Virus record (IMG/VR): IMGVR_UViG_3300037041_001875
Coordinates: 1 to 64,000 of that record
Source: a virus
Reading direction: 5' to 3' (one strand)
Length of the DNA: 64,000 nucleotides
Under the pieces are notes generated by a model. That model was not told the DNA's origin and did no database searches. It saw only the letters and a program-made list of their open reading frames with translations. Positions within the stretch are counted from its first letter, which is position 1. Every line of letters starts with the position of its first letter. Positions 1-64,000 of the stretch are shown here, in pieces. A program made the position numbers and the translations under genes.

Positions 1-369
1 TTCTCTCGGCTCGACCTCTTCGAGCATCCAAGCATGGTTGACGGCCCACTGGCTCACTTTGGCTCTCATCTCGTGCAGTTCTCTCTCGAGCTCGTCTCGG
101 CCGGCTTTCAATGCTTGTATACAATCAACGATTCGATTTGCGACCTCTTTGGCGGTGCAAGGCCCCTCAACATCGACCTCCCCAATTAGAGCACCTTTGG
201 CCTCTTCTAATACTTTACGAAGAGCCATGTTCTCTTGGTCGAGGTCTTCTATCACACTTTCTACCTCGTCTACTTCGATCTTGAGAGCGTCGCGCTCGCC
301 TTCTATTTCGGCAAACTTAGCCTCTCGACAATCACACGCATGATGATGGACTGTACATTCTCTTGTCAT
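1..369 (-). CDS. Coiled-coil protein with CxC/CC pairs, 3' part cut by the window edge
   Basis: N-terminal 123 codons of the gene seen whole at 61700-62233. The start ATG at 369 overlaps the stop of the preceding 31-codon gene as ATGA. It carries Gly rather than Asp at codon 90. See the complete copy for description. Confidence 0.8.
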   Translation of the reverse strand, partial: MTRECTVHHHACDCREAKFAEIEGERDALKIEVDEVESVIEDLDQENMALRKVLEEAKGALIGEVDVEGPCTAKEVANRIVDCIQALKAGRDELERELHEMRAKVSQWAVNHAWMLEEVEPRE

Positions 370-461
370 CCTTTAACCCCCTTAAAGGCCCTGGCCATAA
401 TCTCGAGGGGGCGCCGTAGCCTAGTCAATTCGATTTCTAACTGGTCGTCCTCGTCAGACAT
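366..461 (-). CDS. Small 31-aa acidic/basic protein
   Basis: A 31-codon reading frame begins MSDEDDQLEIE and ends with a basic tail (ARAFKGVKG). It sits exactly between two real genes: a GGAG ribosome site lies seven bases before its ATG inside the end of the upstream gene, and its TGA overlaps the next ATG. An ATG two codons earlier also overlaps the upstream stop but is too close to the GGAG. Function unknown. The case rests on the tight stop-start coupling on both sides. Confidence 0.55.
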   Translation of the reverse strand: MSDEDDQLEIELTRLRRPLEIMARAFKGVKG

Positions 462-463
462 TG

Positions 464-982
464 TCATTCTCCTTCGAGGCTTTCGAGCTCATCGAGCGCT
501 TCGACGAGTCGCGTAAGAGACTTGATCTCGTGCTCTGGTCCGTAGGACACATAAGGCGCCCCGCGAGCTTCACGTTGCAGGTTGACAATCACGGCGAGCT
601 CGAGTTGATAGTCTCGAGATGAGCTGAGCTCGGCCTGCCGTGGGTCGCTGTTCACGAGGTCTTCCCGCCGAGTTACCGCTTCGATTTCCTCGACGGTGTC
701 GTCTTGCGGCGGCAAGGCCTCGGCGGGAACCTGCTCAGCCTCGAGCACTGGCTCTGAGCGAGCTTTGAAGCACTCATCGCAATGATCCGTGCGCGTGCCG
801 TCGAGGTTACGGCCTCCATGCCAACCAGGCGCGTGCAGACCGTCGAGGAACCATATCGACGGGATCGGCCCCTTCCATTGGGGGTCGTATATCGTATGCT
901 CGATGCCGCATAGGTCGCACTTGATATGCGGCTTGCCGGGAACGCCGTCCAGTCTATCGTCTAAACCGCAATGGTAGCTCAT
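464..982 (-). CDS. Hypothetical protein with two CxxC pairs
   Basis: The 172-aa protein has CDLCGIEH near residue 22 and HCDECF near residue 67, a likely single zinc-ribbon-type site, followed by an acidic, charged C-terminal half rich in Glu and Arg. I chose the internal ATG at 982 (MSYHCGLDD) rather than the longer frame because it limits the overlap with the preceding Cys-rich gene to about 29 bases. The ribosome site there is weak, so the start is uncertain. It belongs to a coupled minus-strand run of small genes. No specific function can be assigned. Confidence 0.7.
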   Translation of the reverse strand: MSYHCGLDDRLDGVPGKPHIKCDLCGIEHTIYDPQWKGPIPSIWFLDGLHAPGWHGGRNLDGTRTDHCDECFKARSEPVLEAEQVPAEALPPQDDTVEEIEAVTRREDLVNSDPRQAELSSSRDYQLELAVIVNLQREARGAPYVSYGPEHEIKSLTRLVEALDELESLEGE

Positions 983-1250
983 GAAAAGTCGTGTCCACTT
1001 TCCGGGCCTCTTCGACCTCTTCGGGCGTAGGTACTCGATTCTCTCGCTGATAGGTGTTAAGGCCACAGCAACACCCCGCGCCTGCACACAATGTCGTTGC
1101 ATAAGCTATGCTCATCGCAATAAGGTGGCAGCGCCAACGCTGGCCGTCCCAGAATAAGTGCTTGCAATACGTAACAGGATCAAACCCACCATAACTGCAT
1201 GGTCCCTTACGGCAACAAAAACCGCAACCTATGCAGGCCTTCCCGATCAT
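954..1250 (-). CDS. Cys-rich YkgJ-like metal-cluster protein
   Basis: The 98-aa protein opens with CIGCGFCCRKGPC, followed by a Cys-His-Leu-Phe segment, a WRCHL segment and a CAGAGCCCG segment. This order (CxxC-x2-CC, then spaced single Cys, then a Cys cluster) is like the YkgJ/Fe-S-cluster-containing family, whose members bind metal through conserved cysteines, often with unknown substrates. Its ATG overlaps the stop of the upstream gene as ATGA, with a GGGAGAAG ribosome site. The C-terminal third is charged and helical. Family call is moderate; role in the virus is unknown. Confidence 0.75.
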   Translation of the reverse strand: MIGKACIGCGFCCRKGPCSYGGFDPVTYCKHLFWDGQRWRCHLIAMSIAYATTLCAGAGCCCGLNTYQRENRVPTPEEVEEARKVDTTFHELPLRFRR

Positions 1251-1468
1251 TTCTTCTCCCAGCTAGAGCAAAGACTCGAGCCGTCTGTATAAACCGTGAC
1301 TCTTCGAGGAAAGACCTCGTTGGCGTCCAAATAGCTTCGAAGCTCACACTTCCAATAACGTCCCTTGTAGCCGAAATCCGCCAAAATTTCAGCGCTAGTC
1401 TCATAGCCGCTCTTGTGTTTGCAATCCTTACAGCTCTTGCCCCTTGGATGTAACACGTCAACAGTCAT
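1247..1468 (-). CDS. Small CxxC protein
   Basis: This 73-aa protein has SCKDCKHK near residue 12, a single Cys near 41 (WKCELR) and SLCSSW near the end, so it could hold one metal ion. The start at 1468 is preceded by GGAAGGAAAG and lies inside the last codons of the upstream gene. Its stop overlaps the next ATG. Unknown function; one of several tiny putative zinc-binding proteins in this operon. Confidence 0.65.
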   Translation of the reverse strand: MTVDVLHPRGKSCKDCKHKSGYETSAEILADFGYKGRYWKCELRSYLDANEVFPRRVTVYTDGSSLCSSWEKK

Positions 1469-1658
1469 GGCTTTCCTTCCAGCCGTCCTTTTCGAGGATT
1501 GCCTCGAAGGGACGTTTGTGCATACGGTGTCCATATTCCCATAGCTTTGAATCAGCCCAGCGACCGCCGTAGTACACTTCTTGGTCGTTGATACACTGCA
1601 CAAGCAGGTCTGACCCATCGGGCGAAACGAACCTTTGTCCTGCTCTAACGACTATCAT
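1458..1658 (-). CDS. Hypothetical 66-aa protein
   Basis: The protein begins MIVVRAGQRFVSPDG and looks like a small beta-rich fold (a SH3-like start followed by an aromatic, charged tail with YYGGRW). The ribosome site AAGG lies nine bases upstream. It overlaps the next gene by 11 bases. Not recognised. Confidence 0.6.
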   Translation of the reverse strand: MIVVRAGQRFVSPDGSDLLVQCINDQEVYYGGRWADSKLWEYGHRMHKRPFEAILEKDGWKESHDC

Positions 1659-1698
1659 GACAACTAACCTTTTTTATCCGCCAAATACAATGGAATCT

Positions 1699-1788
1699 CT
1701 AGGTGCTTACCTTGTTATGCCCCATGGAGTAATAATACGCCCAGCCATGATTTCCTAAATCCGCAACAATCTGCTCATTGTCTAGCAT
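1699..1788 (-). CDS. Possible 29-aa peptide
   Basis: A short frame begins MLDNEQIVADLG and contains WAYYYS. A purine-rich GAGGGAAG site lies in the end of the upstream gene about seven bases before its ATG. It fills a gap that would otherwise be empty, but at 29 codons it could be chance. Confidence 0.3.
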   Translation of the reverse strand: MLDNEQIVADLGNHGWAYYYSMGHNKVST

Positions 1789-1791
1789 GGG

Positions 1792-1971
1792 TCACTTCCC
1801 TCTTTCTAAATAACGGTCACAAGCTCTGCTATTAGCATGTGCTGGCCGTTCCGCCGTGTGTCCCGATACGTATATCAAGCATCGACCATACCCATAAGGC
1901 CAGTTTGCGTTAGTGCCTCTGCCATTGATGTAGCACTTACAGGTTCGGCAGGTCTTAGGTGGGTGTCCCAT
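1792..1971 (-). CDS. Small CxxC zinc-ribbon-like protein
   Basis: The 59-aa protein has KTCRTCKCY near the N-terminus, a Cys near residue 30 (GRCLIYV) and a Cys near residue 51 (ACDRY): a plausible four-Cys metal site. The start at 1971 (MGHPPKTC) is supported by AGGAG six bases upstream; a longer frame to 2010 has no such site. Unknown role. Confidence 0.65.
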   Translation of the reverse strand: MGHPPKTCRTCKCYINGRGTNANWPYGYGRCLIYVSGHTAERPAHANSRACDRYLERGK

Positions 1972-1987
1972 GGGGAGCTCCTTGCGG

Positions 1988-2299
1988 TCAGTCGTCCTTG
2001 ACAGTGCCAAAAATGCGGTACGACTCGATCCCTGTGGCCTTGTCGTTGAAAGGCCCCTCGACCATCGCGTCGGGAATGAACGTCAAGGCCTCGGCAACTT
2101 GATCGCCGAGCTGCGTCGACACTTGCACGAGCACCCCACGGCCTTCGATGTTCATGGCCTTTGTGGATTTCATCCAGCCATGGCCGTCAGAGTAAATCTT
2201 AGAGATGATCTTCCAGAGGTCTGGATTGCCGATGATTTTTACGGTGCTATCGAGCTCCTTGACGTCAGCAGTGTTTTTTGCGTTGACTTGCTTTACCAT
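1988..2299 (-). CDS. Hypothetical 103-aa protein
   Basis: The protein begins MVKQVNAKNTADVKELD and has mixed alpha/beta character with a central FW-like WKIISKIYSDGHGW segment. It sits three bases after the HTH gene at 2303-3358, so the two are co-transcribed. No recognisable domain. It may be a nucleic-acid metabolism accessory by position only. The start has a GGAGTGACC site upstream. Confidence 0.7.
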   Translation of the reverse strand: MVKQVNAKNTADVKELDSTVKIIGNPDLWKIISKIYSDGHGWMKSTKAMNIEGRGVLVQVSTQLGDQVAEALTFIPDAMVEGPFNDKATGIESYRIFGTVKDD

Positions 2300-2302
2300 T
2301 GG

Positions 2303-3358
2303 TCACTCCTTTATGTGTTCTATCTGCAAAGCGCATGATCCACAGGTTGGGCATATGCCGTAGACCCCAACCTCTTCGGGCAGGTCTACCACGGTGTCGA
2401 GAATCCACGAACATCCCTGCGGGCAAGCGCAGCGCCATGCCAAGAGCGGCCGCGAAGACCTCGAGATCAAGAGGAGCTGTTCCTTGTCGCGGAAGAACTT
2501 GGCCACGAATCTATCGAAAACAGATTCGCCCGGTAGCAAGAGCAACCGCACCGCAGCGTGACCTTCCCCGCGAGCGATGAGGCGCATATAAACAGGAACT
2601 CTGCTCAAATCTCCCCAAATCGACCCCTGATCCCCAGGCCGAGCGCTCCCACGGGTGTCCTCAGAGAGCTCGAAGAGCGCTTGGTATTCTCCCACTTGGT
2701 CTATGGGAAGAATCTCCGCGAGGAGCTCGAGATCGATGGGCAGACGCTCGACGAGCAAGCGCTCCTCTTGCCACTGCCTCTGAGCGGCCTGGGCCTTGCC
2801 CCCAGGTGTCCACCCGCCCTTGTCCCGGCGAATCTCCCCACGAGGAACGACCGCGGGGGCCTCGACGGCGCCGAAGGCTAGAGCGGCCTCGCATTCGTCC
2901 TTGCCGCAGCTCTTCGGCGGAACGGCTACGCCGTCAGCTCCATAGAAGAAGCGCTTCGCAGGGATAAGCTCTTGGCAAACTGGGCAAAGCACCTCGGGTG
3001 CCACCACCCGCGGCCGGCCGGTCGGCTTGATGGGCTCGTTCACACGGCCGAGCTCCACGACGAGCTTTTTCGCATCGCAATGGAAGTGAGCGGCAAGAGC
3101 CTCGAGGCCTTCCCCGTCGCGGTAGCGCTGAACAAGCTCGACGAGCTGGTCTGTGGTGAACTCGTACTTATTAGGCGGCGGCCGGCGTATGGGCCTATCA
3201 GGGCTCCCAGTGATACCAAGCTCGCGGCAGACGACCTTGACCACGGTCGACCAGGCTACGCCAGTCTTGCGGGCAATGTCGGGACCAGTCATGCCCGTTT
3301 CGTATAGTTCAACGATTTCAGTGATCTGCTCGCGTGTTAGGTGAACTCCGCTGGGCAT
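2303..3358 (-). CDS. Large DNA-binding protein: two helix-turn-helix motifs plus zinc ribbons
   Basis: This 351-aa protein has two N-terminal resolvase/transposase-type helix-turn-helix segments (residues about 7-45, LTREQITEIVELYETG...IARKTGVAWSTV, and about 67-105), then a Cys cluster near 128-160 (CPVCQEL, then CGKDEC) and a C-terminal zinc ribbon (CACPQGC...CPTCGSC). The combination suggests a sequence-specific DNA-binding regulator rather than an enzyme; no catalytic motif is seen. Its ATG overlaps the stop of the upstream membrane protein. It is the largest product of this leftward operon and could act on the palindromes at 3673-3713, but that is inference. Confidence 0.75.
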   Translation of the reverse strand: MPSGVHLTREQITEIVELYETGMTGPDIARKTGVAWSTVVKVVCRELGITGSPDRPIRRPPPNKYEFTTDQLVELVQRYRDGEGLEALAAHFHCDAKKLVVELGRVNEPIKPTGRPRVVAPEVLCPVCQELIPAKRFFYGADGVAVPPKSCGKDECEAALAFGAVEAPAVVPRGEIRRDKGGWTPGGKAQAAQRQWQEERLLVERLPIDLELLAEILPIDQVGEYQALFELSEDTRGSARPGDQGSIWGDLSRVPVYMRLIARGEGHAAVRLLLLPGESVFDRFVAKFFRDKEQLLLISRSSRPLLAWRCACPQGCSWILDTVVDLPEEVGVYGICPTCGSCALQIEHIKE

Positions 3359-3633
3359 TATCGTTTGATCCTTATTGATTCCTTGACGGTGTCAAGGAGC
3401 TGCGATTCGATGCAAGAGCCGAGGCATGCCTGCAAGGTCGCCGAGCAGCTCTTATTTACGGTTTCGATTTCTGTTACGTGCGCCTTGAGAGCTCTTATTT
3501 CCGATTCAAGAGTTTGAATCTGCTTAAGCTTTTCGTCACTTCTGATAGTGAAAACAGTTATCAGGAACACCATTAATGCAACCCAAAGCATATAAAGGAT
3601 TGCTACCGTGCGCCCACTTAAAAAATCTATCAT
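3358..3633 (-). CDS. Membrane-anchored coiled-coil protein
   Basis: The 91-aa protein has one N-terminal membrane helix (residues about 9-30, VAILYMLWVALMVFLITVF) followed by a heptad-like coiled coil (about 34-60) and a Cys-containing tail. Small inner-membrane spanins look like this, but so do many unrelated phage proteins. It is the first gene downstream of the 3634-3832 control region, with AAAGG upstream of its ATG. Confidence 0.65.
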   Translation of the reverse strand: MIDFLSGRTVAILYMLWVALMVFLITVFTIRSDEKLKQIQTLESEIRALKAHVTEIETVNKSCSATLQACLGSCIESQLLDTVKESIRIKR

Positions 3634-3672
3634 TTTTTCGCCTTTTTTAGCTCACGAGCCTTTCCCTATCAC

Positions 3673-3690
3673 GACAAATAGGTATTTGTC
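3673..3690. repeat. Inverted repeat GACAAATA-GG-TATTTGTC
   Basis: Perfect 8-bp arms around a 2-bp centre, 17 to 40 bases upstream of the start region of the leftward membrane-protein gene. Typical size for a dimeric repressor operator. Confidence 0.6.
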
Positions 3691-3698
3691 AAGCGCCT

Positions 3699-3713
3699 GT
3701 TTACAATGTAAAC
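3699..3713. repeat. Inverted repeat GTTTAC-AAT-GTAAAC
   Basis: Perfect 6-bp arms around a 3-bp centre, placed 26 bp (centre to centre about 24-25 bp) from the neighbouring palindrome. The two have different arm sequences, so two proteins or one tolerant protein could bind. Confidence 0.55.
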
Positions 3714-3832
3714 GTGCAAAATCGGCGCGGAGCGCTGGGCACGTTTCGAGAAAAATTTACCTAAAAAGGCAGTTGACCGCCTTTGACCGGACCTTGACTC
3801 GATTTTTTGGGGTTTTTTGGGGTTTGGCCGGA

Positions 3833-4177
3833 CTAGCGTAAAAATTCATTTAAAATCAACGAAACGTCGCGTTTGTCTTCTTTGGTAGCATAACGCAATT
3901 TACCGGCGATAAATTCGGCCAAATCGCGCAATGGCGGGTCAAAATTTTCAATTAGACTCTGGTGCACTGTGCTAGCCTGACCACAAACGGACCTAGCTAC
4001 GGCTATCGCCACAGCTTCCCGGTCTATCGAAATAATCTCTTTCAATGCCTCGTGCCGCGTCTTTGGGAATCCATCGAAACTAGGCATGGAGGTTTCATCA
4101 ATTGCAAGGTCGATATCCTCGCAAGCTTTTTCAAGCGCTCCGTTGATCTCAAATTCTGTGAATAGTTCCATTTTCAT
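3833..4177 (-). CDS. Hypothetical 114-aa helical protein
   Basis: The protein begins MKMELFTEFEINGALEK and reads as an all-helical acidic protein. It is the last gene of an AT-rich leftward cluster (5767-3833), and AAAGG lies five bases before its ATG. Base composition is clearly more AT-rich than the genes left of 3.6 kb. Unknown function. Confidence 0.6.
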   Translation of the reverse strand: MKMELFTEFEINGALEKACEDIDLAIDETSMPSFDGFPKTRHEALKEIISIDREAVAIAVARSVCGQASTVHQSLIENFDPPLRDLAEFIAGKLRYATKEDKRDVSLILNEFLR

Positions 4178-4191
4178 CGCCGCCTTTCGTT

Positions 4192-4449
4192 TCAGATTGA
4201 CCCTAGTTCGCCGTGTTCATAGCGCTGTGCCTCAATTATTGCCTCGTTTGCCTCGACTAAGAAACCGAGACGAGCGGCTACTAGTGCGGCAATGGCGTAT
4301 TCCCATGACTCACCCACAGTCCATCCATCAAGCCAGTCCATGCCTGGTGTCACGATACCGTTGAAATTGGGTAAATTGTTGATAATATCCACATCTTTTT
4401 TTGATAGCACTGGCCATGTTTTGCGCCAATGATCGAGCGGTTGATTCAT
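4192..4449 (-). CDS. Hypothetical 85-aa protein
   Basis: The protein begins MNQPLDHWRKTWPVLSKK, with a central amphipathic Ala-rich helix (WEYAIAALVAARLGFLVEANEAI). GAAAGGGG precedes the ATG. No recognisable domain. It is part of the AT-rich small-gene cluster. Confidence 0.6.
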   Translation of the reverse strand: MNQPLDHWRKTWPVLSKKDVDIINNLPNFNGIVTPGMDWLDGWTVGESWEYAIAALVAARLGFLVEANEAIIEAQRYEHGELGSI

Positions 4450-4463
4450 TTACTGCGCCCCTT

Positions 4464-4877
4464 TCAAATTGAGAGACCTAGCGAATTGATTAGGCTTTTC
4501 CGCTTTTCAATAGCGTCAAGCAATTCTTCCCGGTTAGTACAACCAAAATAGTCATAGTCTTCATTTTCAAGCGCAATTTCGAGCGCGTCCAATTGGATTT
4601 TTGCCCAAGTATCGGCGCACTGGTCGCCATTATCGAACGTTTCACAGTAATTAAATCCATCGTTAGATTGCCTCACAATGGCGTGGAAACCCTTGTCTTT
4701 ATCGCTCATGACTCCATACCAATTGCAAACAAACGGGCCAGGATCGCCGCTCGAGCCTGCGGTATCATCGAACCATGAATGATCTAGTCTGGCCAGAATA
4801 TCGGCCAAACCGTCAATTTCGCGCAATACTGCGGCCGGTGTATGAATGTACTCTCTTTTGAATTGATCAACGTCCAT
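4464..4877 (-). CDS. Hypothetical 137-aa acidic protein
   Basis: The start is placed at 4877 (MDVDQFKREYIHTP), where the leader GAAAGGACAAACGAAA sits just upstream; the longer frame begins within the preceding gene. The protein is acidic and aromatic, with no known motif. The same AAAGGACAA leader recurs before plus-strand genes of this island, which ties the two arms together. Confidence 0.6.
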   Translation of the reverse strand: MDVDQFKREYIHTPAAVLREIDGLADILARLDHSWFDDTAGSSGDPGPFVCNWYGVMSDKDKGFHAIVRQSNDGFNYCETFDNGDQCADTWAKIQLDALEIALENEDYDYFGCTNREELLDAIEKRKSLINSLGLSI

Positions 4878-5241
4878 TTTCGTTTGTCCTTTCGTTTGTG
4901 TCCTGGTCCATGCAGTAGCTTTCAACAATTTGAAACGGCACTAGTTCAATGCGCACAGTAAACTCGCAAGATTCTTCGCAATTTTCATGCTTTTTGATTC
5001 GAACACTAATCCGCCCACTTGACCAACCATAAGAACACTGACCAGGAACCAAACCACTGACCAGGCTCAATACATGCAGGAAAATATCATCGACACTAGG
5101 CACTTTCATGCCTTGAGCACTGGTCCATCGCCAGTCGTTTAGCACAAACATTGGATGGACCTTTACCGCAAATTCATAGGCCTTGTTTCTCACGGTTTCG
5201 ATAGCACAGTGCAATTCACTTTGGGTCATTGGATTATTCAT
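4867..5241 (-). CDS. Hypothetical 124-aa protein
   Basis: The protein begins MNNPMTQSELHCAIETVRNK, helix first and then beta-rich with alternating charged/hydrophobic residues. It overlaps its neighbours on both sides (4 bases upstream, 11 downstream), so it is translated as part of a coupled set. Not recognised. Confidence 0.6.
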   Translation of the reverse strand: MNNPMTQSELHCAIETVRNKAYEFAVKVHPMFVLNDWRWTSAQGMKVPSVDDIFLHVLSLVSGLVPGQCSYGWSSGRISVRIKKHENCEESCEFTVRIELVPFQIVESYCMDQDTNERTNENGR

Positions 5242-5531
5242 TGGTAATATCTCCCCACGATCACATGTTCGTGATCGTCACAAATATGCACCAGTGTTCC
5301 GGCGAAATAGTTGTCGCCTTGACTACCGTGCCATGTGATACCGTCGATAGTCATTTCGCTTCGCATGAAATTGCCAAGGCAATAAACGTCGCCTCGATAT
5401 CGGAAGAACAGATCGCAATCAATTTCGTCCGATGAAAGAAAATCGAATTCAGCTCTTTCTTTCTCGTTTAGCTCAATTCCATGAATCAATTCACGAGGAA
5501 CGCGATTTGTTATGACTTTCATTTGGTTCAT
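5238..5531 (-). CDS. Hypothetical 97-aa phage/plasmid-type protein
   Basis: The C-terminal half (FRYRGDVYCLGNFM...WHGSQGDNYFAGTLVHI) has the look of a small beta-rich protein that I have seen in plasmids and phages, of unknown function. ATG and the upstream stop overlap as ATGA. Confidence that it is a gene is better than any functional statement. Confidence 0.6.
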   Translation of the reverse strand: MNQMKVITNRVPRELIHGIELNEKERAEFDFLSSDEIDCDLFFRYRGDVYCLGNFMRSEMTIDGITWHGSQGDNYFAGTLVHICDDHEHVIVGRYYQ

Positions 5532-5767
5532 TTGTTGCCGTCTCTTTCTTCGATTGTGAGTTGTGGTTCATATGTTTCAGAAAGTGGGTCAGTGTAGGTT
5601 TTTGTTTCACAAACTGAACATACATAGACAGTCTTAATTGTCACCATATCATCAAATTTATAGTTATTATTCTCGTCAATTATCGAGATACTTATATAAG
5701 TATCTCTCTTTTGCCACTTTTGCGATTTGCATTTTCGGCACTTCTCAATTTTTACTATCCGTTTCAT
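5528..5767 (-). CDS. Zinc-ribbon protein, first gene of the leftward AT-rich cluster
   Basis: The 79-aa protein has KCRKCKSQKW near residue 9 and VCSVCETKT near residue 48, a classic two-knuckle zinc ribbon that may bind nucleic acid. The start at 5767 follows GAAAGGAAAGGG; the longer frame (to 5851) begins in AT-rich noncoding DNA. As first gene after the divergent region it could be a regulator of the cluster. Confidence 0.65.
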   Translation of the reverse strand: MKRIVKIEKCRKCKSQKWQKRDTYISISIIDENNNYKFDDMVTIKTVYVCSVCETKTYTDPLSETYEPQLTIEERDGNK

Positions 5768-6070
5768 TTTTTGTTTCCCTTTCCTTTCCTTTCGTTTCTC
5801 AAAAATATGTTTCCTGTATTTTTTGACATACCATATCACAAAAAAATTCACAAAAAAACAAAAAAAGATAAAAAAGAATATCCCACAATAACTTGTGACA
5901 ATTTTGACATACTGAACAATCTTTCAGAGTTACTTATGTTAAGTTTTAGTGATACTGTAATAAAAAATAATAAGAGAAAATCATTTTTGTGTGAATTTGT
6001 TTCAAACTGGGATAGTCTGAAAAATAAAAAACAAAATTTTTGGGAAAATGAAAGAAGTGAGGCAAACAAA
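5768..6070. promoter_or_regulatory. AT-rich divergent intergenic region
   Basis: These 303 bp separate the leftward cluster (from 5767) and the rightward cluster (from 6071). The region is very A/T-rich with A-tracts and carries the 11-bp direct repeat TTTTGACATAC at 5821-5831 and 5902-5912. Both contain a -35-like TTGACA on the plus strand, but I cannot place a convincing -10 at standard spacing. No gene is supported here. Confidence 0.5.
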
Positions 6071-6301
6071 ATGAAAGAGACGGGAAAAGCGCTAAACTAT
6101 ATCGCCAAAATGAGGAACAAGGAAAAACAACGATATGCGCAGGCATACTATGAATACTGTGAAAATATTCGATCTGACGATCCTACACTAAGCTCGACTT
6201 ATGGTTGCGATCGTATGGCCAAACAAGCGGTCAGACTTGAACTCGCATTTTTCGGCATATGCGAAAAAAACAGACCATTTGCATCATACTGGCCACAATG
6301 A
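6071..6301 (+). CDS. Hypothetical 76-aa protein
   Basis: The start at 6071 (MKETGKALNYIAK) follows GAAAGAAGTGAGG. The upstream frame extension is a low-complexity reading of noncoding AT-rich DNA. The protein is Tyr- and Arg-rich and ends in ASYWPQ, a tail echoed as GAYWPQ in the next gene, suggesting a shared module or ancestry. Unknown function. Confidence 0.6.
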   Translation: MKETGKALNYIAKMRNKEKQRYAQAYYEYCENIRSDDPTLSSTYGCDRMAKQAVRLELAFFGICEKNRPFASYWPQ

Positions 6302-6313
6302 AAGGACAACCAA

Positions 6314-6715
6314 ATGAAAGAGAAACTATTTCGAGAGTACGGGATAAGCGAAACTAGCACGGACAACGATATAGAAAGGGTTTCTGAAATACTGGCAATT
6401 GATTACGATATAATAGCTGAATATCGAAAGCACCGTAGAGAAGTATACATAAATCATGTACAATATGTCGTAACTGATCCGACTTGTGCCGATACACGAG
6501 AATATTTTAATTGCCTCGAAAAAGCGCTAGATCGAGCAATGGAACTTGCCATTGATCAAGCGGATACTGCCGATGAAATAACCGACCTTGATCAATGGGG
6601 CGACTCCATGGAAACCGGATGGGGAGTATGTCCAGAAAATGAAAGCGGCGCATACTGGCCACAAGTTCACGCTGAATTCGATGGTAAACGCATCGACAAA
6701 CTACCGTGGGAATAG
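6314..6715 (+). CDS. Hypothetical 133-aa acidic protein
   Basis: The protein begins MKEKLFREYGISET and is strongly acidic in the second half. The leader GAAAGGACAACCAAATGAAA that contains its ATG is repeated exactly before the next gene. GAYWPQ occurs near residue 117. No family recognised. Confidence 0.65.
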   Translation: MKEKLFREYGISETSTDNDIERVSEILAIDYDIIAEYRKHRREVYINHVQYVVTDPTCADTREYFNCLEKALDRAMELAIDQADTADEITDLDQWGDSMETGWGVCPENESGAYWPQVHAEFDGKRIDKLPWE

Positions 6716-6728
6716 AAAGGACAACCAA

Positions 6729-7172
6729 ATGAAAAAGCAGAAAGACAATTACAAAGTGATAGGACGTGGAAAAGCGGGTTGGCATGCGCGGGCTAAAAAT
6801 TTAAGCTCAAGCGGCGGTACACTAGAGACCTACATTGATCAAGCGGCCGAAAATTGTCTCGTTTACGATGCGGATAAAACCGACTATGATCTATTCGCAA
6901 AATTGATTATCGCCGGTCCTATGGTTGACGTAGACCTGCCTGAAAATACCGTTGACCGGTTTACGTGCGAGGATAGACTAACCGCCAAAGCCATGCTCCC
7001 CGGTTTTTCTGGTGGCTTTGAAAAACTGGCAAAAATGGCGATTGAAAATGAAAACTTTCAAGGTCTGGACAAGGTATCCATTGACGTTTTCGAAAGGTTA
7101 TTGCGACAATTACCGGGAATGAAGATCGGACGGGTGATCAACGGCAAAGTAGAATGGGAAAGTGAGGTTTGA
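6729..7172 (+). CDS. Hypothetical 147-aa protein
   Basis: The start at 6729 (MKKQKDNYKVIGRGKAG) is fixed by the repeated AAAGGACAACCAAATGAAA leader at 6715-6734. A mixed alpha/beta protein with a Gly-rich N-terminus and a hydrophobic middle; no catalytic motif seen. Same AT-rich base use as its neighbours. Confidence 0.65.
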   Translation: MKKQKDNYKVIGRGKAGWHARAKNLSSSGGTLETYIDQAAENCLVYDADKTDYDLFAKLIIAGPMVDVDLPENTVDRFTCEDRLTAKAMLPGFSGGFEKLAKMAIENENFQGLDKVSIDVFERLLRQLPGMKIGRVINGKVEWESEV

Positions 7173-7175
7173 ATC

Positions 7176-7802
7176 ATGCGAACGCTAACCCGTGAATTCT
7201 ACATAGCAAAAGACGGCCAAAAAGTAACGTCCAACAAACTGCCGGAAGAAAGTGCCGTCTGCTATATTTCCACAGCGGCAAGTGGTCGAGTGAGTGTCCA
7301 GTTTTTCATTGGAAAACAGAGTAAACCGGATAAGTACCTCGCCTACAAATCACGCGAATCAGCAAACACTGCAATCGAAGCTTTTTTTGATAATTTGGTA
7401 CGTGTTTACGCGTATAAACAGGAACAAAAAGAGCGACAAAAACTAGCGCGGCAAGCGGCAAAAGCTGAATTCGAAGGAACGATAGGATCTGTTTTTGTAG
7501 CGTCATGGGGCTATGACCAAACGAACGTCGACGCATACCAGATCACGGCCCGAATCAATAATCAAACCGTCGAGGTGGTTGAAATCGGTTTCGAGCACCT
7601 CCCCGAGGAAAGCAAAGGTTACAGCTCGATGGCCGAAAATGTTAAACCTTTACCGGTATCGGCAGAAAAAGCCGCAAAAATGCCAAAATTGTTGGCGCGC
7701 ATTACCGCGAAGGACAGTATTCAAGTAGCAAACAAACGGAGCGCTGGCAACGCGGATTTATGGGACGGTGCGCGTAGTTATTACCATTCCTGGTATGCGT
7801 GA
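7176..7802 (+). CDS. Conserved-type 208-aa protein with SWGYDQTN motif
   Basis: Residues about 108-122 (VFVASWGYDQTNVDAYQI) match a motif I associate with a widespread family of hypothetical phage/plasmid proteins in which a WGYDQTNVDFY-type segment precedes a beta domain. The N-terminal half contains a Lys/Gln-rich helix. Three bases separate it from the upstream gene. Function is unknown for the family as far as I recall. Confidence 0.7.
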   Translation: MRTLTREFYIAKDGQKVTSNKLPEESAVCYISTAASGRVSVQFFIGKQSKPDKYLAYKSRESANTAIEAFFDNLVRVYAYKQEQKERQKLARQAAKAEFEGTIGSVFVASWGYDQTNVDAYQITARINNQTVEVVEIGFEHLPEESKGYSSMAENVKPLPVSAEKAAKMPKLLARITAKDSIQVANKRSAGNADLWDGARSYYHSWYA

Positions 7803-7817
7803 ACGAAAGGCGAAACA

Positions 7818-8009
7818 ATGACAAAAACAATGTATGCAGTTATTCGGTTATCATCCGACGGTCATAAGTGGCTCGATATGAGTACTTTGGCCAATTTGCG
7901 CGAAGAAGCACAATTAAAAGCGGATAACATGGACAATGAATTGCCACAATGGGCAAAAAACAATCGGCAAATCCAAGTCATTGAAACGACTTTGATTTAT
8001 GCCGGCTAA
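7818..8009 (+). CDS. Hypothetical 63-aa protein
   Basis: The protein begins MTKTMYAVIRLSSDGHKW, a beta-strand followed by a helix. GAAAGGCGAAAC precedes the ATG. Small, acidic/basic balanced, unrecognised. Confidence 0.6.
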   Translation: MTKTMYAVIRLSSDGHKWLDMSTLANLREEAQLKADNMDNELPQWAKNNRQIQVIETTLIYAG

Positions 8010-8030
8010 CAGAAAGGAAAAGGGCAACAA

Positions 8031-8660
8031 ATGGCGCAAAGAAGGACACCGGTCGAAAAATGGCTCGAGCAGGCACTAGGAACGGACGAAACGCGCCCGT
8101 TCTTGCTTAAACCTGCCGTTTCGGCAGACGATGAGAATATCAGAGCTTGCACCGATGGCCATAGACTGCACGTTGCGAGTTCTAAACTCTACACTGCGGA
8201 AATCAAAAATGAATGGCAAGCTCCCACGGATTGCATGTTCAAACCACGAAAAGGTTTCAAAATATCAAACAAGTTCTTACGAACGGCGCTTGTTGATGAA
8301 ATCAACGAAATAATCAACGAAAATCTAAATTCCAAGCTAGTCGAGCAAATATCAGAACTAAACCGTAGCTCTGAACTGTTCAGTGCTATCAAATGCGAAA
8401 CGCACCGAGACACCTTCGAAGAAGCAATCAAAGAAACGCTGGCCACCTTGCGTGAATACCGAAATCCGCGAAGCATGGTATCGTTGAAAAAGTGGCTCGG
8501 CGTTAACGTAACTGTAAATCCATTATATTTACTCGAGGCACTCAATTACCGACTAGCCAATTATGTGAATCTGAACTCCGATGGTGACGAGCTTGGACCA
8601 GTGATTGTGGAATATCTTGACGTAAAACTCGCCGCATGCATAATGCCGATGAGACACTAA
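8031..8660 (+). CDS. Miniature DNA polymerase sliding-clamp-like protein (DnaN-like)
   Basis: The 209-aa protein has CTDGHRLHVAS at residues about 40-50, matching the ATDGHRLA signature of bacterial beta clamps, a VNPLYLLEAL segment like the start of clamp domain III, and ends ACIMPMRH, like the clamp ending of the VMPMRL type. Bacterial DnaN is about 366 aa with three clamp domains per subunit, so this would be a two-domain or degenerate version; a ring would need a trimer. It might act with the family A polymerase encoded at 19442-21952. Family call from motifs only. Confidence 0.6.
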   Translation: MAQRRTPVEKWLEQALGTDETRPFLLKPAVSADDENIRACTDGHRLHVASSKLYTAEIKNEWQAPTDCMFKPRKGFKISNKFLRTALVDEINEIINENLNSKLVEQISELNRSSELFSAIKCETHRDTFEEAIKETLATLREYRNPRSMVSLKKWLGVNVTVNPLYLLEALNYRLANYVNLNSDGDELGPVIVEYLDVKLAACIMPMRH

Positions 8661-8674
8661 CGAAAGGAACGGAC

Positions 8675-9046
8675 GTGGCTAAAGTAAAGCTTTTATTGAG
8701 AAAGATGCTAAAAGACGGTCAGGTCGTCGACCTAGTCGACGCGTGGACGGCAAACATGCGGGCAAAGATCGAAGCCCATGACTATGGCGACGCCGAGCCA
8801 TATATGGTGGCAGTAGCTCACGCATCTGTGCGCAGGCATGCTCGCGTTATGGCCGAGTTGTCTACCGATGAAGGCGTGATTTTTCCGCCGGTTATCCCAA
8901 AGAAAGTAAGAGAACCTTTACTTCGAGCGCTCAACGAAGCAATAGACGTTTGTGACGGCGCACACTTAGGCAGGCAATACGACCAGGCAAAGAAACACGG
9001 CACGTGGCCGCCACCCAAAGAAACCTGGATCAAAAAAGAACCATGA
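8675..9046 (+). CDS. Hypothetical 123-aa helical protein
   Basis: The start is placed at the GTG at 8675, which follows AAAGGAACGGAC; a longer frame begins inside the clamp gene. The protein is helical and basic at its C-terminus (KETWIKKEP). No motif recognised. Confidence 0.55.
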   Translation: MAKVKLLLRKMLKDGQVVDLVDAWTANMRAKIEAHDYGDAEPYMVAVAHASVRRHARVMAELSTDEGVIFPPVIPKKVREPLLRALNEAIDVCDGAHLGRQYDQAKKHGTWPPPKETWIKKEP

Positions 9047-9062
9047 ACAAGGAGCAAAAAAG

Positions 9063-9407
9063 ATGAAAAAGCTACATTGGCTCGTGATTGTGCTCGCGTG
9101 TTCCTCGCCGCCATGTTTGTGGACTGCTTGTGAACAAGCAGACGAGCAAGAGTCATACGAAACCGTTCAAGATTGTGGTGAGTTTTATCAAGCTTTGCTC
9201 AATGAGTGGACAATCTGCTCGGACGGCGACGAGCAGATCAAGAAAAATTTGTCGAACATGCAACAATGGTGCGAAACCACAGTGAAATCGGTAAATATTC
9301 CCATATCGGTGTATAACGAGTGCATCGACGTAGGCATTGGTTGCGATATGTCGACCGGTCACGTGATCATCATCGAGCCATGCCTCATCGTTATCAATGC
9401 AGAGTGA
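9063..9407 (+). CDS. Secreted Cys-rich protein
   Basis: This 114-aa protein starts with a signal peptide (MKKLHWLVIVLACSSPPCL) followed by at least six Cys residues in the mature part, suggesting export and disulfides. A Cys shortly after the hydrophobic segment (WTACEQ) resembles a lipobox but with Trp at -3, so lipoprotein status is doubtful. It ends the rightward cluster, facing the transglycosylase gene on the other strand 12 bases away. It could act in the envelope, for instance in superinfection exclusion; that is speculation. Confidence 0.6.
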   Translation: MKKLHWLVIVLACSSPPCLWTACEQADEQESYETVQDCGEFYQALLNEWTICSDGDEQIKKNLSNMQQWCETTVKSVNIPISVYNECIDVGIGCDMSTGHVIIIEPCLIVINAE

Positions 9408-9418
9408 TCGAACCTGCC

Positions 9419-10078
9419 TCAAAAAATCCGATTCACTAAAATTTGCGTTTCATCGAGCAAGAACGGTCGGATCTTTTCGGCCAGTTTTAGCCGGCCACGA
9501 ATGATCTGTGCTGTGCGCACAGTGCGCGCTGAACAGCTTCCACTTGCGTAGCCAGCTAAACCGCCGCTGCATGCGCCTCGAGCGCCTGTATTTCGGCACT
9601 TCTCTGCATCGAGCACCAGGGACCCCCCGCATTCTTGAACGACCCTGGCCAGCCAACGAGCGCCACATGCCGCTTGGCCCTCGGCCGTGGCCAGATCGCA
9701 CCCACGTTTGGCTTTGCCGTGGACCTGGACTAGGCCAAGCTCGCCAAGTCGACCTCGAGCTGACGTGTCGAACGAGCTCTCCTTGTAGGCCATGGCAATG
9801 AAGAGTGCAGGATCGAGCCCAACGTCCGCCGCGGCGCCAGCTAGGGCGACCTCGAAGCGTTCACTTTCTCTCCATCTTGGGTCGTTTGCAGGGGTGTGAT
9901 CGCGCTCGAGCAGGTAAGCTACAGCTCCAAGGGGCCTTGTTTGGCCCGTATTAGGCTCGGCCGGCTCGGCAAAAGCTGGTTTCAGATTGCACGTTTCGAA
10001 GATTATTGCGAGGCAAATCCCTATAAACAAGGCGAGAAATACAAATTTCATTCCAGCGGTTAAGTCTCGTCGATCCAT
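9419..10078 (-). CDS. Membrane-anchored lytic transglycosylase (SLT-type)
   Basis: The 219-aa protein has an N-terminal membrane/signal segment (about residues 9-33) and a soluble-lytic-transglycosylase-like domain: ALFIAMAYKESSFD places the catalytic Glu near residue 98, and GELGLVQVHG matches the conserved GxxGLxQ strand. Such enzymes cleave the glycan chain of peptidoglycan in the periplasm, here for entry or release. The start at 10078 is set by GGAGG six bases upstream; longer frames lack it. Extra Cys residues in the C-terminal part suggest disulfides. It is the last gene of the long leftward operon, downstream of the gene-free 10.1-10.9 kb region. Confidence 0.8.
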   Translation of the reverse strand: MDRRDLTAGMKFVFLALFIGICLAIIFETCNLKPAFAEPAEPNTGQTRPLGAVAYLLERDHTPANDPRWRESERFEVALAGAAADVGLDPALFIAMAYKESSFDTSARGRLGELGLVQVHGKAKRGCDLATAEGQAACGARWLARVVQECGGSLVLDAEKCRNTGARGACSGGLAGYASGSCSARTVRTAQIIRGRLKLAEKIRPFLLDETQILVNRIF

Positions 10079-10866
10079 TTTGTACCTCCATGTTCCATTG
10101 GTTTCAATGACCTTAGCAGGCATCGCGGATCGTTTCAATATTGACAAAGTTGCGCGACTTCTGTAGACTACGTCCCGTAAGGGGCGGTGTAGGCTTTATA
10201 TAATCAAAATATATGGAAAAAGGCGCAAAAAAGGGAATTCCCCAGCTTTCGCCGAGGAGCTCCCCATTCAACCGGACGGACTTGGAGTTACTCCGTTTTA
10301 CAGCGGGAAAGCTCAGAGTCAAGGAATATCAGCCGGCAGGATAAGGGAGCACCTCCGAAGGCGTTCGAAGACGCTCCCAGGACAACAACACAGCCGAGGG
10401 GACGAAGCGAACCTATCACGAGCTCCAGGGGAACGCAAGTTGCGCGGCTTGTGCGGAAAATGTGCGGCCTTAAAATGTATCTGAGCCCCGCGTGGAATCT
10501 AACAAGGCGCTTCATCCATCCTGGTTCCGCACGGGGCTCGTTTTCCGTGCGAAAAGAGGGCGGTGCGCCCGCGGCCGGCAGTTGTATGCAGTTATATGCA
10601 CTTTATGGTATAACTATGTATTACCTTGCCGCCGAAACGGTAAACTCAACTACACCGGGCCTCGGAGCATTTTTTGCTTGTCTCGGGGAGCTCTCCGCGG
10701 TATCATAAAAGTGGCTCCGTTGCAGGTTCCTGTCTAATACCCAGCAGGGGCCTGCATCGCCTGCCCATCTAGGCCTCGGCGCGGTTCGCTGGTCTCTTTA
10801 AGACAGTTCCGGCTTTCTCTAAGGGCTAGAGCTTTGGATGGCACGAGCCTCGCCGAGGCCCCCTTT
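10079..10866 (+). ncRNA. Gene-free 788-bp region, candidate large structured RNA
   Basis: No convincing coding frame on either strand. Downstream of the plus promoter at 10141-10169 lie many stable stems: GGCG(10223)...CGCC enclosing GGGAATTCCC, GGAGTTACTCC, GGGAGC 10345-10350 with GCTCCC 10373-10378, CGCACGG 10528-10534 with CCGTGCG 10545-10551 (competing with AGCCCCG 10484-10490 / CGGGGCT 10532-10538), GGGCG-GTG-CGCCC 10558-10570 and GTTATA/TATAAC. Strand is inferred from the promoter. The region could instead be an origin or a long leader; it also lies between CheR and the transglycosylase on the minus strand. Confidence 0.4.
10141..10169 (+). promoter_or_regulatory. Sigma-70-type promoter
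   Basis: TTGACA at 10141-10146 and TAGACT at 10164-10169 with a 17-bp spacer. It points away from the transglycosylase gene into a region without plus-strand genes, hence the non-coding RNA proposal. Confidence 0.55.
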
Positions 10867-11661
10867 TCAAACCTTCGTGTACAACATGGGCTCGAGCTCC
10901 CGGAAGAGCCCGTGCGGCGGCTTCGGGTCGGGAGGTCCGATGCCCAGCAGGCCGTGTTGCTTGAGCGCCTTCGAAATCTCTGTGAAGGTATCCTCGACGA
11001 CCGATTCCTCGAGGTACATGAGCAGATGCCGGCAGAGCACGAGGTCATAGACCGCTGGCTCGGCGCCCCACCAATCGCCCGTTCTGGTCCGCACGTCGGC
11101 GATCCTGGCGTGGATGCGCTCCGCGAGCTCGGGAATGAGCCGCATACGGCTCCCACGGATCTCCACGAGGGACTTCCAAACCCTCGCCGTCAAGAAGGTC
11201 AGCTTGTTCAAATGCCTCTTGGGAAAGGCCGGGTTCATGGCATTCTTGACGCACTTGGGCGAGATGTCCAGGGCGTCAATCGTGATGTTCTTCGCCGTGG
11301 TGAACTGGTGCAAGAGCAGGGCAATCGTGGCGAGTTCATGCCCGTCGGAGCACCCAAGAGACAGAACTCGCACGCTCTCGCCGGACCGGATTCGGCAGAG
11401 AAAGTGCCGCTGCAAGGCTTCCCAGAACGTGTGATTTCGACCGAAGTACGTCGAGTGCACCAGGCCATGATCGGCCAAGTTCGGCATCTCTTGGTCAATG
11501 TTCTCTCGGAGGTGTACTAAATAGGCCTTGGCCGTGGGGAATCCGCGAGAATGCGCATATTTTTTGATATGCCTCGCTGAGAAGTTTTTGACCACCGCAA
11601 TCTGAGCTCCAGTGTGCTCAACGAGAACGGCGCAGAACTGGGCATAAACCTTCTTTTCCAC
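10867..11661 (-). CDS. cheR: CheR-type SAM-dependent methyltransferase
   Basis: The 264-aa protein fits CheR: a short helical N-terminal domain, the SAM-binding segment VRVLSLGCSDGHELATIAL (about residues 95-115, CheR pattern GCSxGEE...), an IDALDIS acidic-loop strand, and VYDLVLCRHLLMYL, matching the CheR DLILCRNVLIYF strand. CheR methylates glutamates of chemoreceptors in the cytoplasm; a virus copy might retune host sensing or modify another target. The start is a GTG at 11661 with GGAGG five bases upstream. Its first 145 bases overlap the preceding zinc-ribbon gene in another frame. No CheB or receptor gene is nearby. Confidence 0.8.
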   Translation of the reverse strand: MEKKVYAQFCAVLVEHTGAQIAVVKNFSARHIKKYAHSRGFPTAKAYLVHLRENIDQEMPNLADHGLVHSTYFGRNHTFWEALQRHFLCRIRSGESVRVLSLGCSDGHELATIALLLHQFTTAKNITIDALDISPKCVKNAMNPAFPKRHLNKLTFLTARVWKSLVEIRGSRMRLIPELAERIHARIADVRTRTGDWWGAEPAVYDLVLCRHLLMYLEESVVEDTFTEISKALKQHGLLGIGPPDPKPPHGLFRELEPMLYTKV

Positions 11662-11849
11662 GACAACCTCCGATAGAAAAACAGCGCTTGCGAGGCATCG
11701 AGAATCATCTTACAGGCAGGACACCGAAATAGCCACTCCAACGGGTCACGTCTCAGGGCCGCCACGACGATCTTCTCCGCGAATTCTACTGGAATTGGGT
11801 GCCCTCGCTGGCCGCAATGGGGGCAACCGAGTACCGCTTGGTAGGTCAT
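11517..11849 (-). CDS. Zinc-ribbon protein overlapping the cheR start
   Basis: A 110-aa frame starts at 11849 (MTYQAVLGCPHCGQRG), with its ATG fused to the upstream stop as ATGA. CPHC near residue 9 and CPAC near residue 47 form a zinc ribbon. The last 48 codons lie over the cheR start in a different frame and look arbitrary, so either the genes truly overlap or a frameshift has extended a protein that once ended near 11660. Confidence 0.5.
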   Translation of the reverse strand: MTYQAVLGCPHCGQRGHPIPVEFAEKIVVAALRRDPLEWLFRCPACKMILDASQALFFYRRLSWKRRFMPSSAPFSLSTLELRLRWSKTSQRGISKNMRILADSPRPRPI

Positions 11850-12136
11850 AGGCTGGACACGAGGATCTTTGCGATGTGCTCGCGCAAGGAGGTCAGGGTT
11901 AGCGAGGAGCACCACGTCACCTCGCCGAGCAGGATAGGGTCGTCGCCGACCTCGCACGGGTGTCTGTTCCAGTAGGCCATGTAACGGCCGTCCTCGCCGT
12001 TCATCTTGATGTCAAACTCCATCTCCCGGCCGCACTTCTGGCACTCGCCGCGCCAAACATCCACATGTTGCCAGCGTAGGACTGGACACTTACAGCTTTC
12101 CATACACACCTCTAAGTATTCACTATTCTTGGTCAT
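11846..12136 (-). CDS. CxxC protein, paralog of the next gene
   Basis: The 96-aa protein has CxC and CQKC pairs (residues about 15-38) and a segment FDIKMNGEDGRYMAYW...HPCEVGD...EVTW, which matches the neighbour at 12133-12366 (SVKMSMADGNYLLQF...HGCTQGD...EVTY). The two are tandem duplicates with the same metal-binding layout. Stop-start overlaps on both sides show coupling. Unknown role. Confidence 0.65.
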   Translation of the reverse strand: MTKNSEYLEVCMESCKCPVLRWQHVDVWRGECQKCGREMEFDIKMNGEDGRYMAYWNRHPCEVGDDPILLGEVTWCSSLTLTSLREHIAKILVSSL

Positions 12137-12366
12137 TTCTCAGTTATAACGGTGTAGCCCTGCCGAGGTAAGACTTGGTTGCGTAGCAATGAGAGCGTCT
12201 TGGCTGAATACGTCACCTCGGGGGGCTCTTGGTCGCCTTGTGTGCACCCATGGTGAGTGAACTGCAAGAGGTAATTTCCGTCTGCCATGGACATTTTAAC
12301 GCTCATGTCAACCACTTGCGAACAGTAGGTGCACTTGCAGACCCATTCAGCCACATGTTGAATCAT
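12133..12366 (-). CDS. CxxC protein, tandem paralog
   Basis: The 77-aa protein has CKCTYC near residue 10 and the shared KM...DG-Y...H-C-x2-GD...EVT pattern with the gene at 11846-12136. Its TGA overlaps the ATG of that paralog. Probably a small zinc-stabilised beta fold; function unknown. Confidence 0.6.
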   Translation of the reverse strand: MIQHVAEWVCKCTYCSQVVDMSVKMSMADGNYLLQFTHHGCTQGDQEPPEVTYSAKTLSLLRNQVLPRQGYTVITEK

Positions 12367-12370
12367 GAGC

Positions 12371-13198
12371 TCATCCTTTGCGCGTCAAGGCCCACCCTAT
12401 GAGGCCCCCCACCACGGCGAGGAGCACGAGGCCCCACCATCCTCGAGCCGAGCCGTGATCGATGTTGTTGAGGGCAAAATCTTGGGCCTTGGCGTTCTGT
12501 GCCGGGTCGGCGCGGAAAATCTCCGATCGGACGCGAGCGACGAGCTTCGAGAAGGCCTCGCCGTCGAAGGACGGCGCCGTGTAGTAACCGCCTGCGATGA
12601 TAGAATCCCAGTATCGGGCGTCGTACCCAGGCCCACCGGCAATCAAATACCTCGAGGCACTCTGGTAGCCGGCATTCTGTGAGGTCGGGGAGATGCGCGT
12701 CAGGAAGTCGTCTATCGCCTCTTTCCAGTTCTTGAACGCTCGCCACTGCTCGTCGGGCACAGGATAGGTGTTGCCGGCCGTGTCGACCTCTTGCGTACCC
12801 ATCTTGTAGTAGCCGTCAGGCCACGTGCCGCGCTTCGCTCCCCAAGCGTTGTAGTGCCAGACCTTCTGGTCCCAACCACTTGAGAAGATCGCGTGTGCGG
12901 TCATGCGAGCCCGCTGGTCGGCGTTCGTGATGCCGTAGCGGGATAGGAGCGCGTCCATGTTCAGCGCGAGCTGTTGATGGTTGCCGACTTCTCCCCAGGG
13001 TGTTCGTTGTGCTTGTAGGAGCTCACCCAAGAGGATACCTCCATAGACCAGGCCAGAGAGCAGACTCACCATGAGGAAAGAGTTGATCCATATAGATACA
13101 CCTCTCCCGCGAGACGCTAGTCTACCCTTGAGCTTTTCCGCCGTCAAGCTCAAAAAACCTTTTTTTGAATTCGAGGTAGTCTCTTCTCGGGTTCGCAT
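12371..13198 (-). CDS. Membrane-anchored glucosaminidase-like wall hydrolase
   Basis: The protein of up to 275 aa has a membrane helix near residues 36-60, a domain resembling FlgJ/Mannosyl-glycoprotein endo-glucosaminidase folds (MTAHAIFSSGWDQKVWHYNAWGAKRG, where the AHAIFSSGWxxxxxxxNxWGxK pattern equals the AQAaLESGWG...NLFGIK motif) and a second membrane helix at the C-terminus (WWGLVLLAVVGGLIGWAL) with a basic end. It would cleave peptidoglycan in the periplasm. The start is uncertain: the first 25 codons overlap the HD gene and lack a ribosome site; an in-frame TTG or the ATG at 13072 are alternatives. Confidence 0.65.
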   Translation of the reverse strand: MRTREETTSNSKKGFLSLTAEKLKGRLASRGRGVSIWINSFLMVSLLSGLVYGGILLGELLQAQRTPWGEVGNHQQLALNMDALLSRYGITNADQRARMTAHAIFSSGWDQKVWHYNAWGAKRGTWPDGYYKMGTQEVDTAGNTYPVPDEQWRAFKNWKEAIDDFLTRISPTSQNAGYQSASRYLIAGGPGYDARYWDSIIAGGYYTAPSFDGEAFSKLVARVRSEIFRADPAQNAKAQDFALNNIDHGSARGWWGLVLLAVVGGLIGWALTRKG

Positions 13199-13727
13199 TG
13201 CACGTGTCCAGTTCCATGGGTCGGACCATGAGACCGTATCTCTGGCCGATGTACTTGTTTAGGAGCACCCGCCCGTAATCTCGAAAAGGCCCCTCGGGGG
13301 CTAAACTCGTGATTTCACGAGCCATTTGTAGGTCATCGGCATCGTTTATGCGCTGGATTTGTTCTTTATGCACTGGCATGCATTTATATTTATTCCAGAT
13401 CAATTTCTGCCAAATAGACTCATAATCATCAAGGTTTACACCAAGCTGCTTGAGGTAGCGCTTCACTGGTCGGGTGACGTCGCCGACGTAGGTCTCATGG
13501 GCGTCGTGTAAGAGGGCGGCGAGCTGGAGCTCGTCAGGCACCAGGCGAGACACCTCCAACGAGTGCCGCGCAACCGAGATGTGCGTCGACAAGTGGCCAT
13601 TGAACCGCAGGATTCCCGCTAGACTCCATGCAATATCTTCTATATCAATGTCTTCCATTTTGGGATCACTTAAGTCTACCCAAACACCAGAAGACACCCC
13701 TAGCCAACATGGCTCAGTTGAACTCAT
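13122..13727 (-). CDS. HD-domain phosphohydrolase (YfbR-like)
   Basis: The 201-aa protein carries H...HD...D metal ligands: ARHSLEVSRLV (His near 54), AALLHDAHETYVGDVTRPVK (His-Asp near 73-74). The GDxxxPVK ending of this motif is typical of YfbR-type 5'-deoxynucleotidases and related phage HD enzymes, which hydrolyse dNMP or dNTP. In phages such enzymes shape the nucleotide pool, for example to exclude a normal base when a modified one is used. Its ATG overlaps the upstream gene by four bases. Confidence 0.75.
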   Translation of the reverse strand: MSSTEPCWLGVSSGVWVDLSDPKMEDIDIEDIAWSLAGILRFNGHLSTHISVARHSLEVSRLVPDELQLAALLHDAHETYVGDVTRPVKRYLKQLGVNLDDYESIWQKLIWNKYKCMPVHKEQIQRINDADDLQMAREITSLAPEGPFRDYGRVLLNKYIGQRYGLMVRPMELDTCNANPRRDYLEFKKRFFELDGGKAQG

Positions 13728-14278
13728 TTAGAAATTCCCCATAACATACCAAAGGTTATCGTTCCAGCGGCAAGTAGCCCTATGCCACCCCACTTTAGCC
13801 CATTTTTGATTTTTCGAATCCTTTCTGCTCGAGCATATTCCTTTCGCTGTTCACCTACTAACGCTTGTAACCTATTAATTTCCAATTGGCTCGCTTCCAA
13901 TTGGCTCGCTCTTATTTCAGATGCTTGCCCTACAACGGTCAATTCTGCTTTAGTAGTATCAAGTAAAACATTCAATTCGTGATTTACATAATGGAAATGT
14001 TTGGCAATTTCTATCCAAATGACAATTTTTCTAAATTCTTCGGTAGGATAACACTCGCGCAATCCAGAAGGTGTCTTTATCGTGTACCCATCGGGTATTT
14101 CGGGCAGCTCGTCGGCCTTCAAGCTCCATGCGAAGGCTATTAGAGCCCAGAAAATTAGTCCGAGGATTAGATCCTTCAAGAAATCAATCAACGTCCTTTC
14201 GAGATAAACGATCTTTGAGTTCCTCGTGGGTAGCGTTAGCCATTGATTTCCTGGTCTGTTCGAAGTCGGCTCGGGCAT
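13724..14278 (-). CDS. Two-helix membrane coiled-coil protein (spanin-like)
   Basis: The protein of up to 184 aa has one membrane helix near residues 36-53, a periplasmic part with a long coiled coil (about 105-150, including the repeat ASQLEASQLE) and a C-terminal membrane helix (GGIGLLAAGTITFGMLWG). The start is uncertain: the first 30 codons overlap the upstream gene, and in-frame TTG codons follow AAAGGACG. It resembles envelope-spanning lysis proteins but no lipobox is seen. Confidence 0.55.
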   Translation of the reverse strand: MPEPTSNRPGNQWLTLPTRNSKIVYLERTLIDFLKDLILGLIFWALIAFAWSLKADELPEIPDGYTIKTPSGLRECYPTEEFRKIVIWIEIAKHFHYVNHELNVLLDTTKAELTVVGQASEIRASQLEASQLEINRLQALVGEQRKEYARAERIRKIKNGLKWGGIGLLAAGTITFGMLWGISK

Positions 14279-14567
14279 TTTGAATCACCTTCTCAACAAT
14301 TGCCGCCTTGTCCGCCAAGGTTTTCTGTTGTCCTTTCAGCTTTTCGATGGATTTGTCGCAGGATTTATTTAGGCTGTCAAGCGGTGCATTCTTCGCTCGC
14401 TCGGCGTAGTTATCCGTCAACCTGCTCGAGTTTAGCATCCACCAAAAACCTGCCACGGTGAGAAGGGCAATCCACGGAAGAATCAATAAAAGTATCACCC
14501 ACCATTTTTTGTTACGGAAAAGGCTTGTGGGATCATATAACGCCTGGTCCCATATATTTTTCAGCAT
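14184..14567 (-). CDS. Membrane-anchored coiled-coil protein
   Basis: This 127-aa protein has an N-terminal cytoplasmic stretch, one membrane helix (about residues 22-45, KWWVILLLILPWIALLTVAG) and a C-terminal coiled coil of about 60 residues. Together with the following membrane/coiled-coil gene and the wall hydrolase it may form a lysis group. Confidence 0.65.
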   Translation of the reverse strand: MLKNIWDQALYDPTSLFRNKKWWVILLLILPWIALLTVAGFWWMLNSSRLTDNYAERAKNAPLDSLNKSCDKSIEKLKGQQKTLADKAAIVEKVIQNARADFEQTRKSMANATHEELKDRLSRKDVD

Positions 14568-14578
14568 TCTGGGAGCTC

Positions 14579-14845
14579 CTACGCTTGGTGCCTCGTGGAC
14601 GTGGAATCTAGAGCAGTGACGCTTGCCTCATCTTCCACGAGTTCGCCTATTATATGCTCACGGCACATTACCCATGAGCGTCTATCGGCCGAGGTATCCC
14701 CTCGAGAAGCAATATCAAACAGAGCACACCACGTCCCACATTGGGCAGCGCCGTCACCGTAAGGGCAATTGAGCTTGCGGCCATCTTCGGCCACGAGAAC
14801 CTTAGTGGTCTTGGTATTCTTTCGGACTAGGCTAACCTTTTTCAC
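14579..14845 (-). CDS. Small Cys-motif protein downstream of CysH
   Basis: The 88-aa protein contains NCPYGDGAAQCGTWCALF (residues about 26-43) and a later Cys (VMCREH), a CP-x6-C-x2-C-x-C-like arrangement seen in small phage proteins that may bind metal. Its ATG overlaps the stop of the CysH-like gene as ATGA, so the two are made together. It may be an accessory of the sulfur cassette, or unrelated. Confidence 0.6.
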   Translation of the reverse strand: MKKVSLVRKNTKTTKVLVAEDGRKLNCPYGDGAAQCGTWCALFDIASRGDTSADRRSWVMCREHIIGELVEDEASVTALDSTSTRHQA

Positions 14846-15465
14846 GGTTTCACCTCATGGATTCCACATTCCTGCCGCTCGCCGGCCCAGCGGCCAGAGC
14901 GTTCGTCGCTCGAGGTCGGCAACGCGGTGCAAGGACGGCACCCGATAGATCGGTATCCCTGGTCGTGCAACGATTGAACAGGCACGTCGTTATCTCGAAT
15001 GTATTTCCAGCATTCCTCGCTTGTCCAGTTTAGCATTGGAGCCAAACGGATCTTGCCTTTCCGGTCTGTCTCAATTTCCTTCGAGTCTTTGCGCGTCGAG
15101 GCTTGGTCCCACCGCAGGGCAGAAACCCACGCCTGGTAGGGCTCGAGCGCGTACCATAAAGGAAGCACCTTTCGCTCATTGCAGCACTCTTGCGCAGGCG
15201 GGAGGTGAGTGCCTTCCGTAGGACCGATCCAACGCAAGGCCAAATCCCATTGCTGGTGCATACGGTTGGCAAAGGCCACTGTTTCACTGAACAGCATGCC
15301 CGTGTTGATCGAAAGGACCGGGACGTGCTCCCAGACCTTGCGGGCATGATCGAGCAGAACCATCCCTGAATAGCCCCAAGCCGTCGTGAAGATTACCTTG
15401 TCATCGTACATATCACGATAGAAGTTCAGAGTCTCACGCAGCTTGTCAGACTTCTCTGTCACCAT
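14842..15465 (-). CDS. cysH: APS/PAPS reductase-like enzyme (CysH family)
   Basis: The 207-aa protein has the CysH order: a nucleotide-binding PP-loop-like strand VIFTTAWGYSGMVLLDHA (about residues 24-41), SINTGMLFSET (52-62), the Cys pair ECCNERK (94-95), QASTRKDS, NWTSEECWKYI, the CRPC pair (176, 179) and the C-terminal QECGIHE with the catalytic Cys at 200. The CC/CxxC set is the [4Fe-4S] ligand pattern of bacterial APS reductases. These reduce (phospho)adenylyl sulfate to sulfite with thioredoxin. cysH is a known auxiliary gene of phages; its coupling to PLP and ATP-grasp genes is unusual. DndC-type DNA sulfuration enzymes are related, but the ECGIH tail favours a true reductase. Confidence 0.85.
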   Translation of the reverse strand: MVTEKSDKLRETLNFYRDMYDDKVIFTTAWGYSGMVLLDHARKVWEHVPVLSINTGMLFSETVAFANRMHQQWDLALRWIGPTEGTHLPPAQECCNERKVLPLWYALEPYQAWVSALRWDQASTRKDSKEIETDRKGKIRLAPMLNWTSEECWKYIRDNDVPVQSLHDQGYRSIGCRPCTALPTSSDERSGRWAGERQECGIHEVKP

Positions 15466-16229
15466 GGCACTGGACCTTTCAGAGCTCCGGTGAGGTTGAT
15501 CACCGGGGGTCGCTCTGGATACCCATACTTCTTAGCCCAATGCCACCATCCTGCAAGGCTCACTGCGGCCTCGAGGCCTGGGGGAGGTAGGGAGCTCACG
15601 AGGCTCCGTAGATGCTCCGCGGCGCGGTAAATCTCCGATGCCGAGACCTCGATAACCTCTGGGAGCTCGGGCGCGTCGGCAAGAGCAGGTGCCCAACGGG
15701 GGATGAGCTCGGCCTCGGGGCGCACGGGAACAACCGTGGTGCTTCGAGCTGGCCAGACCGCTTTGACTGCGGCGCAACCGTATCCGCCGCCCGTGGCCTG
15801 GAAGTAATGGTGCGAGGGATTGTCGCGGTAGACCTCATGGATTTGCTGCAATATCTCTCGAGCCATAATCTGGTGAGCAATCATTTTCAATTGATTGTTA
15901 CTCCCAGCAAACAAAAATGTCCTTCCCTTATCGGACATTTCGTATTCGTCCATAACTTGCTTTATGACACGAATACGAGGAACTTTATCGTCCCATGTGT
16001 ATACTATAACATCTAAATCTTTGCATATGCTAGTTATAGCCTCGCCAGTATTACCACTAGTCGCCACAATAACCGTTCTCACGCCTTGTAAGGCCGCAAA
16101 GTGCTTCACGGCCATAGCTTCGCGGTATTTAAATGATCCCGTTGGGAGCATATAGTCACATTTAAAATAGACCATGCGTCCGCAACTATCATCTGATAGA
16201 ATTAAAGGGCTTCTTGTTATTTCTTCCAT
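15459..16229 (-). CDS. Fold-type II PLP enzyme, threonine-synthase-like
   Basis: The 256-aa protein has the PLP lysine motif PTGSFKYRE (Lys near 34), the SGNTG asparagine loop (58-62), the phosphate loop TGGGYG (146-151) and ends in LTGALKG like threonine synthases. It is shorter than typical members (300-420 aa), with a reduced C-terminal half. Members do beta or gamma replacement on serine/homoserine derivatives: cysteine synthase, threonine synthase, diaminopropionate synthase. Seven bases of overlap couple it to cysH; thirteen couple it to an ATP-grasp gene. Substrate cannot be told from the sequence; a cysteine or diaminopropionate-type product would suit its partners. Confidence 0.8.
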   Translation of the reverse strand: MEEITRSPLILSDDSCGRMVYFKCDYMLPTGSFKYREAMAVKHFAALQGVRTVIVATSGNTGEAITSICKDLDVIVYTWDDKVPRIRVIKQVMDEYEMSDKGRTFLFAGSNNQLKMIAHQIMAREILQQIHEVYRDNPSHHYFQATGGGYGCAAVKAVWPARSTTVVPVRPEAELIPRWAPALADAPELPEVIEVSASEIYRAAEHLRSLVSSLPPPGLEAAVSLAGWWHWAKKYGYPERPPVINLTGALKGPVPW

Positions 16230-17041
16230 GCTGCCCCCAAGAATTGTGCACCAGGGAAATGATTCATTTCAATGACTACATACTTGTTATTCTCATCGAA
16301 GGTTCCATCAACAGACCATCGGTGGTTCTTACAACCCTTAACCTTTGGCGCAACTTCTTTATTTATCTGCTCCACCACTTCGGGTATACCATCAATCCTA
16401 CCGCCAAAATGAGCAACGTTGAGAGTCTTTTGTAGTACTACCTTTGTACTTTTAGAGTCAAGATTGCTCAAATCCATATCTTCCGTGTCCCTTACAAAAC
16501 CATCTAAATCTACCAAGATATATTTTGGTTTTTTCCAGCCAGCAGTAGAAATACCTTCAAGGTTAAAATACACTGGCGTCATTGTTATAAAGTCCACACA
16601 GTCTTGCCCAATGAATCTAATAATGGGCGGGCATCGAGTATCATCCGTGAACTTGTGCAGTTGATCGGCCGGGTGAATCCATTCTTCGACAAACCACGCA
16701 CGAGAAGATAGTAATTTTTTGCGGGTATTTAATTTTATTCTTCTTATCTTATCTAGTTCAGAAGGTAAATCACTCGCTGAAAATAAACAGTCGTATGAAA
16801 AAATCATAAACCCTTCAGCAGTCTTCTCTAACAGAGCTACGCCACTATTCTGCCGACCACACCGCGGTTTCCAAACATATTTACCTATAGGCGCTTTTAT
16901 TAACCTATCTATATTGTAGTAAAACTCGCCTGGATTAATTAAGGTCGCAGGATAAGCAAGTGACGTGTTATCACTTAACCACTGCTTAGTGAAAATCTTG
17001 TCCCAAAACTCTTTAGCATTTAAAATCATTACTTCTTCCAA
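16217..17041 (-). CDS. ATP-grasp ligase-like protein, paralog 1
   Basis: The 274-aa protein has N-terminal KIFTKQWLSDNTS shared with its two neighbours, then the ATP-grasp landmarks: the strand with the ATP lysine YVWKPRCGRQNSGVAL (about 54-69), the adenine-contact strand WFVEEWI (about 116-122) and the C-terminal metal-binding DGTFD...YVVIEMN (about 244-262). ATP-grasp enzymes join a carboxylate to an amine or thiol via an acyl phosphate. AT-rich base use, more so than the reductase gene downstream. The family call is from motifs only; its overall look recalls tubulin-tyrosine-ligase-like members. Confidence 0.65.
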   Translation of the reverse strand: MEEVMILNAKEFWDKIFTKQWLSDNTSLAYPATLINPGEFYYNIDRLIKAPIGKYVWKPRCGRQNSGVALLEKTAEGFMIFSYDCLFSASDLPSELDKIRRIKLNTRKKLLSSRAWFVEEWIHPADQLHKFTDDTRCPPIIRFIGQDCVDFITMTPVYFNLEGISTAGWKKPKYILVDLDGFVRDTEDMDLSNLDSKSTKVVLQKTLNVAHFGGRIDGIPEVVEQINKEVAPKVKGCKNHRWSVDGTFDENNKYVVIEMNHFPGAQFLGAAWKK

Positions 17042-17853
17042 ACAACACCTAAGAAGGGTGTTCCTATGGCAGAGTTCATTTCAATTATAACAAACTTGTT
17101 ATCTTTATCAAATACGCCGTCAACAGACCAACATTTATTGTGGATTAACTTCAGTTTTGGGCTAATCTCACGATTCACTTGGTCAATAATCTCTCGAACA
17201 CCTTCAATTTTATGCCCACATAAATCGGTGTCTATACGCCTCTCCACAACAGACACTAGAGTTTTCTTGTCTGCGTTAGACAGGTCCATTTCATCGGTGT
17301 GCCTAACAACGCCATTGAAATCTAGCCATAAATACTTTCGATGGTCCCAACCAAAAGACGATATGCCGACCTCGTTAAAGTATACCGGCGAAATCACTAC
17401 GAAATGAACGGCGCTTCGTCCACAGATACGAATAATCGGCGGGCAACGCATATCATTTGTGAACTTGCCAAGTCTTTCGTGCGGTTTAACCCATTCCTCG
17501 ACAAACCAGTTTCGGTGATCTTTAGCTTCTTTAGCTTCTGAAATAGTTAATCGTTTTATTCTAGTTAATTCTTCAATTGTGTCCTGTAAAGGCATAACTG
17601 TATCAGATGGGAATATTTTATATCCGTCAACAGTTTTATTTATAAGAGCGATTCCCCAGCCTTTCCGGCCAAAACAAGGCTTCCAGACGTACTCACCTAC
17701 AGGCAAATCTTCCAATTTTTTAGCAACCTCGTTGAAAAGGGCTAATTCTACTATAGTTTTAGGATAGGCAAACGACGTGTTTTCACTTAGCCACTGCTTA
17801 GTGTAGATCTTATTTGCAAATCTCTTCGGTACTATTTTCAAATTGATAATCAT
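17029..17853 (-). CDS. ATP-grasp ligase-like protein, paralog 2
   Basis: The 274-aa tandem duplicate of the previous protein has KIYTKQWLSENTS, YVWKPCFGRKGWGIAL, WFVEEWV and VDGVFD...FVIIEMN in the same positions. Sequence similarity is spread over the whole length. Keeping three copies suggests that each adds a different unit or acts on a different acceptor. Its ATG overlaps the stop of paralog 3 (ATGA). Confidence 0.65.
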   Translation of the reverse strand: MIINLKIVPKRFANKIYTKQWLSENTSFAYPKTIVELALFNEVAKKLEDLPVGEYVWKPCFGRKGWGIALINKTVDGYKIFPSDTVMPLQDTIEELTRIKRLTISEAKEAKDHRNWFVEEWVKPHERLGKFTNDMRCPPIIRICGRSAVHFVVISPVYFNEVGISSFGWDHRKYLWLDFNGVVRHTDEMDLSNADKKTLVSVVERRIDTDLCGHKIEGVREIIDQVNREISPKLKLIHNKCWSVDGVFDKDNKFVIIEMNSAIGTPFLGVVWKK

Positions 17854-18740
17854 GGCCGTCTCAATGCGTCAAAATTGTGCAAGTGCTTCACATTTGGAGC
17901 ATGTTCTATTTCAATACAAACAAAATCCACTGAATCATCTTTGTTATGCCTATAGACTCCATCAAACGCAAACAAGGCGTTAGGGCTCATTACCGCACAC
18001 ACCTCAATTTTTATAGCCTCTATAATCTTATCAAAAAAGGGTAAAACCATCCCCGTAACGTCTTTCACCGTTCCATAATTCTCGATTGACCAAGGCAAAT
18101 CGTTTGGTATGTCTGGTCGGGTCTGTAAGAGCTCGCCCTTGTAGTTGAAACAGATGCGCCGTGCACCGCCCTGCAAGGTTCCGCGCCCTCGAGAAGCTTT
18201 CGTAGGTATGTGGAGCTCCCCAAAGTGGAAATCTCCGCGACTCATGATGATCCTCACGAGCGGATTGAACGGAGCATCATATCCAAGAGTTTTTAGTTCT
18301 TCTGGTGCCGGCGAAACATATTCCTCGACTATCCATTTATGTGCAGAGGGCACTCTTGGCATATCCGAAGAAATATCAACAAACAGTTCCGCGGCGTTGA
18401 GTAGTCTTAGATTAGCGTCTCTAAAACCCAAATCGTTAGGCTCTTTCCAAACCATTCGAACGCCTCTGGAACGCGATAGATTAATCGGTTTTACTACCAC
18501 CCAACGCTCTGTAGGACAACTAGAACTGACTAGCCACGTACATAAATCTGCCCATGTAGCTGAGCAGACTAATGTAGGCGGAACTTGAAATGACGTGTTA
18601 TTTAGAAGCCAATTCTTAGTCCATACTTTATTCCAAGTGGATCGCAGTAATTTCTTTTGAGGCGCAGCTATATTCTTTTTGCGCTCTCTAGGTGTTATTC
18701 GAACAACATGGGTCACCGTAGTTATGACAACTTTACCCAT
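17850..18740 (-). CDS. ATP-grasp ligase-like protein, paralog 3 (divergent)
   Basis: The start is set at 18740 (MGKVVITTVTHVVR), after GAAAGAAG; a longer frame to 18941 lies over the upstream gene. The 296-aa protein keeps KVWTKNWLLNNTS, WVVVKP (ATP lysine), KWIVEEYV and FDGVYR...VCIEIEH, but the Gly-rich loop and the C-terminus differ from paralogs 1 and 2. It also has an extra 30-residue basic N-terminal stretch. First ligase of the coupled set. Confidence 0.65.
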   Translation of the reverse strand: MGKVVITTVTHVVRITPRERKKNIAAPQKKLLRSTWNKVWTKNWLLNNTSFQVPPTLVCSATWADLCTWLVSSSCPTERWVVVKPINLSRSRGVRMVWKEPNDLGFRDANLRLLNAAELFVDISSDMPRVPSAHKWIVEEYVSPAPEELKTLGYDAPFNPLVRIIMSRGDFHFGELHIPTKASRGRGTLQGGARRICFNYKGELLQTRPDIPNDLPWSIENYGTVKDVTGMVLPFFDKIIEAIKIEVCAVMSPNALFAFDGVYRHNKDDSVDFVCIEIEHAPNVKHLHNFDALRRP

Positions 18741-19125
18741 CTTTTGGCTTCTTTCGTGGTGTTTTGGAGCGTACAATATGCCGAGGTGTATTCTTACCTT
18801 CTGCGGCCGCTTTGGTCTGGCGAGCTTTCTTCTCTTTTGCCCTACGCTCAAAGGGTCCAGTTCCATGCTCTGACATGAACTTGCCAGGGGAACTGGACAA
18901 AACTTGATTGTCACGTACCTCTTCCATCCCGCAAACATCACACGAATTCTCGCCCATCAAGCGATTGCCACACTTCTCGCACGATTTTGCGCCCATCCAA
19001 CATACAAAGCACAGGTCACCCACATGGGTGTCCCTGATTGGAGCACTATGCCGGTGACATTTCCTGCATGCCCTTATCGTGAGGGGGTAATGCCCCCAGC
19101 TCTTACTTGTAAAGGTTGTGGTCAC
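18733..19125 (-). CDS. Zinc-ribbon protein with basic tail
   Basis: This 130-aa protein has CRKCH, CFVC, CEKC and CDVC pairs (residues about 20-67), a double zinc ribbon, followed by a Lys/Arg-rich tail of about 40 residues that could bind nucleic acid. It is coupled (8-base overlap) to ATP-grasp paralog 3. It might deliver an acceptor or regulate the cassette; no direct evidence. Confidence 0.65.
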   Translation of the reverse strand: MTTTFTSKSWGHYPLTIRACRKCHRHSAPIRDTHVGDLCFVCWMGAKSCEKCGNRLMGENSCDVCGMEEVRDNQVLSSSPGKFMSEHGTGPFERRAKEKKARQTKAAAEGKNTPRHIVRSKTPRKKPKDG

Positions 19126-19381
19126 GGTACTCTTTCAGCGCCACAAAAACAGTGTCGGCGACCTCCCGCATTACCACGCCCTTGGCGCTATGCCAAAGCT
19201 GTGCGGTGATCTGCTCTTGCGATGAGCCCAGGGCGCTCGCAATGAGAATTCTAAGTGCGGCCGATATATTAAGCGATCCGCCCTCGTTTACAAGCCCGTT
19301 ATGCTCGGCAAAGACCTCAATTCGTTGGATTGTTTCAGCGTCCAATCTAACTGCAAGTGCTCGTGTTTGTTCTTTATTCAT
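19103..19381 (-). CDS. Ribbon-helix-helix-like regulator
   Basis: The 92-aa protein starts MNKEQTRALAVRLDAETIQRIEVFAEHNG, a beta-strand then two helices as in Arc/CopG/MetJ-type DNA-binding proteins (xxxVRLDxETxxRIE). The start at 19381 follows GGGGATCAAC. It precedes the zinc-ribbon and ATP-grasp genes and is a natural candidate for cassette regulator. Confidence 0.6.
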   Translation of the reverse strand: MNKEQTRALAVRLDAETIQRIEVFAEHNGLVNEGGSLNISAALRILIASALGSSQEQITAQLWHSAKGVVMREVADTVFVALKEYRDHNLYK

Positions 19382-19441
19382 GTTGATCCCCATATCACAG
19401 TTTTGGAATGTTTACAAGGACTGAAAATAGTAAACTGTTTT

Positions 19442-21952
19442 TTATTTTGGAACGTGGAGATCGAGGTGGTTGAAGCCTATTTTGCCTTCGACCTCAAAGG
19501 GCATGCAGTACGTTTTGCCGGTGATAGGCGAGGCCAGCTTCTTCGAGCAGCGTAACGAGTTCATGCAATCCTCGAGGGCTTGCTGAGCATAGTCGATGGT
19601 GACCTCGGCGCGGAGGTCATCATGAATCTGCATAATTGGCCAAACTCTTGTATGATAGTCGCCTTTCTCTTCCAATAGGCGTAACCATCTAATGGTAGCC
19701 GCATCTACAATATCTCCCGCGCCGCCTTGAACTGGGTGGTTCGTGGCCTCGGTGTCAGGCACTCCGCCCAATGGCCAGCGGCGTCGACGGCCGAGCCATG
19801 GCGTTCGGAGCTCGAAGGTTCGGTTGGCAATTTCAGTGACGTAAGCAGAATACTCGTTGACATTTTTGTATTTTGCCCGTTTGCGGGCCTGCATGGTCTG
19901 AACTTCTTGGAACGTGATCCCTGGAACATCCTCGCGCACATTCTCAAATAAGGTCTGCGGACCAGCTCGGTAAATGTCACCGAAGGTCACGGGCTTCGAG
20001 TTCGTCCTCAAGAGCTTGCGCTGGTCCGTGCTCGCTCGATTCCAAATCTCCCCGAAGTAGACCTCGGCGAACATAGAGTGCACGTCGGTCCCGTTGATGA
20101 AGGCCTCAATGAGATCCTCTTGGCCCGCGAGCAACACCGATATGCGCAGCTCGAGCGCCGCGAAGTCCACTGAGATGATGCAGCGCCCCGGAGCGGGCAC
20201 GAGCATACGTCGCATGGACCTCGGCCAGTTCTGCACAGCAGGCTTTGTGCCGAAGCGTCCCGAAGGCGTCGCGGTCTTGTTCCAGCGCGTGTGAATGCGC
20301 CCATCTTTGCCGACCTCCTGACCCAAACCGTCGATGTACGTCGAGAACAATTTCGTCTTGGTTCGGTAGGCCTGCAAGAGCTCGACGAACGGGTGATCTC
20401 TAAACTCAAAAAGGCTCGCGGCATCGGTCGAAAGCTGTCCGCTCTTCGTGACCTTCTTGGGTATCAAATTGAACTGGTCGACGAGCACCTTTTGAAGCTG
20501 CGGGGGGCTGTTCGGATTGAAATCTCGACTCCCCACGAGAGACCATATATTCTCTTTTAGGCATGCAATACTCTCACTGAATTCCTTATGCAGCACAAGG
20601 CGCGCAGCTTCGTCGACTCCGAGGCCGACCTTCTCCCAATCCATGGCGTAGCGCGTGATAATCCGATCCGTCTCGTACACGTTCAGAACGTTCTCACGAC
20701 GCATCTCTTGGCGCAATTTGTCATGCAGTAGAATCGTGTTCGCGGTGTCTGCACCGTTGTAGTAGAGCAGCGCGGGGATGTCCTCGTCGCTCACGTTTAT
20801 GAACCGCTTATCGTAGTATTCCTTCCAGGGCTCGACCGGGAAAAATTGGGTCGCCACAGCTTGCAAATCGTGGGGCGTCTTTGGGTAGATCGCATGGTGC
20901 TCAAGGAGAGTGTCTTCGATCTTCCCGGCGATCTTGATCTGCATCATTCGCTCGATGATCGGGACGTCAAAAGCCATGTTATGGAAGACCCACGTTCTCT
21001 CTGGATCTTGGAAAGCCGCTTTAAGAGCTCTCCAAGAGGAATGCCAGTCTTCCGTGGTGAAATACGAACGCAACCCTGGGCATGGAATAGCCACGGCGAA
21101 AGGCTTCTCTTCGCCTGTCTCGTCATCATAGATGAGACGCGCCAAACCTACCGTCGTGATCCCGCATTCGCGCACGTCTAGGCCATCGGTCTCGAGGTCC
21201 ACGGCCACAGGTTCCGAAGGCGACTCGAGCACTCGTTGAACAGCTTCGAAGGTGAAAGCCTCGACCACGGGCTGGCGCAACGCGATCTTCTCGTTGGCCA
21301 AGAGGTGTGCCTTCTCGACGTCAGCAATGAATAGATCCAACCATACGTGCCTTGCCGGCGAGCGCAGCATAGCTGCGGGATGGATGGTCGACACCACAAG
21401 CGTTCGCCATTCCTCTTCAGCAAAGGCCTCGGGCCGCAGTTGCGGCTCCACTATCTTCGGGTCAAAGTCAACAGGAAACTGAGCAGTCTCGGGCGCCAAT
21501 ACCTCGAGGGGATACTTGATACTAAAGTCTTGCCAAGTAGTAGCTCCTCGAAACTTCTCGACGCCTTTGAGGCCGGTCGTCGACTGCAATGCAATGCCCC
21601 CCAAGGTCAAGATCGCCCGTGGCTTGATCTCGACAATGTTGGCCTCGAGCTCCCCCTGGCAACACTCCCGAGCAATCTTCATTGCGGCATCCGATGGTTT
21701 GGTCCCGCCGCTGAAGTTGCACCGAATAGCATTCGTGATATGGGTCGCCTCGATTGACGTGTGCAGATAGTCCAGGACCGTCTTCAAGATGTGTCCCGAG
21801 GCCCCCACGAACGGAACTCCCCGCTTGACCTCTTCGCGGCCCGGGCTCTCCCCGATGACCATCAAGTTGTTCCACGCGACGAGGGGGTGTTTGTCCATGA
21901 CTTCCAATCCATTCTCGAAGAATGGGCAGGTAATCTGATTACATGGCTTCAT
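19442..21952 (-). CDS. Uracil-DNA glycosylase domain fused to family A DNA polymerase
   Basis: The 836-aa protein has three parts. Residues 1-215: a family 4-type uracil-DNA glycosylase domain with GESPGREE (34-41), PFVGASGHIL and HPAAMLR (191-197). Residues about 245-430: a DEDD 3'-5' exonuclease with VDLETDG (exo I), HNMAFD (exo II) and YNGAD (exo III). Residues about 430-836: family A polymerase with ATPSGRFG, motif A VDFAALELR (595-603), motif B RTNSKPVTFGDIY (649-661) and motif C IHDDL (776-780, Asp instead of the usual Glu of HDE). I recall that phage SPO1 polymerase has a similar N-terminal UDG-like domain. It replicates the element's DNA; the UDG part may read uracil or a modified base. 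GGGAG lies upstream of the ATG. Confidence 0.9.
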   Translation of the reverse strand: MKPCNQITCPFFENGLEVMDKHPLVAWNNLMVIGESPGREEVKRGVPFVGASGHILKTVLDYLHTSIEATHITNAIRCNFSGGTKPSDAAMKIARECCQGELEANIVEIKPRAILTLGGIALQSTTGLKGVEKFRGATTWQDFSIKYPLEVLAPETAQFPVDFDPKIVEPQLRPEAFAEEEWRTLVVSTIHPAAMLRSPARHVWLDLFIADVEKAHLLANEKIALRQPVVEAFTFEAVQRVLESPSEPVAVDLETDGLDVRECGITTVGLARLIYDDETGEEKPFAVAIPCPGLRSYFTTEDWHSSWRALKAAFQDPERTWVFHNMAFDVPIIERMMQIKIAGKIEDTLLEHHAIYPKTPHDLQAVATQFFPVEPWKEYYDKRFINVSDEDIPALLYYNGADTANTILLHDKLRQEMRRENVLNVYETDRIITRYAMDWEKVGLGVDEAARLVLHKEFSESIACLKENIWSLVGSRDFNPNSPPQLQKVLVDQFNLIPKKVTKSGQLSTDAASLFEFRDHPFVELLQAYRTKTKLFSTYIDGLGQEVGKDGRIHTRWNKTATPSGRFGTKPAVQNWPRSMRRMLVPAPGRCIISVDFAALELRISVLLAGQEDLIEAFINGTDVHSMFAEVYFGEIWNRASTDQRKLLRTNSKPVTFGDIYRAGPQTLFENVREDVPGITFQEVQTMQARKRAKYKNVNEYSAYVTEIANRTFELRTPWLGRRRRWPLGGVPDTEATNHPVQGGAGDIVDAATIRWLRLLEEKGDYHTRVWPIMQIHDDLRAEVTIDYAQQALEDCMNSLRCSKKLASPITGKTYCMPFEVEGKIGFNHLDLHVPK

Positions 21953-22303
21953 TGTGGTACTCCCTTGGGGGGTGAGTGACTAGAAAACTGTATAAAAACG
22001 AGTGGCACGAGCAGGATTCGAACCTTCCACGGCGACGTAACAACCGAGGAGAAGAGAGACAGTCCGTTTACTTCGCCGCATCACCAGATCGTGCCAGAAG
22101 GAGCCCTAACGTTGCAGGTGTGTTGGGCAACCGGCGCATCTTTTTGAGTAGATACTGCCTGCAACGTGAGGGACTCCATAAAATTGCCAGTGACCAATTT
22201 AAAGTCCAGCAAACTGGCAACCTGGACACCGGAAGGAATAAGGGCAGATCTTCCTTCCAAGGCTCGAGTTAGGGGTGTGACGTCCGCCCGAGCCAGTCTC
22301 GCC
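21953..22303 (-). ncRNA. Structured non-coding region upstream of the polymerase gene
   Basis: These 351 bp lie between two minus-strand genes. In 5'->3' order on the minus strand there are: a hairpin with arms 22294-22289/22266-22261, a hairpin with arms 22258-22251/22238-22231 (GGAAGGAA/TTCCTTCC), an H-type pseudoknot 22227-22184 (stems GTCCAG/CTGGAC and TTGCCAGT/ACTGGCAA interleaved), a 10-bp stem 22167-22158/22118-22109 and a tRNA-like element 22095-22003 followed by a T5 run. No coding frame is convincing. It may be one multi-domain RNA or a leader of the polymerase mRNA. Confidence 0.5.
22003..22095 (-). ncRNA. tRNA-like structure without a normal anticodon arm
   Basis: GGCACGA (22095-22089) pairs perfectly with TCGTGCC (22010-22004) as a 7-bp acceptor stem. 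Immediately inside the 3' strand is a T-arm with canonical loop TTCGAAT and 4 of 5 stem pairs. In place of the anticodon arm an 11-bp stem with one mismatch (CGGCGAAGTAA with TTACGTCGCCG) encloses a 27-nt pyrimidine-rich loop. A discriminator A follows, but no encoded CCA. It could be a degenerate tRNA, a tmRNA-like tRNA domain or an attachment site derived from a host tRNA. Confidence 0.5.
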
Positions 22304-22888
22304 TTAACGCCCTCGCCGCATGACTGTGGGCGGTGTAGCCGGTCGTGGTTGCGGTGTCGCCATGGGTGGAGCCACAGCTTGGGCCACAGCTTGGGCCACA
22401 ACTTGGGCCGCGACTGCTGGGGCCTCTACGGCCGCAACAGGGAACTCCCCTGCGGTAGCGTGCGAAATGGGAATGATATTCGAGAGGTTGACTTTTGGGT
22501 TCCCATCTGCTCCGGTCTTGATCTTCACGTCCGCCGCGAAGGTGGTGTCGATGAGGTTCTGTGTGTCGGCGTCCTCGCCGGCCTCGAGCAGGTCATAGCG
22601 CCCCCACGCCTTGAGGTAACCGACCGTCTGCTCAATGGGCCTGCCCCACTTGCCAGGCTTATCGGATAGCCCCAAGTATTGGCTGTGGACCTTCGTGCCG
22701 GGGTCATCGCCGCTGATTTGCACACACTTGGCGGTGATGTAGCGCTCGCCGACATGCTCCCCCTGGGAGTTGACGCCCTCGGTGATCCCTGTGATTTGGA
22801 ACTCCTGCCGACCTGGGTCTGGCGGAACCCATCCAGCTCCAGGGGTTTTGCCTTCGAACTCGTTCATGTTGATTCCAAAAACGCCCAT
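22304..22888 (-). CDS. Single-stranded DNA-binding-like protein
   Basis: The 194-aa protein has a beta-rich core (REFQITGITEGVNSQGEHVG...YITAKCVQISGDD...LGLSDKPGKWGR) of the type found in phage SSB/DUF669-like proteins, then an Ala/Val/Gln/Pro-rich flexible tail (about 150-190) ending in basic residues (MRRGR). Bacterial SSB tails are acidic, so the basic end is unusual. It sits between the exonuclease and the polymerase genes, as expected for a replication SSB. GGAGAG precedes the ATG. Confidence 0.55.
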   Translation of the reverse strand: MGVFGINMNEFEGKTPGAGWVPPDPGRQEFQITGITEGVNSQGEHVGERYITAKCVQISGDDPGTKVHSQYLGLSDKPGKWGRPIEQTVGYLKAWGRYDLLEAGEDADTQNLIDTTFAADVKIKTGADGNPKVNLSNIIPISHATAGEFPVAAVEAPAVAAQVVAQAVAQAVAPPMATPQPRPATPPTVMRRGR

Positions 22889-22951
22889 TTGTGTCTCTCC
22901 TTGTCAGTGATTGGTTTAGATTCGATCCTTCTGGCATAGCCAGCATTCGAG

Positions 22952-22965
22952 TGTCAACCAAAAAA
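22952..22965 (-). promoter_or_regulatory. T-tract/TTGACA element, likely promoter of the SSB-like gene
   Basis: On the minus strand this reads TTTTTTGGTTGACA, identical over 14 bases to the element upstream of the helicase gene (29349-29362) and close to that at 31384-31397. The -35 box is perfect, but no good -10 lies at 16-18 bp. Confidence 0.4.
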
Positions 22966-22973
22966 TACACCCG

Positions 22974-23576
22974 TTAGGATTTTCGCAAACTGTTCAGAAT
23001 ACTAAAAGTTATTTTTGCTGTAGCACGAGCATCCTCTAAAGCATCGTGAGCATGCGACAGTTCAATTTTCATATTTTTTGCCGTTGTTTCCAGCTTGTAA
23101 TCTAGCGGCTCTATATTATGAACTGCAAAGTACAACATAACGAATTGCATCGTGTCCCATACGCGCATATCCATCGGCAAGAATATATTCACAAACCGGC
23201 ATACGTTTAGAATGAATGGGTGGTCAAACTTCGCCGCGTTATAGCCACAACCTTGCACGACGTAATAACTTTTCCCCGATTTGGCTATACGTTTTTGATC
23301 CGTGAACCGGCCGACCCATCCAGCAAACCTTTGCAGGGCCATAGCACTATGAACGCCTTCCAGGCCCCATATTTCTGGGTCGTAACAGTTATTAAAACCC
23401 GATTCTTTCATCTTAATTAACGATTGGACACCCTTTTCAGTGGGTAAAAGCTTGACTTCAAAACTAGAAATCTCTTTTCCTGTAATACTATCCATACAAA
23501 TAGCGCCTATTTGTATGATTTCATCTTTGGAAACGTCTACACCCGTCGTTTCAAGGTCAAAAATTACTACGTTCAT
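22974..23576 (-). CDS. DnaQ-like 3'-5' exonuclease (DEDDh)
   Basis: The 200-aa protein has exo I VIFDLETTGVD (Asp-x-Glu near residues 6-8), exo II GYNAAKFDHPF (Asp near 118) and exo III HAHDALEDA (His and Asp near 176-181). This is the DEDDh order of DNA polymerase III epsilon-type exonucleases. It would trim 3' ends during replication or recombination, or degrade host nucleic acid. Its ATG directly follows the stop of the Sak4-like gene. Confidence 0.85.
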   Translation of the reverse strand: MNVVIFDLETTGVDVSKDEIIQIGAICMDSITGKEISSFEVKLLPTEKGVQSLIKMKESGFNNCYDPEIWGLEGVHSAMALQRFAGWVGRFTDQKRIAKSGKSYYVVQGCGYNAAKFDHPFILNVCRFVNIFLPMDMRVWDTMQFVMLYFAVHNIEPLDYKLETTAKNMKIELSHAHDALEDARATAKITFSILNSLRKS

Positions 23577-24299
23577 TTATCTGCCCTCAATTTTGGCGCA
23601 GGATTCGAGGCCCAATATTTCTGCGAAGTCGTCGTAATGAGGCGACGGCCCTATACGGGCGAATCCAGCATTGTTTGCGTGAGCTCGAGCGAGGCGCATG
23701 CGCGCTGGCCACGTGCCAAATTTGCGCCCGTGGACGTACCATTCGAGGCCCTTAGTTCCCATGTCCTTCACGTCACTGTACAATAGCAGGTCTGCGTTAC
23801 CTGGAAAGAAATTCTTGGAGTCGCCCTTGAGAGTGAAGGTGCGCTCCTTGTCCGAATGGCAAATCCAAATTGAATGAATCGGCCATTTTTTGATGGTTGT
23901 CATAAGATGCACGAAGAAGCTCGTAAATTTGCCCCAGTGCTCCCACTCGAGTTTGTTGACCTTGAACTCCTTCTTAATCTCGTCTTCGAATAGGAGCTGT
24001 GTTATCGTTAGGTTGTCCAACACGAGAGTCTTACAAGCCAGCTCGCCGCTCTCAATGGCTTTGCCGAGCGCTTCGAGTTGCACTTTCAAGTCTTCCATGC
24101 TCTTGAAAAAGACCACGGGCAGATTGAAGTCAGCCAAGGTCCGCATTTCTCCCCGAGCAATGGTAGGCACCAGGAACACCGGATAGGGCCATGTCCCAGC
24201 GAAGTGCGTCTTACCGGCGCCATTCTCACCGTACAATAGAACGTTGTACGTTGCATCTGATAGCAGATCCGACGTGCTGGACAATCGCAAATTACCCAT
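23577..24299 (-). CDS. Sak4-like RecA-fold ATPase
   Basis: The 240-aa protein has Walker A YGENGAGKTH (about 23-32), then PVFLVPTIARGE (where Sak4-type proteins have ...fldtE.G), Walker B TLVLDNLT (about 92-99) and a sensor-like IWICHS strand. Phage Sak4/AAA_24 proteins are single-domain RecA relatives promoting single-strand annealing recombination with an SSB. The neighbouring SSB-like, exonuclease and PD-(D/E)XK genes fit. It is also the only intact P-loop that could be considered for packaging, but context argues for recombination. Confidence 0.75.
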   Translation of the reverse strand: MGNLRLSSTSDLLSDATYNVLLYGENGAGKTHFAGTWPYPVFLVPTIARGEMRTLADFNLPVVFFKSMEDLKVQLEALGKAIESGELACKTLVLDNLTITQLLFEDEIKKEFKVNKLEWEHWGKFTSFFVHLMTTIKKWPIHSIWICHSDKERTFTLKGDSKNFFPGNADLLLYSDVKDMGTKGLEWYVHGRKFGTWPARMRLARAHANNAGFARIGPSPHYDDFAEILGLESCAKIEGR

Positions 24300-25195
24300 T
24301 AAAATTCGCTCCGATCCTTCTTACGCAAGCCGTCCATCGAGTCTCTAAGGCACATGCCCATGTATTCGCACGTCCGGTTCCACATGACGCAATTGTGCAT
24401 GCGCTGTGGCCACTTCCCGAAGTGGAAACACTCTTCCAATTCCCAGGAAATTTTCTTCATGGATCTTTCCCAGGCTTTGAGCATCTCGTCAGGAATGACC
24501 ACCTCTTCTTGGTAAATCATGACCTCGCGTTCATGCTTTACGATCTGGTCAACCATGAAGGCTCGCAAGTCACCACGATCACACTTTTTCCAAAGCCAAA
24601 CTTGCCCCAGAAATTGGGGGTTCAGCTTGTAGCTGTCAAGCAGTACGGTAGACCTTCTCGCCGCGGTCTTGTGCTCGCAGATGGTCGGCCGGCCCTGGAC
24701 TTGGATGACCGCGTCTAGGCGTGCCGAGTAATGGAAGGGCTTCTTCACCTCGAGCGCGAGCTCGACGTGCAAAATGTCTGACTCCTGTATCTTGAGCACG
24801 CCCCCCGGACCCCAAAAGCGCGCCCATGCCGATAACAGTCGACGTGCCTCGTTGGCAGTCACGGGCGCCACGGTAGAAGCCAGGTCGACGACATACCAGA
24901 GCGAAGCCCAGAAGGCCTCGTCACCATCCTGCCACGCGAGCAGCGCTTGGGCAATGGCCTCGTGAACCAGTCCGCCGAGTTCGAGTGCAGGAAAGAGCTC
25001 GACCGTGGTCAATCGCTTCACGAACTGATAGAAATACCTCTTCGGGCAGCGAACGAACTCGGCCCACTTGGAATTTCCCATGAGCGAAGGCCCACCGGCC
25101 AAATCTTCTTTTCGAAAAGCAGTTTGCCAGCTCGGCTCTTGCGCGAGCAGGCCACCTTTGACGTCAACGCCTGAAAAGTCTACTCCAAATTTCAC
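24299..25195 (-). CDS. PD-(D/E)XK nuclease with likely Fe-S cluster (Cas4/RecB family)
   Basis: The 298-aa protein has FVRCPKRYFYQF near residue 50, a GGLVHEAIAQAL helix, the nuclease core RLDAVIQVQGRPTICEHKTA (Asp...Glu-x-Lys, about 177-195) and three C-terminal cysteines (NCVMWNRTCEYMGMC). One N-terminal and three C-terminal Cys is the [4Fe-4S] layout of Cas4 and AddB. It is likely an exonuclease working with the Sak4-like ATPase. The start is the GTG at 25195, which shares bases with the upstream TAG; the longer frame lies over the neighbour. Confidence 0.8.
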   Translation of the reverse strand: MKFGVDFSGVDVKGGLLAQEPSWQTAFRKEDLAGGPSLMGNSKWAEFVRCPKRYFYQFVKRLTTVELFPALELGGLVHEAIAQALLAWQDGDEAFWASLWYVVDLASTVAPVTANEARRLLSAWARFWGPGGVLKIQESDILHVELALEVKKPFHYSARLDAVIQVQGRPTICEHKTAARRSTVLLDSYKLNPQFLGQVWLWKKCDRGDLRAFMVDQIVKHEREVMIYQEEVVIPDEMLKAWERSMKKISWELEECFHFGKWPQRMHNCVMWNRTCEYMGMCLRDSMDGLRKKDRSEF

Positions 25196-25578
25196 TATGC
25201 CCTCGGCCCGTTTCCTGCCGGAACGCTCACTATGAGCGGCTGATCCTTTTGTCCCTCGTGTGTGTGTGTCCACGCGGCCTCGACACCCATGCGAACAGTT
25301 GTGGCTAAGAGATCACCGATAGCCTGCAACTGGGCTTGGAGCTCTTCCCGTGTCTCGACGGTCTGCACAACGGCCGCGGCGACAAAGCGAGCAGCAGCGT
25401 AGCCCAAAGCGACCAAACCATGCAACGTCGGCATCTCGCCGCCAAATGCTTTAATCAGTTCAGTCGTCGCGGTCATCGAAAATTGATTTAGGCCAATAGC
25501 AGAAGGAACACCATTCTCGGGCGTTTTCGCCATCAAATACCTAGTAGCTTCAGCCACCACTTGCTTTGTGCTAGTCAC
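25195..25578 (-). CDS. Hypothetical 127-aa helical protein
   Basis: The protein begins MTSTKQVVAEATRYLM. It is all-helical with an Ala-rich middle (LGYAAARFVAAAVVQTVETREELQAQL), amphipathic rather than membrane-spanning. It lies in the recombination group and overlaps both neighbours slightly. Unknown. Confidence 0.65.
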   Translation of the reverse strand: MTSTKQVVAEATRYLMAKTPENGVPSAIGLNQFSMTATTELIKAFGGEMPTLHGLVALGYAAARFVAAAVVQTVETREELQAQLQAIGDLLATTVRMGVEAAWTHTHEGQKDQPLIVSVPAGNGPRA

Positions 25579-25951
25579 TTAGCATCTCCCTTTCGTTGTT
25601 AAATGCGATGTAAACGAATTTACCAATTTTCTTTCGGCACTCTTTACAGCAATCCGACAAATCCGCCAGTGACCTTCCAATATTTATCGTGACCGATCCA
25701 TACCATCGGGCGAAAGCGAGGCACTCCGCTGCGCTCAGGGGGCTATCGAGCTTTCCGCCTCTTGCCATGATCTCGTCCTCGAGCTCCTTATGCCGTGCGT
25801 AAATACTTGAAATGTCTATTACTTGCTGCAACAGGTACTTTCGAATATCTCTTCCCTTGCGGAGATTTGCCACGAGCCGATGGATTTCGCAATGCTCCCG
25901 ACACAGATGCCGAGTACACATGATCCTTGGATTGGCCATCCACATACGCAT
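25571..25951 (-). CDS. T4 EndoV-like (pyrimidine-dimer glycosylase-type) protein
   Basis: The 126-aa protein begins MRMWMANPRIMC and contains HLCREHCEIHRLVANLRKGRD, IYARHKELEDEI and MARGGKLDSPL. The HLxxEhxEihRl...RHxxLxxEmxxRG-x-SPL order matches phage proteins related to T4 endonuclease V (HLMAEYRELPRVFGAVRK). T4 EndoV excises UV dimers through an N-terminal amine. Here the mature N-terminus would be different, so activity is uncertain. A C-terminal CCKEC adds a possible metal site. GGGGAGG seven bases upstream fixes this start. Confidence 0.55.
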   Translation of the reverse strand: MRMWMANPRIMCTRHLCREHCEIHRLVANLRKGRDIRKYLLQQVIDISSIYARHKELEDEIMARGGKLDSPLSAAECLAFARWYGSVTINIGRSLADLSDCCKECRKKIGKFVYIAFNNEREMLSD

Positions 25952-25980
25952 CTCTACACCTCCCCAAGACACCGAAGGTG

Positions 25981-26433
25981 TCATGTTGGCGTCACCGTTA
26001 TGTTTGGGTCTTCATAGAGCAGTCTTCTTGAGAGCTCCTCGACGACCTTCTCGTGCATCTCGTTTGCTTCCAAGTCTGTCTCGCGCTCGCATTCTGGGAG
26101 CTTCCAAGGGCTTTTAAACCTAACAGGTTTTGTAACGTCAATCTCCCAATAAGGATCATCCCACAGGGCCATAAAAGCAGCAGTTTCATAGTAATGATCA
26201 ACCCCAATTTTAATCGGTTCAGTACAACCAAATGGAGAATCAAAATCTATTTGGTTTCCCACGGTAGAAATTACTATACGTTTTTCTCCGTATTCTAACA
26301 AGGTGTTTCGCCTAAAACCACATTTTGTAGCATTACAAAAATGCCCTGCCCAGCCTCGCTCAGTCCTTACAATTAAGCCTGGACGGTGTATTTCGTTGTC
26401 AGGTTTAGTGCCACAGTCAAAAAAGTAGTTAGG
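25981..26433 (-). CDS. Hypothetical 150-aa protein
   Basis: The start at 26433 (MPNYFFDCGTKPDNE) overlaps the preceding stop by five bases. Aromatic, beta-rich N-terminal half with Cys residues (HFCNATKCGF) and a Glu-rich C-terminal helix. No family recognised. Confidence 0.65.
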   Translation of the reverse strand, partial: PNYFFDCGTKPDNEIHRPGLIVRTERGWAGHFCNATKCGFRRNTLLEYGEKRIVISTVGNQIDFDSPFGCTEPIKIGVDHYYETAAFMALWDDPYWEIDVTKPVRFKSPWKLPECERETDLEANEMHEKVVEELSRRLLYEDPNITVTPT

Positions 26434-26698
26434 CATCTTCTTTGCCTTCAACCGCAGGCATTACCGGAACCCTACCCGTCAACGCGACGAATCTCACGTA
26501 CTTGTCGAGCTCCGCTTGCTTTGCGTTGAATGCAACGGCAATGAAGCCCATGTTCATGACAACGGTCATGAGCAATGTAGCCATGGGCCAGCCAATGGAG
26601 TCAAGATGGAAAACAGCATAGAACGCAAGACCCCCTAAGACGGCTTCCATGATGAGAAACGCTAAGAATTTCTTGCTCTTGTGCCATACCTTTTCCAT
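26429..26698 (-). CDS. Small two-helix membrane protein
   Basis: This 89-aa protein has two membrane helices (about residues 11-32 and 37-58) with a short turn and a charged C-terminal tail. Holin-like topology, but it sits among recombination genes far from the wall hydrolases, so a holin call would be a guess. Confidence 0.65.
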   Translation of the reverse strand: MEKVWHKSKKFLAFLIMEAVLGGLAFYAVFHLDSIGWPMATLLMTVVMNMGFIAVAFNAKQAELDKYVRFVALTGRVPVMPAVEGKEDA

Positions 26699-26705
26699 TT
26701 TGCTC

Positions 26706-27341
26706 CTATCGCACCCGTAGGTGTACTTTGTCTGTTACCAGTCTTGCAAACTGTATTGTCTTATCGCCCTCTTTCAATGCTACTAGTAATGCTCTTTTAT
26801 CCACTTCAAGCTTGACACGAAGGAACTTCGGAGGCCAGTCCAAATCAATCATGTTCGGTTTCTTCAATACCGAAAATGTAAATGGGTTTGTACCATCCCA
26901 AAGGTGTTCCATCCCTTCAAGAACACAAGAATTAATGAACTTTTCCTCGTTGTCCACGGCCACGCTATCAGGGCTCTTCTGCACTGCGGCCGTGAAATTT
27001 AACGTCTTGAGCTTGTCAATGCTAACCGTGATCATTGCTCCCAAGACGTAGTCTTCCAGGCGAGCTGCTTGATTTTTCAAGACCTTGGCTCGGTCGGCGA
27101 AGGTCTTTGACCTCTCGGCCCAGACCCCGGCTTGCGCCTCGGCTTCTCGAGCGACCCAAAGACACCGGTCGACCTTGTCGGCGAGGCTCGTCTCGCATGC
27201 GGTGAGCTCCTCTTCGAGCTCGGGCGTGACTTCGCCCTCGAGGTCGTCTATGGAGTGAAGCACCTTCCGCAGATCGTCTATGATTTCGGTTAAGGTTCGC
27301 TTCTTCGGTTTCGGTTGCTCGATGATTTCCACAGCTTCCAT
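26706..27341 (-). CDS. Gp157-like phage protein
   Basis: The 211-aa protein has an extended N-terminal coiled coil (about 20-100, with the ERSKTFADRAKVLKNQAARLEDYV helix) followed by a short beta part with the KSPDSVAV segment. This matches the siphovirus Gp157 family (helix bundle, then TxxFxxxxxxS-xxVxV). Family members occur next to phage recombination genes; some are reported to confer phage resistance. The start at 27341 follows AGAGG. Confidence 0.6.
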   Translation of the reverse strand: MEAVEIIEQPKPKKRTLTEIIDDLRKVLHSIDDLEGEVTPELEEELTACETSLADKVDRCLWVAREAEAQAGVWAERSKTFADRAKVLKNQAARLEDYVLGAMITVSIDKLKTLNFTAAVQKSPDSVAVDNEEKFINSCVLEGMEHLWDGTNPFTFSVLKKPNMIDLDWPPKFLRVKLEVDKRALLVALKEGDKTIQFARLVTDKVHLRVR

Positions 27342-27342
27342 A

Positions 27343-27678
27343 TTAAGCACCCTCTTTCTTTTGTTCTTCTATATCTAAGGCTGTTAATTCGTCGACACTT
27401 ATCTCTTGTAGCATCGCTTGATTGTTAACGTAAATAACTCGATGGACACCATGAGCTATATCGTCCCTATAAGGAAATCTATCCAATGTTTCCATTCCAA
27501 TGAACATGACCGTGCTAGGGGCTTCTTCGAAGAAGAACCGCGAAGTATATTCGTCGCCCTCTTCCACGATGTGACGTATCGCCGATTCCGTGGCAATAAT
27601 GTCAGAAGAATCGTCTAGTAGGATATTGAAAGTCCTACGCTGAGCCTTACGCACCAGGATTCGTACAATTTTCTTCAT
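27343..27678 (-). CDS. Hypothetical 111-aa protein
   Basis: The protein begins MKKIVRILVRKAQRRTF, alpha/beta, acidic towards the end. Overlaps the helicase gene by 32 bases and ends two bases before the Gp157-like start. No recognisable motif. Confidence 0.65.
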   Translation of the reverse strand: MKKIVRILVRKAQRRTFNILLDDSSDIIATESAIRHIVEEGDEYTSRFFFEEAPSTVMFIGMETLDRFPYRDDIAHGVHRVIYVNNQAMLQEISVDELTALDIEEQKKEGA

Positions 27679-29281
27679 AGTCCGATCCCATTAACATACG
27701 TTTCGCCGCCCTGGCAACAATTTCTTGCTCAGTCAAGTGAGAATTTTCGGAATCGAGCAGAAGCCGCATCTGAGCTAGAGATCCGTCTTCGCCAAGAGCG
27801 CCCTCGGACTCCTCTTGCTTCTGGGCGAGGGACAGCGCCATGGCCTCGTCCACGGTCCCAGGGACCACATAGTAGTCAGTCCACAGATCGGGGTAGAACG
27901 AGCCGAAGCGATGGTGACGCTTCTCCGCTTGGATGAGATTCAACGGTGTCCAGTCGAGGTCCACGAACTGGGCAGCTCGAGCGTTTGACAGGGAGATGCC
28001 CGTGGACGCGGCCGCGACCGACGCTATCAGAGCTCGAGGCTCGCGCAGCTTGTCGGGCGAGCCCCACTCCTCGAGGATACGGGTGCGCTTGGCCGTGGGC
28101 GCGTCGCCGGTCATGACGTCGACCGGGACACCGAAGGCTTTGATGCGCTCTTCCAAGATCTTGGCGGTCTCTCGGAACCAGATCCACCAAACCACTCGAT
28201 GATGCGTGAGCTGAATATGCCCCACCGGGACGGCTCGAGCTTTTTCGGCCGAAATGTGTTGACGCAGTTCGTTGATGATGGTAAGGTGCGCGCCGCTCGG
28301 GGCAGACACACCATTCAATATTTCAGCCAGGGTCGGGAACTTTCTAGCGACGCGAAGCTCGTGAACGGTTCGATGGTGCACTGGGACCGGAATGTTCATT
28401 TGCTCGCGGGTCCGTTTGTAGACGACCTCGGTGAGCCTCGAGGCAAGCTCGTCCACATTTGTTCGGCCTGTATCAATCATGCCGCCATAAGGGCTCGGCG
28501 ACGCACCACAATATCGAGCTCGAAATTCGTTGCGTCCGCCAAAAGCTCTTCCGCAAGCTGCATCGAGCAACCCCCACAAGCTGACCATTCGGTTCCGCAT
28601 GGGTGTGGCCGTGATCAAGATGGTCCTGTCTCGAGGAATACCTCGAAAGGCTTGGCTCCAAGTCACGTACTTGTTGCTCACCGTGTGCGCCTCGTCGCAC
28701 AGCACTGCGCCCATGCGGTGTCGCGTGAAGTACCCCGCGAGACGGTCGGCCTGGGAATAGGGCAGGATGTAACAGTCGGTCTTGCCGGCCTTGAGCGAGG
28801 CCTTGAGATCTTCAGCGTTGACACAGACATGAAAGGTCCATCCGAGCCGGCGACACTCAGTGCGCCACACGTCGATGACACTCACTGGCACACCCACGAC
28901 AATGGGAAGGTCTACCGCAGCCGTGGCCGTCGCGGTCTTCCCGCCGCCGAGGTCCAGAGCCAAAATAGCTCCGTGGCGTTGGCGTAACCAAGCCACGGCT
29001 TCGATCTGGAAGGGACGCAACCACTCTCGGGATGCTAGTGGAATAGCGTGGTGGTCGTCGAGTTGCGCCCCCAAAGGGGAAAGCCCGGACAACACGGGCA
29101 GGTGGCTCCGATGGACATCGACTTTCAAGGACTCGGGTGGCACTGAGTTGAACCAGCCTTGGTGAGGGGAAGCCCCCATAACCCTTATCCCAGGAATATT
29201 GGATAGACCCCTAGCGGTGCTAGCATAACGTTTGATTTCTTCAGTGTCAAGAGCCCACCAGTCGTTTCCGATCAATTTCAT
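27647..29281 (-). CDS. SNF2-type superfamily 2 DNA helicase/translocase
   Basis: The 544-aa protein has all landmarks: Q-like REWLRPFQIEAVAWL, Walker A ALDLGGGKTAT, DEAH box VLCDEAH, motif III LITATPMRN, motif V ASVAAASTGISLSNA and motif VI QAEKRHHRFG. The GGGKT and QxxxRxxR forms are those of SNF2/phage SF2 proteins. Likely a replication-fork or recombination translocase. ATG at 29281 with GGAGG seven bases upstream; the GTG two codons earlier is too close. First gene of the 20-kb leftward operon. Confidence 0.85.
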   Translation of the reverse strand: MKLIGNDWWALDTEEIKRYASTARGLSNIPGIRVMGASPHQGWFNSVPPESLKVDVHRSHLPVLSGLSPLGAQLDDHHAIPLASREWLRPFQIEAVAWLRQRHGAILALDLGGGKTATATAAVDLPIVVGVPVSVIDVWRTECRRLGWTFHVCVNAEDLKASLKAGKTDCYILPYSQADRLAGYFTRHRMGAVLCDEAHTVSNKYVTWSQAFRGIPRDRTILITATPMRNRMVSLWGLLDAACGRAFGGRNEFRARYCGASPSPYGGMIDTGRTNVDELASRLTEVVYKRTREQMNIPVPVHHRTVHELRVARKFPTLAEILNGVSAPSGAHLTIINELRQHISAEKARAVPVGHIQLTHHRVVWWIWFRETAKILEERIKAFGVPVDVMTGDAPTAKRTRILEEWGSPDKLREPRALIASVAAASTGISLSNARAAQFVDLDWTPLNLIQAEKRHHRFGSFYPDLWTDYYVVPGTVDEAMALSLAQKQEESEGALGEDGSLAQMRLLLDSENSHLTEQEIVARAAKRMLMGSDYEENCTNPGA

Positions 29282-29325
29282 GCTCACACCTCCACTAAAT
29301 GACCTCTAATTTCAAGGGGTACCCT

Positions 29326-29362
29326 GTTTTAATGGGGCTAGAAACATATGTCAACCAAAAAA
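29326..29362 (-). promoter_or_regulatory. Promoter of the leftward replication operon
   Basis: On the minus strand: T6 tract, TTGACA (29354-29349), 17-bp spacer, TAAAAC (29331-29326). Transcription would start about 30 bases before the helicase ribosome site. Confidence 0.6.
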
Positions 29363-29387
29363 CTCCCTTGCGCCCCAAAGGGCGGCT

Positions 29388-30653
29388 GTGCTACCCAAGC
29401 GCATGCGGAAAAAATTAGGCTCTCCTATCCCAAAATGGGCTATAAGTCAACAGGATATTGTTGACGTGAACCTACCTATTGGATTTCTAAGGGATTTTAT
29501 TGATTACGTTGAGCTATGTACTGACGCTCCTAGAGTTTTTGCGCTTGGAACAGGGCTAGGTATATTAGCCGTTGCGTGTGGTAAATGCAACGTTGTCGTT
29601 AAAAGTTCCGATCCTAAGCTAGAGTCTATTTTGCCCATTCGTCTATGGCAAGCGCTACTTGGAACGTCGGGACAAAGAAAATCTAAAGTAATGGATTTAG
29701 GTGTCGGATTATTACAACGCACAAATCATACTTTTTTATTGCCCGATGATGGCTCAGTAGAAGCTTGGCATGACGAGATGGTTGAGCAACCCATATCTTT
29801 AATGTATCAAGAAGAGTTGTCAGGGTTATTTGATGCTCAACAGAGGTCATATAGTAATGGATTGCAATCTTGGATGTTAAAGTTATGGTCTGGCACAGAT
29901 AAAGACAGGAAAACTAAAGGTGGTGGTATTAAATCCATAGTACGACCTAGATTAAATGTTCTTGGGGCCATACCTCCTGATGTGTTTCTGAAAAAAACTA
30001 GATCAACTGATTGGAGAAGTGGATACCTTCCACGGTTTTTATATTGGGGCGGCGCTAGAGAAGAATGGGCAGATAACTGCTACAATGCTCCTAAACAAGA
30101 ACTATTCTTATCTGAGCAATTAAAACAGGTTCATTTTAATAGTGATGGTAATATAATAATACCCCATCTGATTAGCAAAATGCTATCAGAATGGTTTTAT
30201 GACACAATAGAATCAAAAAGGGAAGATTTTTTAGAAGATACTTATGCAGGACTGCTAAGACTTCAAGAAGTAGGTCATATTATAGCCGCTTTGGTGGCAT
30301 TATCACGATCTATGAGAATTGTTAGTAAAGTGTCTTCAACACGACTTCTTGTATTAGAGAGTGATATGAGTGTAGCAATTAAGATTCTTAACTTATGTAA
30401 GAAAACGATTGAATCTATATCCAGCAGAGCGAATAAAGACGGTGTATCGGTTATTGAAGAATCCATAGTCGACCTTTTAATCGGGAACTCCGCAGGGTTA
30501 ACCGCAAGAGAAGTGGTCAGTAAATTACCTATGTCCTATGATGCCGCTTCTAAACATTTGAAAAGCTTAGCAACCGCCGGGATAGTATCAGTGACTTTTC
30601 GCCCCGGGCCTAGTAGAGGCAGGCCGTCTAATGTTTACAAATATAGTGAATAA
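29388..30653 (+). CDS. DUF3987-like replication protein with C-terminal winged helix
   Basis: The 421-aa protein has an N-terminal region of the DUF3987 type (phage/plasmid primase-helicase relatives): a helical FIDYVELCTDAPRVFALGTGLGILAV segment, then LLGTSGQRKSK (92-100), a P-loop-like GxSGxxKS in which the Gly before Lys is Arg. The last 70 residues (IGNSAGLTAREVVSKLPMSYDAASKHLKSL...GIV) form a winged helix. It is AT-rich compared with flanking genes and sits just before the repeat array at 31.2 kb, so it is the best candidate initiator. GTG start at 29388 after AAAGGG; the ATG at 29403 is an alternative. Confidence 0.7.
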   Translation: MLPKRMRKKLGSPIPKWAISQQDIVDVNLPIGFLRDFIDYVELCTDAPRVFALGTGLGILAVACGKCNVVVKSSDPKLESILPIRLWQALLGTSGQRKSKVMDLGVGLLQRTNHTFLLPDDGSVEAWHDEMVEQPISLMYQEELSGLFDAQQRSYSNGLQSWMLKLWSGTDKDRKTKGGGIKSIVRPRLNVLGAIPPDVFLKKTRSTDWRSGYLPRFLYWGGAREEWADNCYNAPKQELFLSEQLKQVHFNSDGNIIIPHLISKMLSEWFYDTIESKREDFLEDTYAGLLRLQEVGHIIAALVALSRSMRIVSKVSSTRLLVLESDMSVAIKILNLCKKTIESISSRANKDGVSVIEESIVDLLIGNSAGLTAREVVSKLPMSYDAASKHLKSLATAGIVSVTFRPGPSRGRPSNVYKYSE

Positions 30654-31198
30654 AATCCCCTCGGGAGCGTCGATTTATTTTTGAGCCTCCATAATTTAAA
30701 GCTTAATGATTTCATATTTTTAGGTATTATTTATTTTTTATTTTTTGGAGCCCCCCCTCTCTCTTTCTCTTCTGTATAAATACCCGGGCAGGTATCTCCT
30801 CTACCTGTTCCTATGCACACTATATGCAAGGAACTAAATTGAACATCTCTCGCACCTTCTCACTCTCGCGCTCTCCTTCTTGCGAGCCTCAGATGGCCAG
30901 TTCACAGCTAGTTGAAGCCGTGTACCGTTGTAAACGCCCCACGCGAAGAACTTGGTGGGCGCGTGAACAGATGATCAAACTATGAGAAAATAAAAAAAAT
31001 ATTCTAAATACATATGTAAGAGTGCGAGATCACTGAGGTTGTTTCTTTGTGATTTAACTACTTTTGACTGTTTTTAACCTTATAAACTTGAAATCGTTAA
31101 GCTTTTTGGCCTATATCGCCATGTGATTTTTATGTGTTTTTATGGGTTTTTATGAGGGCATTAATAAGGTAACTCTTAATAAACAGATTGAAACAAAA

Positions 31199-31297
31199 AC
31201 GTTCTAACTGTCGTTACAACGTTGAGACAACGTCTATACGACGTCGTCTCTTAGCTTCAGACGACGTTGTATCTTCGCTTCAAACGACGTTTGTCTC
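31199..31297. repeat. Helically phased ACGT repeats, consensus GACGTTGTCTC
   Basis: ACGT cores start at 31199, 31219, 31230, 31241, 31264 and 31287 (spacings 20, 11, 11, 23, 23). The best units are GAGACAACGTC 31225-31235 (inverted), GACGTCGTCTC 31240-31250, GACGTTGTATC 31263-31273 and GACGTTTGTCTC 31286-31297. Each lies on about the same face of the helix. Confidence 0.65.
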
Positions 31298-31383
31298 GAA
31301 ACTGTGTAAGACCTTCGAAGCATCAAAAGCGATCTGAACAAGAGACGCTGTGAAGGACAAGAAGAAAAGTTGAACCCCGACGC

Positions 31384-31419
31384 TTTTTTGTTTGACACCG
31401 TTGGAAGCTTTGGTAAACT
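31384..31419 (+). promoter_or_regulatory. Likely promoter of the virion operon
   Basis: T6 tract, TTGACA at 31392-31397, 16-bp spacer, TAAACT at 31414-31419. The TTTTTTG(G/T)TTGACA block is shared with two other intergenic sites. It overlaps any start earlier than 31428 for the next gene. Confidence 0.5.
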
Positions 31420-31427
31420 GCTGGGCA

Positions 31428-32165
31428 ATGAACGCGGCAACGCACGACCTCTGCTTGTTCTGGGTTCCCAATAGGGTGGCTCCCACCCCACGTAGTTCCT
31501 CAGTAAATACCGAGAATCCCGACGACATTTGCGCCTATCAGGACGAGGTCACTGCCCTCGAAACCCTACGCGAAAAGCTGAGCGTGGTAGCCCAAAAGGC
31601 TACTGGGACCATTCACGAGCTTCCCCAAATTGACGGTGCTCCTAAGCTCATCGAGAAGCCTTGGGCTACCTTCGAGGCAGGGCAGCGCTATGTGGCTTGG
31701 AACCTGTTCGCCGTCGACCCTATCAGCGGTCATGAGGTCCAGCTCTCAAAGCGCCTCGAGAACGTTGGCGGCGGGGTCATGTGGCTCGAATCGATCCGCT
31801 CAGATCGTGCCGTGACACGAGTTGTGCCACCTCAAGAGAACATCGAGCGAGGATATCGGTGCGAAACGTGTCGGAGATTCTCCTACGAGCAGGGCCAAAA
31901 ATGGCTCAACCAAGAGACGCACCGCTTCGAGAGCGCTAACGCGCAGATGTGGCGTGATGTCATGGAGCTCATCGCCGAAAAACAGGATGTAGAGGTTCCG
32001 AATTCCCTAGAAGACTTCGGCGCCTGTTTGGAAGATTCCAAGCTGGTTGCAAAAGTATACCCTGGCTGTAATAAGTACAAAGCTCGCGTAGCCTGGAGAG
32101 TCGACCAATGCCCAACGGGAACGACTCTCGGAGAGGAGAATGGCGAGTCTCGCCTTGGGCGGTAA
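31428..32165 (+). CDS. Hypothetical 245-aa protein
   Basis: The protein begins MNAATHDLCLFWVPN; mixed fold with a CETCRRFS pair near residue 143 and charged helices. The ATG at 31428 would be almost leaderless relative to the promoter at 31384-31419, and no ribosome site is seen, so the true start may be a later GTG. First gene of the long rightward virion operon. Unrecognised. Confidence 0.6.
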   Translation: MNAATHDLCLFWVPNRVAPTPRSSSVNTENPDDICAYQDEVTALETLREKLSVVAQKATGTIHELPQIDGAPKLIEKPWATFEAGQRYVAWNLFAVDPISGHEVQLSKRLENVGGGVMWLESIRSDRAVTRVVPPQENIERGYRCETCRRFSYEQGQKWLNQETHRFESANAQMWRDVMELIAEKQDVEVPNSLEDFGACLEDSKLVAKVYPGCNKYKARVAWRVDQCPTGTTLGEENGESRLGR

Positions 32166-32203
32166 CAACCGCTAGCGAGGCTCGAAACGTAGCAGGGCCA
32201 AAG

Positions 32204-32590
32204 ATGATCGTGCCGGATTCCCAAGCGAATTCAATGCGTTTGGCGTCTGGAAGGCCCCATGGACTGTGCGCACATTTTTCGTTATCCGATGGACAAGAGC
32301 TCGTTAACGATCAATCGTTTTTCAGAGAGCTTTTAAACGGAGGATTGGCGGACACCGCCTACCTACCTGAGTGGCTTGACAAGTCAGGTGGCTACGGGAT
32401 CTGTACGCTCATTGGTTCGGATACGTTGATCCATGCTCTGCATCCGGGAACTTGTACGCTAACCCAGGCAAATGCCTGGGGAAAAGCCGAAGGCTTGCAT
32501 GCTTGGCGTCGTGGTGACGGCGATATCGTCGTCTGCCCGTGCTGGCAAGAGAAATCCGCACAATCTGGCAAGGGGTCCAGGCGTCGATGA
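32204..32590 (+). CDS. Hypothetical 128-aa protein
   Basis: The start at 32204 (MIVPDSQANSMRLASG) follows GCAGGG; a longer frame starting at 32108 overlaps the previous gene. Contains GGYGICTLIGSDTLIHAL and a Cys pair near the end (VVCPCW). Stop overlaps the next ATG. Function unknown. Confidence 0.6.
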   Translation: MIVPDSQANSMRLASGRPHGLCAHFSLSDGQELVNDQSFFRELLNGGLADTAYLPEWLDKSGGYGICTLIGSDTLIHALHPGTCTLTQANAWGKAEGLHAWRRGDGDIVVCPCWQEKSAQSGKGSRRR

Positions 32591-32934
32591 TTCCACTTAT
32601 CCCCTTCCAAGACCTGCTCGTGATAACCCTAATTGCCGTGGGATTCTCATTCGTTGTGACTGGTTCCACGATAGGATATCCCATCCGTTTCGTGGCCTAT
32701 AAGGCCCTCGGCTGGATAGGCTCAAGCCCCATTTGGCTCGATAGCATCGCTCGTTGCCCGTACTGTCACGCATGGTGGCAGGGGCTCGGGTGGGCTTGGT
32801 ACACCGGACACGGATTCTGGGAATCTCTTCAGGCGGCTTTCGCCGCATGCGGAATCGCCGCCATAGTACAAGCTCAGTGGTCACTCGCAGCAGGGAAAGA
32901 AAGCTACGTCAGGGAAGGGCGCAAAAATGTCTAA
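32587..32934 (+). CDS. Membrane protein of DUF1360-like type
   Basis: The 115-aa protein has an N-terminal membrane helix (about residues 8-30), then ARCPYCHAWWQGLG, the Cys-Pro-x-Cys-x3-W signature of small DUF1360-type membrane proteins, and a second hydrophobic helix (about 80-100). ATGA overlap at both ends. Could be virion membrane or assembly protein. Confidence 0.65.
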   Translation: MIPLIPFQDLLVITLIAVGFSFVVTGSTIGYPIRFVAYKALGWIGSSPIWLDSIARCPYCHAWWQGLGWAWYTGHGFWESLQAAFAACGIAAIVQAQWSLAAGKESYVREGRKNV

Positions 32935-34738
32935 AGTCAGCAAAGAAGAGGTCTTGAAGGCCTTGGGCACGGCCCAATTGCAGGGCGTCAAAGAGGCCGT
33001 CAAAGAGCAGACCAAGGAGATGGGCATGCTCAGCGGGATGATGCCGGGAAGGGCGAATCCCGTGGTCACAGGGGCCTTTGAGCAGGTCGCTCAGCAGGCC
33101 ACAGCCGTGCGGCTCAACATCCAACGGCGAGATCCAGTCTCGGGCAAAATGACGTATATCAGAGGCCCTGGCGAAATCGACGCCAACCTCATCGCCAGCA
33201 AGGGCCTGCCCGAGATTATTGATGACTGGTGCGGCGGCGGCGAGTACACCGTCGAGGTCATGGCGCCCGGTCAAGAGCGCCTCATGCAGAACTTCACGGT
33301 CGGCGGGGCTCCGCAAGATCCTGGCTATCGAGCGAAGACTGCCGTTGCCGGCGGGGTTCCGGTCAATCAGGCCTATGACCCCTCGCACTACTTCGGCGTG
33401 CCGAGGCCGATGTACGCATCTCCGCAAGACAACTCGAGCAATATGGCCGTCAAAATGATGGAAATCATGATGGCCAAGGAAATGATGAGTGCCAAACTGG
33501 GCAGCGTATCCAACGCAGGTCAAGCCTCGTCCGAGGTCCAAGAGCTCCGCGCCGAGCTCGCTCGCATGCGGGATGACCAGAAGCGCGCCGAAGAAGATCG
33601 CCGCCGCACCGACGAGATGGAACGCTTGCGGCGCGAGGCGGCCGAAGACCGGCGCAAGTCCGAAGAGCGCTTCGAGAAGCTGCTCTCCGAGATGCACAAG
33701 GACAAGACCCCGGCGTGGGTAGGCCTGGCACAAGCGGCGATGCCTGCGCTTGCCGAAGTCTTCAAGGGCAAGGACGCCACAATGGGCCTGCTCTCGAACA
33801 CGTTCGGGACCGTCTTGCAAGCGCAGCAAATGGCCGCACAGCAGCAGTCTGAGACCTTCAAGATGCTGTTGAACCGGCCCACGGCTACGGACGAAATCTC
33901 GAAGATGACCTCGGTCTTCGCACAGAGCCAGCTCACGAACTTGCAAACCATCAACCAGATCGTGAGCTCAGGCCTGCTCGACAAGGGCGGCGGACACCCG
34001 CTGGTCGAGCTCCTCTCGCAGATCATCGACCAGGGCGGGCAAGTGCTTCAGGCCGGTCTATCGGGCAAGCAGGCGGCCGCAGGCAACATCGCCGGCATAG
34101 AACCGGAACCGGCTCCAGTGCTCCCACCTCGAGCAAGCTCTGAGGTTCCGCAGTTGCCGGCGCCCAAGGACACCCAGAAGCAATATGACCTAAACGCCGA
34201 TCCCTCGTTTCGGGTTATCATCGAGCAGATCAAGGGCAACGGCGATCCACGAGAGATTGCTCTGAGACTCTATCGCCACGGACAACCCCTTCGAGAAGAC
34301 CAAGGGCACCCGTTGGCGAAGTCTTGGTGTCGAGATCCTGAGAGTTACTCACGCCTCGTGCTCAGCCAGCTAGGTGTGCCTGACGCACGCATTCAGCAGA
34401 TCACAACGGCGCTGGTAGACCTCGCGCTGTGGGTCAAAGATGGCCGTGACCCAGAGGAATTCGCCAAGGTCGAAACACGCCGACGTCGACGCAAGAGGTT
34501 AGTGCCTTCAGCATCACCAGAGATGCAAGCGACACACGGCTTCTCGTTCAACCCTGACGAGCTTGATGATAGCGCCGAAGAAGAGTTCTACGAGGACGAC
34601 GACGGCGATGATGAACTGAGCAGAAGTCTCGAAGACGACGAGCTTGACGGTGAGGACGATGCACAGCAACAAGAGATGAGCTCGGTCATCGCAGAAGAGG
34701 CTCGGGCCGCCGAGGCTTCTTCAGTTGCGGAGTCGTGA
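32927..34738 (+). CDS. Large coiled-coil virion-operon protein
   Basis: This 603-aa protein has a mixed N-terminal region (1-180), a highly charged coiled coil (about residues 195-255, with Arg/Glu-rich QKRAEEDRRRTDEMERLRRE), an Ala/Gln-rich helical middle and a strongly acidic C-terminal tail (about 540-590, runs of Asp/Glu). The length and composition suit a scaffold or internal organiser. No ATPase, portal or protease motif. An acidic tail could contact the many basic small proteins of this operon. It overlaps the previous gene by eight bases. Confidence 0.7.
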   Translation: MSKVSKEEVLKALGTAQLQGVKEAVKEQTKEMGMLSGMMPGRANPVVTGAFEQVAQQATAVRLNIQRRDPVSGKMTYIRGPGEIDANLIASKGLPEIIDDWCGGGEYTVEVMAPGQERLMQNFTVGGAPQDPGYRAKTAVAGGVPVNQAYDPSHYFGVPRPMYASPQDNSSNMAVKMMEIMMAKEMMSAKLGSVSNAGQASSEVQELRAELARMRDDQKRAEEDRRRTDEMERLRREAAEDRRKSEERFEKLLSEMHKDKTPAWVGLAQAAMPALAEVFKGKDATMGLLSNTFGTVLQAQQMAAQQQSETFKMLLNRPTATDEISKMTSVFAQSQLTNLQTINQIVSSGLLDKGGGHPLVELLSQIIDQGGQVLQAGLSGKQAAAGNIAGIEPEPAPVLPPRASSEVPQLPAPKDTQKQYDLNADPSFRVIIEQIKGNGDPREIALRLYRHGQPLREDQGHPLAKSWCRDPESYSRLVLSQLGVPDARIQQITTALVDLALWVKDGRDPEEFAKVETRRRRRKRLVPSASPEMQATHGFSFNPDELDDSAEEEFYEDDDGDDELSRSLEDDELDGEDDAQQQEMSSVIAEEARAAEASSVAES

Positions 34739-34741
34739 GCC

Positions 34742-34954
34742 ATGGCGGTCAACATCGACCGCGGACAGATTTCGGTGCGCTTGACGGACGACCAAGCACG
34801 CGCCCTCGAGCGGTATCGGGTAACGCTTCAGAAGAGAATCCGATGCCACGCCCCCGGGTGGTCATGCAGTTCGGCACATGCGATCCGCGATCTGATTTTG
34901 AGAGGATTGAAGACCGAAGGCCTCATTCCTGACGTTGTAGAACCCCCAGAATAA
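34742..34954 (+). CDS. Ribbon-helix-helix-like protein
   Basis: The 70-aa protein reads ISVRLTDDQARALERYR (strand then helix) and AIRDLILRGLKTEG (second helix), the Arc/CopG-type fold. It is likely a DNA-binding regulator, perhaps of the promoter/operators just downstream at 34955-35115. Confidence 0.6.
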   Translation: MAVNIDRGQISVRLTDDQARALERYRVTLQKRIRCHAPGWSCSSAHAIRDLILRGLKTEGLIPDVVEPPE

Positions 34955-35115
34955 TGGTTTCCACTAGTTAACGCTCAACATCCCCCTGTTAACTCCCACC
35001 TACAACCGCCCAATATAATTGCGGTTTCATTGAACACACTGGAAAACCTAAGTATTCAAAAACACCCAAGATTTAGCTATTGACCACTAAATAGCTAGTT
35101 GTAGTCTGCCAGTGT
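34955..35115. promoter_or_regulatory. Internal promoter/operator region
   Basis: This 161-bp gap holds AGTTAAC...GTTAACT (7-bp arms, about 34967-34999), a TATAAT at about 35015 with a weak TTAACT -35 nineteen bases before it, and a perfect inverted repeat at 35074-35097. It probably restarts or regulates transcription of the capsid genes. Confidence 0.5.
35074..35097. repeat. Inverted repeat TAGCTATT-N8-AATAGCTA
   Basis: Perfect 8-bp arms, ending 18 bases before the protease gene start. Suits an operator; in RNA it would make a weak hairpin near the ribosome site. Confidence 0.5.
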
Positions 35116-35703
35116 ATGAGTCTATCTGGCAGAAGGATTGTCGACGCGCAATTCGGGACGGCCGAAGTTCACGATGTCTATTCGCTCAACGACCGTTTAT
35201 CCCTCATCAACGGTCAAGTTTTCAAAAGCCTGCGAGACCCTTCCATACGCGCCCTTGCGTTAGACCTCGTTCGAGGCACCCCGCAACATGGCAATGAATC
35301 CGAGCTGTCTGAACTGTCAAGAGTCTTCTGGTTCGTCAAGAAGAACGTTGAATACAGGCAAGACCCACACCAGTACGATTTATACTCTACAGCTTCTAGG
35401 ACCATCCAAGTGCATGCCGGGGATTGTGACGATCACTGCACGTTGATCGCTGCCTTAGTTGGAAATCTTGGATTCATTCCAGGGGCTAAAGTGATTTCAC
35501 CGGATGGAGCTAACTGGCACATTTACGCGCTAACTTCAGTGTTTCCGCGTAGCAACCCGCAAGCTCCCACGGCAAGATACCTAGCTCTCGACACCACACA
35601 ACCACTGAGTCATCCAGGTTGGGAACCTCCCGCGAAGTTCCAACGCTATGCACGGGTGGTCACGTTCACTGAAAGCGGGCCACTGGTCCAAACCGTGAGG
35701 TAA
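35116..35703 (+). CDS. Transglutaminase-like cysteine protease
   Basis: The 195-aa protein has the transglutaminase-core triad in order: AGDCDDHCTLIAALVGNLGF (Cys near 104), NWHIYAL (His near 135) and YLALDTT (Asp near 159). The GDC-D(D)-x2-LxxxLL motif is typical of bacterial transglutaminase-like peptidases. Placed before the structural genes, it may mature or cross-link virion proteins. First gene after the 34955-35115 control region. Confidence 0.75.
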   Translation: MSLSGRRIVDAQFGTAEVHDVYSLNDRLSLINGQVFKSLRDPSIRALALDLVRGTPQHGNESELSELSRVFWFVKKNVEYRQDPHQYDLYSTASRTIQVHAGDCDDHCTLIAALVGNLGFIPGAKVISPDGANWHIYALTSVFPRSNPQAPTARYLALDTTQPLSHPGWEPPAKFQRYARVVTFTESGPLVQTVR

Positions 35704-35705
35704 TC

Positions 35706-36623
35706 ATGGAATATCATCGTTTCATTACGGACCCCAGTCGAACATTGTCTGCGGCAGATCGCATGGATGTGTTCGGCGGCGGGATGGACCCTGCGGGCCT
35801 CGGCACTTTGGGAGCTCCAGTGAATCCAGCGCACGTCTTTGAGTACCTCGGCGAGAATCTCCCGCCCTCGGGGAATCCGAAGGAGATCATCGGGCGCGGC
35901 GGGGATCGTTGGAGTCGGGGCGCTCAGGATATCTACGGTGGCAAGTATATCACGGAAACGCAAGACCGTCTCTCGCCCAACACCAAGACGATCACCGTCG
36001 AGGATGCGAAGCCGGTCGTCATGCGACCAGACGAGCTCACTGAGATCAAGAACAACTCGCAGATCGTTCGGGAGATGACGCAGAACATCGGCTCAGTTCG
36101 AATGTTCGCTGCTCGTCCGAATGCGAACGTGCTCGCTGAGCAGGTCAGTGCCGATGCCGAGGCGCGTAACGTTCAGGACCAAGCTGTCGCGCTCGTTTAC
36201 GAGAGCCAGATGGATGCCATTCGAGCGACGCACCTGGGTGCTCGAGCTCGAGGCGCTGCTCTTCGCGGTGAGACCATCGGCGCATTGCCCACGGTGTCTC
36301 TAAATCGCAAGTTCTTGCCGACAACGAATATCGTTCGCATGCAAGCGCCAGTTCTCATGAAGACTATGGTGACACTCTACCCCGCGGGGAAGGCGAGCTC
36401 CCCACCGGCCGGTAGCAGTGACCCCGCACCAGTGTCTTTCACGACCGGCGAGAACATGTCCTTGGCCACCTTCCCCACAACCTCGAACGGCTCGTTTTCA
36501 GCCGAAGAGGCCGGCATGGGGGAAACCTACGTGGACACGCGCTTCGAGCCCACGAAGATTGCCTTGATTCTCGGTGGCGTCGCAGTCGCGGCCCTTGCCG
36601 CCTACTTTTTCATGAGGCAATAA
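35706..36623 (+). CDS. Virion-operon protein with C-terminal membrane anchor
   Basis: The 305-aa protein has Gly/Pro-rich N-terminal 80 residues, helical Ala-rich centre, and a C-terminal membrane helix (IALILGGVAVAALAAYFFM) followed only by Arg-Gln. Such tail-anchored proteins are common in membrane-containing phages. No enzyme motif seen. Confidence 0.7.
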   Translation: MEYHRFITDPSRTLSAADRMDVFGGGMDPAGLGTLGAPVNPAHVFEYLGENLPPSGNPKEIIGRGGDRWSRGAQDIYGGKYITETQDRLSPNTKTITVEDAKPVVMRPDELTEIKNNSQIVREMTQNIGSVRMFAARPNANVLAEQVSADAEARNVQDQAVALVYESQMDAIRATHLGARARGAALRGETIGALPTVSLNRKFLPTTNIVRMQAPVLMKTMVTLYPAGKASSPPAGSSDPAPVSFTTGENMSLATFPTTSNGSFSAEEAGMGETYVDTRFEPTKIALILGGVAVAALAAYFFMRQ

Positions 36624-36626
36624 CCC

Positions 36627-37604
36627 ATGAAGACCTGGGTATGGATTGTCGGTGGAGTTGGCGTTGCGGCTGGCGCGTGGTGGTATCTCAAGGGTCGCAA
36701 CTCTGCAACGACCGAGATGAGTTACCCCGAAGGCGTGGTCCCTGGTGTAACTCCTGGTTATCCTCTTGCTCCTAGCGTCGATGAGCTCCCGCCTGACGTT
36801 GCTCAACAAGAAACTCCAATGGGAGGATCGAATGCTCCACAGCAATCCTCTTCGCAAGCGTCCGCGTTCAGTCCTGTGGCTATGGCAAGCTCCGCTTCAA
36901 GCAGCGGCTCGCCATATGCCGTGGGCACCGGAAACGGATCAACCACAACGTCGACGACGACGGCGCCAGCGACAACAAGCCTGCTGAAACGTGCTCCCGT
37001 GCGGGTCAAGGCTGTGCCCCCGAGGCCTATGGTAGTGGTTACGCCGATGGCAGTAGCGCCAAAGGTTACTTCAATAGTAGCAACAAAACCAGTGGCAGTG
37101 TTTGAGCCAAAGGTTACGCCGATGGCAGCAACAGAACCGGTGGCGGTGTTTGCTCCAATGGTGCCAATAGCGGCACCAGTGTCCGTGCCGACACCAATGT
37201 TCGCGCCAAAGCCGGTGGTTACCGCCGAAGCTGTAGCTCCGACTGTAGCTCCGACTGTAGCAGCTCCATTGGTGAAACGTGAACTGGTGCCGGTTATGGT
37301 CACGACCTACCGAAGTCCGGTGACGAGCGCCACGCGGACGGTCGTCGTTCCGATGGTGAAGGCTCCAAGTCCGACTGTTGTCGCTCCGAGGCCGAAGAGC
37401 CCAACGCCGACCGTGGTCACTCCTTTGACCAGGCCACTGGCCGTGGTCCGACCGACGAATCTTCGAGGCGTCTATGCTGTGGGAGCCGACTTCACCGAAG
37501 CCGAGTATCGCGCTATGGGAGTTCGTGCCGAGCTCGAGACGCGGCGGCGTGAGTGGGCAGCAAATCAAATGTCTGAACAGACAAATGCAATGGCAAGGAG
37601 ATAG
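36627..37604 (+). CDS. Membrane-anchored Pro/Val/Thr repeat protein
   Basis: The 325-aa protein has an N-terminal membrane helix (WVWIVGGVGVAAGAWWYL) then a long low-complexity region (about residues 80-285) of imperfect units built on P-x-V, such as KVTPMAATEPVAVFAPMV. The end (about 290-325) is charged and helical. It is likely an extended spacer between membrane and capsid, or a surface projection. Repeats are visible at DNA level, implying slippage or recent duplication. Confidence 0.65.
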   Translation: MKTWVWIVGGVGVAAGAWWYLKGRNSATTEMSYPEGVVPGVTPGYPLAPSVDELPPDVAQQETPMGGSNAPQQSSSQASAFSPVAMASSASSSGSPYAVGTGNGSTTTSTTTAPATTSLLKRAPVRVKAVPPRPMVVVTPMAVAPKVTSIVATKPVAVFEPKVTPMAATEPVAVFAPMVPIAAPVSVPTPMFAPKPVVTAEAVAPTVAPTVAAPLVKRELVPVMVTTYRSPVTSATRTVVVPMVKAPSPTVVAPRPKSPTPTVVTPLTRPLAVVRPTNLRGVYAVGADFTEAEYRAMGVRAELETRRREWAANQMSEQTNAMARR

Positions 37605-37606
37605 TC

Positions 37607-37894
37607 ATGACACAGAAGAGCAAAAAGTCCTGCAAGTTGACCACGGCAAAAGCCGCAAGAGGAAATTTGGCAGCGGCGCGAGCGCACAAAGCTTTCCAGG
37701 ATTGTGCGTCTGGAAAGAAAAGTTGCAGTGCCGCCGAAGAAAAGAAGCTCATGGGGCAGATCAATAAGCTTCACGCTTCTTCCAAAAAGGACACAGACAA
37801 GCTTTGGTTTGTTTGTTCTAAATCAGAATATGACAAGGCAATGAGCGCTTCTCAAAAGCCTGCCGTAGCTTTTTGGAAGAACCTGAAAAAGTAA
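37607..37894 (+). CDS. Small basic Cys-containing protein
   Basis: The 95-aa protein is Lys- and Ala-rich with four Cys (KKSCKL, DCASGKKSCS, VCSK). It starts 3 bases after the previous stop with AAGGAG upstream. Basic character suggests contact with the genome inside the particle. Confidence 0.65.
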   Translation: MTQKSKKSCKLTTAKAARGNLAAARAHKAFQDCASGKKSCSAAEEKKLMGQINKLHASSKKDTDKLWFVCSKSEYDKAMSASQKPAVAFWKNLKK

Positions 37895-37913
37895 GGATTG
37901 GAGAACCCCAACC

Positions 37914-38297
37914 GTGGCTAAAGCTATCACATTGTCTGGAATAGCACAAGCGGCAAACGTCCCTTGGCAGTATCGTGCATGCACGCCCGTCGAGGTCTTC
38001 TCCCCGCCGCTAAACCAGAACGTGACGGTATGCCGTGAGTCGCTTCCAGCGGCCACGCCGACGACGGTTGTGCCAGCGGCACCCATGCCTATGCCGAAGA
38101 AGCGCGGCCGGCCTCGAGGCTCAAAGCCAGGCGCCCTCGATAAGAAGGGTCGACCGATTCATCGGCCGCAGTTCCCGGTATGCTCTCGGTACGAGTGGAT
38201 TCAGACGAAAAAAGGCCTGCGGTGTAAGTGCACTCGCGGTCAAGGAAAGTATGCCCCGAATGACATGTGTCGTCGAGGGTCAAACAACGCGGGCTAG
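37914..38297 (+). CDS. AT-hook-like basic protein
   Basis: The 127-aa protein has KKRGRPRGSKPG near residue 61, a perfect AT-hook core (RGRP flanked by basic residues), a Pro-rich linker before it and a Cys-rich basic C-terminus (CKCTRGQG...CRRG). AT-hooks bind the minor groove of AT-rich DNA. Likely a packaged DNA-binding protein. GTG start at 37914. Confidence 0.65.
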   Translation: MAKAITLSGIAQAANVPWQYRACTPVEVFSPPLNQNVTVCRESLPAATPTTVVPAAPMPMPKKRGRPRGSKPGALDKKGRPIHRPQFPVCSRYEWIQTKKGLRCKCTRGQGKYAPNDMCRRGSNNAG

Positions 38298-38318
38298 CTT
38301 TGCCCGTAGGAGGTCGAC

Positions 38319-38813
38319 ATGGGAAAAGACATGATCGCCCGCAACGACGGGCAAGATGAGTCGGATGGCGATTTCGGTGCGCTCGACATTCAAGTGTTGA
38401 GTGGACTGGACCTCTCTGCTGACAACGTGATCCCGCCGATTCTGGGTGTGGGCGCGGCCGCGATTTCCTCGCTGCTCGTCCGAAAGTTCGTCGCGCACGA
38501 ACTGGTCCAGAACTGGGCGGACGCGATTGGCGGTGTGATCGGTGCAGCTCTCTGCATGCCGATCAAATACTGGAAGGGCGACGAAGCCATGAGCTCTGCC
38601 ATGGTGTCGTCTCTCGCTTACGGCGTGGTCACAACTGCCGTGAAGAAGCTCGGCCCCATGCTCGGCATCGGCTATCTGGTTCCCCAGATGAGCGGCTTGG
38701 CCATGGAGCGCATGGGCTATCTGCCGCAGATCCCGACCATGTCCGCACAGCAAGCATCTATTCCACGTGAGGTCCGTGCGTCCGCTGACATTTCGGCTTT
38801 CGGCCGTCCGTAG
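38319..38813 (+). CDS. Multi-helix membrane protein
   Basis: The 164-aa protein has hydrophobic segments near residues 38-57 (VIPPILGVGAAAISSLLV), 69-80 and 95-125, with a Met-rich tail. Strong ribosome site TAGGAGG. Placed directly before the main capsid candidate, it is a good candidate for an abundant virion membrane protein. Confidence 0.65.
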   Translation: MGKDMIARNDGQDESDGDFGALDIQVLSGLDLSADNVIPPILGVGAAAISSLLVRKFVAHELVQNWADAIGGVIGAALCMPIKYWKGDEAMSSAMVSSLAYGVVTTAVKKLGPMLGIGYLVPQMSGLAMERMGYLPQIPTMSAQQASIPREVRASADISAFGRP

Positions 38814-38879
38814 TCAGTACGCAAAAACAAATGCCGCTTTAAGGCATAGAAGACCGAAAAGGTCACTGGAGATTTCAAC

Positions 38880-39599
38880 ATGGCACAGATCAAGAAAATC
38901 GAGTTCGGCGACGGATCACAAGTAACGATCACTGACTGGGGTGATTACCCCCTCTGGTCGCGCATCTGCGTCGGCGTGAACACGTTCGGCACGGACCAAG
39001 CTTTCTTCCAGTACCAGAGTGGACAGGCGGCGCCTGGCATCACTCTGTCGACTGACCTGGACACGAACATGCTCGCCAACGGCCAGCTCCCGGCGTCGCA
39101 TGAGTTCCTCGTTTACTCGTTCCAGATCATCCCCGACGAGATCCTCGGCGTGGATACGGTCGTAGGCGAGACGACCTACGTGGCCGGTCAGCACCTCCCC
39201 GAAGTGGACGTGACGGCGGGCTTCCAGAAGATGAACCAAATCTTCAACTCGACGCTGTTCCAGTTCCGCATCGAGCAGAGCAAAACCTACGTGGAAGGCC
39301 CCATCGCGTACTTCCCCGCAGGCGGCGGCTCGCACATCGAGCACAACTCGGCTGTGGACGGCCAAGCTTCCGAAGCCGCGGACTACATCGAGGCCTACTC
39401 GATTCACAACGGCCGGCAGGGCTGGGACCACGTCCGTCGCTTGTGGATGCCGATCTACATTGCCGGACTCGAGACCTTCCGGGGCACCCTGCGTGCTCCT
39501 CGTGGAACCGGGTTCAGCACAAACGTTCCCATCGACTGGGACTTCGGCATGGGCTTCACGTGCCGCATGACCGGTCCGCGCAAGCGTCCGACCTACTGA
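38880..39599 (+). CDS. Candidate major virion protein, beta-rich (single jelly-roll size)
   Basis: The 239-aa protein is almost free of long helices, rich in Gly, aromatic residues and alternating hydrophobics (DGSQVTITDWGDYPLWSRI; LFQFRIEQSKTYVEGPIAYF), and GC-rich with regular codon use, as expected for a highly expressed gene. Its size suits a single jelly-roll capsid protein. It is followed by a strong RNA structure (39612-39693). The capsid call is an inference from place, size and composition. Confidence 0.5.
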   Translation: MAQIKKIEFGDGSQVTITDWGDYPLWSRICVGVNTFGTDQAFFQYQSGQAAPGITLSTDLDTNMLANGQLPASHEFLVYSFQIIPDEILGVDTVVGETTYVAGQHLPEVDVTAGFQKMNQIFNSTLFQFRIEQSKTYVEGPIAYFPAGGGSHIEHNSAVDGQASEAADYIEAYSIHNGRQGWDHVRRLWMPIYIAGLETFRGTLRAPRGTGFSTNVPIDWDFGMGFTCRMTGPRKRPTY

Positions 39600-39611
39600 T
39601 CTGACCGGTCG

Positions 39612-39693
39612 CGTGTTCGAATTCTGCCCCTGGGTGGCTTAAAAAACACCCTTCCCGTTGGCTTGGCTGTCCGGGGGCAGTCTCGAGAACACG
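39612..39693 (+). promoter_or_regulatory. Three-tier RNA stem-loop between capsid-candidate genes
   Basis: Nested perfect stems: CGTGTTC 39612-39618 / GAACACG 39687-39693; CTGCCCC 39624-39630 / GGGGCAG 39674-39680; GGGTG 39632-39636 / CACCC 39647-39651. No T-run follows, so it is more likely an mRNA stability, processing or attenuation element than an intrinsic terminator. Confidence 0.55.
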
Positions 39694-39713
39694 ACCCATA
39701 GGAGGTTTCAAGC

Positions 39714-40586
39714 ATGGGCAAGAAGAGATACGTTCCACGGTGGATGCACTCCCGTGTGGTCGTTACGTCCTTGGGTGACATGATCGCCGACCCCGAGCTG
39801 TTCATGAACAAGACGGCGTGGCCTTTCAAGATCGAACATCTCACAATCTTCGGCTATCCATTGGACGTTGATCACAACTTCCTTCAAGCGGGTGGCATCG
39901 GCTCTCTCATCCAAGGAGAGATTGGTATCAGCGGGTCGACCGACGTCAATCTAGTTCCTGCCCCTGTCAATGCATCTTTTGGGTGCACTGAACTGCATAC
40001 ACAAATCGGCGCCTTCATGGAAGGCACCACGATGAAATTTAAACACCCTTATCTACTCTCGCGTGATAGCGGGTTCAATGTCGAGTGCACTCTGAACCTC
40101 GACGATTGCGGTACGCGCACTTTTCTTACTTCTATGAAACATGGTGTAGCTCTCTTCGGAGTGAAGGTCCAGTCGGGCAAGCCTGCGATGCTGGCTGGAT
40201 TGTTCCGGCATTTGGATGTTCCTACAGGAAGCTCCTTCACCATCGAAGCGGCAGACCTGTTCAACGATGGCGAAGAAGATGTGCTAATTCAAAGTATGCA
40301 GTTAACGCACCCAATGGAAGATATGCACTCTATCCTTATGGGTGTTTACTGGAAGATAAATCCAATGTCTGGCTTGACTTGGATGGATCAACCGGTGCAT
40401 ATCTCTGGAATCACGCCTTACACGATGTCTCGACGCAACTTCGATGGCATAAAACCATTTTCCTTAACTCCACTAGAAGACACTTATTTGTATCGGCGGC
40501 AAAGATTGGGGATCAAGTTGACACCTCTAGTGGATGAAGACCAGCCAGTCAATATAACTCTCTTCGGCTATTTGGAGGTGGAGTGA
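39714..40586 (+). CDS. Beta-rich virion protein, possible double jelly roll 1
   Basis: The 290-aa protein appears to have two similar halves. Each half opens with a strand after a charged turn (AWPFKIEHLTIFGY; EDVLIQSMQLTHP) and closes with a GV-LFG-type strand (GVALFGVKVQ; VNITLFGYLEVE). The closing strand is shared with the next two genes. This is the pattern expected of double jelly-roll capsid proteins, the smallest known (about 270 aa, phage PM2) being of this size. AGGAGG upstream. Confidence 0.5.
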   Translation: MGKKRYVPRWMHSRVVVTSLGDMIADPELFMNKTAWPFKIEHLTIFGYPLDVDHNFLQAGGIGSLIQGEIGISGSTDVNLVPAPVNASFGCTELHTQIGAFMEGTTMKFKHPYLLSRDSGFNVECTLNLDDCGTRTFLTSMKHGVALFGVKVQSGKPAMLAGLFRHLDVPTGSSFTIEAADLFNDGEEDVLIQSMQLTHPMEDMHSILMGVYWKINPMSGLTWMDQPVHISGITPYTMSRRNFDGIKPFSLTPLEDTYLYRRQRLGIKLTPLVDEDQPVNITLFGYLEVE

Positions 40587-41458
40587 TGGCTAAAAACTAT
40601 CTCCCATTTGCCCGTCGAGTTTACCTCGATGTCCCTGCCGGGACTAGAAGGTCAATTCTACGTGAGCAGTTTTCGAGTGGTATGGGCAATCGAGCTTTTC
40701 TGTCTGATGTGGCAATCGACTTAATTTATATTGATGGGATTACCACGTATAACTACAATTGGCAGGTAGGGCGCGTGCTAACTGAGCGTGTGTTCATGCG
40801 TATGGGTATTTTTGGCGCTCCTTACTTGACAGAAGATTTCTATCCTATCGCGCTATTCAACGATTCTCCTATGGAAGAGGTCGGTGTATGGAGATTGCCA
40901 AAACCATACACAATCTTTCCAGGTGAGAGGTTGAAAGCTCGTGTGCAGTTTTCTCCCGGCGGCGCTGTGGCTCCTTTGCCCAGTGAGGCATATGGTGGGT
41001 ACTATGCAACTTGGCCGAGCATAGCTTTTCACGGTGTCCGTCAAGACAACAAAAGACCCATAGTTTTGTATGATACGTTCCCTTCAACCTTCGATCAAAA
41101 CGACGTGTTCGTGACTCCACCATTAGGGACTCCAGTTATTTTGCAAGGTGAACGCTTGCAATGTCCCAAAGAGACACCCGTAGACATTTATGCCGTGAAA
41201 AATCCCACTTGCGGCGATGGTCAGCAAGGCCAGTTCCCGGGTGTGCAGATTTGGTCGCCCGACGGCCGGAAGTGGTGGGAAGATGATCGGTGGCCGCTGG
41301 TTCTGTATCCCACGTTCGTGATAAAAAATTTGCGTGGGCCTGAATGGGTTTTGGATGTTAGTGAGACGCTGCAAATTGAATTCGAGAATCTTCCTGTTTA
41401 CTCGTTCGATAGAACCTTAATGGTCACGTTGCGCGGTCAAGTGGAGGTAGAAATATGA
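40586..41458 (+). CDS. Beta-rich virion protein, possible double jelly roll 2
   Basis: The 290-aa protein has FLSDVAIDLIYIDG near residue 35, a mid-protein strand WPSIAFHGVRQDN and a C-terminal TLMVTLRGQVEVEI strand like the ending of the preceding protein. The ATG at 40586 shares a base with the upstream TGA, and GGAGG lies seven bases before it. Likely a paralogous capsid or vertex protein. Confidence 0.5.
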   Translation: MAKNYLPFARRVYLDVPAGTRRSILREQFSSGMGNRAFLSDVAIDLIYIDGITTYNYNWQVGRVLTERVFMRMGIFGAPYLTEDFYPIALFNDSPMEEVGVWRLPKPYTIFPGERLKARVQFSPGGAVAPLPSEAYGGYYATWPSIAFHGVRQDNKRPIVLYDTFPSTFDQNDVFVTPPLGTPVILQGERLQCPKETPVDIYAVKNPTCGDGQQGQFPGVQIWSPDGRKWWEDDRWPLVLYPTFVIKNLRGPEWVLDVSETLQIEFENLPVYSFDRTLMVTLRGQVEVEI

Positions 41459-42525
41459 AAAACATTTTCGTGACTACCCCTGGTGTTCCAAGTCCTGTTG
41501 TGGCCTCGAGGTTCACGGCCTTCAAGGGCGAGCGCCCCAAGGTACTCTCGCAAGTTCCCGCGGGTGAAAATGTCGCCGAAGTTTACCCGTGGATTTCGGG
41601 CGTGCGGCACATGATTAACGGTGTGACGGACTCGGAAACCAAGGTTATTCGAGAAGGCTACGGGTCTTCCGCTTTCGTGAACAACACCGACCGAGTTATA
41701 AGTATCAAGCAGTTGAGGTTTTTCTCTTCTCAACCGCCCGGTCTTGTCATGATATTAGGGAATTCGATGATTTATGCCCGCATGGGCATTAAAGTAAGAC
41801 ACACCGATTTCGAAATCGTGTCTGAATGGCTCCCATGCGGCATGCTCGAGACGCAAAACAATGTATGGGAAACAGTTGCCCGTAGCAATCTCTGTATGTC
41901 CCTGCCAACCCCGTACTATTTGCAGTCGGGACACACGTTCAGGACACGCATACGCTCAACTAATCCGTTCATGGCCGCTGCGAATTATTCTTTTTCTATG
42001 ACTTTGTTCGGCAAAGACCCAAAGAACGGCAAACCGTATGAGCTTTGCAAGCAAGTGACCGTGCCCTACCGCGCCACGCCGGCAGTTAGCGCCGCAAACC
42101 CCCTGTATGTGGACGTTGTGTTTGATGACAACCGCGACTATCCCATGCGAGATATGCTGTTAACGCATATTTTGTTTTCGATAGCTCCACACGCAGGCGT
42201 GGGGTACGAGCAGGTTTTGCGTTACGCACAGCAACTAGATTTTCAGTTTATGCCGCCCGAAGGGCCAAAGTGGCTAGACTTTGCCGACTGGGCTCCAGTG
42301 GGTAACTTGGTAGATCAAACAATATGTAGCAATGTTAGTGCTTCGTTTGTTTCATACAGGCCAGAAACGCCTATACTTTTCGCTCCTAGCCAGCAGATAG
42401 ATATTGACGTCAGAGCGCTTGCGCCGTTGTCTTATCAGGATGCCGAGGAGCCTAGAGAGCTTATCTACGAGGTTCCGTTGTGGGTCACGTTGATCGGCAC
42501 GCAAGAGCAGCAGGTGAACAGATGA
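41455..42525 (+). CDS. Beta-rich virion protein, possible double jelly roll 3
   Basis: The 356-aa protein has two halves ending in matching strands, NYSFSMTLFGKDP (about residue 180) and VPLWVTLIGTQEQ (end), each preceded by an opening strand (RVISIKQLRFF; YPMRDMLLTHILF). The longer loops (for instance after residue 210) could form surface towers. The three tandem paralogs would let the particle use different proteins at different lattice positions. ATGA overlaps at both ends. Confidence 0.5.
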   Translation: MKNIFVTTPGVPSPVVASRFTAFKGERPKVLSQVPAGENVAEVYPWISGVRHMINGVTDSETKVIREGYGSSAFVNNTDRVISIKQLRFFSSQPPGLVMILGNSMIYARMGIKVRHTDFEIVSEWLPCGMLETQNNVWETVARSNLCMSLPTPYYLQSGHTFRTRIRSTNPFMAAANYSFSMTLFGKDPKNGKPYELCKQVTVPYRATPAVSAANPLYVDVVFDDNRDYPMRDMLLTHILFSIAPHAGVGYEQVLRYAQQLDFQFMPPEGPKWLDFADWAPVGNLVDQTICSNVSASFVSYRPETPILFAPSQQIDIDVRALAPLSYQDAEEPRELIYEVPLWVTLIGTQEQQVNR

Positions 42526-42815
42526 GCCAGCTCGACCGATACTATCTGAAGTCGTCGCCAGAGGTGATCGTCAAGGTTCAGGTTCCATCGTTGGTCACCC
42601 TTTGGGTGGTTCCCGTCGTGGACATGGAAGATGAAACCTTCGAGTCGTCGATGGTCTACATCACGATCAACGATGAGCCGAAGTGCCGTTTGTGGAAGGG
42701 GACACCCCTCATGACAAACCGGCTCCATTTCCTGCATCTCGAGGCCGGGGATTCCATCTGGGCATGCACTCGTGACCAGGCCCTTGTAGGAATCCAGATC
42801 GACGCGGAGAACTGA
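42522..42815 (+). CDS. Small beta-sandwich-like protein
   Basis: The 97-aa protein starts MSQLDRYYLKSSPEVIVKV (ATG at 42522 overlapping the previous stop). It alternates hydrophobic strands and turns throughout (VTLWVVPVVD; DSIWACTRDQALVGIQI). It may be a minor capsid or cement protein; not recognised. Confidence 0.6.
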   Translation: MSQLDRYYLKSSPEVIVKVQVPSLVTLWVVPVVDMEDETFESSMVYITINDEPKCRLWKGTPLMTNRLHFLHLEAGDSIWACTRDQALVGIQIDAEN

Positions 42816-42817
42816 AG

Positions 42818-43366
42818 ATGGACGTCACATATGGGCATGACGAACGCTGGCCGGCAAACACATGGATAAACCTGTGGGTCGAGACCTATAATCGTCCGCC
42901 CGTCATGCCCCAAGAGATGCGCCCTGAGCTCGAGAAGCTAGACCTCGACGTGTTCAATCCCGAAGAAGGCATGCTTTCCGTGTTCGGCGAATCTTTGGTG
43001 AGCTACGATCCTGACAAGCAGGTTGGAAAGTCCCTCGTGTTTGTTCGTGACCGTTCTGGTCTTATGACCAAAACCAATCTGATCTCGTCGCTCACACGAG
43101 CTCCTTGGACGCCTGTCGCATCGGGACCGTTCATGCCGTCGGTGTCATACTGGCCGGGAATGAGCGACACGCTCAAGACGAATCAGGACACTATCACAGC
43201 GCTTTGGAATACCCAGCAGGGAACTGAGGGCGCTTGGAGCTTCGCTAAGTTCTTTGGTACAGTGCTCAAGGTGAGTGCGGTGGGTGCGATTGGGATCTTG
43301 CTGTTTTCCCTTTACACCCGCGCCATGCCTGAACCTCGACTACCAAGAAAGCGAGCCTACCGATGA
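42818..43366 (+). CDS. Tail-anchored virion-operon protein
   Basis: The 182-aa protein has a Pro/aromatic-rich soluble part and one membrane helix near the C-terminus (about 148-168, VSAVGAIGILLFSLY) ending in a basic tail (RLPRKRAYR). Spaced two bases after the previous gene. Likely links capsid and membrane. Confidence 0.65.
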   Translation: MDVTYGHDERWPANTWINLWVETYNRPPVMPQEMRPELEKLDLDVFNPEEGMLSVFGESLVSYDPDKQVGKSLVFVRDRSGLMTKTNLISSLTRAPWTPVASGPFMPSVSYWPGMSDTLKTNQDTITALWNTQQGTEGAWSFAKFFGTVLKVSAVGAIGILLFSLYTRAMPEPRLPRKRAYR

Positions 43367-43521
43367 ACACAAGTGACAAGATCAAGCTCGGTACAAGCCT
43401 TTTGAAAGCGCTCGTTGCCGGCGCGGCGAAGAACCGCTCTCAACGAGGCAGCGAGGCAGAAACGAAACAGAATACGAACGTGAGCGGCTGTGGAGGTTGC
43501 ACGCGGTCGGATCACAAGTGA
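43363..43521 (+). CDS. 52-aa protein with CxxC
   Basis: A 52-codon frame starts MNTSDKIKLGTSLLKALVAGAAKN, an amphipathic helix, then a polar tail with SGCGGCTRSD. Its ATG overlaps the upstream TGA as ATGA, supporting translation. Unknown. Confidence 0.5.
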   Translation: MNTSDKIKLGTSLLKALVAGAAKNRSQRGSEAETKQNTNVSGCGGCTRSDHK

Positions 43522-43534
43522 AGTGAGGTGAGTC

Positions 43535-44452
43535 ATGGCGGAAACCTGGGATACCGGCGAAGACAGTAGCTCTTGGGACACGACCACGCAGGACTACAGC
43601 ACGCAAACCGAGCGTGACCAGTGTGGCCAGACCTTGGACGAGTCGTGGGAGTATCAGACGGACGACTATGGCTACACCAAGCAGGACAACAGCCAAACCA
43701 CGGGCTACAAAGAGGCGCGCAAGACTGAGATCAAGCGGATTCAGACCGCCTTATTGCGAGCGACCTTCAACCCGGGCACCGTCGACGGCTCTTGGGGGCC
43801 GAAGACCTGCTCGGCCATGCTCGCATTCCAGAAGAGTCGCTTCGGCTCGGCGAAGAAGGCCTGGTTGGATATCGAGACGTGGACCAAGCTCGACTTTGAC
43901 ATGAGCACCTCGAAGAGATTCGAAGACCTCTACGGCCGGTCATGCGGTGGAGCTCCACCGGCTGGTTGGGCGGGCGCAGGAAGCGGAACGAATGTCGGTA
44001 TCAGCGCTACCGAAATCCAGAAGATTCAGTACGGACTCGGCGTGCTCACAACGGGTGTGTTCGACAAGGCCACGTGCGCTGCGCTCTACAAGAAGCAAGC
44101 GGCTCTTGGAGTGAGTGGCTCAGTGCTCACGAAGCGCGTCTTCGAGACGCTCGGCTTCACGACTTCGGACGCTCAGAAGTTGGCTATGCAGCTCGGCACG
44201 GCTTGCACAGCCTACTACAAGGCGGCTGGAAGCACAACCCCGGCGAAGCCATCGACGACGCCAGCTAAGCCAACCACGCCAACCACGCCAACCAAACCTC
44301 CGACGACTCCAGGCACAACGCCAACCAAACCCACAATCACTCCACAGACCGCAGGGCTCAGTGGATGGTGGATCTTGGCCGGCATGCTCGTCGTGGGCAT
44401 CGGCGGCATGATTTTCATGAAAGACCAGAAGCCTGGTAAGAGGCGTCGATAA
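43535..44452 (+). CDS. Peptidoglycan-binding, tail-anchored virion protein
   Basis: The 305-aa protein has an acidic, Gln/Thr-rich N-terminus (1-60), a peptidoglycan-binding type 1 domain (EIKRIQTALLRATFNPGTVDGSWGPKTCSAMLAFQKS, about 67-103), a second divergent copy (EIQKIQYGLGVLTTGVFDKATCAAL, about 166-190), a Thr/Pro-rich linker (about 235-275), and a membrane helix (WWILAGMLVVGIGGMIFM) with a KRRR end. It has no catalytic domain. It would tether the virion membrane to cell wall peptidoglycan during entry. Confidence 0.75.
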   Translation: MAETWDTGEDSSSWDTTTQDYSTQTERDQCGQTLDESWEYQTDDYGYTKQDNSQTTGYKEARKTEIKRIQTALLRATFNPGTVDGSWGPKTCSAMLAFQKSRFGSAKKAWLDIETWTKLDFDMSTSKRFEDLYGRSCGGAPPAGWAGAGSGTNVGISATEIQKIQYGLGVLTTGVFDKATCAALYKKQAALGVSGSVLTKRVFETLGFTTSDAQKLAMQLGTACTAYYKAAGSTTPAKPSTTPAKPTTPTTPTKPPTTPGTTPTKPTITPQTAGLSGWWILAGMLVVGIGGMIFMKDQKPGKRRR

Positions 44453-45135
44453 TGTCAACTGTTCATGCAGAATTCGGACTTCCGATTTTCATCGCCGATG
44501 CCGGTGAAAAACCTCAACGCGGTGCGTTCTTCGCAACGAACGGCAAGTGGACGTTGTCTGGCATTGCGAAGGCAGCGTACAATGATGCTTCAGCGTGGAA
44601 GATCATCAACAAGAACGGTTGGAACACTTCGAATCTCGTCTACCGGGCAGATTCCACGAAGTGCACTTCAGTAAAGCGCGAGAGCTCTTGGGCGCTCACG
44701 ACGTTGTCGCCCGTGGCGAGCACAAAGTCGGCGTTCATTGCATTGTGCCAGCGCGACGCGAAGTCAATTCCATCCGTTCCGCCGAGGGTCTTCAAGTTCC
44801 CAGTGATTTGGATTCCTGACCTCGACAAGATGCCGTTGCCGGTCGCTGGAAAGCCTACCGCAGAACCCGAAACTAAACCGGTTGGACCAACGGTGTTCGT
44901 GGACCCTATCAAAGTGTACTCTGACGTCGCCGTGGACCCCGGCAAGCCCACGAGCGGCGGCGGTTCTGGGAGCGGCTCTAGCGGCGGTTCTGGGAGCGGG
45001 GCGCCCATTACCACCCCTGGGACACCACGGCCGCAAGAGGCCGGCATGGGACCGTTTGTGCTGATTGGCGGTGGACTGCTCATGTTGCTTGGCCTGCTCG
45101 TCTGGCCGGTGACGAAAGGCAAAAAGCGTCGATGA
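44452..45135 (+). CDS. LysM-like, tail-anchored virion protein
   Basis: The 227-aa protein has a LysM-like N-terminal segment (KWTLSGIAKAAYNDASAWKIINKNGW, about 24-50; LysM pattern TLxxIAxxxy...W..I...N), a Gly/Ser-rich flexible linker (about 160-190) and a C-terminal membrane helix (FVLIGGGLLMLLGLLVW) with a KKRR tail. Same architecture as the preceding peptidoglycan-binding gene but with a different wall-binding head. Start shares one base with the previous stop. Confidence 0.6.
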   Translation: MSTVHAEFGLPIFIADAGEKPQRGAFFATNGKWTLSGIAKAAYNDASAWKIINKNGWNTSNLVYRADSTKCTSVKRESSWALTTLSPVASTKSAFIALCQRDAKSIPSVPPRVFKFPVIWIPDLDKMPLPVAGKPTAEPETKPVGPTVFVDPIKVYSDVAVDPGKPTSGGGSGSGSSGGSGSGAPITTPGTPRPQEAGMGPFVLIGGGLLMLLGLLVWPVTKGKKRR

Positions 45136-45356
45136 ACACGGCGGTCGTGAAGCATGTGGAAGTCTTAGAAGCTCATCGACTCGTGGCGTTGTGCGTCTGG
45201 TGCAAACGCGACGCGGAAGATGCAGCTCAGTGGATTTCCTTGAACGGTCGGCCAGTGGTCCCACTCTGCCCAAGGTGTCATAAGGACGTCGAACGAGTCG
45301 CTCAAGCTATGGTTGTTTTCGGGCGCTTTGTGTTGCCCAAGATGGTGAAAAAATGA
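45132..45356 (+). CDS. Small zinc-ribbon-like protein
   Basis: The 74-aa protein has LCVWCKRDAED near residue 20 and LCPRCHKDVER near residue 46, a two-knuckle zinc site, then a hydrophobic helix. Overlapping stop/start at both ends (ATGA). Unknown role, possibly assembly. Confidence 0.65.
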   Translation: MNTAVVKHVEVLEAHRLVALCVWCKRDAEDAAQWISLNGRPVVPLCPRCHKDVERVAQAMVVFGRFVLPKMVKK

Positions 45357-46876
45357 CGGCTAAGTCTCAGGATGTAAAAGTCTTTCCGGGCGACGAAAGC
45401 ACAAAGTTTCGCTTGCTCGAGCGTACTGTGGACACTGGTGCCGATCCGGCGTTCATTGAAGCGCCGCCCTACATCCTGAACGCCACAGGCAACAATGCCA
45501 ACGGCGTGGACGTGACTAAGTGGCACTCGGTGACGGTTACTCACACTGCGCAGGACTATTCCCAAGCGGGATGGACCGGGTGTTCGGTGACGTTCATTCC
45601 ATGGCGTTATTACAAGCCGATCACTCCCCAAGCGGCGGCGACACCTCCCGCGGTGAACATCCCGCCGCAAGGCGCATGGATCGCGGACAACGAAGAGACC
45701 ATTGCCATTGACGCGGTTACGCTTGGCATCACGCAACAGAAGGTGTACTCGACGCTCAACTGTGATCGGATGTTCTTCCAGGTCACGAGCGTTCTGAGCA
45801 CGGCCGAAGAAGAAGCGGTCATTGCCGGCGCCGAGGTCATGCGGCAGTCCGTGTTCGGTGTGACGCCTCGGCAGGACGACGGCTACTCGCCTACAGTGGT
45901 CGGTTCGGCCGGTGGGGCTGGCGGCGGTGGCGGCGGTACGGTCACGATCCCAGATCCGATCAACAATAACACGATTCAGTTGGCCGGCAACGCCATAGAC
46001 CTCCAGGCTGGCAACGTCGCGGCAGGAACCCAACGGGTCACGATTGCTACGGATGACGTGAACCTCGCGGCGATAAACACGAACATCGCTGACATCGAGG
46101 TCGACACTGGCAACATAGCCGGTGATACGGCCAACATTCTGATCGACACTGGTACTATTGCCAGTAACACCACAGACATATCGGCCGACACAGGTAACAT
46201 TGCCGGTGATACGGCAAACATTCTCATTGACACTGGTACAATCGTTACCAATACCGGAACGATTGTCACTAACACTGGCAACATCGCAACATCTACCGCT
46301 ATCATGGACGATTGGGATGCCGTTCATGACTCCCCGGCAGGAACCGACGGTGTTCGCCTCGAGGGGTATGCGTCCGATTCGCAGGTCGCTGCGGTGTCGG
46401 CGAATGCGGACGACGTCCGCCTGGCTCTGAGCAAGCACGGCGAGGTCTATGAGGCGAATCACACCTACGCCACGCAAAGCAATCGCACCGAAGAAATCGA
46501 CCCCGCCAACCAGTGGTATGAATTCTCGACGCTCGTTGCTGTGACCAATGGTGCGGACGCCACAAACTACTATTACATACCCATGGCGTCATATACGCGC
46601 TTGGATATGCAACTGATTTTGAGTGGTGGTTCTGGCACGGTCACGGTCACTGTGGAAGGTTCTCTACAGGCAGACGGCACCGCTCCCGCAAGCTTGGCCT
46701 ATGTCGACGTCACAAATCAGGCCTACGGTTCGGCCAGCTTCACGGCCAGCATCGTGCTAGTGGACAATACACAGTTTTTCTGTGCGTTCAACTACATCCG
46801 TGTGAAGGTTGTGGCGGCAACGGGCGGCGCGAATGATGGCGATTGGACAATCTACATAAAGAAGACGTGGGAATAA
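45353..46876 (+). CDS. Fibre/spike protein with ten-heptad coiled coil
   Basis: The 507-aa protein has a beta-rich N-terminal base (1-180), a Gly run (188-195), then residues 251-320 as ten consecutive heptads of the form (D/N)T-x-x-I-x-x, followed by DDWD and a beta-rich C-terminal head (about 375-507). Heptads with Ile and Thr/Asn are typical of trimeric phage fibres. The N-terminal part would anchor to the vertex, the head bind the host. It opens the host-recognition part of the operon. Confidence 0.75.
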   Translation: MTAKSQDVKVFPGDESTKFRLLERTVDTGADPAFIEAPPYILNATGNNANGVDVTKWHSVTVTHTAQDYSQAGWTGCSVTFIPWRYYKPITPQAAATPPAVNIPPQGAWIADNEETIAIDAVTLGITQQKVYSTLNCDRMFFQVTSVLSTAEEEAVIAGAEVMRQSVFGVTPRQDDGYSPTVVGSAGGAGGGGGGTVTIPDPINNNTIQLAGNAIDLQAGNVAAGTQRVTIATDDVNLAAINTNIADIEVDTGNIAGDTANILIDTGTIASNTTDISADTGNIAGDTANILIDTGTIVTNTGTIVTNTGNIATSTAIMDDWDAVHDSPAGTDGVRLEGYASDSQVAAVSANADDVRLALSKHGEVYEANHTYATQSNRTEEIDPANQWYEFSTLVAVTNGADATNYYYIPMASYTRLDMQLILSGGSGTVTVTVEGSLQADGTAPASLAYVDVTNQAYGSASFTASIVLVDNTQFFCAFNYIRVKVVAATGGANDGDWTIYIKKTWE

Positions 46877-46880
46877 CCAA

Positions 46881-47471
46881 ATGACTGTTAGCGGACGCAC
46901 AGGTATATTCACAGGAAAAGTAGATCCTATAACGGATTGTTTGCATGCCATAGAAAATGAGCATGCTAAAATACATGGTGGCCGTCATTTCTTTTCTTAT
47001 ACAGCAGACAGATACGGATCGCTAGATTCAGAGAGAACAGGCACAAATTTTCTTATAATTCCCCCGACAGTTAATTCGGGGTACAAGTGCCACTTTACAT
47101 TTAAAGTGCTGTATTTTGGCGCAATTGAGTTATGTCTTGAAGAAGACATCACCTATACCGGTGGCAGCGCAGTTTCTATTTATAATAATGACCGTGCTAG
47201 CGCCACTTCAGCTTTAACTCAAATAAAACAAGATGTAGCAATCACGGGTGGCACGCGGACACAATTAGTACCAGCATATCTAGGAGATATTCCTAATGGA
47301 TTAGGAACTAGTGGAAGTTTTTCGGTTGTTAGACCGGATGAAGAGATCATATTGAACGGTGCCTATAATTATATTCTTAAGATGGATGTTCACAATTCTG
47401 GAGAATTGTTAGCGGGTGATAACGTAACGACAACAATATTTCAATTTTACGAACATGTAAACATCGAGTAA
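46881..47471 (+). CDS. Virion-associated beta protein, paralog A
   Basis: The 196-aa protein has MTVSGRTGIF...ENEHAKIHGGRHFFSY at the N-terminus and FYEHVNIE at the end, shared with the next two genes (VHTGDAFYV; WYEHTNVEN). The H-x-IH-x-G-xxF pattern is common in phage minor structural proteins. This copy is clearly more AT-rich than its paralogs, indicating a separate origin. Confidence 0.7.
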   Translation: MTVSGRTGIFTGKVDPITDCLHAIENEHAKIHGGRHFFSYTADRYGSLDSERTGTNFLIIPPTVNSGYKCHFTFKVLYFGAIELCLEEDITYTGGSAVSIYNNDRASATSALTQIKQDVAITGGTRTQLVPAYLGDIPNGLGTSGSFSVVRPDEEIILNGAYNYILKMDVHNSGELLAGDNVTTTIFQFYEHVNIE

Positions 47472-47480
47472 GGTGATTTT

Positions 47481-48029
47481 ATGACGGTACGTGGACGAAC
47501 AGCAATCTACCCAGTACGCATCGATCAAACGACCGATGCCGCCGCAGTAGTTGACTATGAGCACAAAGAGGTTCACACGGGTGACGCCTTCTATGTGACT
47601 CAAGTGGATGAGCTTGATGATACGGAAATCACGTCTCATCGTTTCCTTCCGCCAAATACTGCGGAATGGATGCACTTCTTCTTTATTATCGAGGCTCAAG
47701 CAGCTTGTTTGATAGAAATACGCGAAGGCATAACCGATGGCATAGAAGCTAGCTCAGGTATTCTCAATCGAAATCGTAATTTCTCGGATGCTCTGGCCAC
47801 TATGAAGCATGAAAGACAACTGGGAGCGGCTACGCTTGGCACAGTGATATGGTCTTGGGCCAGTGGTGGGGCAACTGAAAATTCTAGGACTCCTATGCTA
47901 ACTCGGCAGAGTGGGGAAATCGTACTAAAGCAGAATACGCTATACGAAGTCCGCGTGACTTCAAGTGTGGATGATAACATCGTGTCGACTTATTTCACTT
48001 GGTATGAACATACCAACGTGGAAAACTGA
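47481..48029 (+). CDS. Virion-associated beta protein, paralog B
   Basis: The 182-aa protein begins MTVRGRTAIYPVRIDQTTD, contains YEHKEVHTGDAFYV (about 28-41) and ends WYEHTNVEN. Lies nine bases after paralog A. Nearest relative is paralog C. Probably a surface decoration or adaptor protein made in three variants. Confidence 0.7.
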   Translation: MTVRGRTAIYPVRIDQTTDAAAVVDYEHKEVHTGDAFYVTQVDELDDTEITSHRFLPPNTAEWMHFFFIIEAQAACLIEIREGITDGIEASSGILNRNRNFSDALATMKHERQLGAATLGTVIWSWASGGATENSRTPMLTRQSGEIVLKQNTLYEVRVTSSVDDNIVSTYFTWYEHTNVEN

Positions 48030-48038
48030 GGTGTTGTC

Positions 48039-48584
48039 ATGACAGTTGTAGGACGCACTGCACTATTCCCAAATAAGATAGACCAGACAACCTCTGGTAA
48101 AGCCCAGCTAGAGTATGAGCATAAGCAGGTTCATAGTGGTGATGCTTGGGTAGTGACATACAATGCGTCGACTGATGCAGCGGCAACCTTAGACCGTTAT
48201 ATAGTGGTCCCAAACACAACGAGATGGCCTCACGTATTTTGGGACATAGTTGGTCAAGGTCTAACAACCATTTCGTTGTATGAAGGTGCTTCTGGCACCT
48301 ATGATCCTGTCACAGCGTACAATAGAAATAGAAACAGTGTTCGGGCTAATACGACTGTCATAGGCAATCCAACGGGAATAATCACGGCAGGAACCTTGAT
48401 ATGGACGTGGCAGTCTGGCACAACGGGACCATCCCGGGCGCGGGGCTCGGGCGCTACGCGAGAGACCGGCGAGCTCGTATTGAAACAGGCTACAACCTAC
48501 TTGCTTCGATGCACGAGTGGCGTGAATAGCAACATAATCTCGGTAGACTTGATTTGGTACGAACAAACAAACATCGAAAACTAG
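48039..48584 (+). CDS. Virion-associated beta protein, paralog C
   Basis: The 181-aa protein begins MTVVGRTALFPNKIDQTTSG, contains YEHKQVHSGDAWVV and ends WYEQTNIEN. Ten bases after paralog B. A GC-rich patch with RARGSGATRETGEL near residue 128 interrupts otherwise AT-leaning sequence. Confidence 0.7.
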   Translation: MTVVGRTALFPNKIDQTTSGKAQLEYEHKQVHSGDAWVVTYNASTDAAATLDRYIVVPNTTRWPHVFWDIVGQGLTTISLYEGASGTYDPVTAYNRNRNSVRANTTVIGNPTGIITAGTLIWTWQSGTTGPSRARGSGATRETGELVLKQATTYLLRCTSGVNSNIISVDLIWYEQTNIEN

Positions 48585-48593
48585 GAGTTGCTC

Positions 48594-48881
48594 ATGGCAC
48601 AGACAGACAAATGGGTCACAGACCTAGTAAAAGAGCTCGATAAGAAGACGAAAGAGCAGCTCGACCCCACATATGTGACGCCGGACGCCAAATCGAACTT
48701 GATCGAGCCGACGCTTGTGGAGTCGCAAGCGATGGTCGAGCACTTTCGAGCGGGCAAGTTGCCGTGGGACGTCATGAAGCTCGTCCGACGAGGCAATCTG
48801 ACCTTCTCGTTCGAACAAATCAACGATGCCTTGATAGCGTGGCAGGGTGTTCTAAGTTCTAAGAGTCCGAAGAGCATTTAA
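48594..48881 (+). CDS. Hypothetical 95-aa helical protein
   Basis: The start at 48594 (MAQTDKWVTDLVKELDKK) has AGGAG six bases upstream. Helical, charged, GC-rich unlike the genes to its right. May be an assembly chaperone or adaptor; no motif. Confidence 0.65.
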   Translation: MAQTDKWVTDLVKELDKKTKEQLDPTYVTPDAKSNLIEPTLVESQAMVEHFRAGKLPWDVMKLVRRGNLTFSFEQINDALIAWQGVLSSKSPKSI

Positions 48882-48883
48882 TA

Positions 48884-49564
48884 ATGACGAGTTCGATTTA
48901 CAACTATCAGAACAATGCCAAGGTCTGGTTGCCCATGACCTCGGCATGTCATGATCCTGTCAATGTTCGCACGTTGGATAAGTCGGGAAATAATTTACAT
49001 TATCGTTTCGGTGATGGAGCTATTAGTGGCAGTTTTCCGACTAAGTTGTCAGGTAGCCGTGGCTATCTTAACGACACAGTAAATAAATATCTTGAAGCGC
49101 TAGCTAATGAAACAAATGCCATAACCCAAGGAACTTGGGCCATATTTTTTAAATTAGATGACTGGGTATCAAACCAGCATATTGTTAGCCATTATGATGC
49201 GTTAGGCAATTGTCGTTGTATTATTCAAATAGTTGCTAATATCGCAAGATTTTATTGTGGCGACGTAGCGAATCCGGTGGGATTAACTATTAATCTGCGA
49301 GGTAACAAGGTTTTCTTAGCTGGGTACAGAACCACTGACGGTTATAGAAGACTATATGTAAACGGTATAATAGCAACACCCGTAAATGCTGGGGTCAGTT
49401 TGCCGGGAGCCCCTACAACTAATCCAAGGATTTTTAATAACTACGTTCTAACTACAGCATGTTATGCTAACGTCTTTTGGTATGGTCACTGGGAATACGC
49501 CCTAACAGAACTTCAACTAAGAGACCTCGAAGCACGTCTGAGAAGACAACTGAATGATGTTTGA
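48884..49564 (+). CDS. LamG/concanavalin-like lectin domain protein 1
   Basis: The 226-aa protein has the layout of LamG-type jelly rolls: an opening LDKSGNNLHYRFGDG segment, a TWAIFFKLDDW strand, FLAGYRTTDGYRRLYVNG and a closing WYGHWEYALTELQLRDLEARLRRQL helix. Such domains bind sugars or proteins. AT-rich. Starts two bases after the previous gene. Likely a receptor-binding protein. Confidence 0.65.
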   Translation: MTSSIYNYQNNAKVWLPMTSACHDPVNVRTLDKSGNNLHYRFGDGAISGSFPTKLSGSRGYLNDTVNKYLEALANETNAITQGTWAIFFKLDDWVSNQHIVSHYDALGNCRCIIQIVANIARFYCGDVANPVGLTINLRGNKVFLAGYRTTDGYRRLYVNGIIATPVNAGVSLPGAPTTNPRIFNNYVLTTACYANVFWYGHWEYALTELQLRDLEARLRRQLNDV

Positions 49565-49573
49565 GGTAGGTTC

Positions 49574-50242
49574 ATGGGTTTAGGTGGTATATTACAAGAG
49601 CTGAAAACTGAAGGCGTTCTAGGCCTTTATCATGACTATAGATCGGGTAGATTGGTTGATTACTCGGGTAACAGTAACAATGGCACTGCTACAGCAGTCT
49701 CTTTTAGTAAGAAGGGTGCGGGTTTCTTAGGAACTGCCGGTAGAATTTTGGTTCCTTCTTCCGCTACGTTGCAAAGTGTTACGGGAACGTTAATTGGATG
49801 CTACACCGTTTCAAACAATACACAACAAATCAGAATAATAAATAAACGCGGGTTAACTACACAAATAGACTACTTTCAAGCAAGTACAACAGTATTAGCA
49901 CTGTTTGATGGGGTAAATATTCCACAATTAACCGTTCCTAGAACTAATGGAAAAGTTTGTAATTCTGTTAGCTGGACAAGTGGCGGAACCCCTGTAGGAT
50001 ACCAAAACGGTGTTTTGGTCGGTAACTACACTCTAACCCTATCACCAGTATTAAATAATACTGATGTCACTATAGGGAATCAAAACATAGGAATAGCTAA
50101 TGTATTATCAACTCAAATCTGCCACTATGCACTTATCATAAATCGTGTTCTCACGGCCACAGAGCATGCAAGGGTCTATGGCCAGCTAGAAAATATGACT
50201 TGGAATACTAAGGGACTAACACCCGGACCTATGATGCCCTAA
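49574..50242 (+). CDS. LamG/concanavalin-like lectin domain protein 2
   Basis: The 222-aa protein begins MGLGGILQELKTEGVLGLYH and has the LamG signature VDYSGNSNNGT (about 29-39), VGYQNGVLVGNYT and a closing helix LTATEHARVYGQL. The first 16 codons are nearly identical to the next gene, a recent duplication of the anchoring N-terminus with diverged lectin parts. Confidence 0.7.
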   Translation: MGLGGILQELKTEGVLGLYHDYRSGRLVDYSGNSNNGTATAVSFSKKGAGFLGTAGRILVPSSATLQSVTGTLIGCYTVSNNTQQIRIINKRGLTTQIDYFQASTTVLALFDGVNIPQLTVPRTNGKVCNSVSWTSGGTPVGYQNGVLVGNYTLTLSPVLNNTDVTIGNQNIGIANVLSTQICHYALIINRVLTATEHARVYGQLENMTWNTKGLTPGPMMP

Positions 50243-50254
50243 TAGGAGTTTTGA

Positions 50255-50866
50255 ATGGGTTTAGGTGGTATACTACAACGATTGAAAACAGAGGGCGTGA
50301 TGCTTGTGTATCATGACCATCGCTCTGGTACGCTATACGACTACTCTGGTAACAGTCGGACGGGCTCTCCTAATTCTGCTAACTGTTTCAGTAAACAGGG
50401 CATGATCACTAAGGGCTATGTAACCGTGACTAATGATGCCACGTTACAAGCTGCCACAACGGGAACTTTGATAATTCGTCAGAGTGTTACACGGGCAGGA
50501 TCATCTTCTTATTTTGCTAAGAAGAATAATCAATTTCAATTCACTTATTCTGATGGACTGGATAGGTACGATTTATATGTTAATGGAACCTCTCGCACGC
50601 TAACTTCTACTAATTTAGTAGGCATGCACACGCACGCAGTGGAGTTTGATAATGCTGGCGGTACTCCAATAGGATACCTGAACGGCATATCAATCGGTAA
50701 CTACTCTGGCGTACTCACGTCTGTAGCAGATGCGGCTAACTTAACTTATGGCTCGGCTTCGAGCGACGTTGAACCGCAGACGTTAAGGTATTTCTTATGG
50801 ATTTCTAGGAAACTAACGGCCGCGGAACATCAAGAGCTGTATCAACAATTGCAGGCATTATCATGA
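50255..50866 (+). CDS. LamG/concanavalin-like lectin domain protein 3
   Basis: The 203-aa protein begins MGLGGILQRLKTEGVMLVYH, with YDYSGNSRTGS, IGYLNGISIGNYS and LTAAEHQELYQQL. Clear tandem paralog of the previous gene. The end overlaps the next ATG by four bases. Confidence 0.7.
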   Translation: MGLGGILQRLKTEGVMLVYHDHRSGTLYDYSGNSRTGSPNSANCFSKQGMITKGYVTVTNDATLQAATTGTLIIRQSVTRAGSSSYFAKKNNQFQFTYSDGLDRYDLYVNGTSRTLTSTNLVGMHTHAVEFDNAGGTPIGYLNGISIGNYSGVLTSVADAANLTYGSASSDVEPQTLRYFLWISRKLTAAEHQELYQQLQALS

Positions 50867-52266
50867 GTTGGCCAAATAAAGTTTATAGTAAATCAAGGTC
50901 TACAAGCATTGTTGATGTTAACGATCCAGCACTTATTATAAACATCGATGGTCAGATAGTTAAAAATACTTTGTTAGATCGTAAAGGTATTGCAGATTTA
51001 ACAATAGTGGGAGGGGCATCTTCAATTAACAGTTTGAATGGTTATCTTACAAAAGGGTCTACAGGTTTAATAGCGTCTAATATTAATCCACTCGTGGCTT
51101 ATCCACAAGCTATAAATACGTCTTTCACTGTATTATTGTTGGCAAAAAATATATTGCCTGCGGTGCAATGTTTTGCTTCCAGTGGTGTTAGTGCAATTCC
51201 TGCTGGATGGGCGGTGTATTATGACGGCGGTGCTAGCGTAATTTTACAAGTTCTAGTTGCTGGATCTGCTTGGCAATATGGTCAATTTCTTATAGTAGGT
51301 TCGGATTTAACTAAAACTTTTCGTTTTATTAGTTTAAAATTCGATGCGTCTATACCGACTCTCGGAGTATCTATTAACGGAAACCCTTATTTATTTTCAT
51401 ATCTTCCCGGTTTTTATTCAGGTACCTTACCTAATGGTTTATATTTAGGAACTATAAACTCTGCCCCAAGTGTGAGTTCTGGAACAGGTTTAGGTAAGTT
51501 TTCAATACACTCGGGCGCCAAAACAGATGCTTGGGTAAGATCGCGGTGGGTAAAAGTAGCGCAAGCGGCCCAGTTGAAAACAGGGTGGGGAGCCAAGGTA
51601 TCCATCGCCAACGAAAACACGGTAGGGAATTTCGTCGGCAACGGCTCGACCCCCTTCGAGATTTTGTCCGGGACGTGGAAGACGAGCACGCAACTGGTCG
51701 ACGGCGAGCTCCACAAGGTCGTTGAATGCGTGGCCGCTGGCACGGTCTGGCTTGACCGCCACTTCATGAACATCAACAGTTCCGAAGCCGCCTACGGGTC
51801 GTGGCGCCTATCCTACGGTCACGCCAAGGACACTGTGAACGTTGCCCATATCGGGCTGACCTCGACAAGTAAAGCGGCCTGGGACGGTGCGAGCAATACC
51901 GGCTACGTCTTGCGCCTGTCTGCTACAGCGGCAGGCGATAAACTTCTCCGCTACAGTGGCAGCGGTGCGGCGAACCTTTGTTTCAATATGCCCAACAGTT
52001 CTGCCGTCACAAATCAGGTCCAGATAACTCGGCGATTTGACAATGTGTGGCAGGGTTATCAGACACCTAGCATCGTTGCGGCCGATGCGCTGGCCACACC
52101 TCCATGGGCACCATCAACGGATGGGCCTTTTACCGATGCCACCTACACCACGTCGGCAGGCATGAGCTTCACGTTCAATCCAGGCGACTGGGTATCTTTG
52201 GGTAATGTGCGCGACAACTACTCGTTGACCAAATACCTCGGTGAATTCGATCCTCGGGAGGTTTGA
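50863..52266 (+). CDS. Mosaic lectin-like protein (AT-rich half joined to GC-rich half)
   Basis: The 467-aa protein has an N-terminal lectin-like part (about 1-225; IVDVNDPALIINIDGQIV, TFRFISLKFD, LGVSINGNPYLF) resembling the upstream genes, and a C-terminal part (about 240-467) with Trp/aromatic beta structure. Third-base composition switches from AT-rich to GC-rich at about 51540, inside the frame, marking a recombination joint. Likely a receptor-binding protein built by domain swapping. Confidence 0.7.
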   Translation: MSWPNKVYSKSRSTSIVDVNDPALIINIDGQIVKNTLLDRKGIADLTIVGGASSINSLNGYLTKGSTGLIASNINPLVAYPQAINTSFTVLLLAKNILPAVQCFASSGVSAIPAGWAVYYDGGASVILQVLVAGSAWQYGQFLIVGSDLTKTFRFISLKFDASIPTLGVSINGNPYLFSYLPGFYSGTLPNGLYLGTINSAPSVSSGTGLGKFSIHSGAKTDAWVRSRWVKVAQAAQLKTGWGAKVSIANENTVGNFVGNGSTPFEILSGTWKTSTQLVDGELHKVVECVAAGTVWLDRHFMNINSSEAAYGSWRLSYGHAKDTVNVAHIGLTSTSKAAWDGASNTGYVLRLSATAAGDKLLRYSGSGAANLCFNMPNSSAVTNQVQITRRFDNVWQGYQTPSIVAADALATPPWAPSTDGPFTDATYTTSAGMSFTFNPGDWVSLGNVRDNYSLTKYLGEFDPREV

Positions 52267-52267
52267 C

Positions 52268-52453
52268 GTGAAGCTGAAGTGCCCACGGTTGCCGAAGGGA
52301 ATCTCGAAGAAGACGCTCGCCGAGGGTGTGAAGGTCGAGCTCGAGCACACGGACGACCGACGAGCGGCGACCTGCATAGCGAAGGTGCACCTCCATGAAT
52401 GCCCGACCTACTACGCTCGCCTCGAGAAGCTCGAGAAGGCCTGCAAGAGATGA
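52268..52453 (+). CDS. DUF5661-like small protein
   Basis: The 61-aa protein starts at GTG 52268 after GGGAGG. The motif KKTLAEGVKVELEHTDDRRAATCIAKVHLHECPTYYARLEKLE matches the phage pattern GxxVExEHTdd...A..IAxDHLxExpxYYxxL. These small proteins are widespread in phages; function unknown. Confidence 0.6.
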   Translation: MKLKCPRLPKGISKKTLAEGVKVELEHTDDRRAATCIAKVHLHECPTYYARLEKLEKACKR

Positions 52454-52932
52454 ATATGGACCTCGGCAAGACCTACCGCGGCACGCCTGAAGCAAGCCTC
52501 TTGCAGGTGGTCATGGCCAGCCAAGAGCAGATCCGTTCCGAGATCAACAAGCTCGTCCAGGTCACGGCGGCGCAGGGCGCGAAGCTCGAGTCGTTCGACA
52601 AGCGCTTCGACCTCTTTCAAGACTCGATTGCCAAGCTCTACGAGCACAACAATAATTGCCCGACCAAGACTCACTTGCAAGAGCTTCGCGGTGACGTGTC
52701 GGAGATTCGGGTTATGGTGAGTACACATGATCGCCAGCTTGCCGAAGAGCAGGGCTTCAAGGCCGGCCGGAAGATCAAGCCCACGCCCTGGGCAGGTCTC
52801 TCGAAGTACACAAGCTCGCCACCTGTGACCCTATCGTTGTCCATCAAAGATCCGAAGGTTTGGGGCAAGATCATTTTCTACACCGCTGTAGCAGCGGCCG
52901 CCGCGGCGAGCCTGTTTGCGCAGTACGCATGA
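52450..52932 (+). CDS. Coiled-coil protein with C-terminal membrane helix
   Basis: The start is at 52450 (ATGA with the previous stop) or at 52456. The protein of about 160 aa has a coiled coil over residues about 15-95 (IRSEINKLVQVTAAQGAKLESFDKRF) and a C-terminal Ala-rich membrane helix (IIFYTAVAAAAAASLFA). Resembles XhlA/holin-accessory or spanin-like proteins in layout. Confidence 0.65.
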   Translation: MNMDLGKTYRGTPEASLLQVVMASQEQIRSEINKLVQVTAAQGAKLESFDKRFDLFQDSIAKLYEHNNNCPTKTHLQELRGDVSEIRVMVSTHDRQLAEEQGFKAGRKIKPTPWAGLSKYTSSPPVTLSLSIKDPKVWGKIIFYTAVAAAAAASLFAQYA

Positions 52933-52940
52933 GGTGACGC

Positions 52941-53075
52941 ATGGCCGATGAGAACATTCAGAATCGACCCAACAACATGCCGGTGTTCGGAGCTCTGGTG
53001 GGCATCATGGCCTTCTCAGCGTTCACGTATTTCATCATCCAGTGGATGGGATCGGGGATGACTCGTGACTACTAG
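52941..53075 (+). CDS. 44-aa single-helix membrane protein
   Basis: A 44-codon frame starts MADENIQNRPNNMPVFGAL with one membrane helix (about 15-36). GAGGTGACGC precedes the ATG, and it abuts neighbours tightly. Small virion membrane proteins of this size are normal in membrane phages. Confidence 0.55.
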   Translation: MADENIQNRPNNMPVFGALVGIMAFSAFTYFIIQWMGSGMTRDY

Positions 53076-53154
53076 CAATTGGGGCTTCAAAGATGCGTTG
53101 ATTGTGGGCGGCGTTCTGGTGCTCTTCTTCTACGTCGCCAAGACGCGAGGGTGA
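53065..53154 (+). CDS. 29-aa single-helix membrane peptide
   Basis: A GTG-started frame overlaps the previous gene by 11 bases; the product is essentially one membrane helix (ALIVGGVLVLFFYV) with a basic end (KTRG). GGGG lies upstream. Short, so only moderately supported; the fit between its neighbours (5-base gap) is the main argument. Confidence 0.45.
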   Translation: MTTSNWGFKDALIVGGVLVLFFYVAKTRG

Positions 53155-53158
53155 GTCT

Positions 53159-53533
53159 ATGAAGCTCGACCAGTACATGGCAGAGCGCGGCTATCAGCAC
53201 CTCGTCGATGACTTCTTCATCGACGGTGTGAGGCAACCTGTTTTGCCCGATGAGGCGGTGCTGCTACCGCTCAGCAACTTGAAGGCGGACACCAACGCGA
53301 CGACCGTCTATGACCTGGCCCGAGCCGACTATGGCACCTTCGAGGGTCCGGTAGAGCTCTACGTTTGGCGACAGACCGATGGCTCTGAGCTCGAGTACGT
53401 CACGGTTGCTGGCCAGGCCTTCGAACGACTGCGGTTGTCGGCAACAGAGGCTCGAAACAAGGTTCGCACGCTTCTCCTATTCGCTAGCGGACTAGGATTG
53501 CTCGGCACGGGGATTTACCTCGGCAAAAGGTGA
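53159..53533 (+). CDS. Hypothetical 124-aa protein with C-terminal membrane helix
   Basis: The start at 53159 (MKLDQYMAERGYQHL) follows GAGGGTGAG. Acidic soluble part, then a hydrophobic C-terminal helix (LLLFASGLGLLGTGIYLG) with KR end. Tail-anchored like many products here. Confidence 0.65.
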   Translation: MKLDQYMAERGYQHLVDDFFIDGVRQPVLPDEAVLLPLSNLKADTNATTVYDLARADYGTFEGPVELYVWRQTDGSELEYVTVAGQAFERLRLSATEARNKVRTLLLFASGLGLLGTGIYLGKR

Positions 53534-53536
53534 GTC

Positions 53537-53707
53537 ATGACAGAAGACTCGAAGAAGAACCTTTGGGGCCTGTTGATAGCGGCCGTGGTGATCGGCGTGT
53601 ACGAGTACTCACAAAATCGAAGTCGCCAGCTTCAGGAACGGGTCGACGAGTACGAGCGTCGGAAGGTCGAGCGTCAACGGTTTGAGGAACAACTGCCAAC
53701 AGCGTGA
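53537..53707 (+). CDS. 56-aa membrane protein with charged coiled-coil tail
   Basis: A 56-codon frame starts MTEDSKKNLWGLLIAAVVIGVYEY, membrane helix near 10-24, then an Arg/Glu-rich helix (LQERVDEYERRKVERQR). AGGTGAGTC precedes the ATG. Confidence 0.55.
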   Translation: MTEDSKKNLWGLLIAAVVIGVYEYSQNRSRQLQERVDEYERRKVERQRFEEQLPTA

Positions 53708-53732
53708 TGAATAAATAGGATATATTCCCCCT

Positions 53733-54041
53733 ATGGGCGTAAGCATAGCCGAGAGAAGAGTACGAGTCAAGGAAAAAATCGAGTTTGAAAGTGAAAAGAT
53801 GAGCTTGACGAGGCAAAACGATGATAGTAGACTCTCCCACGGGAAGGGTGTTGATAGGATCATCTGCTTGGATGAAGACCTCTCAACTCCCTGTTCTGCT
53901 ATGGTAGAGTCGCTCTCCTCGTCTCTCCTCTCTGTCAAGTATCCGAAAAGTTTGGGCAATTACGCCCGCAAGGGTCTCGGGAAGGGTTTATCCTCACGAG
54001 CCCACAACGGCCCATTGGGCAATGAGGTTCATCATGGCTAA
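53733..54041 (+). CDS. Possible 102-aa charged protein
   Basis: The frame begins MGVSIAERRVRVKEKIEFES and is basic/charged at the start, Ser-rich later. Ribosome site is poor, opposite-strand frames of similar size exist, and it overlaps the next small gene by eight bases. It may be real or the stretch may be a 320-bp regulatory gap with an AT-rich start (53705-53735). Confidence 0.35.
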   Translation: MGVSIAERRVRVKEKIEFESEKMSLTRQNDDSRLSHGKGVDRIICLDEDLSTPCSAMVESLSSSLLSVKYPKSLGNYARKGLGKGLSSRAHNGPLGNEVHHG

Positions 54042-54153
54042 GCGTCGTCGCGCTGCTCGCAAGTCCGGTTCCTGCAAGATCGTCACGATGAAGACCGGCC
54101 GTCGCTGCAAGTGCAAGGGCAAGTTTCGGAAGATGTCTTCCTGCAAGCGTTAG
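54034..54153 (+). CDS. 39-aa very basic Cys protein
   Basis: A 39-codon frame reads MAKRRRAARKSGSCKIVTMK then CKCKGKF and SCKR: about 40% Lys/Arg with four Cys. GAGG precedes the ATG. Likely condenses DNA within the particle, like the paired genes at 57759 and 57948. Confidence 0.6.
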   Translation: MAKRRRAARKSGSCKIVTMKTGRRCKCKGKFRKMSSCKR

Positions 54154-54167
54154 GATCGAGGCAGTCA

Positions 54168-54320
54168 ATGGACCGAGAGCGCTCGCTGCTTGAGGCGTAT
54201 CTACAAGGAACGGCCGACCTCATCGTTTGGCTGTTTCCTGCTGTCGTCATGGGCATTGTAGTTGCCCTCGCGCAGCGAGCGCTTTTGGAACCGGCGAAAT
54301 CACGAGGAGAGATGAAATGA
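54168..54320 (+). CDS. 50-aa single-helix membrane protein
   Basis: The start is 54168 (MDRERSLLEAYLQG) after GGATCGAGGC; the longer frame runs through the basic gene. One membrane helix (LIVWLFPAVVMGIVVALAQ). Stop overlaps the next ATG as ATGA. Confidence 0.6.
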   Translation: MDRERSLLEAYLQGTADLIVWLFPAVVMGIVVALAQRALLEPAKSRGEMK

Positions 54321-54667
54321 ATTTTGCGCAACTGGCAATCGCAGTTGTTACGGGCGCTGTTCCTCTCACGGCCAGCTTCTACACCTACGATCGGTTGGCG
54401 GGCTCGAGCTCGTTCAAGCGTTCGGTGTACTCGGCGCTTGCCGGCCTCGGTGCGGGTGTTGTCGCTTCTTTGGCGATGACGCAGCTCATCGGGGTGACCG
54501 CGGAAAATCCCGTCATGACCCTGAACAGATCGCGTAGCAGTGCGATTAGTGGTTTAGTCGATGCGTGGAACGTCAACATGATGCCACCACGTGGCGGAAT
54601 CCCGACGAACGTTTACTCCAAGATGCCCGAGACTGCCGAGGTCGGTAAGTCGTTCGGCGTCGTGTGA
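54317..54667 (+). CDS. 116-aa membrane protein
   Basis: The protein begins MNFAQLAIAVVTGAVPLTAS with two hydrophobic helices (about 5-20 and 34-55) and a polar C-terminal half. Start fixed by ATGA overlap. Likely virion membrane component. Confidence 0.65.
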   Translation: MNFAQLAIAVVTGAVPLTASFYTYDRLAGSSSFKRSVYSALAGLGAGVVASLAMTQLIGVTAENPVMTLNRSRSSAISGLVDAWNVNMMPPRGGIPTNVYSKMPETAEVGKSFGVV

Positions 54668-54681
54668 AAGGATCTGATCTC

Positions 54682-54990
54682 ATGATGAAGCTACTCGGAT
54701 TCTTCATGGTCGCGCTTCCCGGCATCGCCGGATTCGCTGCCTATGGTGTGGCTCAGAACAAGGGCATGAACCCCCTCGCCAGTGCCGCTCTTGCCGGTGC
54801 TGCTTTCGCCGCGGCCGAAATCGGCGGCAACATGTTGTCTGGCAGTCTCGCGGGCCTCTCCATGGAGCACGTCGGCGCCATGATGCTGAACCCCCAACCA
54901 CAATCTTGGGCGGCTTTAGACGCGGCTCAGCGCGGCAACATGGGGTATCTATCCCCTGAGCGCATCGCCGCCTGCTACGGAACGTGTTGA
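54682..54990 (+). CDS. 102-aa Gly/Ala-rich membrane protein
   Basis: The start at 54682 (MMKLLGFFMVALPGIAGF) follows AAAGGA; the GTG overlapping the previous stop is less likely. Two hydrophobic helices (about 3-20 and 32-60) with GxxxG-like spacing. Confidence 0.65.
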   Translation: MMKLLGFFMVALPGIAGFAAYGVAQNKGMNPLASAALAGAAFAAAEIGGNMLSGSLAGLSMEHVGAMMLNPQPQSWAALDAAQRGNMGYLSPERIAACYGTC

Positions 54991-54991
54991 G

Positions 54992-55336
54992 ATGATTCGC
55001 TCGGCCTTCGTCAGAGCAGTCCCAGTGGTCAGCACTGTGGCCGCCGTGATCTACGCCAAGGAGCACAAGGGCTGGACGTGGGCCATTCCTGCTGGGATTG
55101 CTGCCCACTTTGCCAGCTCTTGGCTCGTTGGGCAGTTGCTTGGAGCTCTCGATGCCGTGCAAGCCATGCCCTTGAAGCCTGCCGAGGTCTCTGGCGGGGA
55201 AGTGAAGATCCCTGCGAGTGGGGCCTCGATGAGCTCGAGTAGTGTGGCCGGCGTTGGAGCTCTAGCGAAAACAACCGATGTGATCGACAAGAATGACAAC
55301 GTGATTCGGCTCCCCACGGCGATGGGCGAGCCTTGA
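54992..55336 (+). CDS. 114-aa membrane protein
   Basis: The protein begins MIRSAFVRAVPVVSTVAAV, with hydrophobic helices near 10-24 and 33-52 and a polar Ser-rich C-terminal half. One base after the previous stop; weak ribosome site suggests coupling. Confidence 0.6.
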   Translation: MIRSAFVRAVPVVSTVAAVIYAKEHKGWTWAIPAGIAAHFASSWLVGQLLGALDAVQAMPLKPAEVSGGEVKIPASGASMSSSSVAGVGALAKTTDVIDKNDNVIRLPTAMGEP

Positions 55337-55345
55337 AGGTGAACC

Positions 55346-55531
55346 ATGTCTCGAAATCTCCTTCTGTTCTTGGGCCTCGTTGCAGTGAGCGGCGGTGCAT
55401 TCTATCTCTACAAGAGCGGCAAGCTCGTGGGCATGCCTGGACAAATGTCTCAGGGAACGCCTATGCAGGAGTTCAAGCTCGCTAAGCGGTTGCCCATCCC
55501 TATGCCGACACTATCCGGTTACTATTGGTAA
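55346..55531 (+). CDS. 61-aa membrane protein
   Basis: The protein begins MSRNLLLFLGLVAVSGGAFYLYK, one N-terminal membrane helix, then a Pro/Met-rich tail ending GYYW. GAAGGTG upstream. Confidence 0.65.
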   Translation: MSRNLLLFLGLVAVSGGAFYLYKSGKLVGMPGQMSQGTPMQEFKLAKRLPIPMPTLSGYYW

Positions 55532-55562
55532 GTGAATGAGACTCCCGCCCACGAGGTGACAA

Positions 55563-57710
55563 ATGGCTTTAGATGCAAAAGAAGAAGTTGGAATCGCCGC
55601 GTTAGCCGCAGTCACCGTGGGCGGGTTTGTTTATTACTTATCTAAAAACTCTCCGGGTAACTCTGAAATACTCCAAGCTACAGTAACTAAAGATAAAAAG
55701 AATGTAGTCATTGTTAAATCTGTCCAAGAAATAAAGCCAAAAGATAAAGCTATCTTGGACTGGCAGTTTTCTGCGAAGGTAGCCACTTCAATATACAAGC
55801 CAACACTTCCGACATTTAAAGAGGTGTCTGGATTGTCAAACGAACCGCGCATGAATAGCGGTTTGCTGGGAAAACTTGTTTCAGCTTATTGGGCTTATTC
55901 GCAAACCAGATTATGGTACATGACTCATTGCAAGCAATATCATCCATTCGACGAAACCACGCAATGGTTAGCAAGAGATGCTTCCTATGGCGGTCACGAT
56001 ATGAACAAAGCTCATTACAAAGAGCTCATGAAAACAGACCGTGGAACCTGGCCGGTAGGTGTTCCACGGGCCTTTCTCATGAACCGCTTCGAAGGAGAAA
56101 ATCCTTCGAAGTTCAACCAATATCGGAGATACACTTCGTTAGATCAAACATTCCCTAATTGGTCCATGCCTTTTGGCGGATTCGACTGCGTTCGAACACA
56201 AGCATCATTAAAACACTCAAATACTGCTAGTGGCGCGGGCTATAAAAATAGTTGTTGGACTTATTGTGGATGGAGAAGACCTTCGGGGGGGTCAACTTCC
56301 GGGTGTGTTCCTAAAATGTGTCCTAGACCTCTCCCAACAAGATGGTTTTCTCCAATTAATTGGGATATAAAAACAGAAAGAACTGCTGCTTATTTTACTT
56401 ATAGAGAGCCTTTTGTTGTAGGAAAGATGTTTGATGGCCAAGTTGTAAGTAATCAGATTGTGGCGACAAGAGGCTATAAGTACCAAGACGGTGCATGGGA
56501 AGATGACAAGGCTTTTGCTGGTATAGTTGAGAAGTATACCTACAACGTTGGGGTTCCTGCAATAGGCGGCTATCCTGGTAGAATATGGGGAAAAATTTCG
56601 ATTCCCGAAAGAATGAATGCTAGATACTTAATAAAAGTTCCTAAAGACTTCTCATCAAAATATTCTCTTGCGAACAAGGCAACTAAAGAAGATTCAAAAA
56701 ACGTCGAAGATAAATTTATAAAAGAATTGCACCGATATTATCATAGAGGATACAATCTAGTTAATACCTGTTTGGATATTCTGATAGACCGCAAGCATTT
56801 TGATTTGGAGAAAGAGTTTCCAAAATTCGTTAAACATTGCAATTGGTGGTGGATATTCCCACCCAACAAGGCAATGTTAGCGACTATCAAAGATAAAGAT
56901 GGTGAGCTCGTCAGAATGGCGCGCTTTGCTGATATTGGCGGCGGCAATATGGGTCTTAGCGACGTGAAATCTGAATATTTAGTTGACTATGTTATGAAGC
57001 TAACTCCACCGCCGGGAACTATCCCGCCTTGGGAAGACAAAGGTCCGTTATGGTTATGGCCGAGTACGGCAGGACAAATGAGACTGACCGGTGCTCCGAC
57101 CATACCATATCAACCGGCCCCTGGTTCTTATATCACGGGTGGCAGTGACTATCTTAGAAGCGCGGAAACAAATGCTTGGAGTAGTTGGAATAATATGTTT
57201 GAGTACATGTTAACCACTTTAAATGAAGCTATCTATTCTTATGTAATGAAAGAAGCCGGCGGGGCTATTGGAGGATATGTTACCAAAACGGCCGCTGCAT
57301 GGGCAGAAAATGTAGGAATAGATATATTAGAGCAGCTTCAAGATAAGCTTGGAAGCTCTTTTGGTGGTGTAATGGAATTAGGTTCTAAGGTTGCGGCCTT
57401 TGCGGGCCTAGTAGAAAATATTGATATAGCAGACAGTCTAAATAAAACAATAAAGCAGTCTTTCGAGGGAACAGGTTTAAACGCATATGATCTGTTAAAA
57501 AAATATCTGAAGGGAGCCGTTGACGGGATGAATCCAGAGGATCTTCGCAGAGTCCGAAATATGTTAGACCTGGGAATGTCCGAGCTGCGTTCGTGGGGGT
57601 GGCATGATGATCTCATCGGAGAACTTGGTTCAGTAGGTAGTACCTACGGTGACAGAGGTATTAAAGCAATAAAGTCCAAATATGGGTACAACGTCCAGAA
57701 GTTTGGTTGA
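55563..57710 (+). CDS. Large membrane-anchored virion protein (715 aa)
   Basis: One N-terminal membrane helix (about 9-26), then a long aromatic- and Lys-rich soluble region with a Cys cluster near residues 230-260 (SCWTYCGWRRPSGG...CVPKMCPRP) and a C-terminal Gly/Ala amphipathic helical part (about 555-660) that could insert in membranes. AT-rich, unlike the operon around it. It is the largest virion-operon product and could be a vertex, penetration or membrane-fusion protein. No match recognised. Confidence 0.7.
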   Translation: MALDAKEEVGIAALAAVTVGGFVYYLSKNSPGNSEILQATVTKDKKNVVIVKSVQEIKPKDKAILDWQFSAKVATSIYKPTLPTFKEVSGLSNEPRMNSGLLGKLVSAYWAYSQTRLWYMTHCKQYHPFDETTQWLARDASYGGHDMNKAHYKELMKTDRGTWPVGVPRAFLMNRFEGENPSKFNQYRRYTSLDQTFPNWSMPFGGFDCVRTQASLKHSNTASGAGYKNSCWTYCGWRRPSGGSTSGCVPKMCPRPLPTRWFSPINWDIKTERTAAYFTYREPFVVGKMFDGQVVSNQIVATRGYKYQDGAWEDDKAFAGIVEKYTYNVGVPAIGGYPGRIWGKISIPERMNARYLIKVPKDFSSKYSLANKATKEDSKNVEDKFIKELHRYYHRGYNLVNTCLDILIDRKHFDLEKEFPKFVKHCNWWWIFPPNKAMLATIKDKDGELVRMARFADIGGGNMGLSDVKSEYLVDYVMKLTPPPGTIPPWEDKGPLWLWPSTAGQMRLTGAPTIPYQPAPGSYITGGSDYLRSAETNAWSSWNNMFEYMLTTLNEAIYSYVMKEAGGAIGGYVTKTAAAWAENVGIDILEQLQDKLGSSFGGVMELGSKVAAFAGLVENIDIADSLNKTIKQSFEGTGLNAYDLLKKYLKGAVDGMNPEDLRRVRNMLDLGMSELRSWGWHDDLIGELGSVGSTYGDRGIKAIKSKYGYNVQKFG

Positions 57711-57758
57711 TTCAAAACAGTAGCCAAACAAGGCTACCACAACTGTAAGAGGTACGTC

Positions 57759-57935
57759 ATGCCAAAGAAAAGAAGCAAAAGACAACCAGGCTACTACTGC
57801 GTCAACACCAAGGCCGCTACCCGTGGCAAGCGCTGCCTGCACAAGGCTGTCGGCGGCGCGGTGCGGTTCGTCAAGTCCGGCAACATCAAGTGCCCGAAGA
57901 CCTGCCGCTCCTACGCGAAGAAGCGTCACGGCTGA
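57759..57935 (+). CDS. 58-aa very basic Cys protein
   Basis: A 58-codon frame begins MPKKRSKRQPGYYCVNTKAA and has RGKRCLH, KCPKTCRS and a KKRHG end. High Lys/Arg with four Cys. AGAGG precedes the ATG. Candidate genome-condensing protein. A small hairpin (GTAGCC/GGCTAC, 57720-57737) lies just before it. Confidence 0.6.
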   Translation: MPKKRSKRQPGYYCVNTKAATRGKRCLHKAVGGAVRFVKSGNIKCPKTCRSYAKKRHG

Positions 57936-57947
57936 TCGGAGGTTCCC

Positions 57948-58076
57948 ATGCCCTACAAGTGTGCACCCGTCAAGAACCGCAAGGGCAAGGTTGTCCGCAA
58001 GCAGTGCTACCACATGGTCAACGGCAGGCCCCGTTTCGTCAAAAATTCGACGAAAGGGTGTAGCTGTTCCCGCTGA
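57948..58076 (+). CDS. 42-aa very basic Cys protein
   Basis: A 42-codon frame begins MPYKCAPVKNRKGKVVRKQC and ends CSCSR; related in composition (not clearly in sequence) to the previous and to the 54034 gene. The RFVK segment (PRFVKNS; VRFVKSG) is shared with the 58-aa neighbour, suggesting common origin. Confidence 0.6.
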   Translation: MPYKCAPVKNRKGKVVRKQCYHMVNGRPRFVKNSTKGCSCSR

Positions 58077-58145
58077 TTTTCACTTTATAGACGTTGACGC
58101 CTACATCCTTCACGGGGTAAGCTCCCCGCAGGAGGAGCGTAGCAT

Positions 58146-58502
58146 ATGTCTATAAATTCATGCCGGCCCAACGTACTCAAGATGACCGCAGGCCAGGCGA
58201 AGAAATTCCTCGAGGCCCAAGACAAACCAACGCTCGTCCAGTTCGCCGCAGATTGGTGCGAGTTCTGCGAAGCCTCGAAGCCGGAAGTCGAAGCGGCCTC
58301 GGCGGCACTGTGTGATCGAGCCCGAGTGGTCCGCGTGAACGTCGATAAAGCTCCCCAGCTCGCGGACAAGTTTGGCGTGAACGCTCTCCCCGATTTCGTG
58401 GTCATGCACCGCGGCAAAGTCGTGGCGCGCATCAAAGGCTATGCGGACCGGAAAACGTTGCTACGAGCGGTTTCTAAGGCCTTGCAGGCGAGGAAACACT
58501 AA
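58146..58502 (+). CDS. Thioredoxin-like protein
   Basis: The 118-aa protein has the thioredoxin fold order: TLVQFAADWCEFCEASKPEVE with active site CEFC (38-41), VVRVNVDKAPQLADKFGV and the cis-Pro loop ALPDFVV, RGKVVARIKGY. No signal peptide, so it is cytoplasmic. It may keep the many Cys proteins reduced until assembly, or supply electrons to the CysH-like reductase. Strong GGAGGAG ribosome site. Confidence 0.85.
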   Translation: MSINSCRPNVLKMTAGQAKKFLEAQDKPTLVQFAADWCEFCEASKPEVEAASAALCDRARVVRVNVDKAPQLADKFGVNALPDFVVMHRGKVVARIKGYADRKTLLRAVSKALQARKH

Positions 58503-59155
58503 TGCAGGTTGCGACATACAAAGGGCCTGCCGGGACGCTTCAGTTGACGGCAAAGGATCGCCTGCTGGCCGCTCGAGGCGTCCTCGGTGAAGGCGACAAG
58601 AACCCGTCGGACGAGGTCATGCGAGCCTACTTGTGGGCCATCATGCGAAGGTGCTTGATACGCGGGACAGTCATTGGTTACGGCACGATGTGGGAGCAAT
58701 TCTCCCAGCCGATCAACCCTGCTTGGCGTGCCGATGGTGTGTTTTGTCGTGAGGGGGGTCTTTATCACGGGAAAGACGAATGCGCAAGCGAAAAATTGGC
58801 TCGGCGCGCAAAAATTTCTGCGACCCCCTGGGATAACATTCCTGTCAAGATCCGAAACGCCGTGGACCAGTTTGCCAGCGGAGCTCTCCCGCCGCCGATG
58901 ACCGAGAGGCTCTTGCCTGCCGGCCGCAACCGCCTGTCGAACTGGGCAAGCTACAAGGGCGTCCGCGAGAAATTCCCGTGGGGCGTGGCCATTGGGGGTG
59001 AGTGGTTCCTCGAGGATAGACCCATGCGAGCTGGCAACGTTGAGATTGTCGGCGTCACAGACGTTGTCGAGCCCTCAAGCATGATCTTGAAGGTTTCTTC
59101 TATCGGTATTGGGATTGTCACTGCTTTAGCGTGGTTGTTCTTCTACCGTAAGTAG
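58502..59155 (+). CDS. Membrane-anchored cell-wall hydrolase-like protein (SleB-type)
   Basis: The 217-aa protein has AKDRLLAARGVLGEG, an YLWAIMRR helix, GYGTMWEQFSQPINPAW and WGVAIGGEWFLED. The QFSxxxxP-W...GGxxF order resembles SleB/hydrolase_2 lytic transglycosylase domains. A C-terminal membrane helix (VSSIGIGIVTALAWLFFY) with RK end anchors it, as with the other virion proteins. Likely opens peptidoglycan on entry. It starts within the thioredoxin stop and ends the virion operon, 4 bases from the convergent gene. Confidence 0.55.
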   Translation: MQVATYKGPAGTLQLTAKDRLLAARGVLGEGDKNPSDEVMRAYLWAIMRRCLIRGTVIGYGTMWEQFSQPINPAWRADGVFCREGGLYHGKDECASEKLARRAKISATPWDNIPVKIRNAVDQFASGALPPPMTERLLPAGRNRLSNWASYKGVREKFPWGVAIGGEWFLEDRPMRAGNVEIVGVTDVVEPSSMILKVSSIGIGIVTALAWLFFYRK

Positions 59156-59159
59156 AATA

Positions 59160-59426
59160 TCAGGAAGCTTTTTCGAGGGCGTTCTTTGCCCGTCGGGCAG
59201 CGCCAGCTTCTTGCAAGCGCTTCTTGTGATCTTCTCGCATCACGCGCTTTACGGGCTTCGCCACTTCCTTGCTCGCCAGCCATTCTTCGAGAGTGGTGAT
59301 CTTCACGAATCGCTGCTTGCCCACGATAACTAGCGGCAGATTTCCCTTTTTGTGCTCATTGAGAAGGGTGACTTCACGTAGTCCGAGCTCAGCGGCGGCT
59401 TCTTCGAGGGTCTTCATTCCTACCAT
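59160..59426 (-). CDS. Excisionase/MerR-like DNA-binding protein
   Basis: The 88-aa protein reads MKTLEEAAAELGLREVTLLNEHKKGNLP...VKITTLEEWLA, the helix-turn-helix layout of phage excisionases (HTH_17), followed by a basic C-terminal tail. AGGAG seven bases before the ATG. Near the integrase, it is probably the recombination directionality factor. Confidence 0.7.
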   Translation of the reverse strand: MVGMKTLEEAAAELGLREVTLLNEHKKGNLPLVIVGKQRFVKITTLEEWLASKEVAKPVKRVMREDHKKRLQEAGAARRAKNALEKAS

Positions 59427-59437
59427 GATAGGGCTCC

Positions 59438-59788
59438 TTACGTTTGTGGATAAATTCGTCGCTCATAGAACATCATTCGGCCGTCGTCATCATGGCCAAG
59501 GTTATCTGTGAAGTCAAGCGGTCTGAAAGCACTCTCCGAAAGAAAAATTACGTTGTCAACGGCTTCGCTCTCCCGATTCTTTTGCAGGTCGCCGTGTTTT
59601 GTTTTGCTGCGAATCCACCTTCCCTCTTCTGGATGCAGCAATACGAGCACTAGATATTCCCTACTAGGAGCTTCGGGCGCCTCAACGCCCAGCAACACTT
59701 GCCTTTCCGTGGACACAGGTTTGTAGTAAGACCGTGTCAACCAAATGGAGTGGGGATGCACGAATTCGTTGTAGGGAACCCAGTTCAT
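59438..59788 (-). CDS. Hypothetical 116-aa protein
   Basis: The start at 59788 (MNWVPYNEFVHPHSIW) overlaps the upstream stop as ATGA and follows AAAGGA. Beta-rich, aromatic, acidic near the end (DNLGHDDDGR). Not recognised. Confidence 0.65.
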   Translation of the reverse strand: MNWVPYNEFVHPHSIWLTRSYYKPVSTERQVLLGVEAPEAPSREYLVLVLLHPEEGRWIRSKTKHGDLQKNRESEAVDNVIFLSESAFRPLDFTDNLGHDDDGRMMFYERRIYPQT

Positions 59789-60429
59789 AGCGCGATCCTT
59801 TCCAGCAGGTCGTCGATGCTCGAGCACAACGGAATCTGAAATCGCAGAGTGGAGTCTAACAGGTGGAGGTGTTTGTAGAGCGTTTTTATCTGTTTTGGGC
59901 TTGCAAGCGAGTAATTATGGGCAGTTATGCACGCCAGATTCGGGTTTTTCGTATTATGCCCTGCCGTATTATGCCCTGCCGTAGTATGCCCCCACGCGGT
60001 GAGCTCGCAAGCGTCGCAGAGTCGAACAATCTCCTCGAGAAGGCCTCGATTCTCAGAGCCCCTCTCTCGAGGATTGTGCGCGGCCGTCCGGCCGGAGGCA
60101 AACCACAAGGTGGCCTTGGGTGCCATGATTCCTTCGAGGAGCCCCACGAGCCCGCCGATGCGCGTCAGAAGGTGTCCTGTTTGAATCCATTGCTCAGTGC
60201 CATGGCCGAAATAGGCGAACACGTTGAAAGGCGCTTTGTTGTGCTGCTGGAACACTTGGGTCACGGTGTTTTCCACGGCCGCAGACCTTCGAAGAGCTGG
60301 AAGCTGGCACGGAACCGGGACCATGAGCACCTCATGGCCGAGCGCGTTGTGATGCTTCGCGTAGGCTGCGGCTTCCCGCTCGAATTCAGCGCTGGTGTTC
60401 TTGTTTACATACAAGATTAAATGTCGCAT
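59785..60429 (-). CDS. Possible caspase-like fold protein lacking the catalytic Cys
   Basis: The 214-aa protein starts MRHLILYVNKNTSAEFERE (GAAGAAGG upstream). NVFAYFGHGTEQW places a His-Gly pair as in caspase/CHAT peptidases, but the later strand ATLWFASGRTAA has Gly where the ACxS cysteine is expected. A short repeat (TAGHNTAGHNT) follows. The fold call is weak; it may be an inactive relative or a different Rossmann-like protein. Confidence 0.5.
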   Translation of the reverse strand: MRHLILYVNKNTSAEFEREAAAYAKHHNALGHEVLMVPVPCQLPALRRSAAVENTVTQVFQQHNKAPFNVFAYFGHGTEQWIQTGHLLTRIGGLVGLLEGIMAPKATLWFASGRTAAHNPRERGSENRGLLEEIVRLCDACELTAWGHTTAGHNTAGHNTKNPNLACITAHNYSLASPKQIKTLYKHLHLLDSTLRFQIPLCSSIDDLLERIAL

Positions 60430-60683
60430 CCTATGCCTTCTTCGCGGAACAAATCGCCCATAGACCTGCAAAGGGTCGCGGACGAAACGCGCAGGATGCG
60501 GCTGTCTCGAGCTAGGTAAAACTCATATTTCGTTGGGTCGAGCAGTTCTGAGGCCGACAGACCCTCGTCTCTTAGCTGTTTTATTGCGCTCTTTAGTGTC
60601 TCGTGCATCGAGATTGTGCTGTCTTCTAGGTCGATAGACAAAACTGAAAACGTTGGGGCCTTTTTTGAGCACTCGTCAGTCAT
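60417..60683 (-). CDS. Hypothetical 88-aa protein
   Basis: The protein begins MTDECSKKAPTFSVLSIDLE, helix and strand mixture, overlapping neighbours by 8 and 13 bases. Coupled to the integrase gene. Not recognised. Confidence 0.6.
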   Translation of the reverse strand: MTDECSKKAPTFSVLSIDLEDSTISMHETLKSAIKQLRDEGLSASELLDPTKYEFYLARDSRILRVSSATLCRSMGDLFREEGIGCDI

Positions 60684-61716
60684 TTGAATCCTCCATGTCG
60701 TCGTCCGTTGCGTACATATCCTCGAGCCTATCGTTCATCTCATCCATTCTATTCGAATGGAGGTAGATTTGAGTGGTCTCTATGCTCGTGTGACCGAGAA
60801 AGTTTGCTACAAGCATGATGTCCTTGGTTGCCTGATACAACCGAAGAGCGGCCGTCTTGCGAAAGCGGTGCGAGCGGACCTCCGAGGCCTCGATGCCACA
60901 CGCCACGGCGTAGTCCTTGAGATGCTTCGAGATGTGCGCGTAGGAGCTCTTCGGCCGGTTCTCTGCCGACGCGGCCGGCGCGACGATATCCGCGATGTAG
61001 TTCCAAGCTCCTGGCCATCTGCTCAGTACTTCGAGCTCTTCGCGGACCACGCCCGAGGGCAAGCTGCGCTGCTTCAACCTCTTCGACCAGATCATCAAAG
61101 GAGCACCAGTCTCGACCGAGTGGAGCACGGATTCTCGTTGAATCCATGGTGTGTCCGCACCTGCTCGAAGGCCGAGTTTGATAGCGATGCGCAGCACTGG
61201 CCACGTCCAGGGCCATCGAGGATTGCCCTTGTCGGCGTCGATCACCGCAAGGATTTTACCTACCTCTTGTTCAGTGAACGCGGGAAGGATCTTCTTGGTC
61301 GGCGCTTCCCGGTCGCGGAGCATCTTCTTCACCTTCAGGCCGGCGAGCTCGACGATCAACTCTCCGCGGTTCGTATAGAGCGCGTACTGCCTGATAGCGG
61401 CGCGGATCGCGTGCTTAGTGGTCAGTTGCAGGTCACGTCTGCGCAGGGCGTCGACCGGCGTCCCGCCTGTGGTAATGAGCGCGTGCCAGACGTAGTTGGC
61501 ATACGTCTCAGCGCTGTTCTTCGACAACGCGGCATCCTCAATCATGAAGCGGACGAACGCCTTGCAACTCTCCCGGCAACACTTGGCGACGTAGGTCCGC
61601 GCCGCATGCACAATCTCAATGGGCACGGGCTCAAAAATCGCGTCCTTGCCGTTGATAAGGGCCTCGGCGCCCTCGAGGCCGTTCACGAGCCGGTTGGCGT
61701 TATCGTTTTGGCTCAT
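60676..61716 (-). CDS. int: Tyrosine recombinase (integrase)
   Basis: The 346-aa protein has an N-terminal SAM-like core-binding domain (about 45-130) and a catalytic domain with Arg in KLGLRAGAD (near 184), HRFRKTAALRL (His 283, Arg 286), LGHTSIETTQIYLH (His 309, Tyr 318). All active-site residues are present. It would integrate the element or resolve multimers of the circle. An attP site was not identified next to it. Confidence 0.9.
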   Translation of the reverse strand: MSQNDNANRLVNGLEGAEALINGKDAIFEPVPIEIVHAARTYVAKCCRESCKAFVRFMIEDAALSKNSAETYANYVWHALITTGGTPVDALRRRDLQLTTKHAIRAAIRQYALYTNRGELIVELAGLKVKKMLRDREAPTKKILPAFTEQEVGKILAVIDADKGNPRWPWTWPVLRIAIKLGLRAGADTPWIQRESVLHSVETGAPLMIWSKRLKQRSLPSGVVREELEVLSRWPGAWNYIADIVAPAASAENRPKSSYAHISKHLKDYAVACGIEASEVRSHRFRKTAALRLYQATKDIMLVANFLGHTSIETTQIYLHSNRMDEMNDRLEDMYATDDDMEDSND

Positions 61717-62233
61717 TCTCTTTTTCTTTTATCTCCTTGCGCAAATTGTCGTCGCACGTCAGGTCATCGCAGCAATGACAAAGTTGAATATGCGTCCGCT
61801 TGCACCACTCACTGATACTGATACCTTCGGGGGGTGAGATAACCCGATTTATCTTTTCTATGTCTTCTCTCGGCTCGACCTCTTCGAGCATCCAAGCATG
61901 GTTGACGGCCCACTGGCTCACTTTGGCTCTCATCTCGTGCAGTTCTCTCTCGAGCTCGTCTCGGTCGGCTTTCAATGCTTGTATACAATCAACGATTCGA
62001 TTTGCGACCTCTTTGGCGGTGCAAGGCCCCTCAACATCGACCTCCCCAATTAGAGCACCTTTGGCCTCTTCTAATACTTTACGAAGAGCCATGTTCTCTT
62101 GGTCGAGGTCTTCTATCACACTTTCTACCTCGTCTACTTCGATCTTGAGAGCGTCGCGCTCGCCTTCTATTTCGGCAAACTTAGCCTCTCGACAATCACA
62201 CGCATGATGATGGACTGTACATTCTCTTGTCAT
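61700..62233 (-). CDS. Coiled-coil protein with His/Cys-rich ends
   Basis: The 177-aa protein has a HHHACDC start, a long Glu/Leu coiled coil (about 20-115) and a C-terminal HIQLCHCCDDLTCDD cluster, possibly a metal site. It overlaps the integrase start by 17 bases. Asp at residue 90 here, Gly in the copy at 1-369. Role unknown. Confidence 0.7.
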   Translation of the reverse strand: MTRECTVHHHACDCREAKFAEIEGERDALKIEVDEVESVIEDLDQENMALRKVLEEAKGALIGEVDVEGPCTAKEVANRIVDCIQALKADRDELERELHEMRAKVSQWAVNHAWMLEEVEPREDIEKINRVISPPEGISISEWCKRTHIQLCHCCDDLTCDDNLRKEIKEKENEPKR

Positions 62234-62325
62234 CCTTTAACCCCCTTAAAGGCCCTGGCCATAATCTCGAGGGGGCGCCGTAGCCTAGTCAATTCGATTT
62301 CTAACTGGTCGTCCTCGTCAGACAT
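62230..62325 (-). CDS. 31-aa protein (second reading)
   Basis: Identical to 366-461; same molecule seen again past the circle junction. Confidence 0.5.
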   Translation of the reverse strand: MSDEDDQLEIELTRLRRPLEIMARAFKGVKG

Positions 62326-62327
62326 TG

Positions 62328-62846
62328 TCATTCTCCTTCGAGGCTTTCGAGCTCATCGAGCGCTTCGACGAGTCGCGTAAGAGACTTGATCTCGTGCTCT
62401 GGTCCGTAGGACACATAAGGCGCCCCGCGAGCTTCACGTTGCAGGTTGACAATCACGGCGAGCTCGAGTTGATAGTCTCGAGATGAGCTGAGCTCGGCCT
62501 GCCGTGGGTCGCTGTTCACGAGGTCTTCCCGCCGAGTTACCGCTTCGATTTCCTCGACGGTGTCGTCTTGCGGCGGCAAGGCCTCGGCGGGAACCTGCTC
62601 AGCCTCGAGCACTGGCTCTGAGCGAGCTTTGAAGCACTCATCGCAATGATCCGTGCGCGTGCCGTCGAGGTTACGGCCTCCATGCCAACCAGGCGCGTGC
62701 AGACCGTCGAGGAACCATATCGACGGGATCGGCCCCTTCCATTGGGGGTCGTATATCGTATGCTCGATGCCGCATAGGTCGCACTTGATATGCGGCTTGC
62801 CGGGAACGCCGTCCAGTCTATCGTCTAAACCGCAATGGTAGCTCAT
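62328..62846 (-). CDS. Two-CxxC hypothetical protein (second reading)
   Basis: Identical to 464-982. Confidence 0.7.
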   Translation of the reverse strand: MSYHCGLDDRLDGVPGKPHIKCDLCGIEHTIYDPQWKGPIPSIWFLDGLHAPGWHGGRNLDGTRTDHCDECFKARSEPVLEAEQVPAEALPPQDDTVEEIEAVTRREDLVNSDPRQAELSSSRDYQLELAVIVNLQREARGAPYVSYGPEHEIKSLTRLVEALDELESLEGE

Positions 62847-63114
62847 GAAAAGTCGTGTCCACTTTCCGGGCCTCTTCGACCTCTTCGGGCGTAGGTACTC
62901 GATTCTCTCGCTGATAGGTGTTAAGGCCACAGCAACACCCCGCGCCTGCACACAATGTCGTTGCATAAGCTATGCTCATCGCAATAAGGTGGCAGCGCCA
63001 ACGCTGGCCGTCCCAGAATAAGTGCTTGCAATACGTAACAGGATCAAACCCACCATAACTGCATGGTCCCTTACGGCAACAAAAACCGCAACCTATGCAG
63101 GCCTTCCCGATCAT
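62818..63114 (-). CDS. YkgJ-like Cys-rich protein (second reading)
   Basis: Identical to 954-1250. Confidence 0.75.
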   Translation of the reverse strand: MIGKACIGCGFCCRKGPCSYGGFDPVTYCKHLFWDGQRWRCHLIAMSIAYATTLCAGAGCCCGLNTYQRENRVPTPEEVEEARKVDTTFHELPLRFRR

Positions 63115-63332
63115 TTCTTCTCCCAGCTAGAGCAAAGACTCGAGCCGTCTGTATAAACCGTGACTCTTCGAGGAAAGACCTCGTTGGCGTCCAAATAGCT
63201 TCGAAGCTCACACTTCCAATAACGTCCCTTGTAGCCGAAATCCGCCAAAATTTCAGCGCTAGTCTCATAGCCGCTCTTGTGTTTGCAATCCTTACAGCTC
63301 TTGCCCCTTGGATGTAACACGTCAACAGTCAT
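63111..63332 (-). CDS. Small CxxC protein (second reading)
   Basis: Identical to 1247-1468. Confidence 0.65.
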   Translation of the reverse strand: MTVDVLHPRGKSCKDCKHKSGYETSAEILADFGYKGRYWKCELRSYLDANEVFPRRVTVYTDGSSLCSSWEKK

Positions 63333-63522
63333 GGCTTTCCTTCCAGCCGTCCTTTTCGAGGATTGCCTCGAAGGGACGTTTGTGCATACGGTGTCCATAT
63401 TCCCATAGCTTTGAATCAGCCCAGCGACCGCCGTAGTACACTTCTTGGTCGTTGATACACTGCACAAGCAGGTCTGACCCATCGGGCGAAACGAACCTTT
63501 GTCCTGCTCTAACGACTATCAT
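63322..63522 (-). CDS. 66-aa hypothetical protein (second reading)
   Basis: Identical to 1458-1658. Confidence 0.6.
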   Translation of the reverse strand: MIVVRAGQRFVSPDGSDLLVQCINDQEVYYGGRWADSKLWEYGHRMHKRPFEAILEKDGWKESHDC

Positions 63523-63562
63523 GACAACTAACCTTTTTTATCCGCCAAATACAATGGAATCT

Positions 63563-63652
63563 CTAGGTGCTTACCTTGTTATGCCCCATGGAGTAATAAT
63601 ACGCCCAGCCATGATTTCCTAAATCCGCAACAATCTGCTCATTGTCTAGCAT
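63563..63652 (-). CDS. Possible 29-aa peptide (second reading)
   Basis: Identical to 1699-1788. Confidence 0.3.
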   Translation of the reverse strand: MLDNEQIVADLGNHGWAYYYSMGHNKVST

Positions 63653-63655
63653 GGG

Positions 63656-63835
63656 TCACTTCCCTCTTTCTAAATAACGGTCACAAGCTCTGCTATTAGC
63701 ATGTGCTGGCCGTTCCGCCGTGTGTCCCGATACGTATATCAAGCATCGACCATACCCATAAGGCCAGTTTGCGTTAGTGCCTCTGCCATTGATGTAGCAC
63801 TTACAGGTTCGGCAGGTCTTAGGTGGGTGTCCCAT
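63656..63835 (-). CDS. Zinc-ribbon-like protein (second reading)
   Basis: Identical to 1792-1971. Confidence 0.65.
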   Translation of the reverse strand: MGHPPKTCRTCKCYINGRGTNANWPYGYGRCLIYVSGHTAERPAHANSRACDRYLERGK

Positions 63836-63851
63836 GGGGAGCTCCTTGCGG

Positions 63852-64000
63852 TCAGTCGTCCTTGACAGTGCCAAAAATGCGGTACGACTCGATCCCTGTG
63901 GCCTTGTCGTTGAAAGGCCCCTCGACCATCGCGTCGGGAATGAACGTCAAGGCCTCGGCAACTTGATCGCCGAGCTGCGTCGACACTTGCACGAGCACCC
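63852..64000 (-). CDS. 103-aa hypothetical protein, C-terminal part only (second reading)
   Basis: Matches the end of the gene at 1988-2299; its start lies beyond the window. Confidence 0.7.
   Translation of the reverse strand, partial: VLVQVSTQLGDQVAEALTFIPDAMVEGPFNDKATGIESYRIFGTVKDD

Follow-up and report, generated by a model that had tools for sequence, protein, structure and literature searches.

Genes of the locus

The window, i.e., the whole analyzed stretch of 64,000 nucleotides, has ends that repeat each other with a spacing of 61,864 and 1 mismatch in 2,136 bases, which defines a repeating unit of 61.9 kb. The genome unit seems complete. Together with the overall reading presented below, the best explanation is a genome of about 62 kb that is circular or terminally redundant; we regard this as probable. 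The size of 62 kb given in the original prediction is thus right. It was also described as large for such phages, but 62 kb lies within the usual span: the 11 records that carry the family of the 239-aa protein are 35–70 kb long (several of them may be fragments).

All genes described here are on the plus strand. A 603-aa coiled-coil-like protein (32927..34738; 92% identity to the nearest relative, contig L002) is followed by a transglutaminase-like protein (35116..35703; 99%). By sequence match, the latter is the counterpart of structural protein gp34 of SSIP-1, a salt-lake phage represented by one isolate and still unclassified, i.e., assigned to no family. Next come a 305-aa protein that carries, as judged by eye, a hydrophobic segment at its C terminus (35706..36623; 88% identity to L002), and a hydrophobic 164-aa protein, likely a membrane protein (38319..38813; 100%). 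Directly 3' of the latter gene lies the gene of a 239-aa protein (38880..39599; 92%), and then three tandem genes encode proteins of 290 aa (39714..40586), 291 aa (40583..41458; counted from GTG, or 290 aa from the ATG at 40586) and 356 aa (41455..42525). These four predicted genes are real, and the last three overlap by 4 bases. They are followed by a small 98-aa protein (42519..42815; 89%), a 182-aa protein whose C-terminal part likewise has a hydrophobic segment, again judged by eye (42818..43366; 82%), and a protein with a peptidoglycan-binding domain (43535..44452; PF01471 above the cut-off), which is likely a virion-associated protein of cell-wall entry or lysis. As for the tail-anchored membrane proteins that were said to flank the module, the window has a candidate upstream (38319–38813) and a candidate downstream (42818–43366), both judged by eye. 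An integrase is also present in the window.

The four central proteins (239, 290, 291 and 356 aa) have no match in Pfam, and a sequence search of the PDB gave chance-level matches or none. With tblastn in "phages", five of the six proteins tried (of 356, 715, 239 and 305 aa and one of 182 aa) gave no match. When single proteins or close pairs served as queries, viral scans yielded the nearest contig only, or nothing; it was the alignment of the transglutaminase-like protein that opened the family.

Packaging and tail genes

A packaging ATPase of the FtsK/HerA kind was not found: PF01580 gave 0 of 1, PF01935 had no match in the window record, and a HerA profile of relatives L015 and L020 had no convincing match in the window (best E 0.075). 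According to a passage of PMC5894146, the Odin group and FLiP likewise have no FtsK/HerA packaging ATPase.

The genome-wide search for a terminase, made with the single family PF03237, gave none in the window record and none over the cut-off in the 12 records studied. The candidate in the L002 record scored 11.2 bits against a cut-off of 22 and was taken as a chance match. Neither a portal, nor an HK97 capsid protein, nor a tail protein was detected among 30 window proteins compared with PHROGs and 30 compared with Pfam, apart from one weak tape-measure match in PHROGs (E 0.046).

These results bear on the possibility that the virus is a tailed phage, so that the supposed shell module would consist of tail and adhesin genes, with the three tandem proteins as tail or fiber proteins. 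The genome does encode Gp157, Sak4-like and Pol A-type proteins, which are common in tailed phages, and LamG-like and repeat proteins are seen by eye downstream of the module. Given the results for terminase, portal, HK97 capsid and tail proteins, we consider a tailed phage improbable. The earlier proposal of a tailless-virion module is supported, and the particle itself would be tailless.

The likely major capsid protein

The main capsid protein is likely the product of the 239-aa gene, which the original prediction had set aside, and not one of the tandem paralogues. A profile of this candidate family matches 11 of the 12 records, and six of these 11 are absent from the profile model. One record, G009, has a second small match to the profile (4.7e-6). 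All eight rows of the family were scanned with Pfam and PHROGs, and no match was found.

The structural models of the 239- and 290-aa proteins have low confidence values (pLDDT 60 and 63, respectively). For the 239-aa model, Foldseek ranked SPV1 best, followed by HHIV-2 and P23-77 VP17, with no match reaching E 0.001. The Z scores were 8.6 for SPV1 (138 residues, 3.5 Å), 7.3 for HHIV-2, 7.1 for HCIV-1, 7.0 for SH1 and 6.5 for P23-77; the unrelated enzyme PHM scores 7.0, level with the capsid matches. Weak as these scores are, the closest resemblance of the model is to single-jelly-roll capsid proteins, such as those of SPV1, HHIV-2, SH1 and P23-77.

This likely capsid gene is uninterrupted in the window, whereas two of the three close genomes have it split by a group I intron or an intron-like insert. 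In L007 the intron matches RF00028 over its full length (E 0.0016, below the gathering cut-off). In L002 an insert homologous to it occupies the same site; we call it intron-like on account of its alignment with the L007 intron there, as the Rfam scan of the insert itself made no intron call and gave only a chance-level match to snoR125.

The three tandem paralogues

The suggested paralogy of the three tandem proteins holds for the pairs 290/356 and 291/356; the 290/291 pair alone is not significant. In the profile comparisons two of the three pairs reached P values of 6e-8 and 5e-5, and among controls made of shuffled and reversed sequences the shuffled ones were never better than 0.047. The LFG/VTL-x-G strands reported for the 290- and 356-aa proteins are present, at F148 and L283-F284-G285 in the former and at L184/G186 and G348 in the latter; the middle protein has them too, at F148/G150 and L282-R283-G284 (invariant in three genomes). 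Related C-terminal strands (GYLEVE, GQVEVEI and TLIGTQEQ) close all three proteins, as had been noticed. By eye only, and with a poor alignment, the paralogues resemble a 282-aa two-part protein of L024 and SSIP-1 gp47.

The internal duplication suggested from these strands did not find support. Comparison of half against half with hhalign gave nothing, and profile alignment against 60 shuffles likewise gave no support, the latter being a weak method that overlooked the likeness of the N-terminal halves of the 290- and 356-aa proteins found by hhalign (P 4e-4).

The original prediction placed the paralogues in the PRD1/PM2 lineage, i.e., as double-jelly-roll major capsid proteins (MCPs); the 239-aa protein would then be a minor or penton protein. 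The sizes of 290–356 aa fit. In the low-confidence 290-aa model the predicted strands divide into one series of 7 and a similar one of 8, and the model matches jelly-roll capsid proteins in general over 95–127 residues, including the double-jelly-roll Faustovirus MCP (Z 7.5). However, neither PRD1 nor PM2 is among the 50 matches listed in either of two PDB comparisons (a family outside these listings may still be similar), the halves have no detectable similarity, the 239-aa model is itself single-jelly-roll-like, and no FtsK/HerA ATPase was found. The paralogues also evolve faster than the 239-aa protein: identity to L002 is 79, 76 and 68% for the three of them. This is the reverse of the shell proteins of sphaerolipoviruses, in which, according to a part of PMC5332951, the MCPs, the membrane protein and the ATPase are most conserved and the vertex proteins least. 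The PRD1/PM2 assignment therefore appears unlikely.

A possible alternative, less favored than our own reading and clearly more plausible than the PRD1/PM2 one, is that two major proteins build the shell as in P23-77 and SH1, namely the 239-aa protein and one paralogue, the other two paralogues being spikes. Passages of the review PMC6356626 attribute two types of MCP to SSIP-1 and P23-77, and relatives L015, L020 and L024 carry a second small beta protein after the capsid gene (133, 148 and 142 aa, respectively). The window has putative candidates for a second single-jelly-roll MCP of the Sphaerolipovirus/Helvetiavirae type. However, profile comparison of the small protein of the relatives with the three paralogues gave no support for homology.

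A better reading of the 290-, 291- and 356-aa proteins is that they are putative spikes or vertex proteins, or else a second subunit of the shell.

Interpretation

The explanation that we favor, and hold to be fairly probable, is that these genes build the shell of a phage without a tail and probably with a membrane, the 239-aa protein being its MCP and the three duplicates surface proteins or a second subunit. The 239-aa single jelly roll would assemble as the major capsid protein over the membrane protein whose gene directly precedes its own. The three paralogues would go back to a single beta protein that was duplicated in tandem, with rapid divergence of the copies; most likely they would form host-facing spikes at the vertices or towers on the capsomers, or else a second subunit of the shell. 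Both the transglutaminase-like protein and the peptidoglycan-binding one are probably associated with the virion and may serve wall penetration.

A more speculative variant, to which we give a rather low probability, is that two jelly rolls became fused in each paralogue within a phage lineage of the single-jelly-roll kind, separately from PRD1, and that the three paralogues and the 239-aa protein form a shell of four distinct subunits. If true, this would be a living intermediate from single- to double-jelly-roll capsids in a widespread group of bacterial viruses without a recognizable packaging motor.

Related proteins are found in Acidobacteria chromosomal contigs and in Streptomyces. The cluster ties the unclassified SSIP-1 to uncultured genomes, to these Acidobacteria contigs and to one Streptomyces contig, and the capsid-protein profile can now be used for finding more members. 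It also shows a likely surface protein triplicated in tandem and a group I intron in a likely capsid gene of a putatively tailless virus, and raises the question of how a genome of 62 kb can be packaged when no ATPase is recognizable.

Comparison with known viruses

With PRD1 and PM2 the virus would share the tailless, membrane-containing plan, whereas their perpendicular double-jelly-roll MCP and its ATPase are without evidence in the window. In its low-confidence model the 239-aa protein has a fold that resembles the MCPs of P23-77, SH1 and HHIV-2; however, these viruses have no sequence match to the window, and their FtsK/HerA ATPase was not found in it. Genomes of this sphaerolipovirus type are far smaller than that of the window. 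The portoglobovirus SPV1, whose protein matches the fold of the 239-aa model best, is an archaeal virus.

SSIP-1, whose genome shares hardly any similarity with GenBank according to a passage of a 2019 review (PMC6356626), is the only one of 50,697 phage records that the transglutaminase-like protein matches (pairwise E 2e-8, 25% over 99 aligned positions with gp34). In contig L011 a transglutaminase-like protein is encoded together with terminase- and portal-like genes, as judged by eye; therefore, this gene alone is no proof of a tailless virus.

No homologues of gp45 and gp46 were found in the window (hhalign P 0.45; the capsid profile has 0 matches in SSIP-1), and a profile of the RecA-like ATPase gp40 and its Balneola homologue has 0 matches in the window ORFs. 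As the capsid profile finds no capsid protein of SSIP-1, the link to this phage consists of one protein and the gene order. That order matches the window: a coiled coil (gp33, with no sequence match to the 603-aa protein, so the likeness is one of position), gp34, and further on the membrane-like gp44 (the positional equivalent of the 164-aa protein), the capsid-sized gp45 and gp46, the larger beta protein gp47 and the small beta protein gp48 (132 aa, corresponding to the 98-aa protein by position only). SSIP-1 has two paralogous proteins of 210 and 211 aa where the window has the single 239-aa protein, and gp47 alone in the place of the three paralogues. Both genomes are of tens of kb, encode an integrase and have no PF01935 match. 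The virus is most likely a tailless phage distantly related to SSIP-1.

Capsid-like gene and three tandem paralogues

The four genes named in the original prediction are borne out, with the proposed lengths. They lie on the plus strand and comprise a gene for a 239-aa protein (38880-39599) and three tandem genes for proteins of 290, 290 and 356 aa (39714-42525), the middle one of which has 291 aa when read from its GTG start. The suggestion that the last three are paralogues holds for two pairs: in alignments of profiles built from three sequences per family, the 356-aa protein is related to the 290-aa protein (P 6e-8) and to the 291-aa protein (5e-5), whereas the link between the 290- and 291-aa proteins is not significant alone (0.02). 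Column shuffles of the two significant pairs, 60 apiece, never fell below P 0.047, and reversed-profile controls gave P 0.2 or worse. A search of the window with the 356-aa profile retrieved the 290-aa protein (E 9e-7); beyond this and the query itself there was only one chance-level match (E 0.22). The joint alignment has common landmarks throughout, namely P-x-PY-x-L, LFG..(K/R)P, a G-x-x-W loop and a closing TL-x-G strand.

A structural model of the 239-aa protein (8 sequences, pLDDT 60, pTM 0.62) has SPV1 (E 0.0076), HHIV-2 and P23-77 VP17 as its best PDB matches. VIA-align Z scores are 8.6 for SPV1, 7.3 for HHIV-2, 7.1 for HCIV-1, 7.0 for SH1 and 6.5 for P23-77, and an unrelated copper enzyme also reaches 7.0. 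Since the leading viral matches all belong to one capsid type, the predicted fold is suggestive, not proof, of that type.

The model of the 290-aa protein (nine sequences, three paralogues from each of three genomes; pLDDT 63, pTM 0.65) has two strand series, of seven and eight strands, and its matches are jelly-roll proteins of a general kind only. In the PDB, birnavirus VP2 was found with E 2e-5 and TM-scores near 0.2; nucleoplasmin-like, geminivirus, enterovirus, Faustovirus, HHIV-2 and P23-77 VP17 structures gave Z of 6.6-7.9 over 95-127 residues. A comparison with viral models gave a similar mix. The alignments span the full length of the protein, yet only about 110 residues are aligned; therefore strands from its two halves may be mingled in the model.

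Further tandem genes occur elsewhere in the window. At 46881-48584 there is another paralogous trio (196, 182 and 181 aa, about 28-43% identical), of which the nearest related contig, L002, shows only two within the compared stretch. Three genes at 48884-50866, LamG-like by eye, have 41-84% identity to L002, and the second and third are mutually related through their L002 counterparts (about 36%). On the minus strand, three adjacent, related-looking genes at 16217-18941 (274, 274 and 363 aa) appear ATP-grasp-like by eye; they have no PHROG match at E 0.05. A protein encoded at 14842-15465 of the same strand is PAPS-reductase-like by eye; the salt-lake phage SSIP-1 likewise has an annotated PAPS reductase-like protein, gp25.

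Genome unit and gene content

The virus record containing the window has 65,599 bases. The window ends repeat each other at a spacing of 61,864 with one mismatch in 2,136 bases, which puts the length of the unit at about 62 kb. The search for tRNA genes gave none. Comparison of 30 window proteins with Pfam and of 30 with PHROGs yielded no portal, terminase, HK97 capsid or tail protein, except for a single tape-measure match (PHROGs, E 0.046) for a 177-aa protein. The record has an integrase. PHROGs identified a Pol A-type polymerase and a Sak4-like protein in the window, Pfam identified Gp157, PD-(D/E)XK, an SNF2 helicase and a peptidoglycan-binding protein, and both found a DUF3987 primase-like protein; glucosaminidase- and SLT-like assignments come from weaker Pfam matches.

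We found no FtsK/HerA ATPase in the window, nor one like SSIP-1 gp40. DUF87 is present in two of 12 records (G008 and G009), and the loci L015 and L020 have HerA-like proteins by eye. According to PMC5894146, this ATPase is missing from the Odin group and from FLiP, but genomes of the Odin group are small.

Related genomes

In a tblastn-type look-up of six window proteins against 50,697 phage records, only the transglutaminase-like protein (35116-35703) found a match, SSIP-1 gp34 (E 0.1). The SSIP-1 protein is annotated as structural, and its pairwise match to the window protein has E 2e-8. Around gp33-gp34 and gp44-gp48, SSIP-1 has its genes in the order seen in the window. The capsid-size proteins gp45 and gp46 are mutually paralogous (E 1e-12); they have no profile match to the window. 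Literature searches limited to open-licence papers listed none that, judged by its title or the opening of its abstract, deals with SSIP-1-like genomes of this kind.

A search with the transglutaminase alignment retrieved, besides L002 and SSIP-1, the contigs L007 (70 kb, 51%), L008 and L009 (35 kb) and L011. L007 has the whole block in the same order, its homologues of the four genes being 42-43, 31, 37 and 30% identical. By eye, L011 also carries terminase- and portal-like genes, so the transglutaminase gene cannot serve as a diagnostic marker by itself. Ten loci came from a genome scan, five from Acidobacteria and one each from Streptomyces atriruber, Balneola, WOR-3, an unassigned bacterium and an archaeon. 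Among the five read fully or partly, L015, L016 and L020 each encode a protein that by eye shows the 239-aa protein's motif string (a TN-rich turn followed by a G-rich, FP.GGG-like one), L021 has one candidate, and none was seen in the examined stretch of L017. L015 and L020 are probably proviruses, because their contigs are 337 and 497 kb long. At L016 2226-4123, on the Streptomyces atriruber contig, a transglutaminase-like gene is directly followed by one for a 191-aa capsid-family protein; this locus offers a possible way to a cultured host.

The final scan gave seven more contigs. A profile of eight 239-aa-type proteins matches 11 of the 12 records (E 1e-88 to 5e-21), five of which themselves supplied rows to the profile; SSIP-1 is the one without a match. 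Comparing the profiles of the window and L008/L009 groups gives, taken alone, a borderline result (P 5e-4, probability 30). Another contig, L024, encodes at 5085-5930 a two-part beta protein of 282 aa, after the capsid gene and a small beta protein of 142 aa. By eye, the closing strand of each half resembles that of the window paralogues, and the protein may represent an ancestral single-copy state.

Intron in homologues of the probable capsid gene

The L007 homologue of the 239-aa gene carries a group I intron after codon 21; the match to Rfam RF00028 covers the full model at E 0.0016 but scores under the gathering cut-off. L002, too, has an insert at this codon, which aligns with the L007 intron although it goes uncalled by Rfam. 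These homologous, group I intron-like inserts are located at about 7100-7489 in L002 and 14010-14359 in L007, at codon 21/22; the window gene is uninterrupted and lacks the insert. Group I introns of phages tend to sit in genes that are conserved and essential, as a capsid gene would be.

Divergence and proposed role of the paralogues

L002 (42 kb) is the one close contig. The 164-aa membrane-like protein encoded directly before the 239-aa gene (38319-38813) is 100% identical between the two, the transglutaminase-like protein 99%, and the 239-aa protein 92% with the first 21 residues left out; for the three paralogues the values are 79, 76 and 68%. A second shell subunit is the main rival for the role of these three proteins. 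We favour spikes or towers because the divergence pattern matches that of sphaerolipoviruses, in which, according to PMC5332951, the MCPs, a membrane protein and the ATPase are the most conserved and the vertex proteins the least: here too, fast-evolving paralogues stand beside a near-constant capsid protein and membrane protein.
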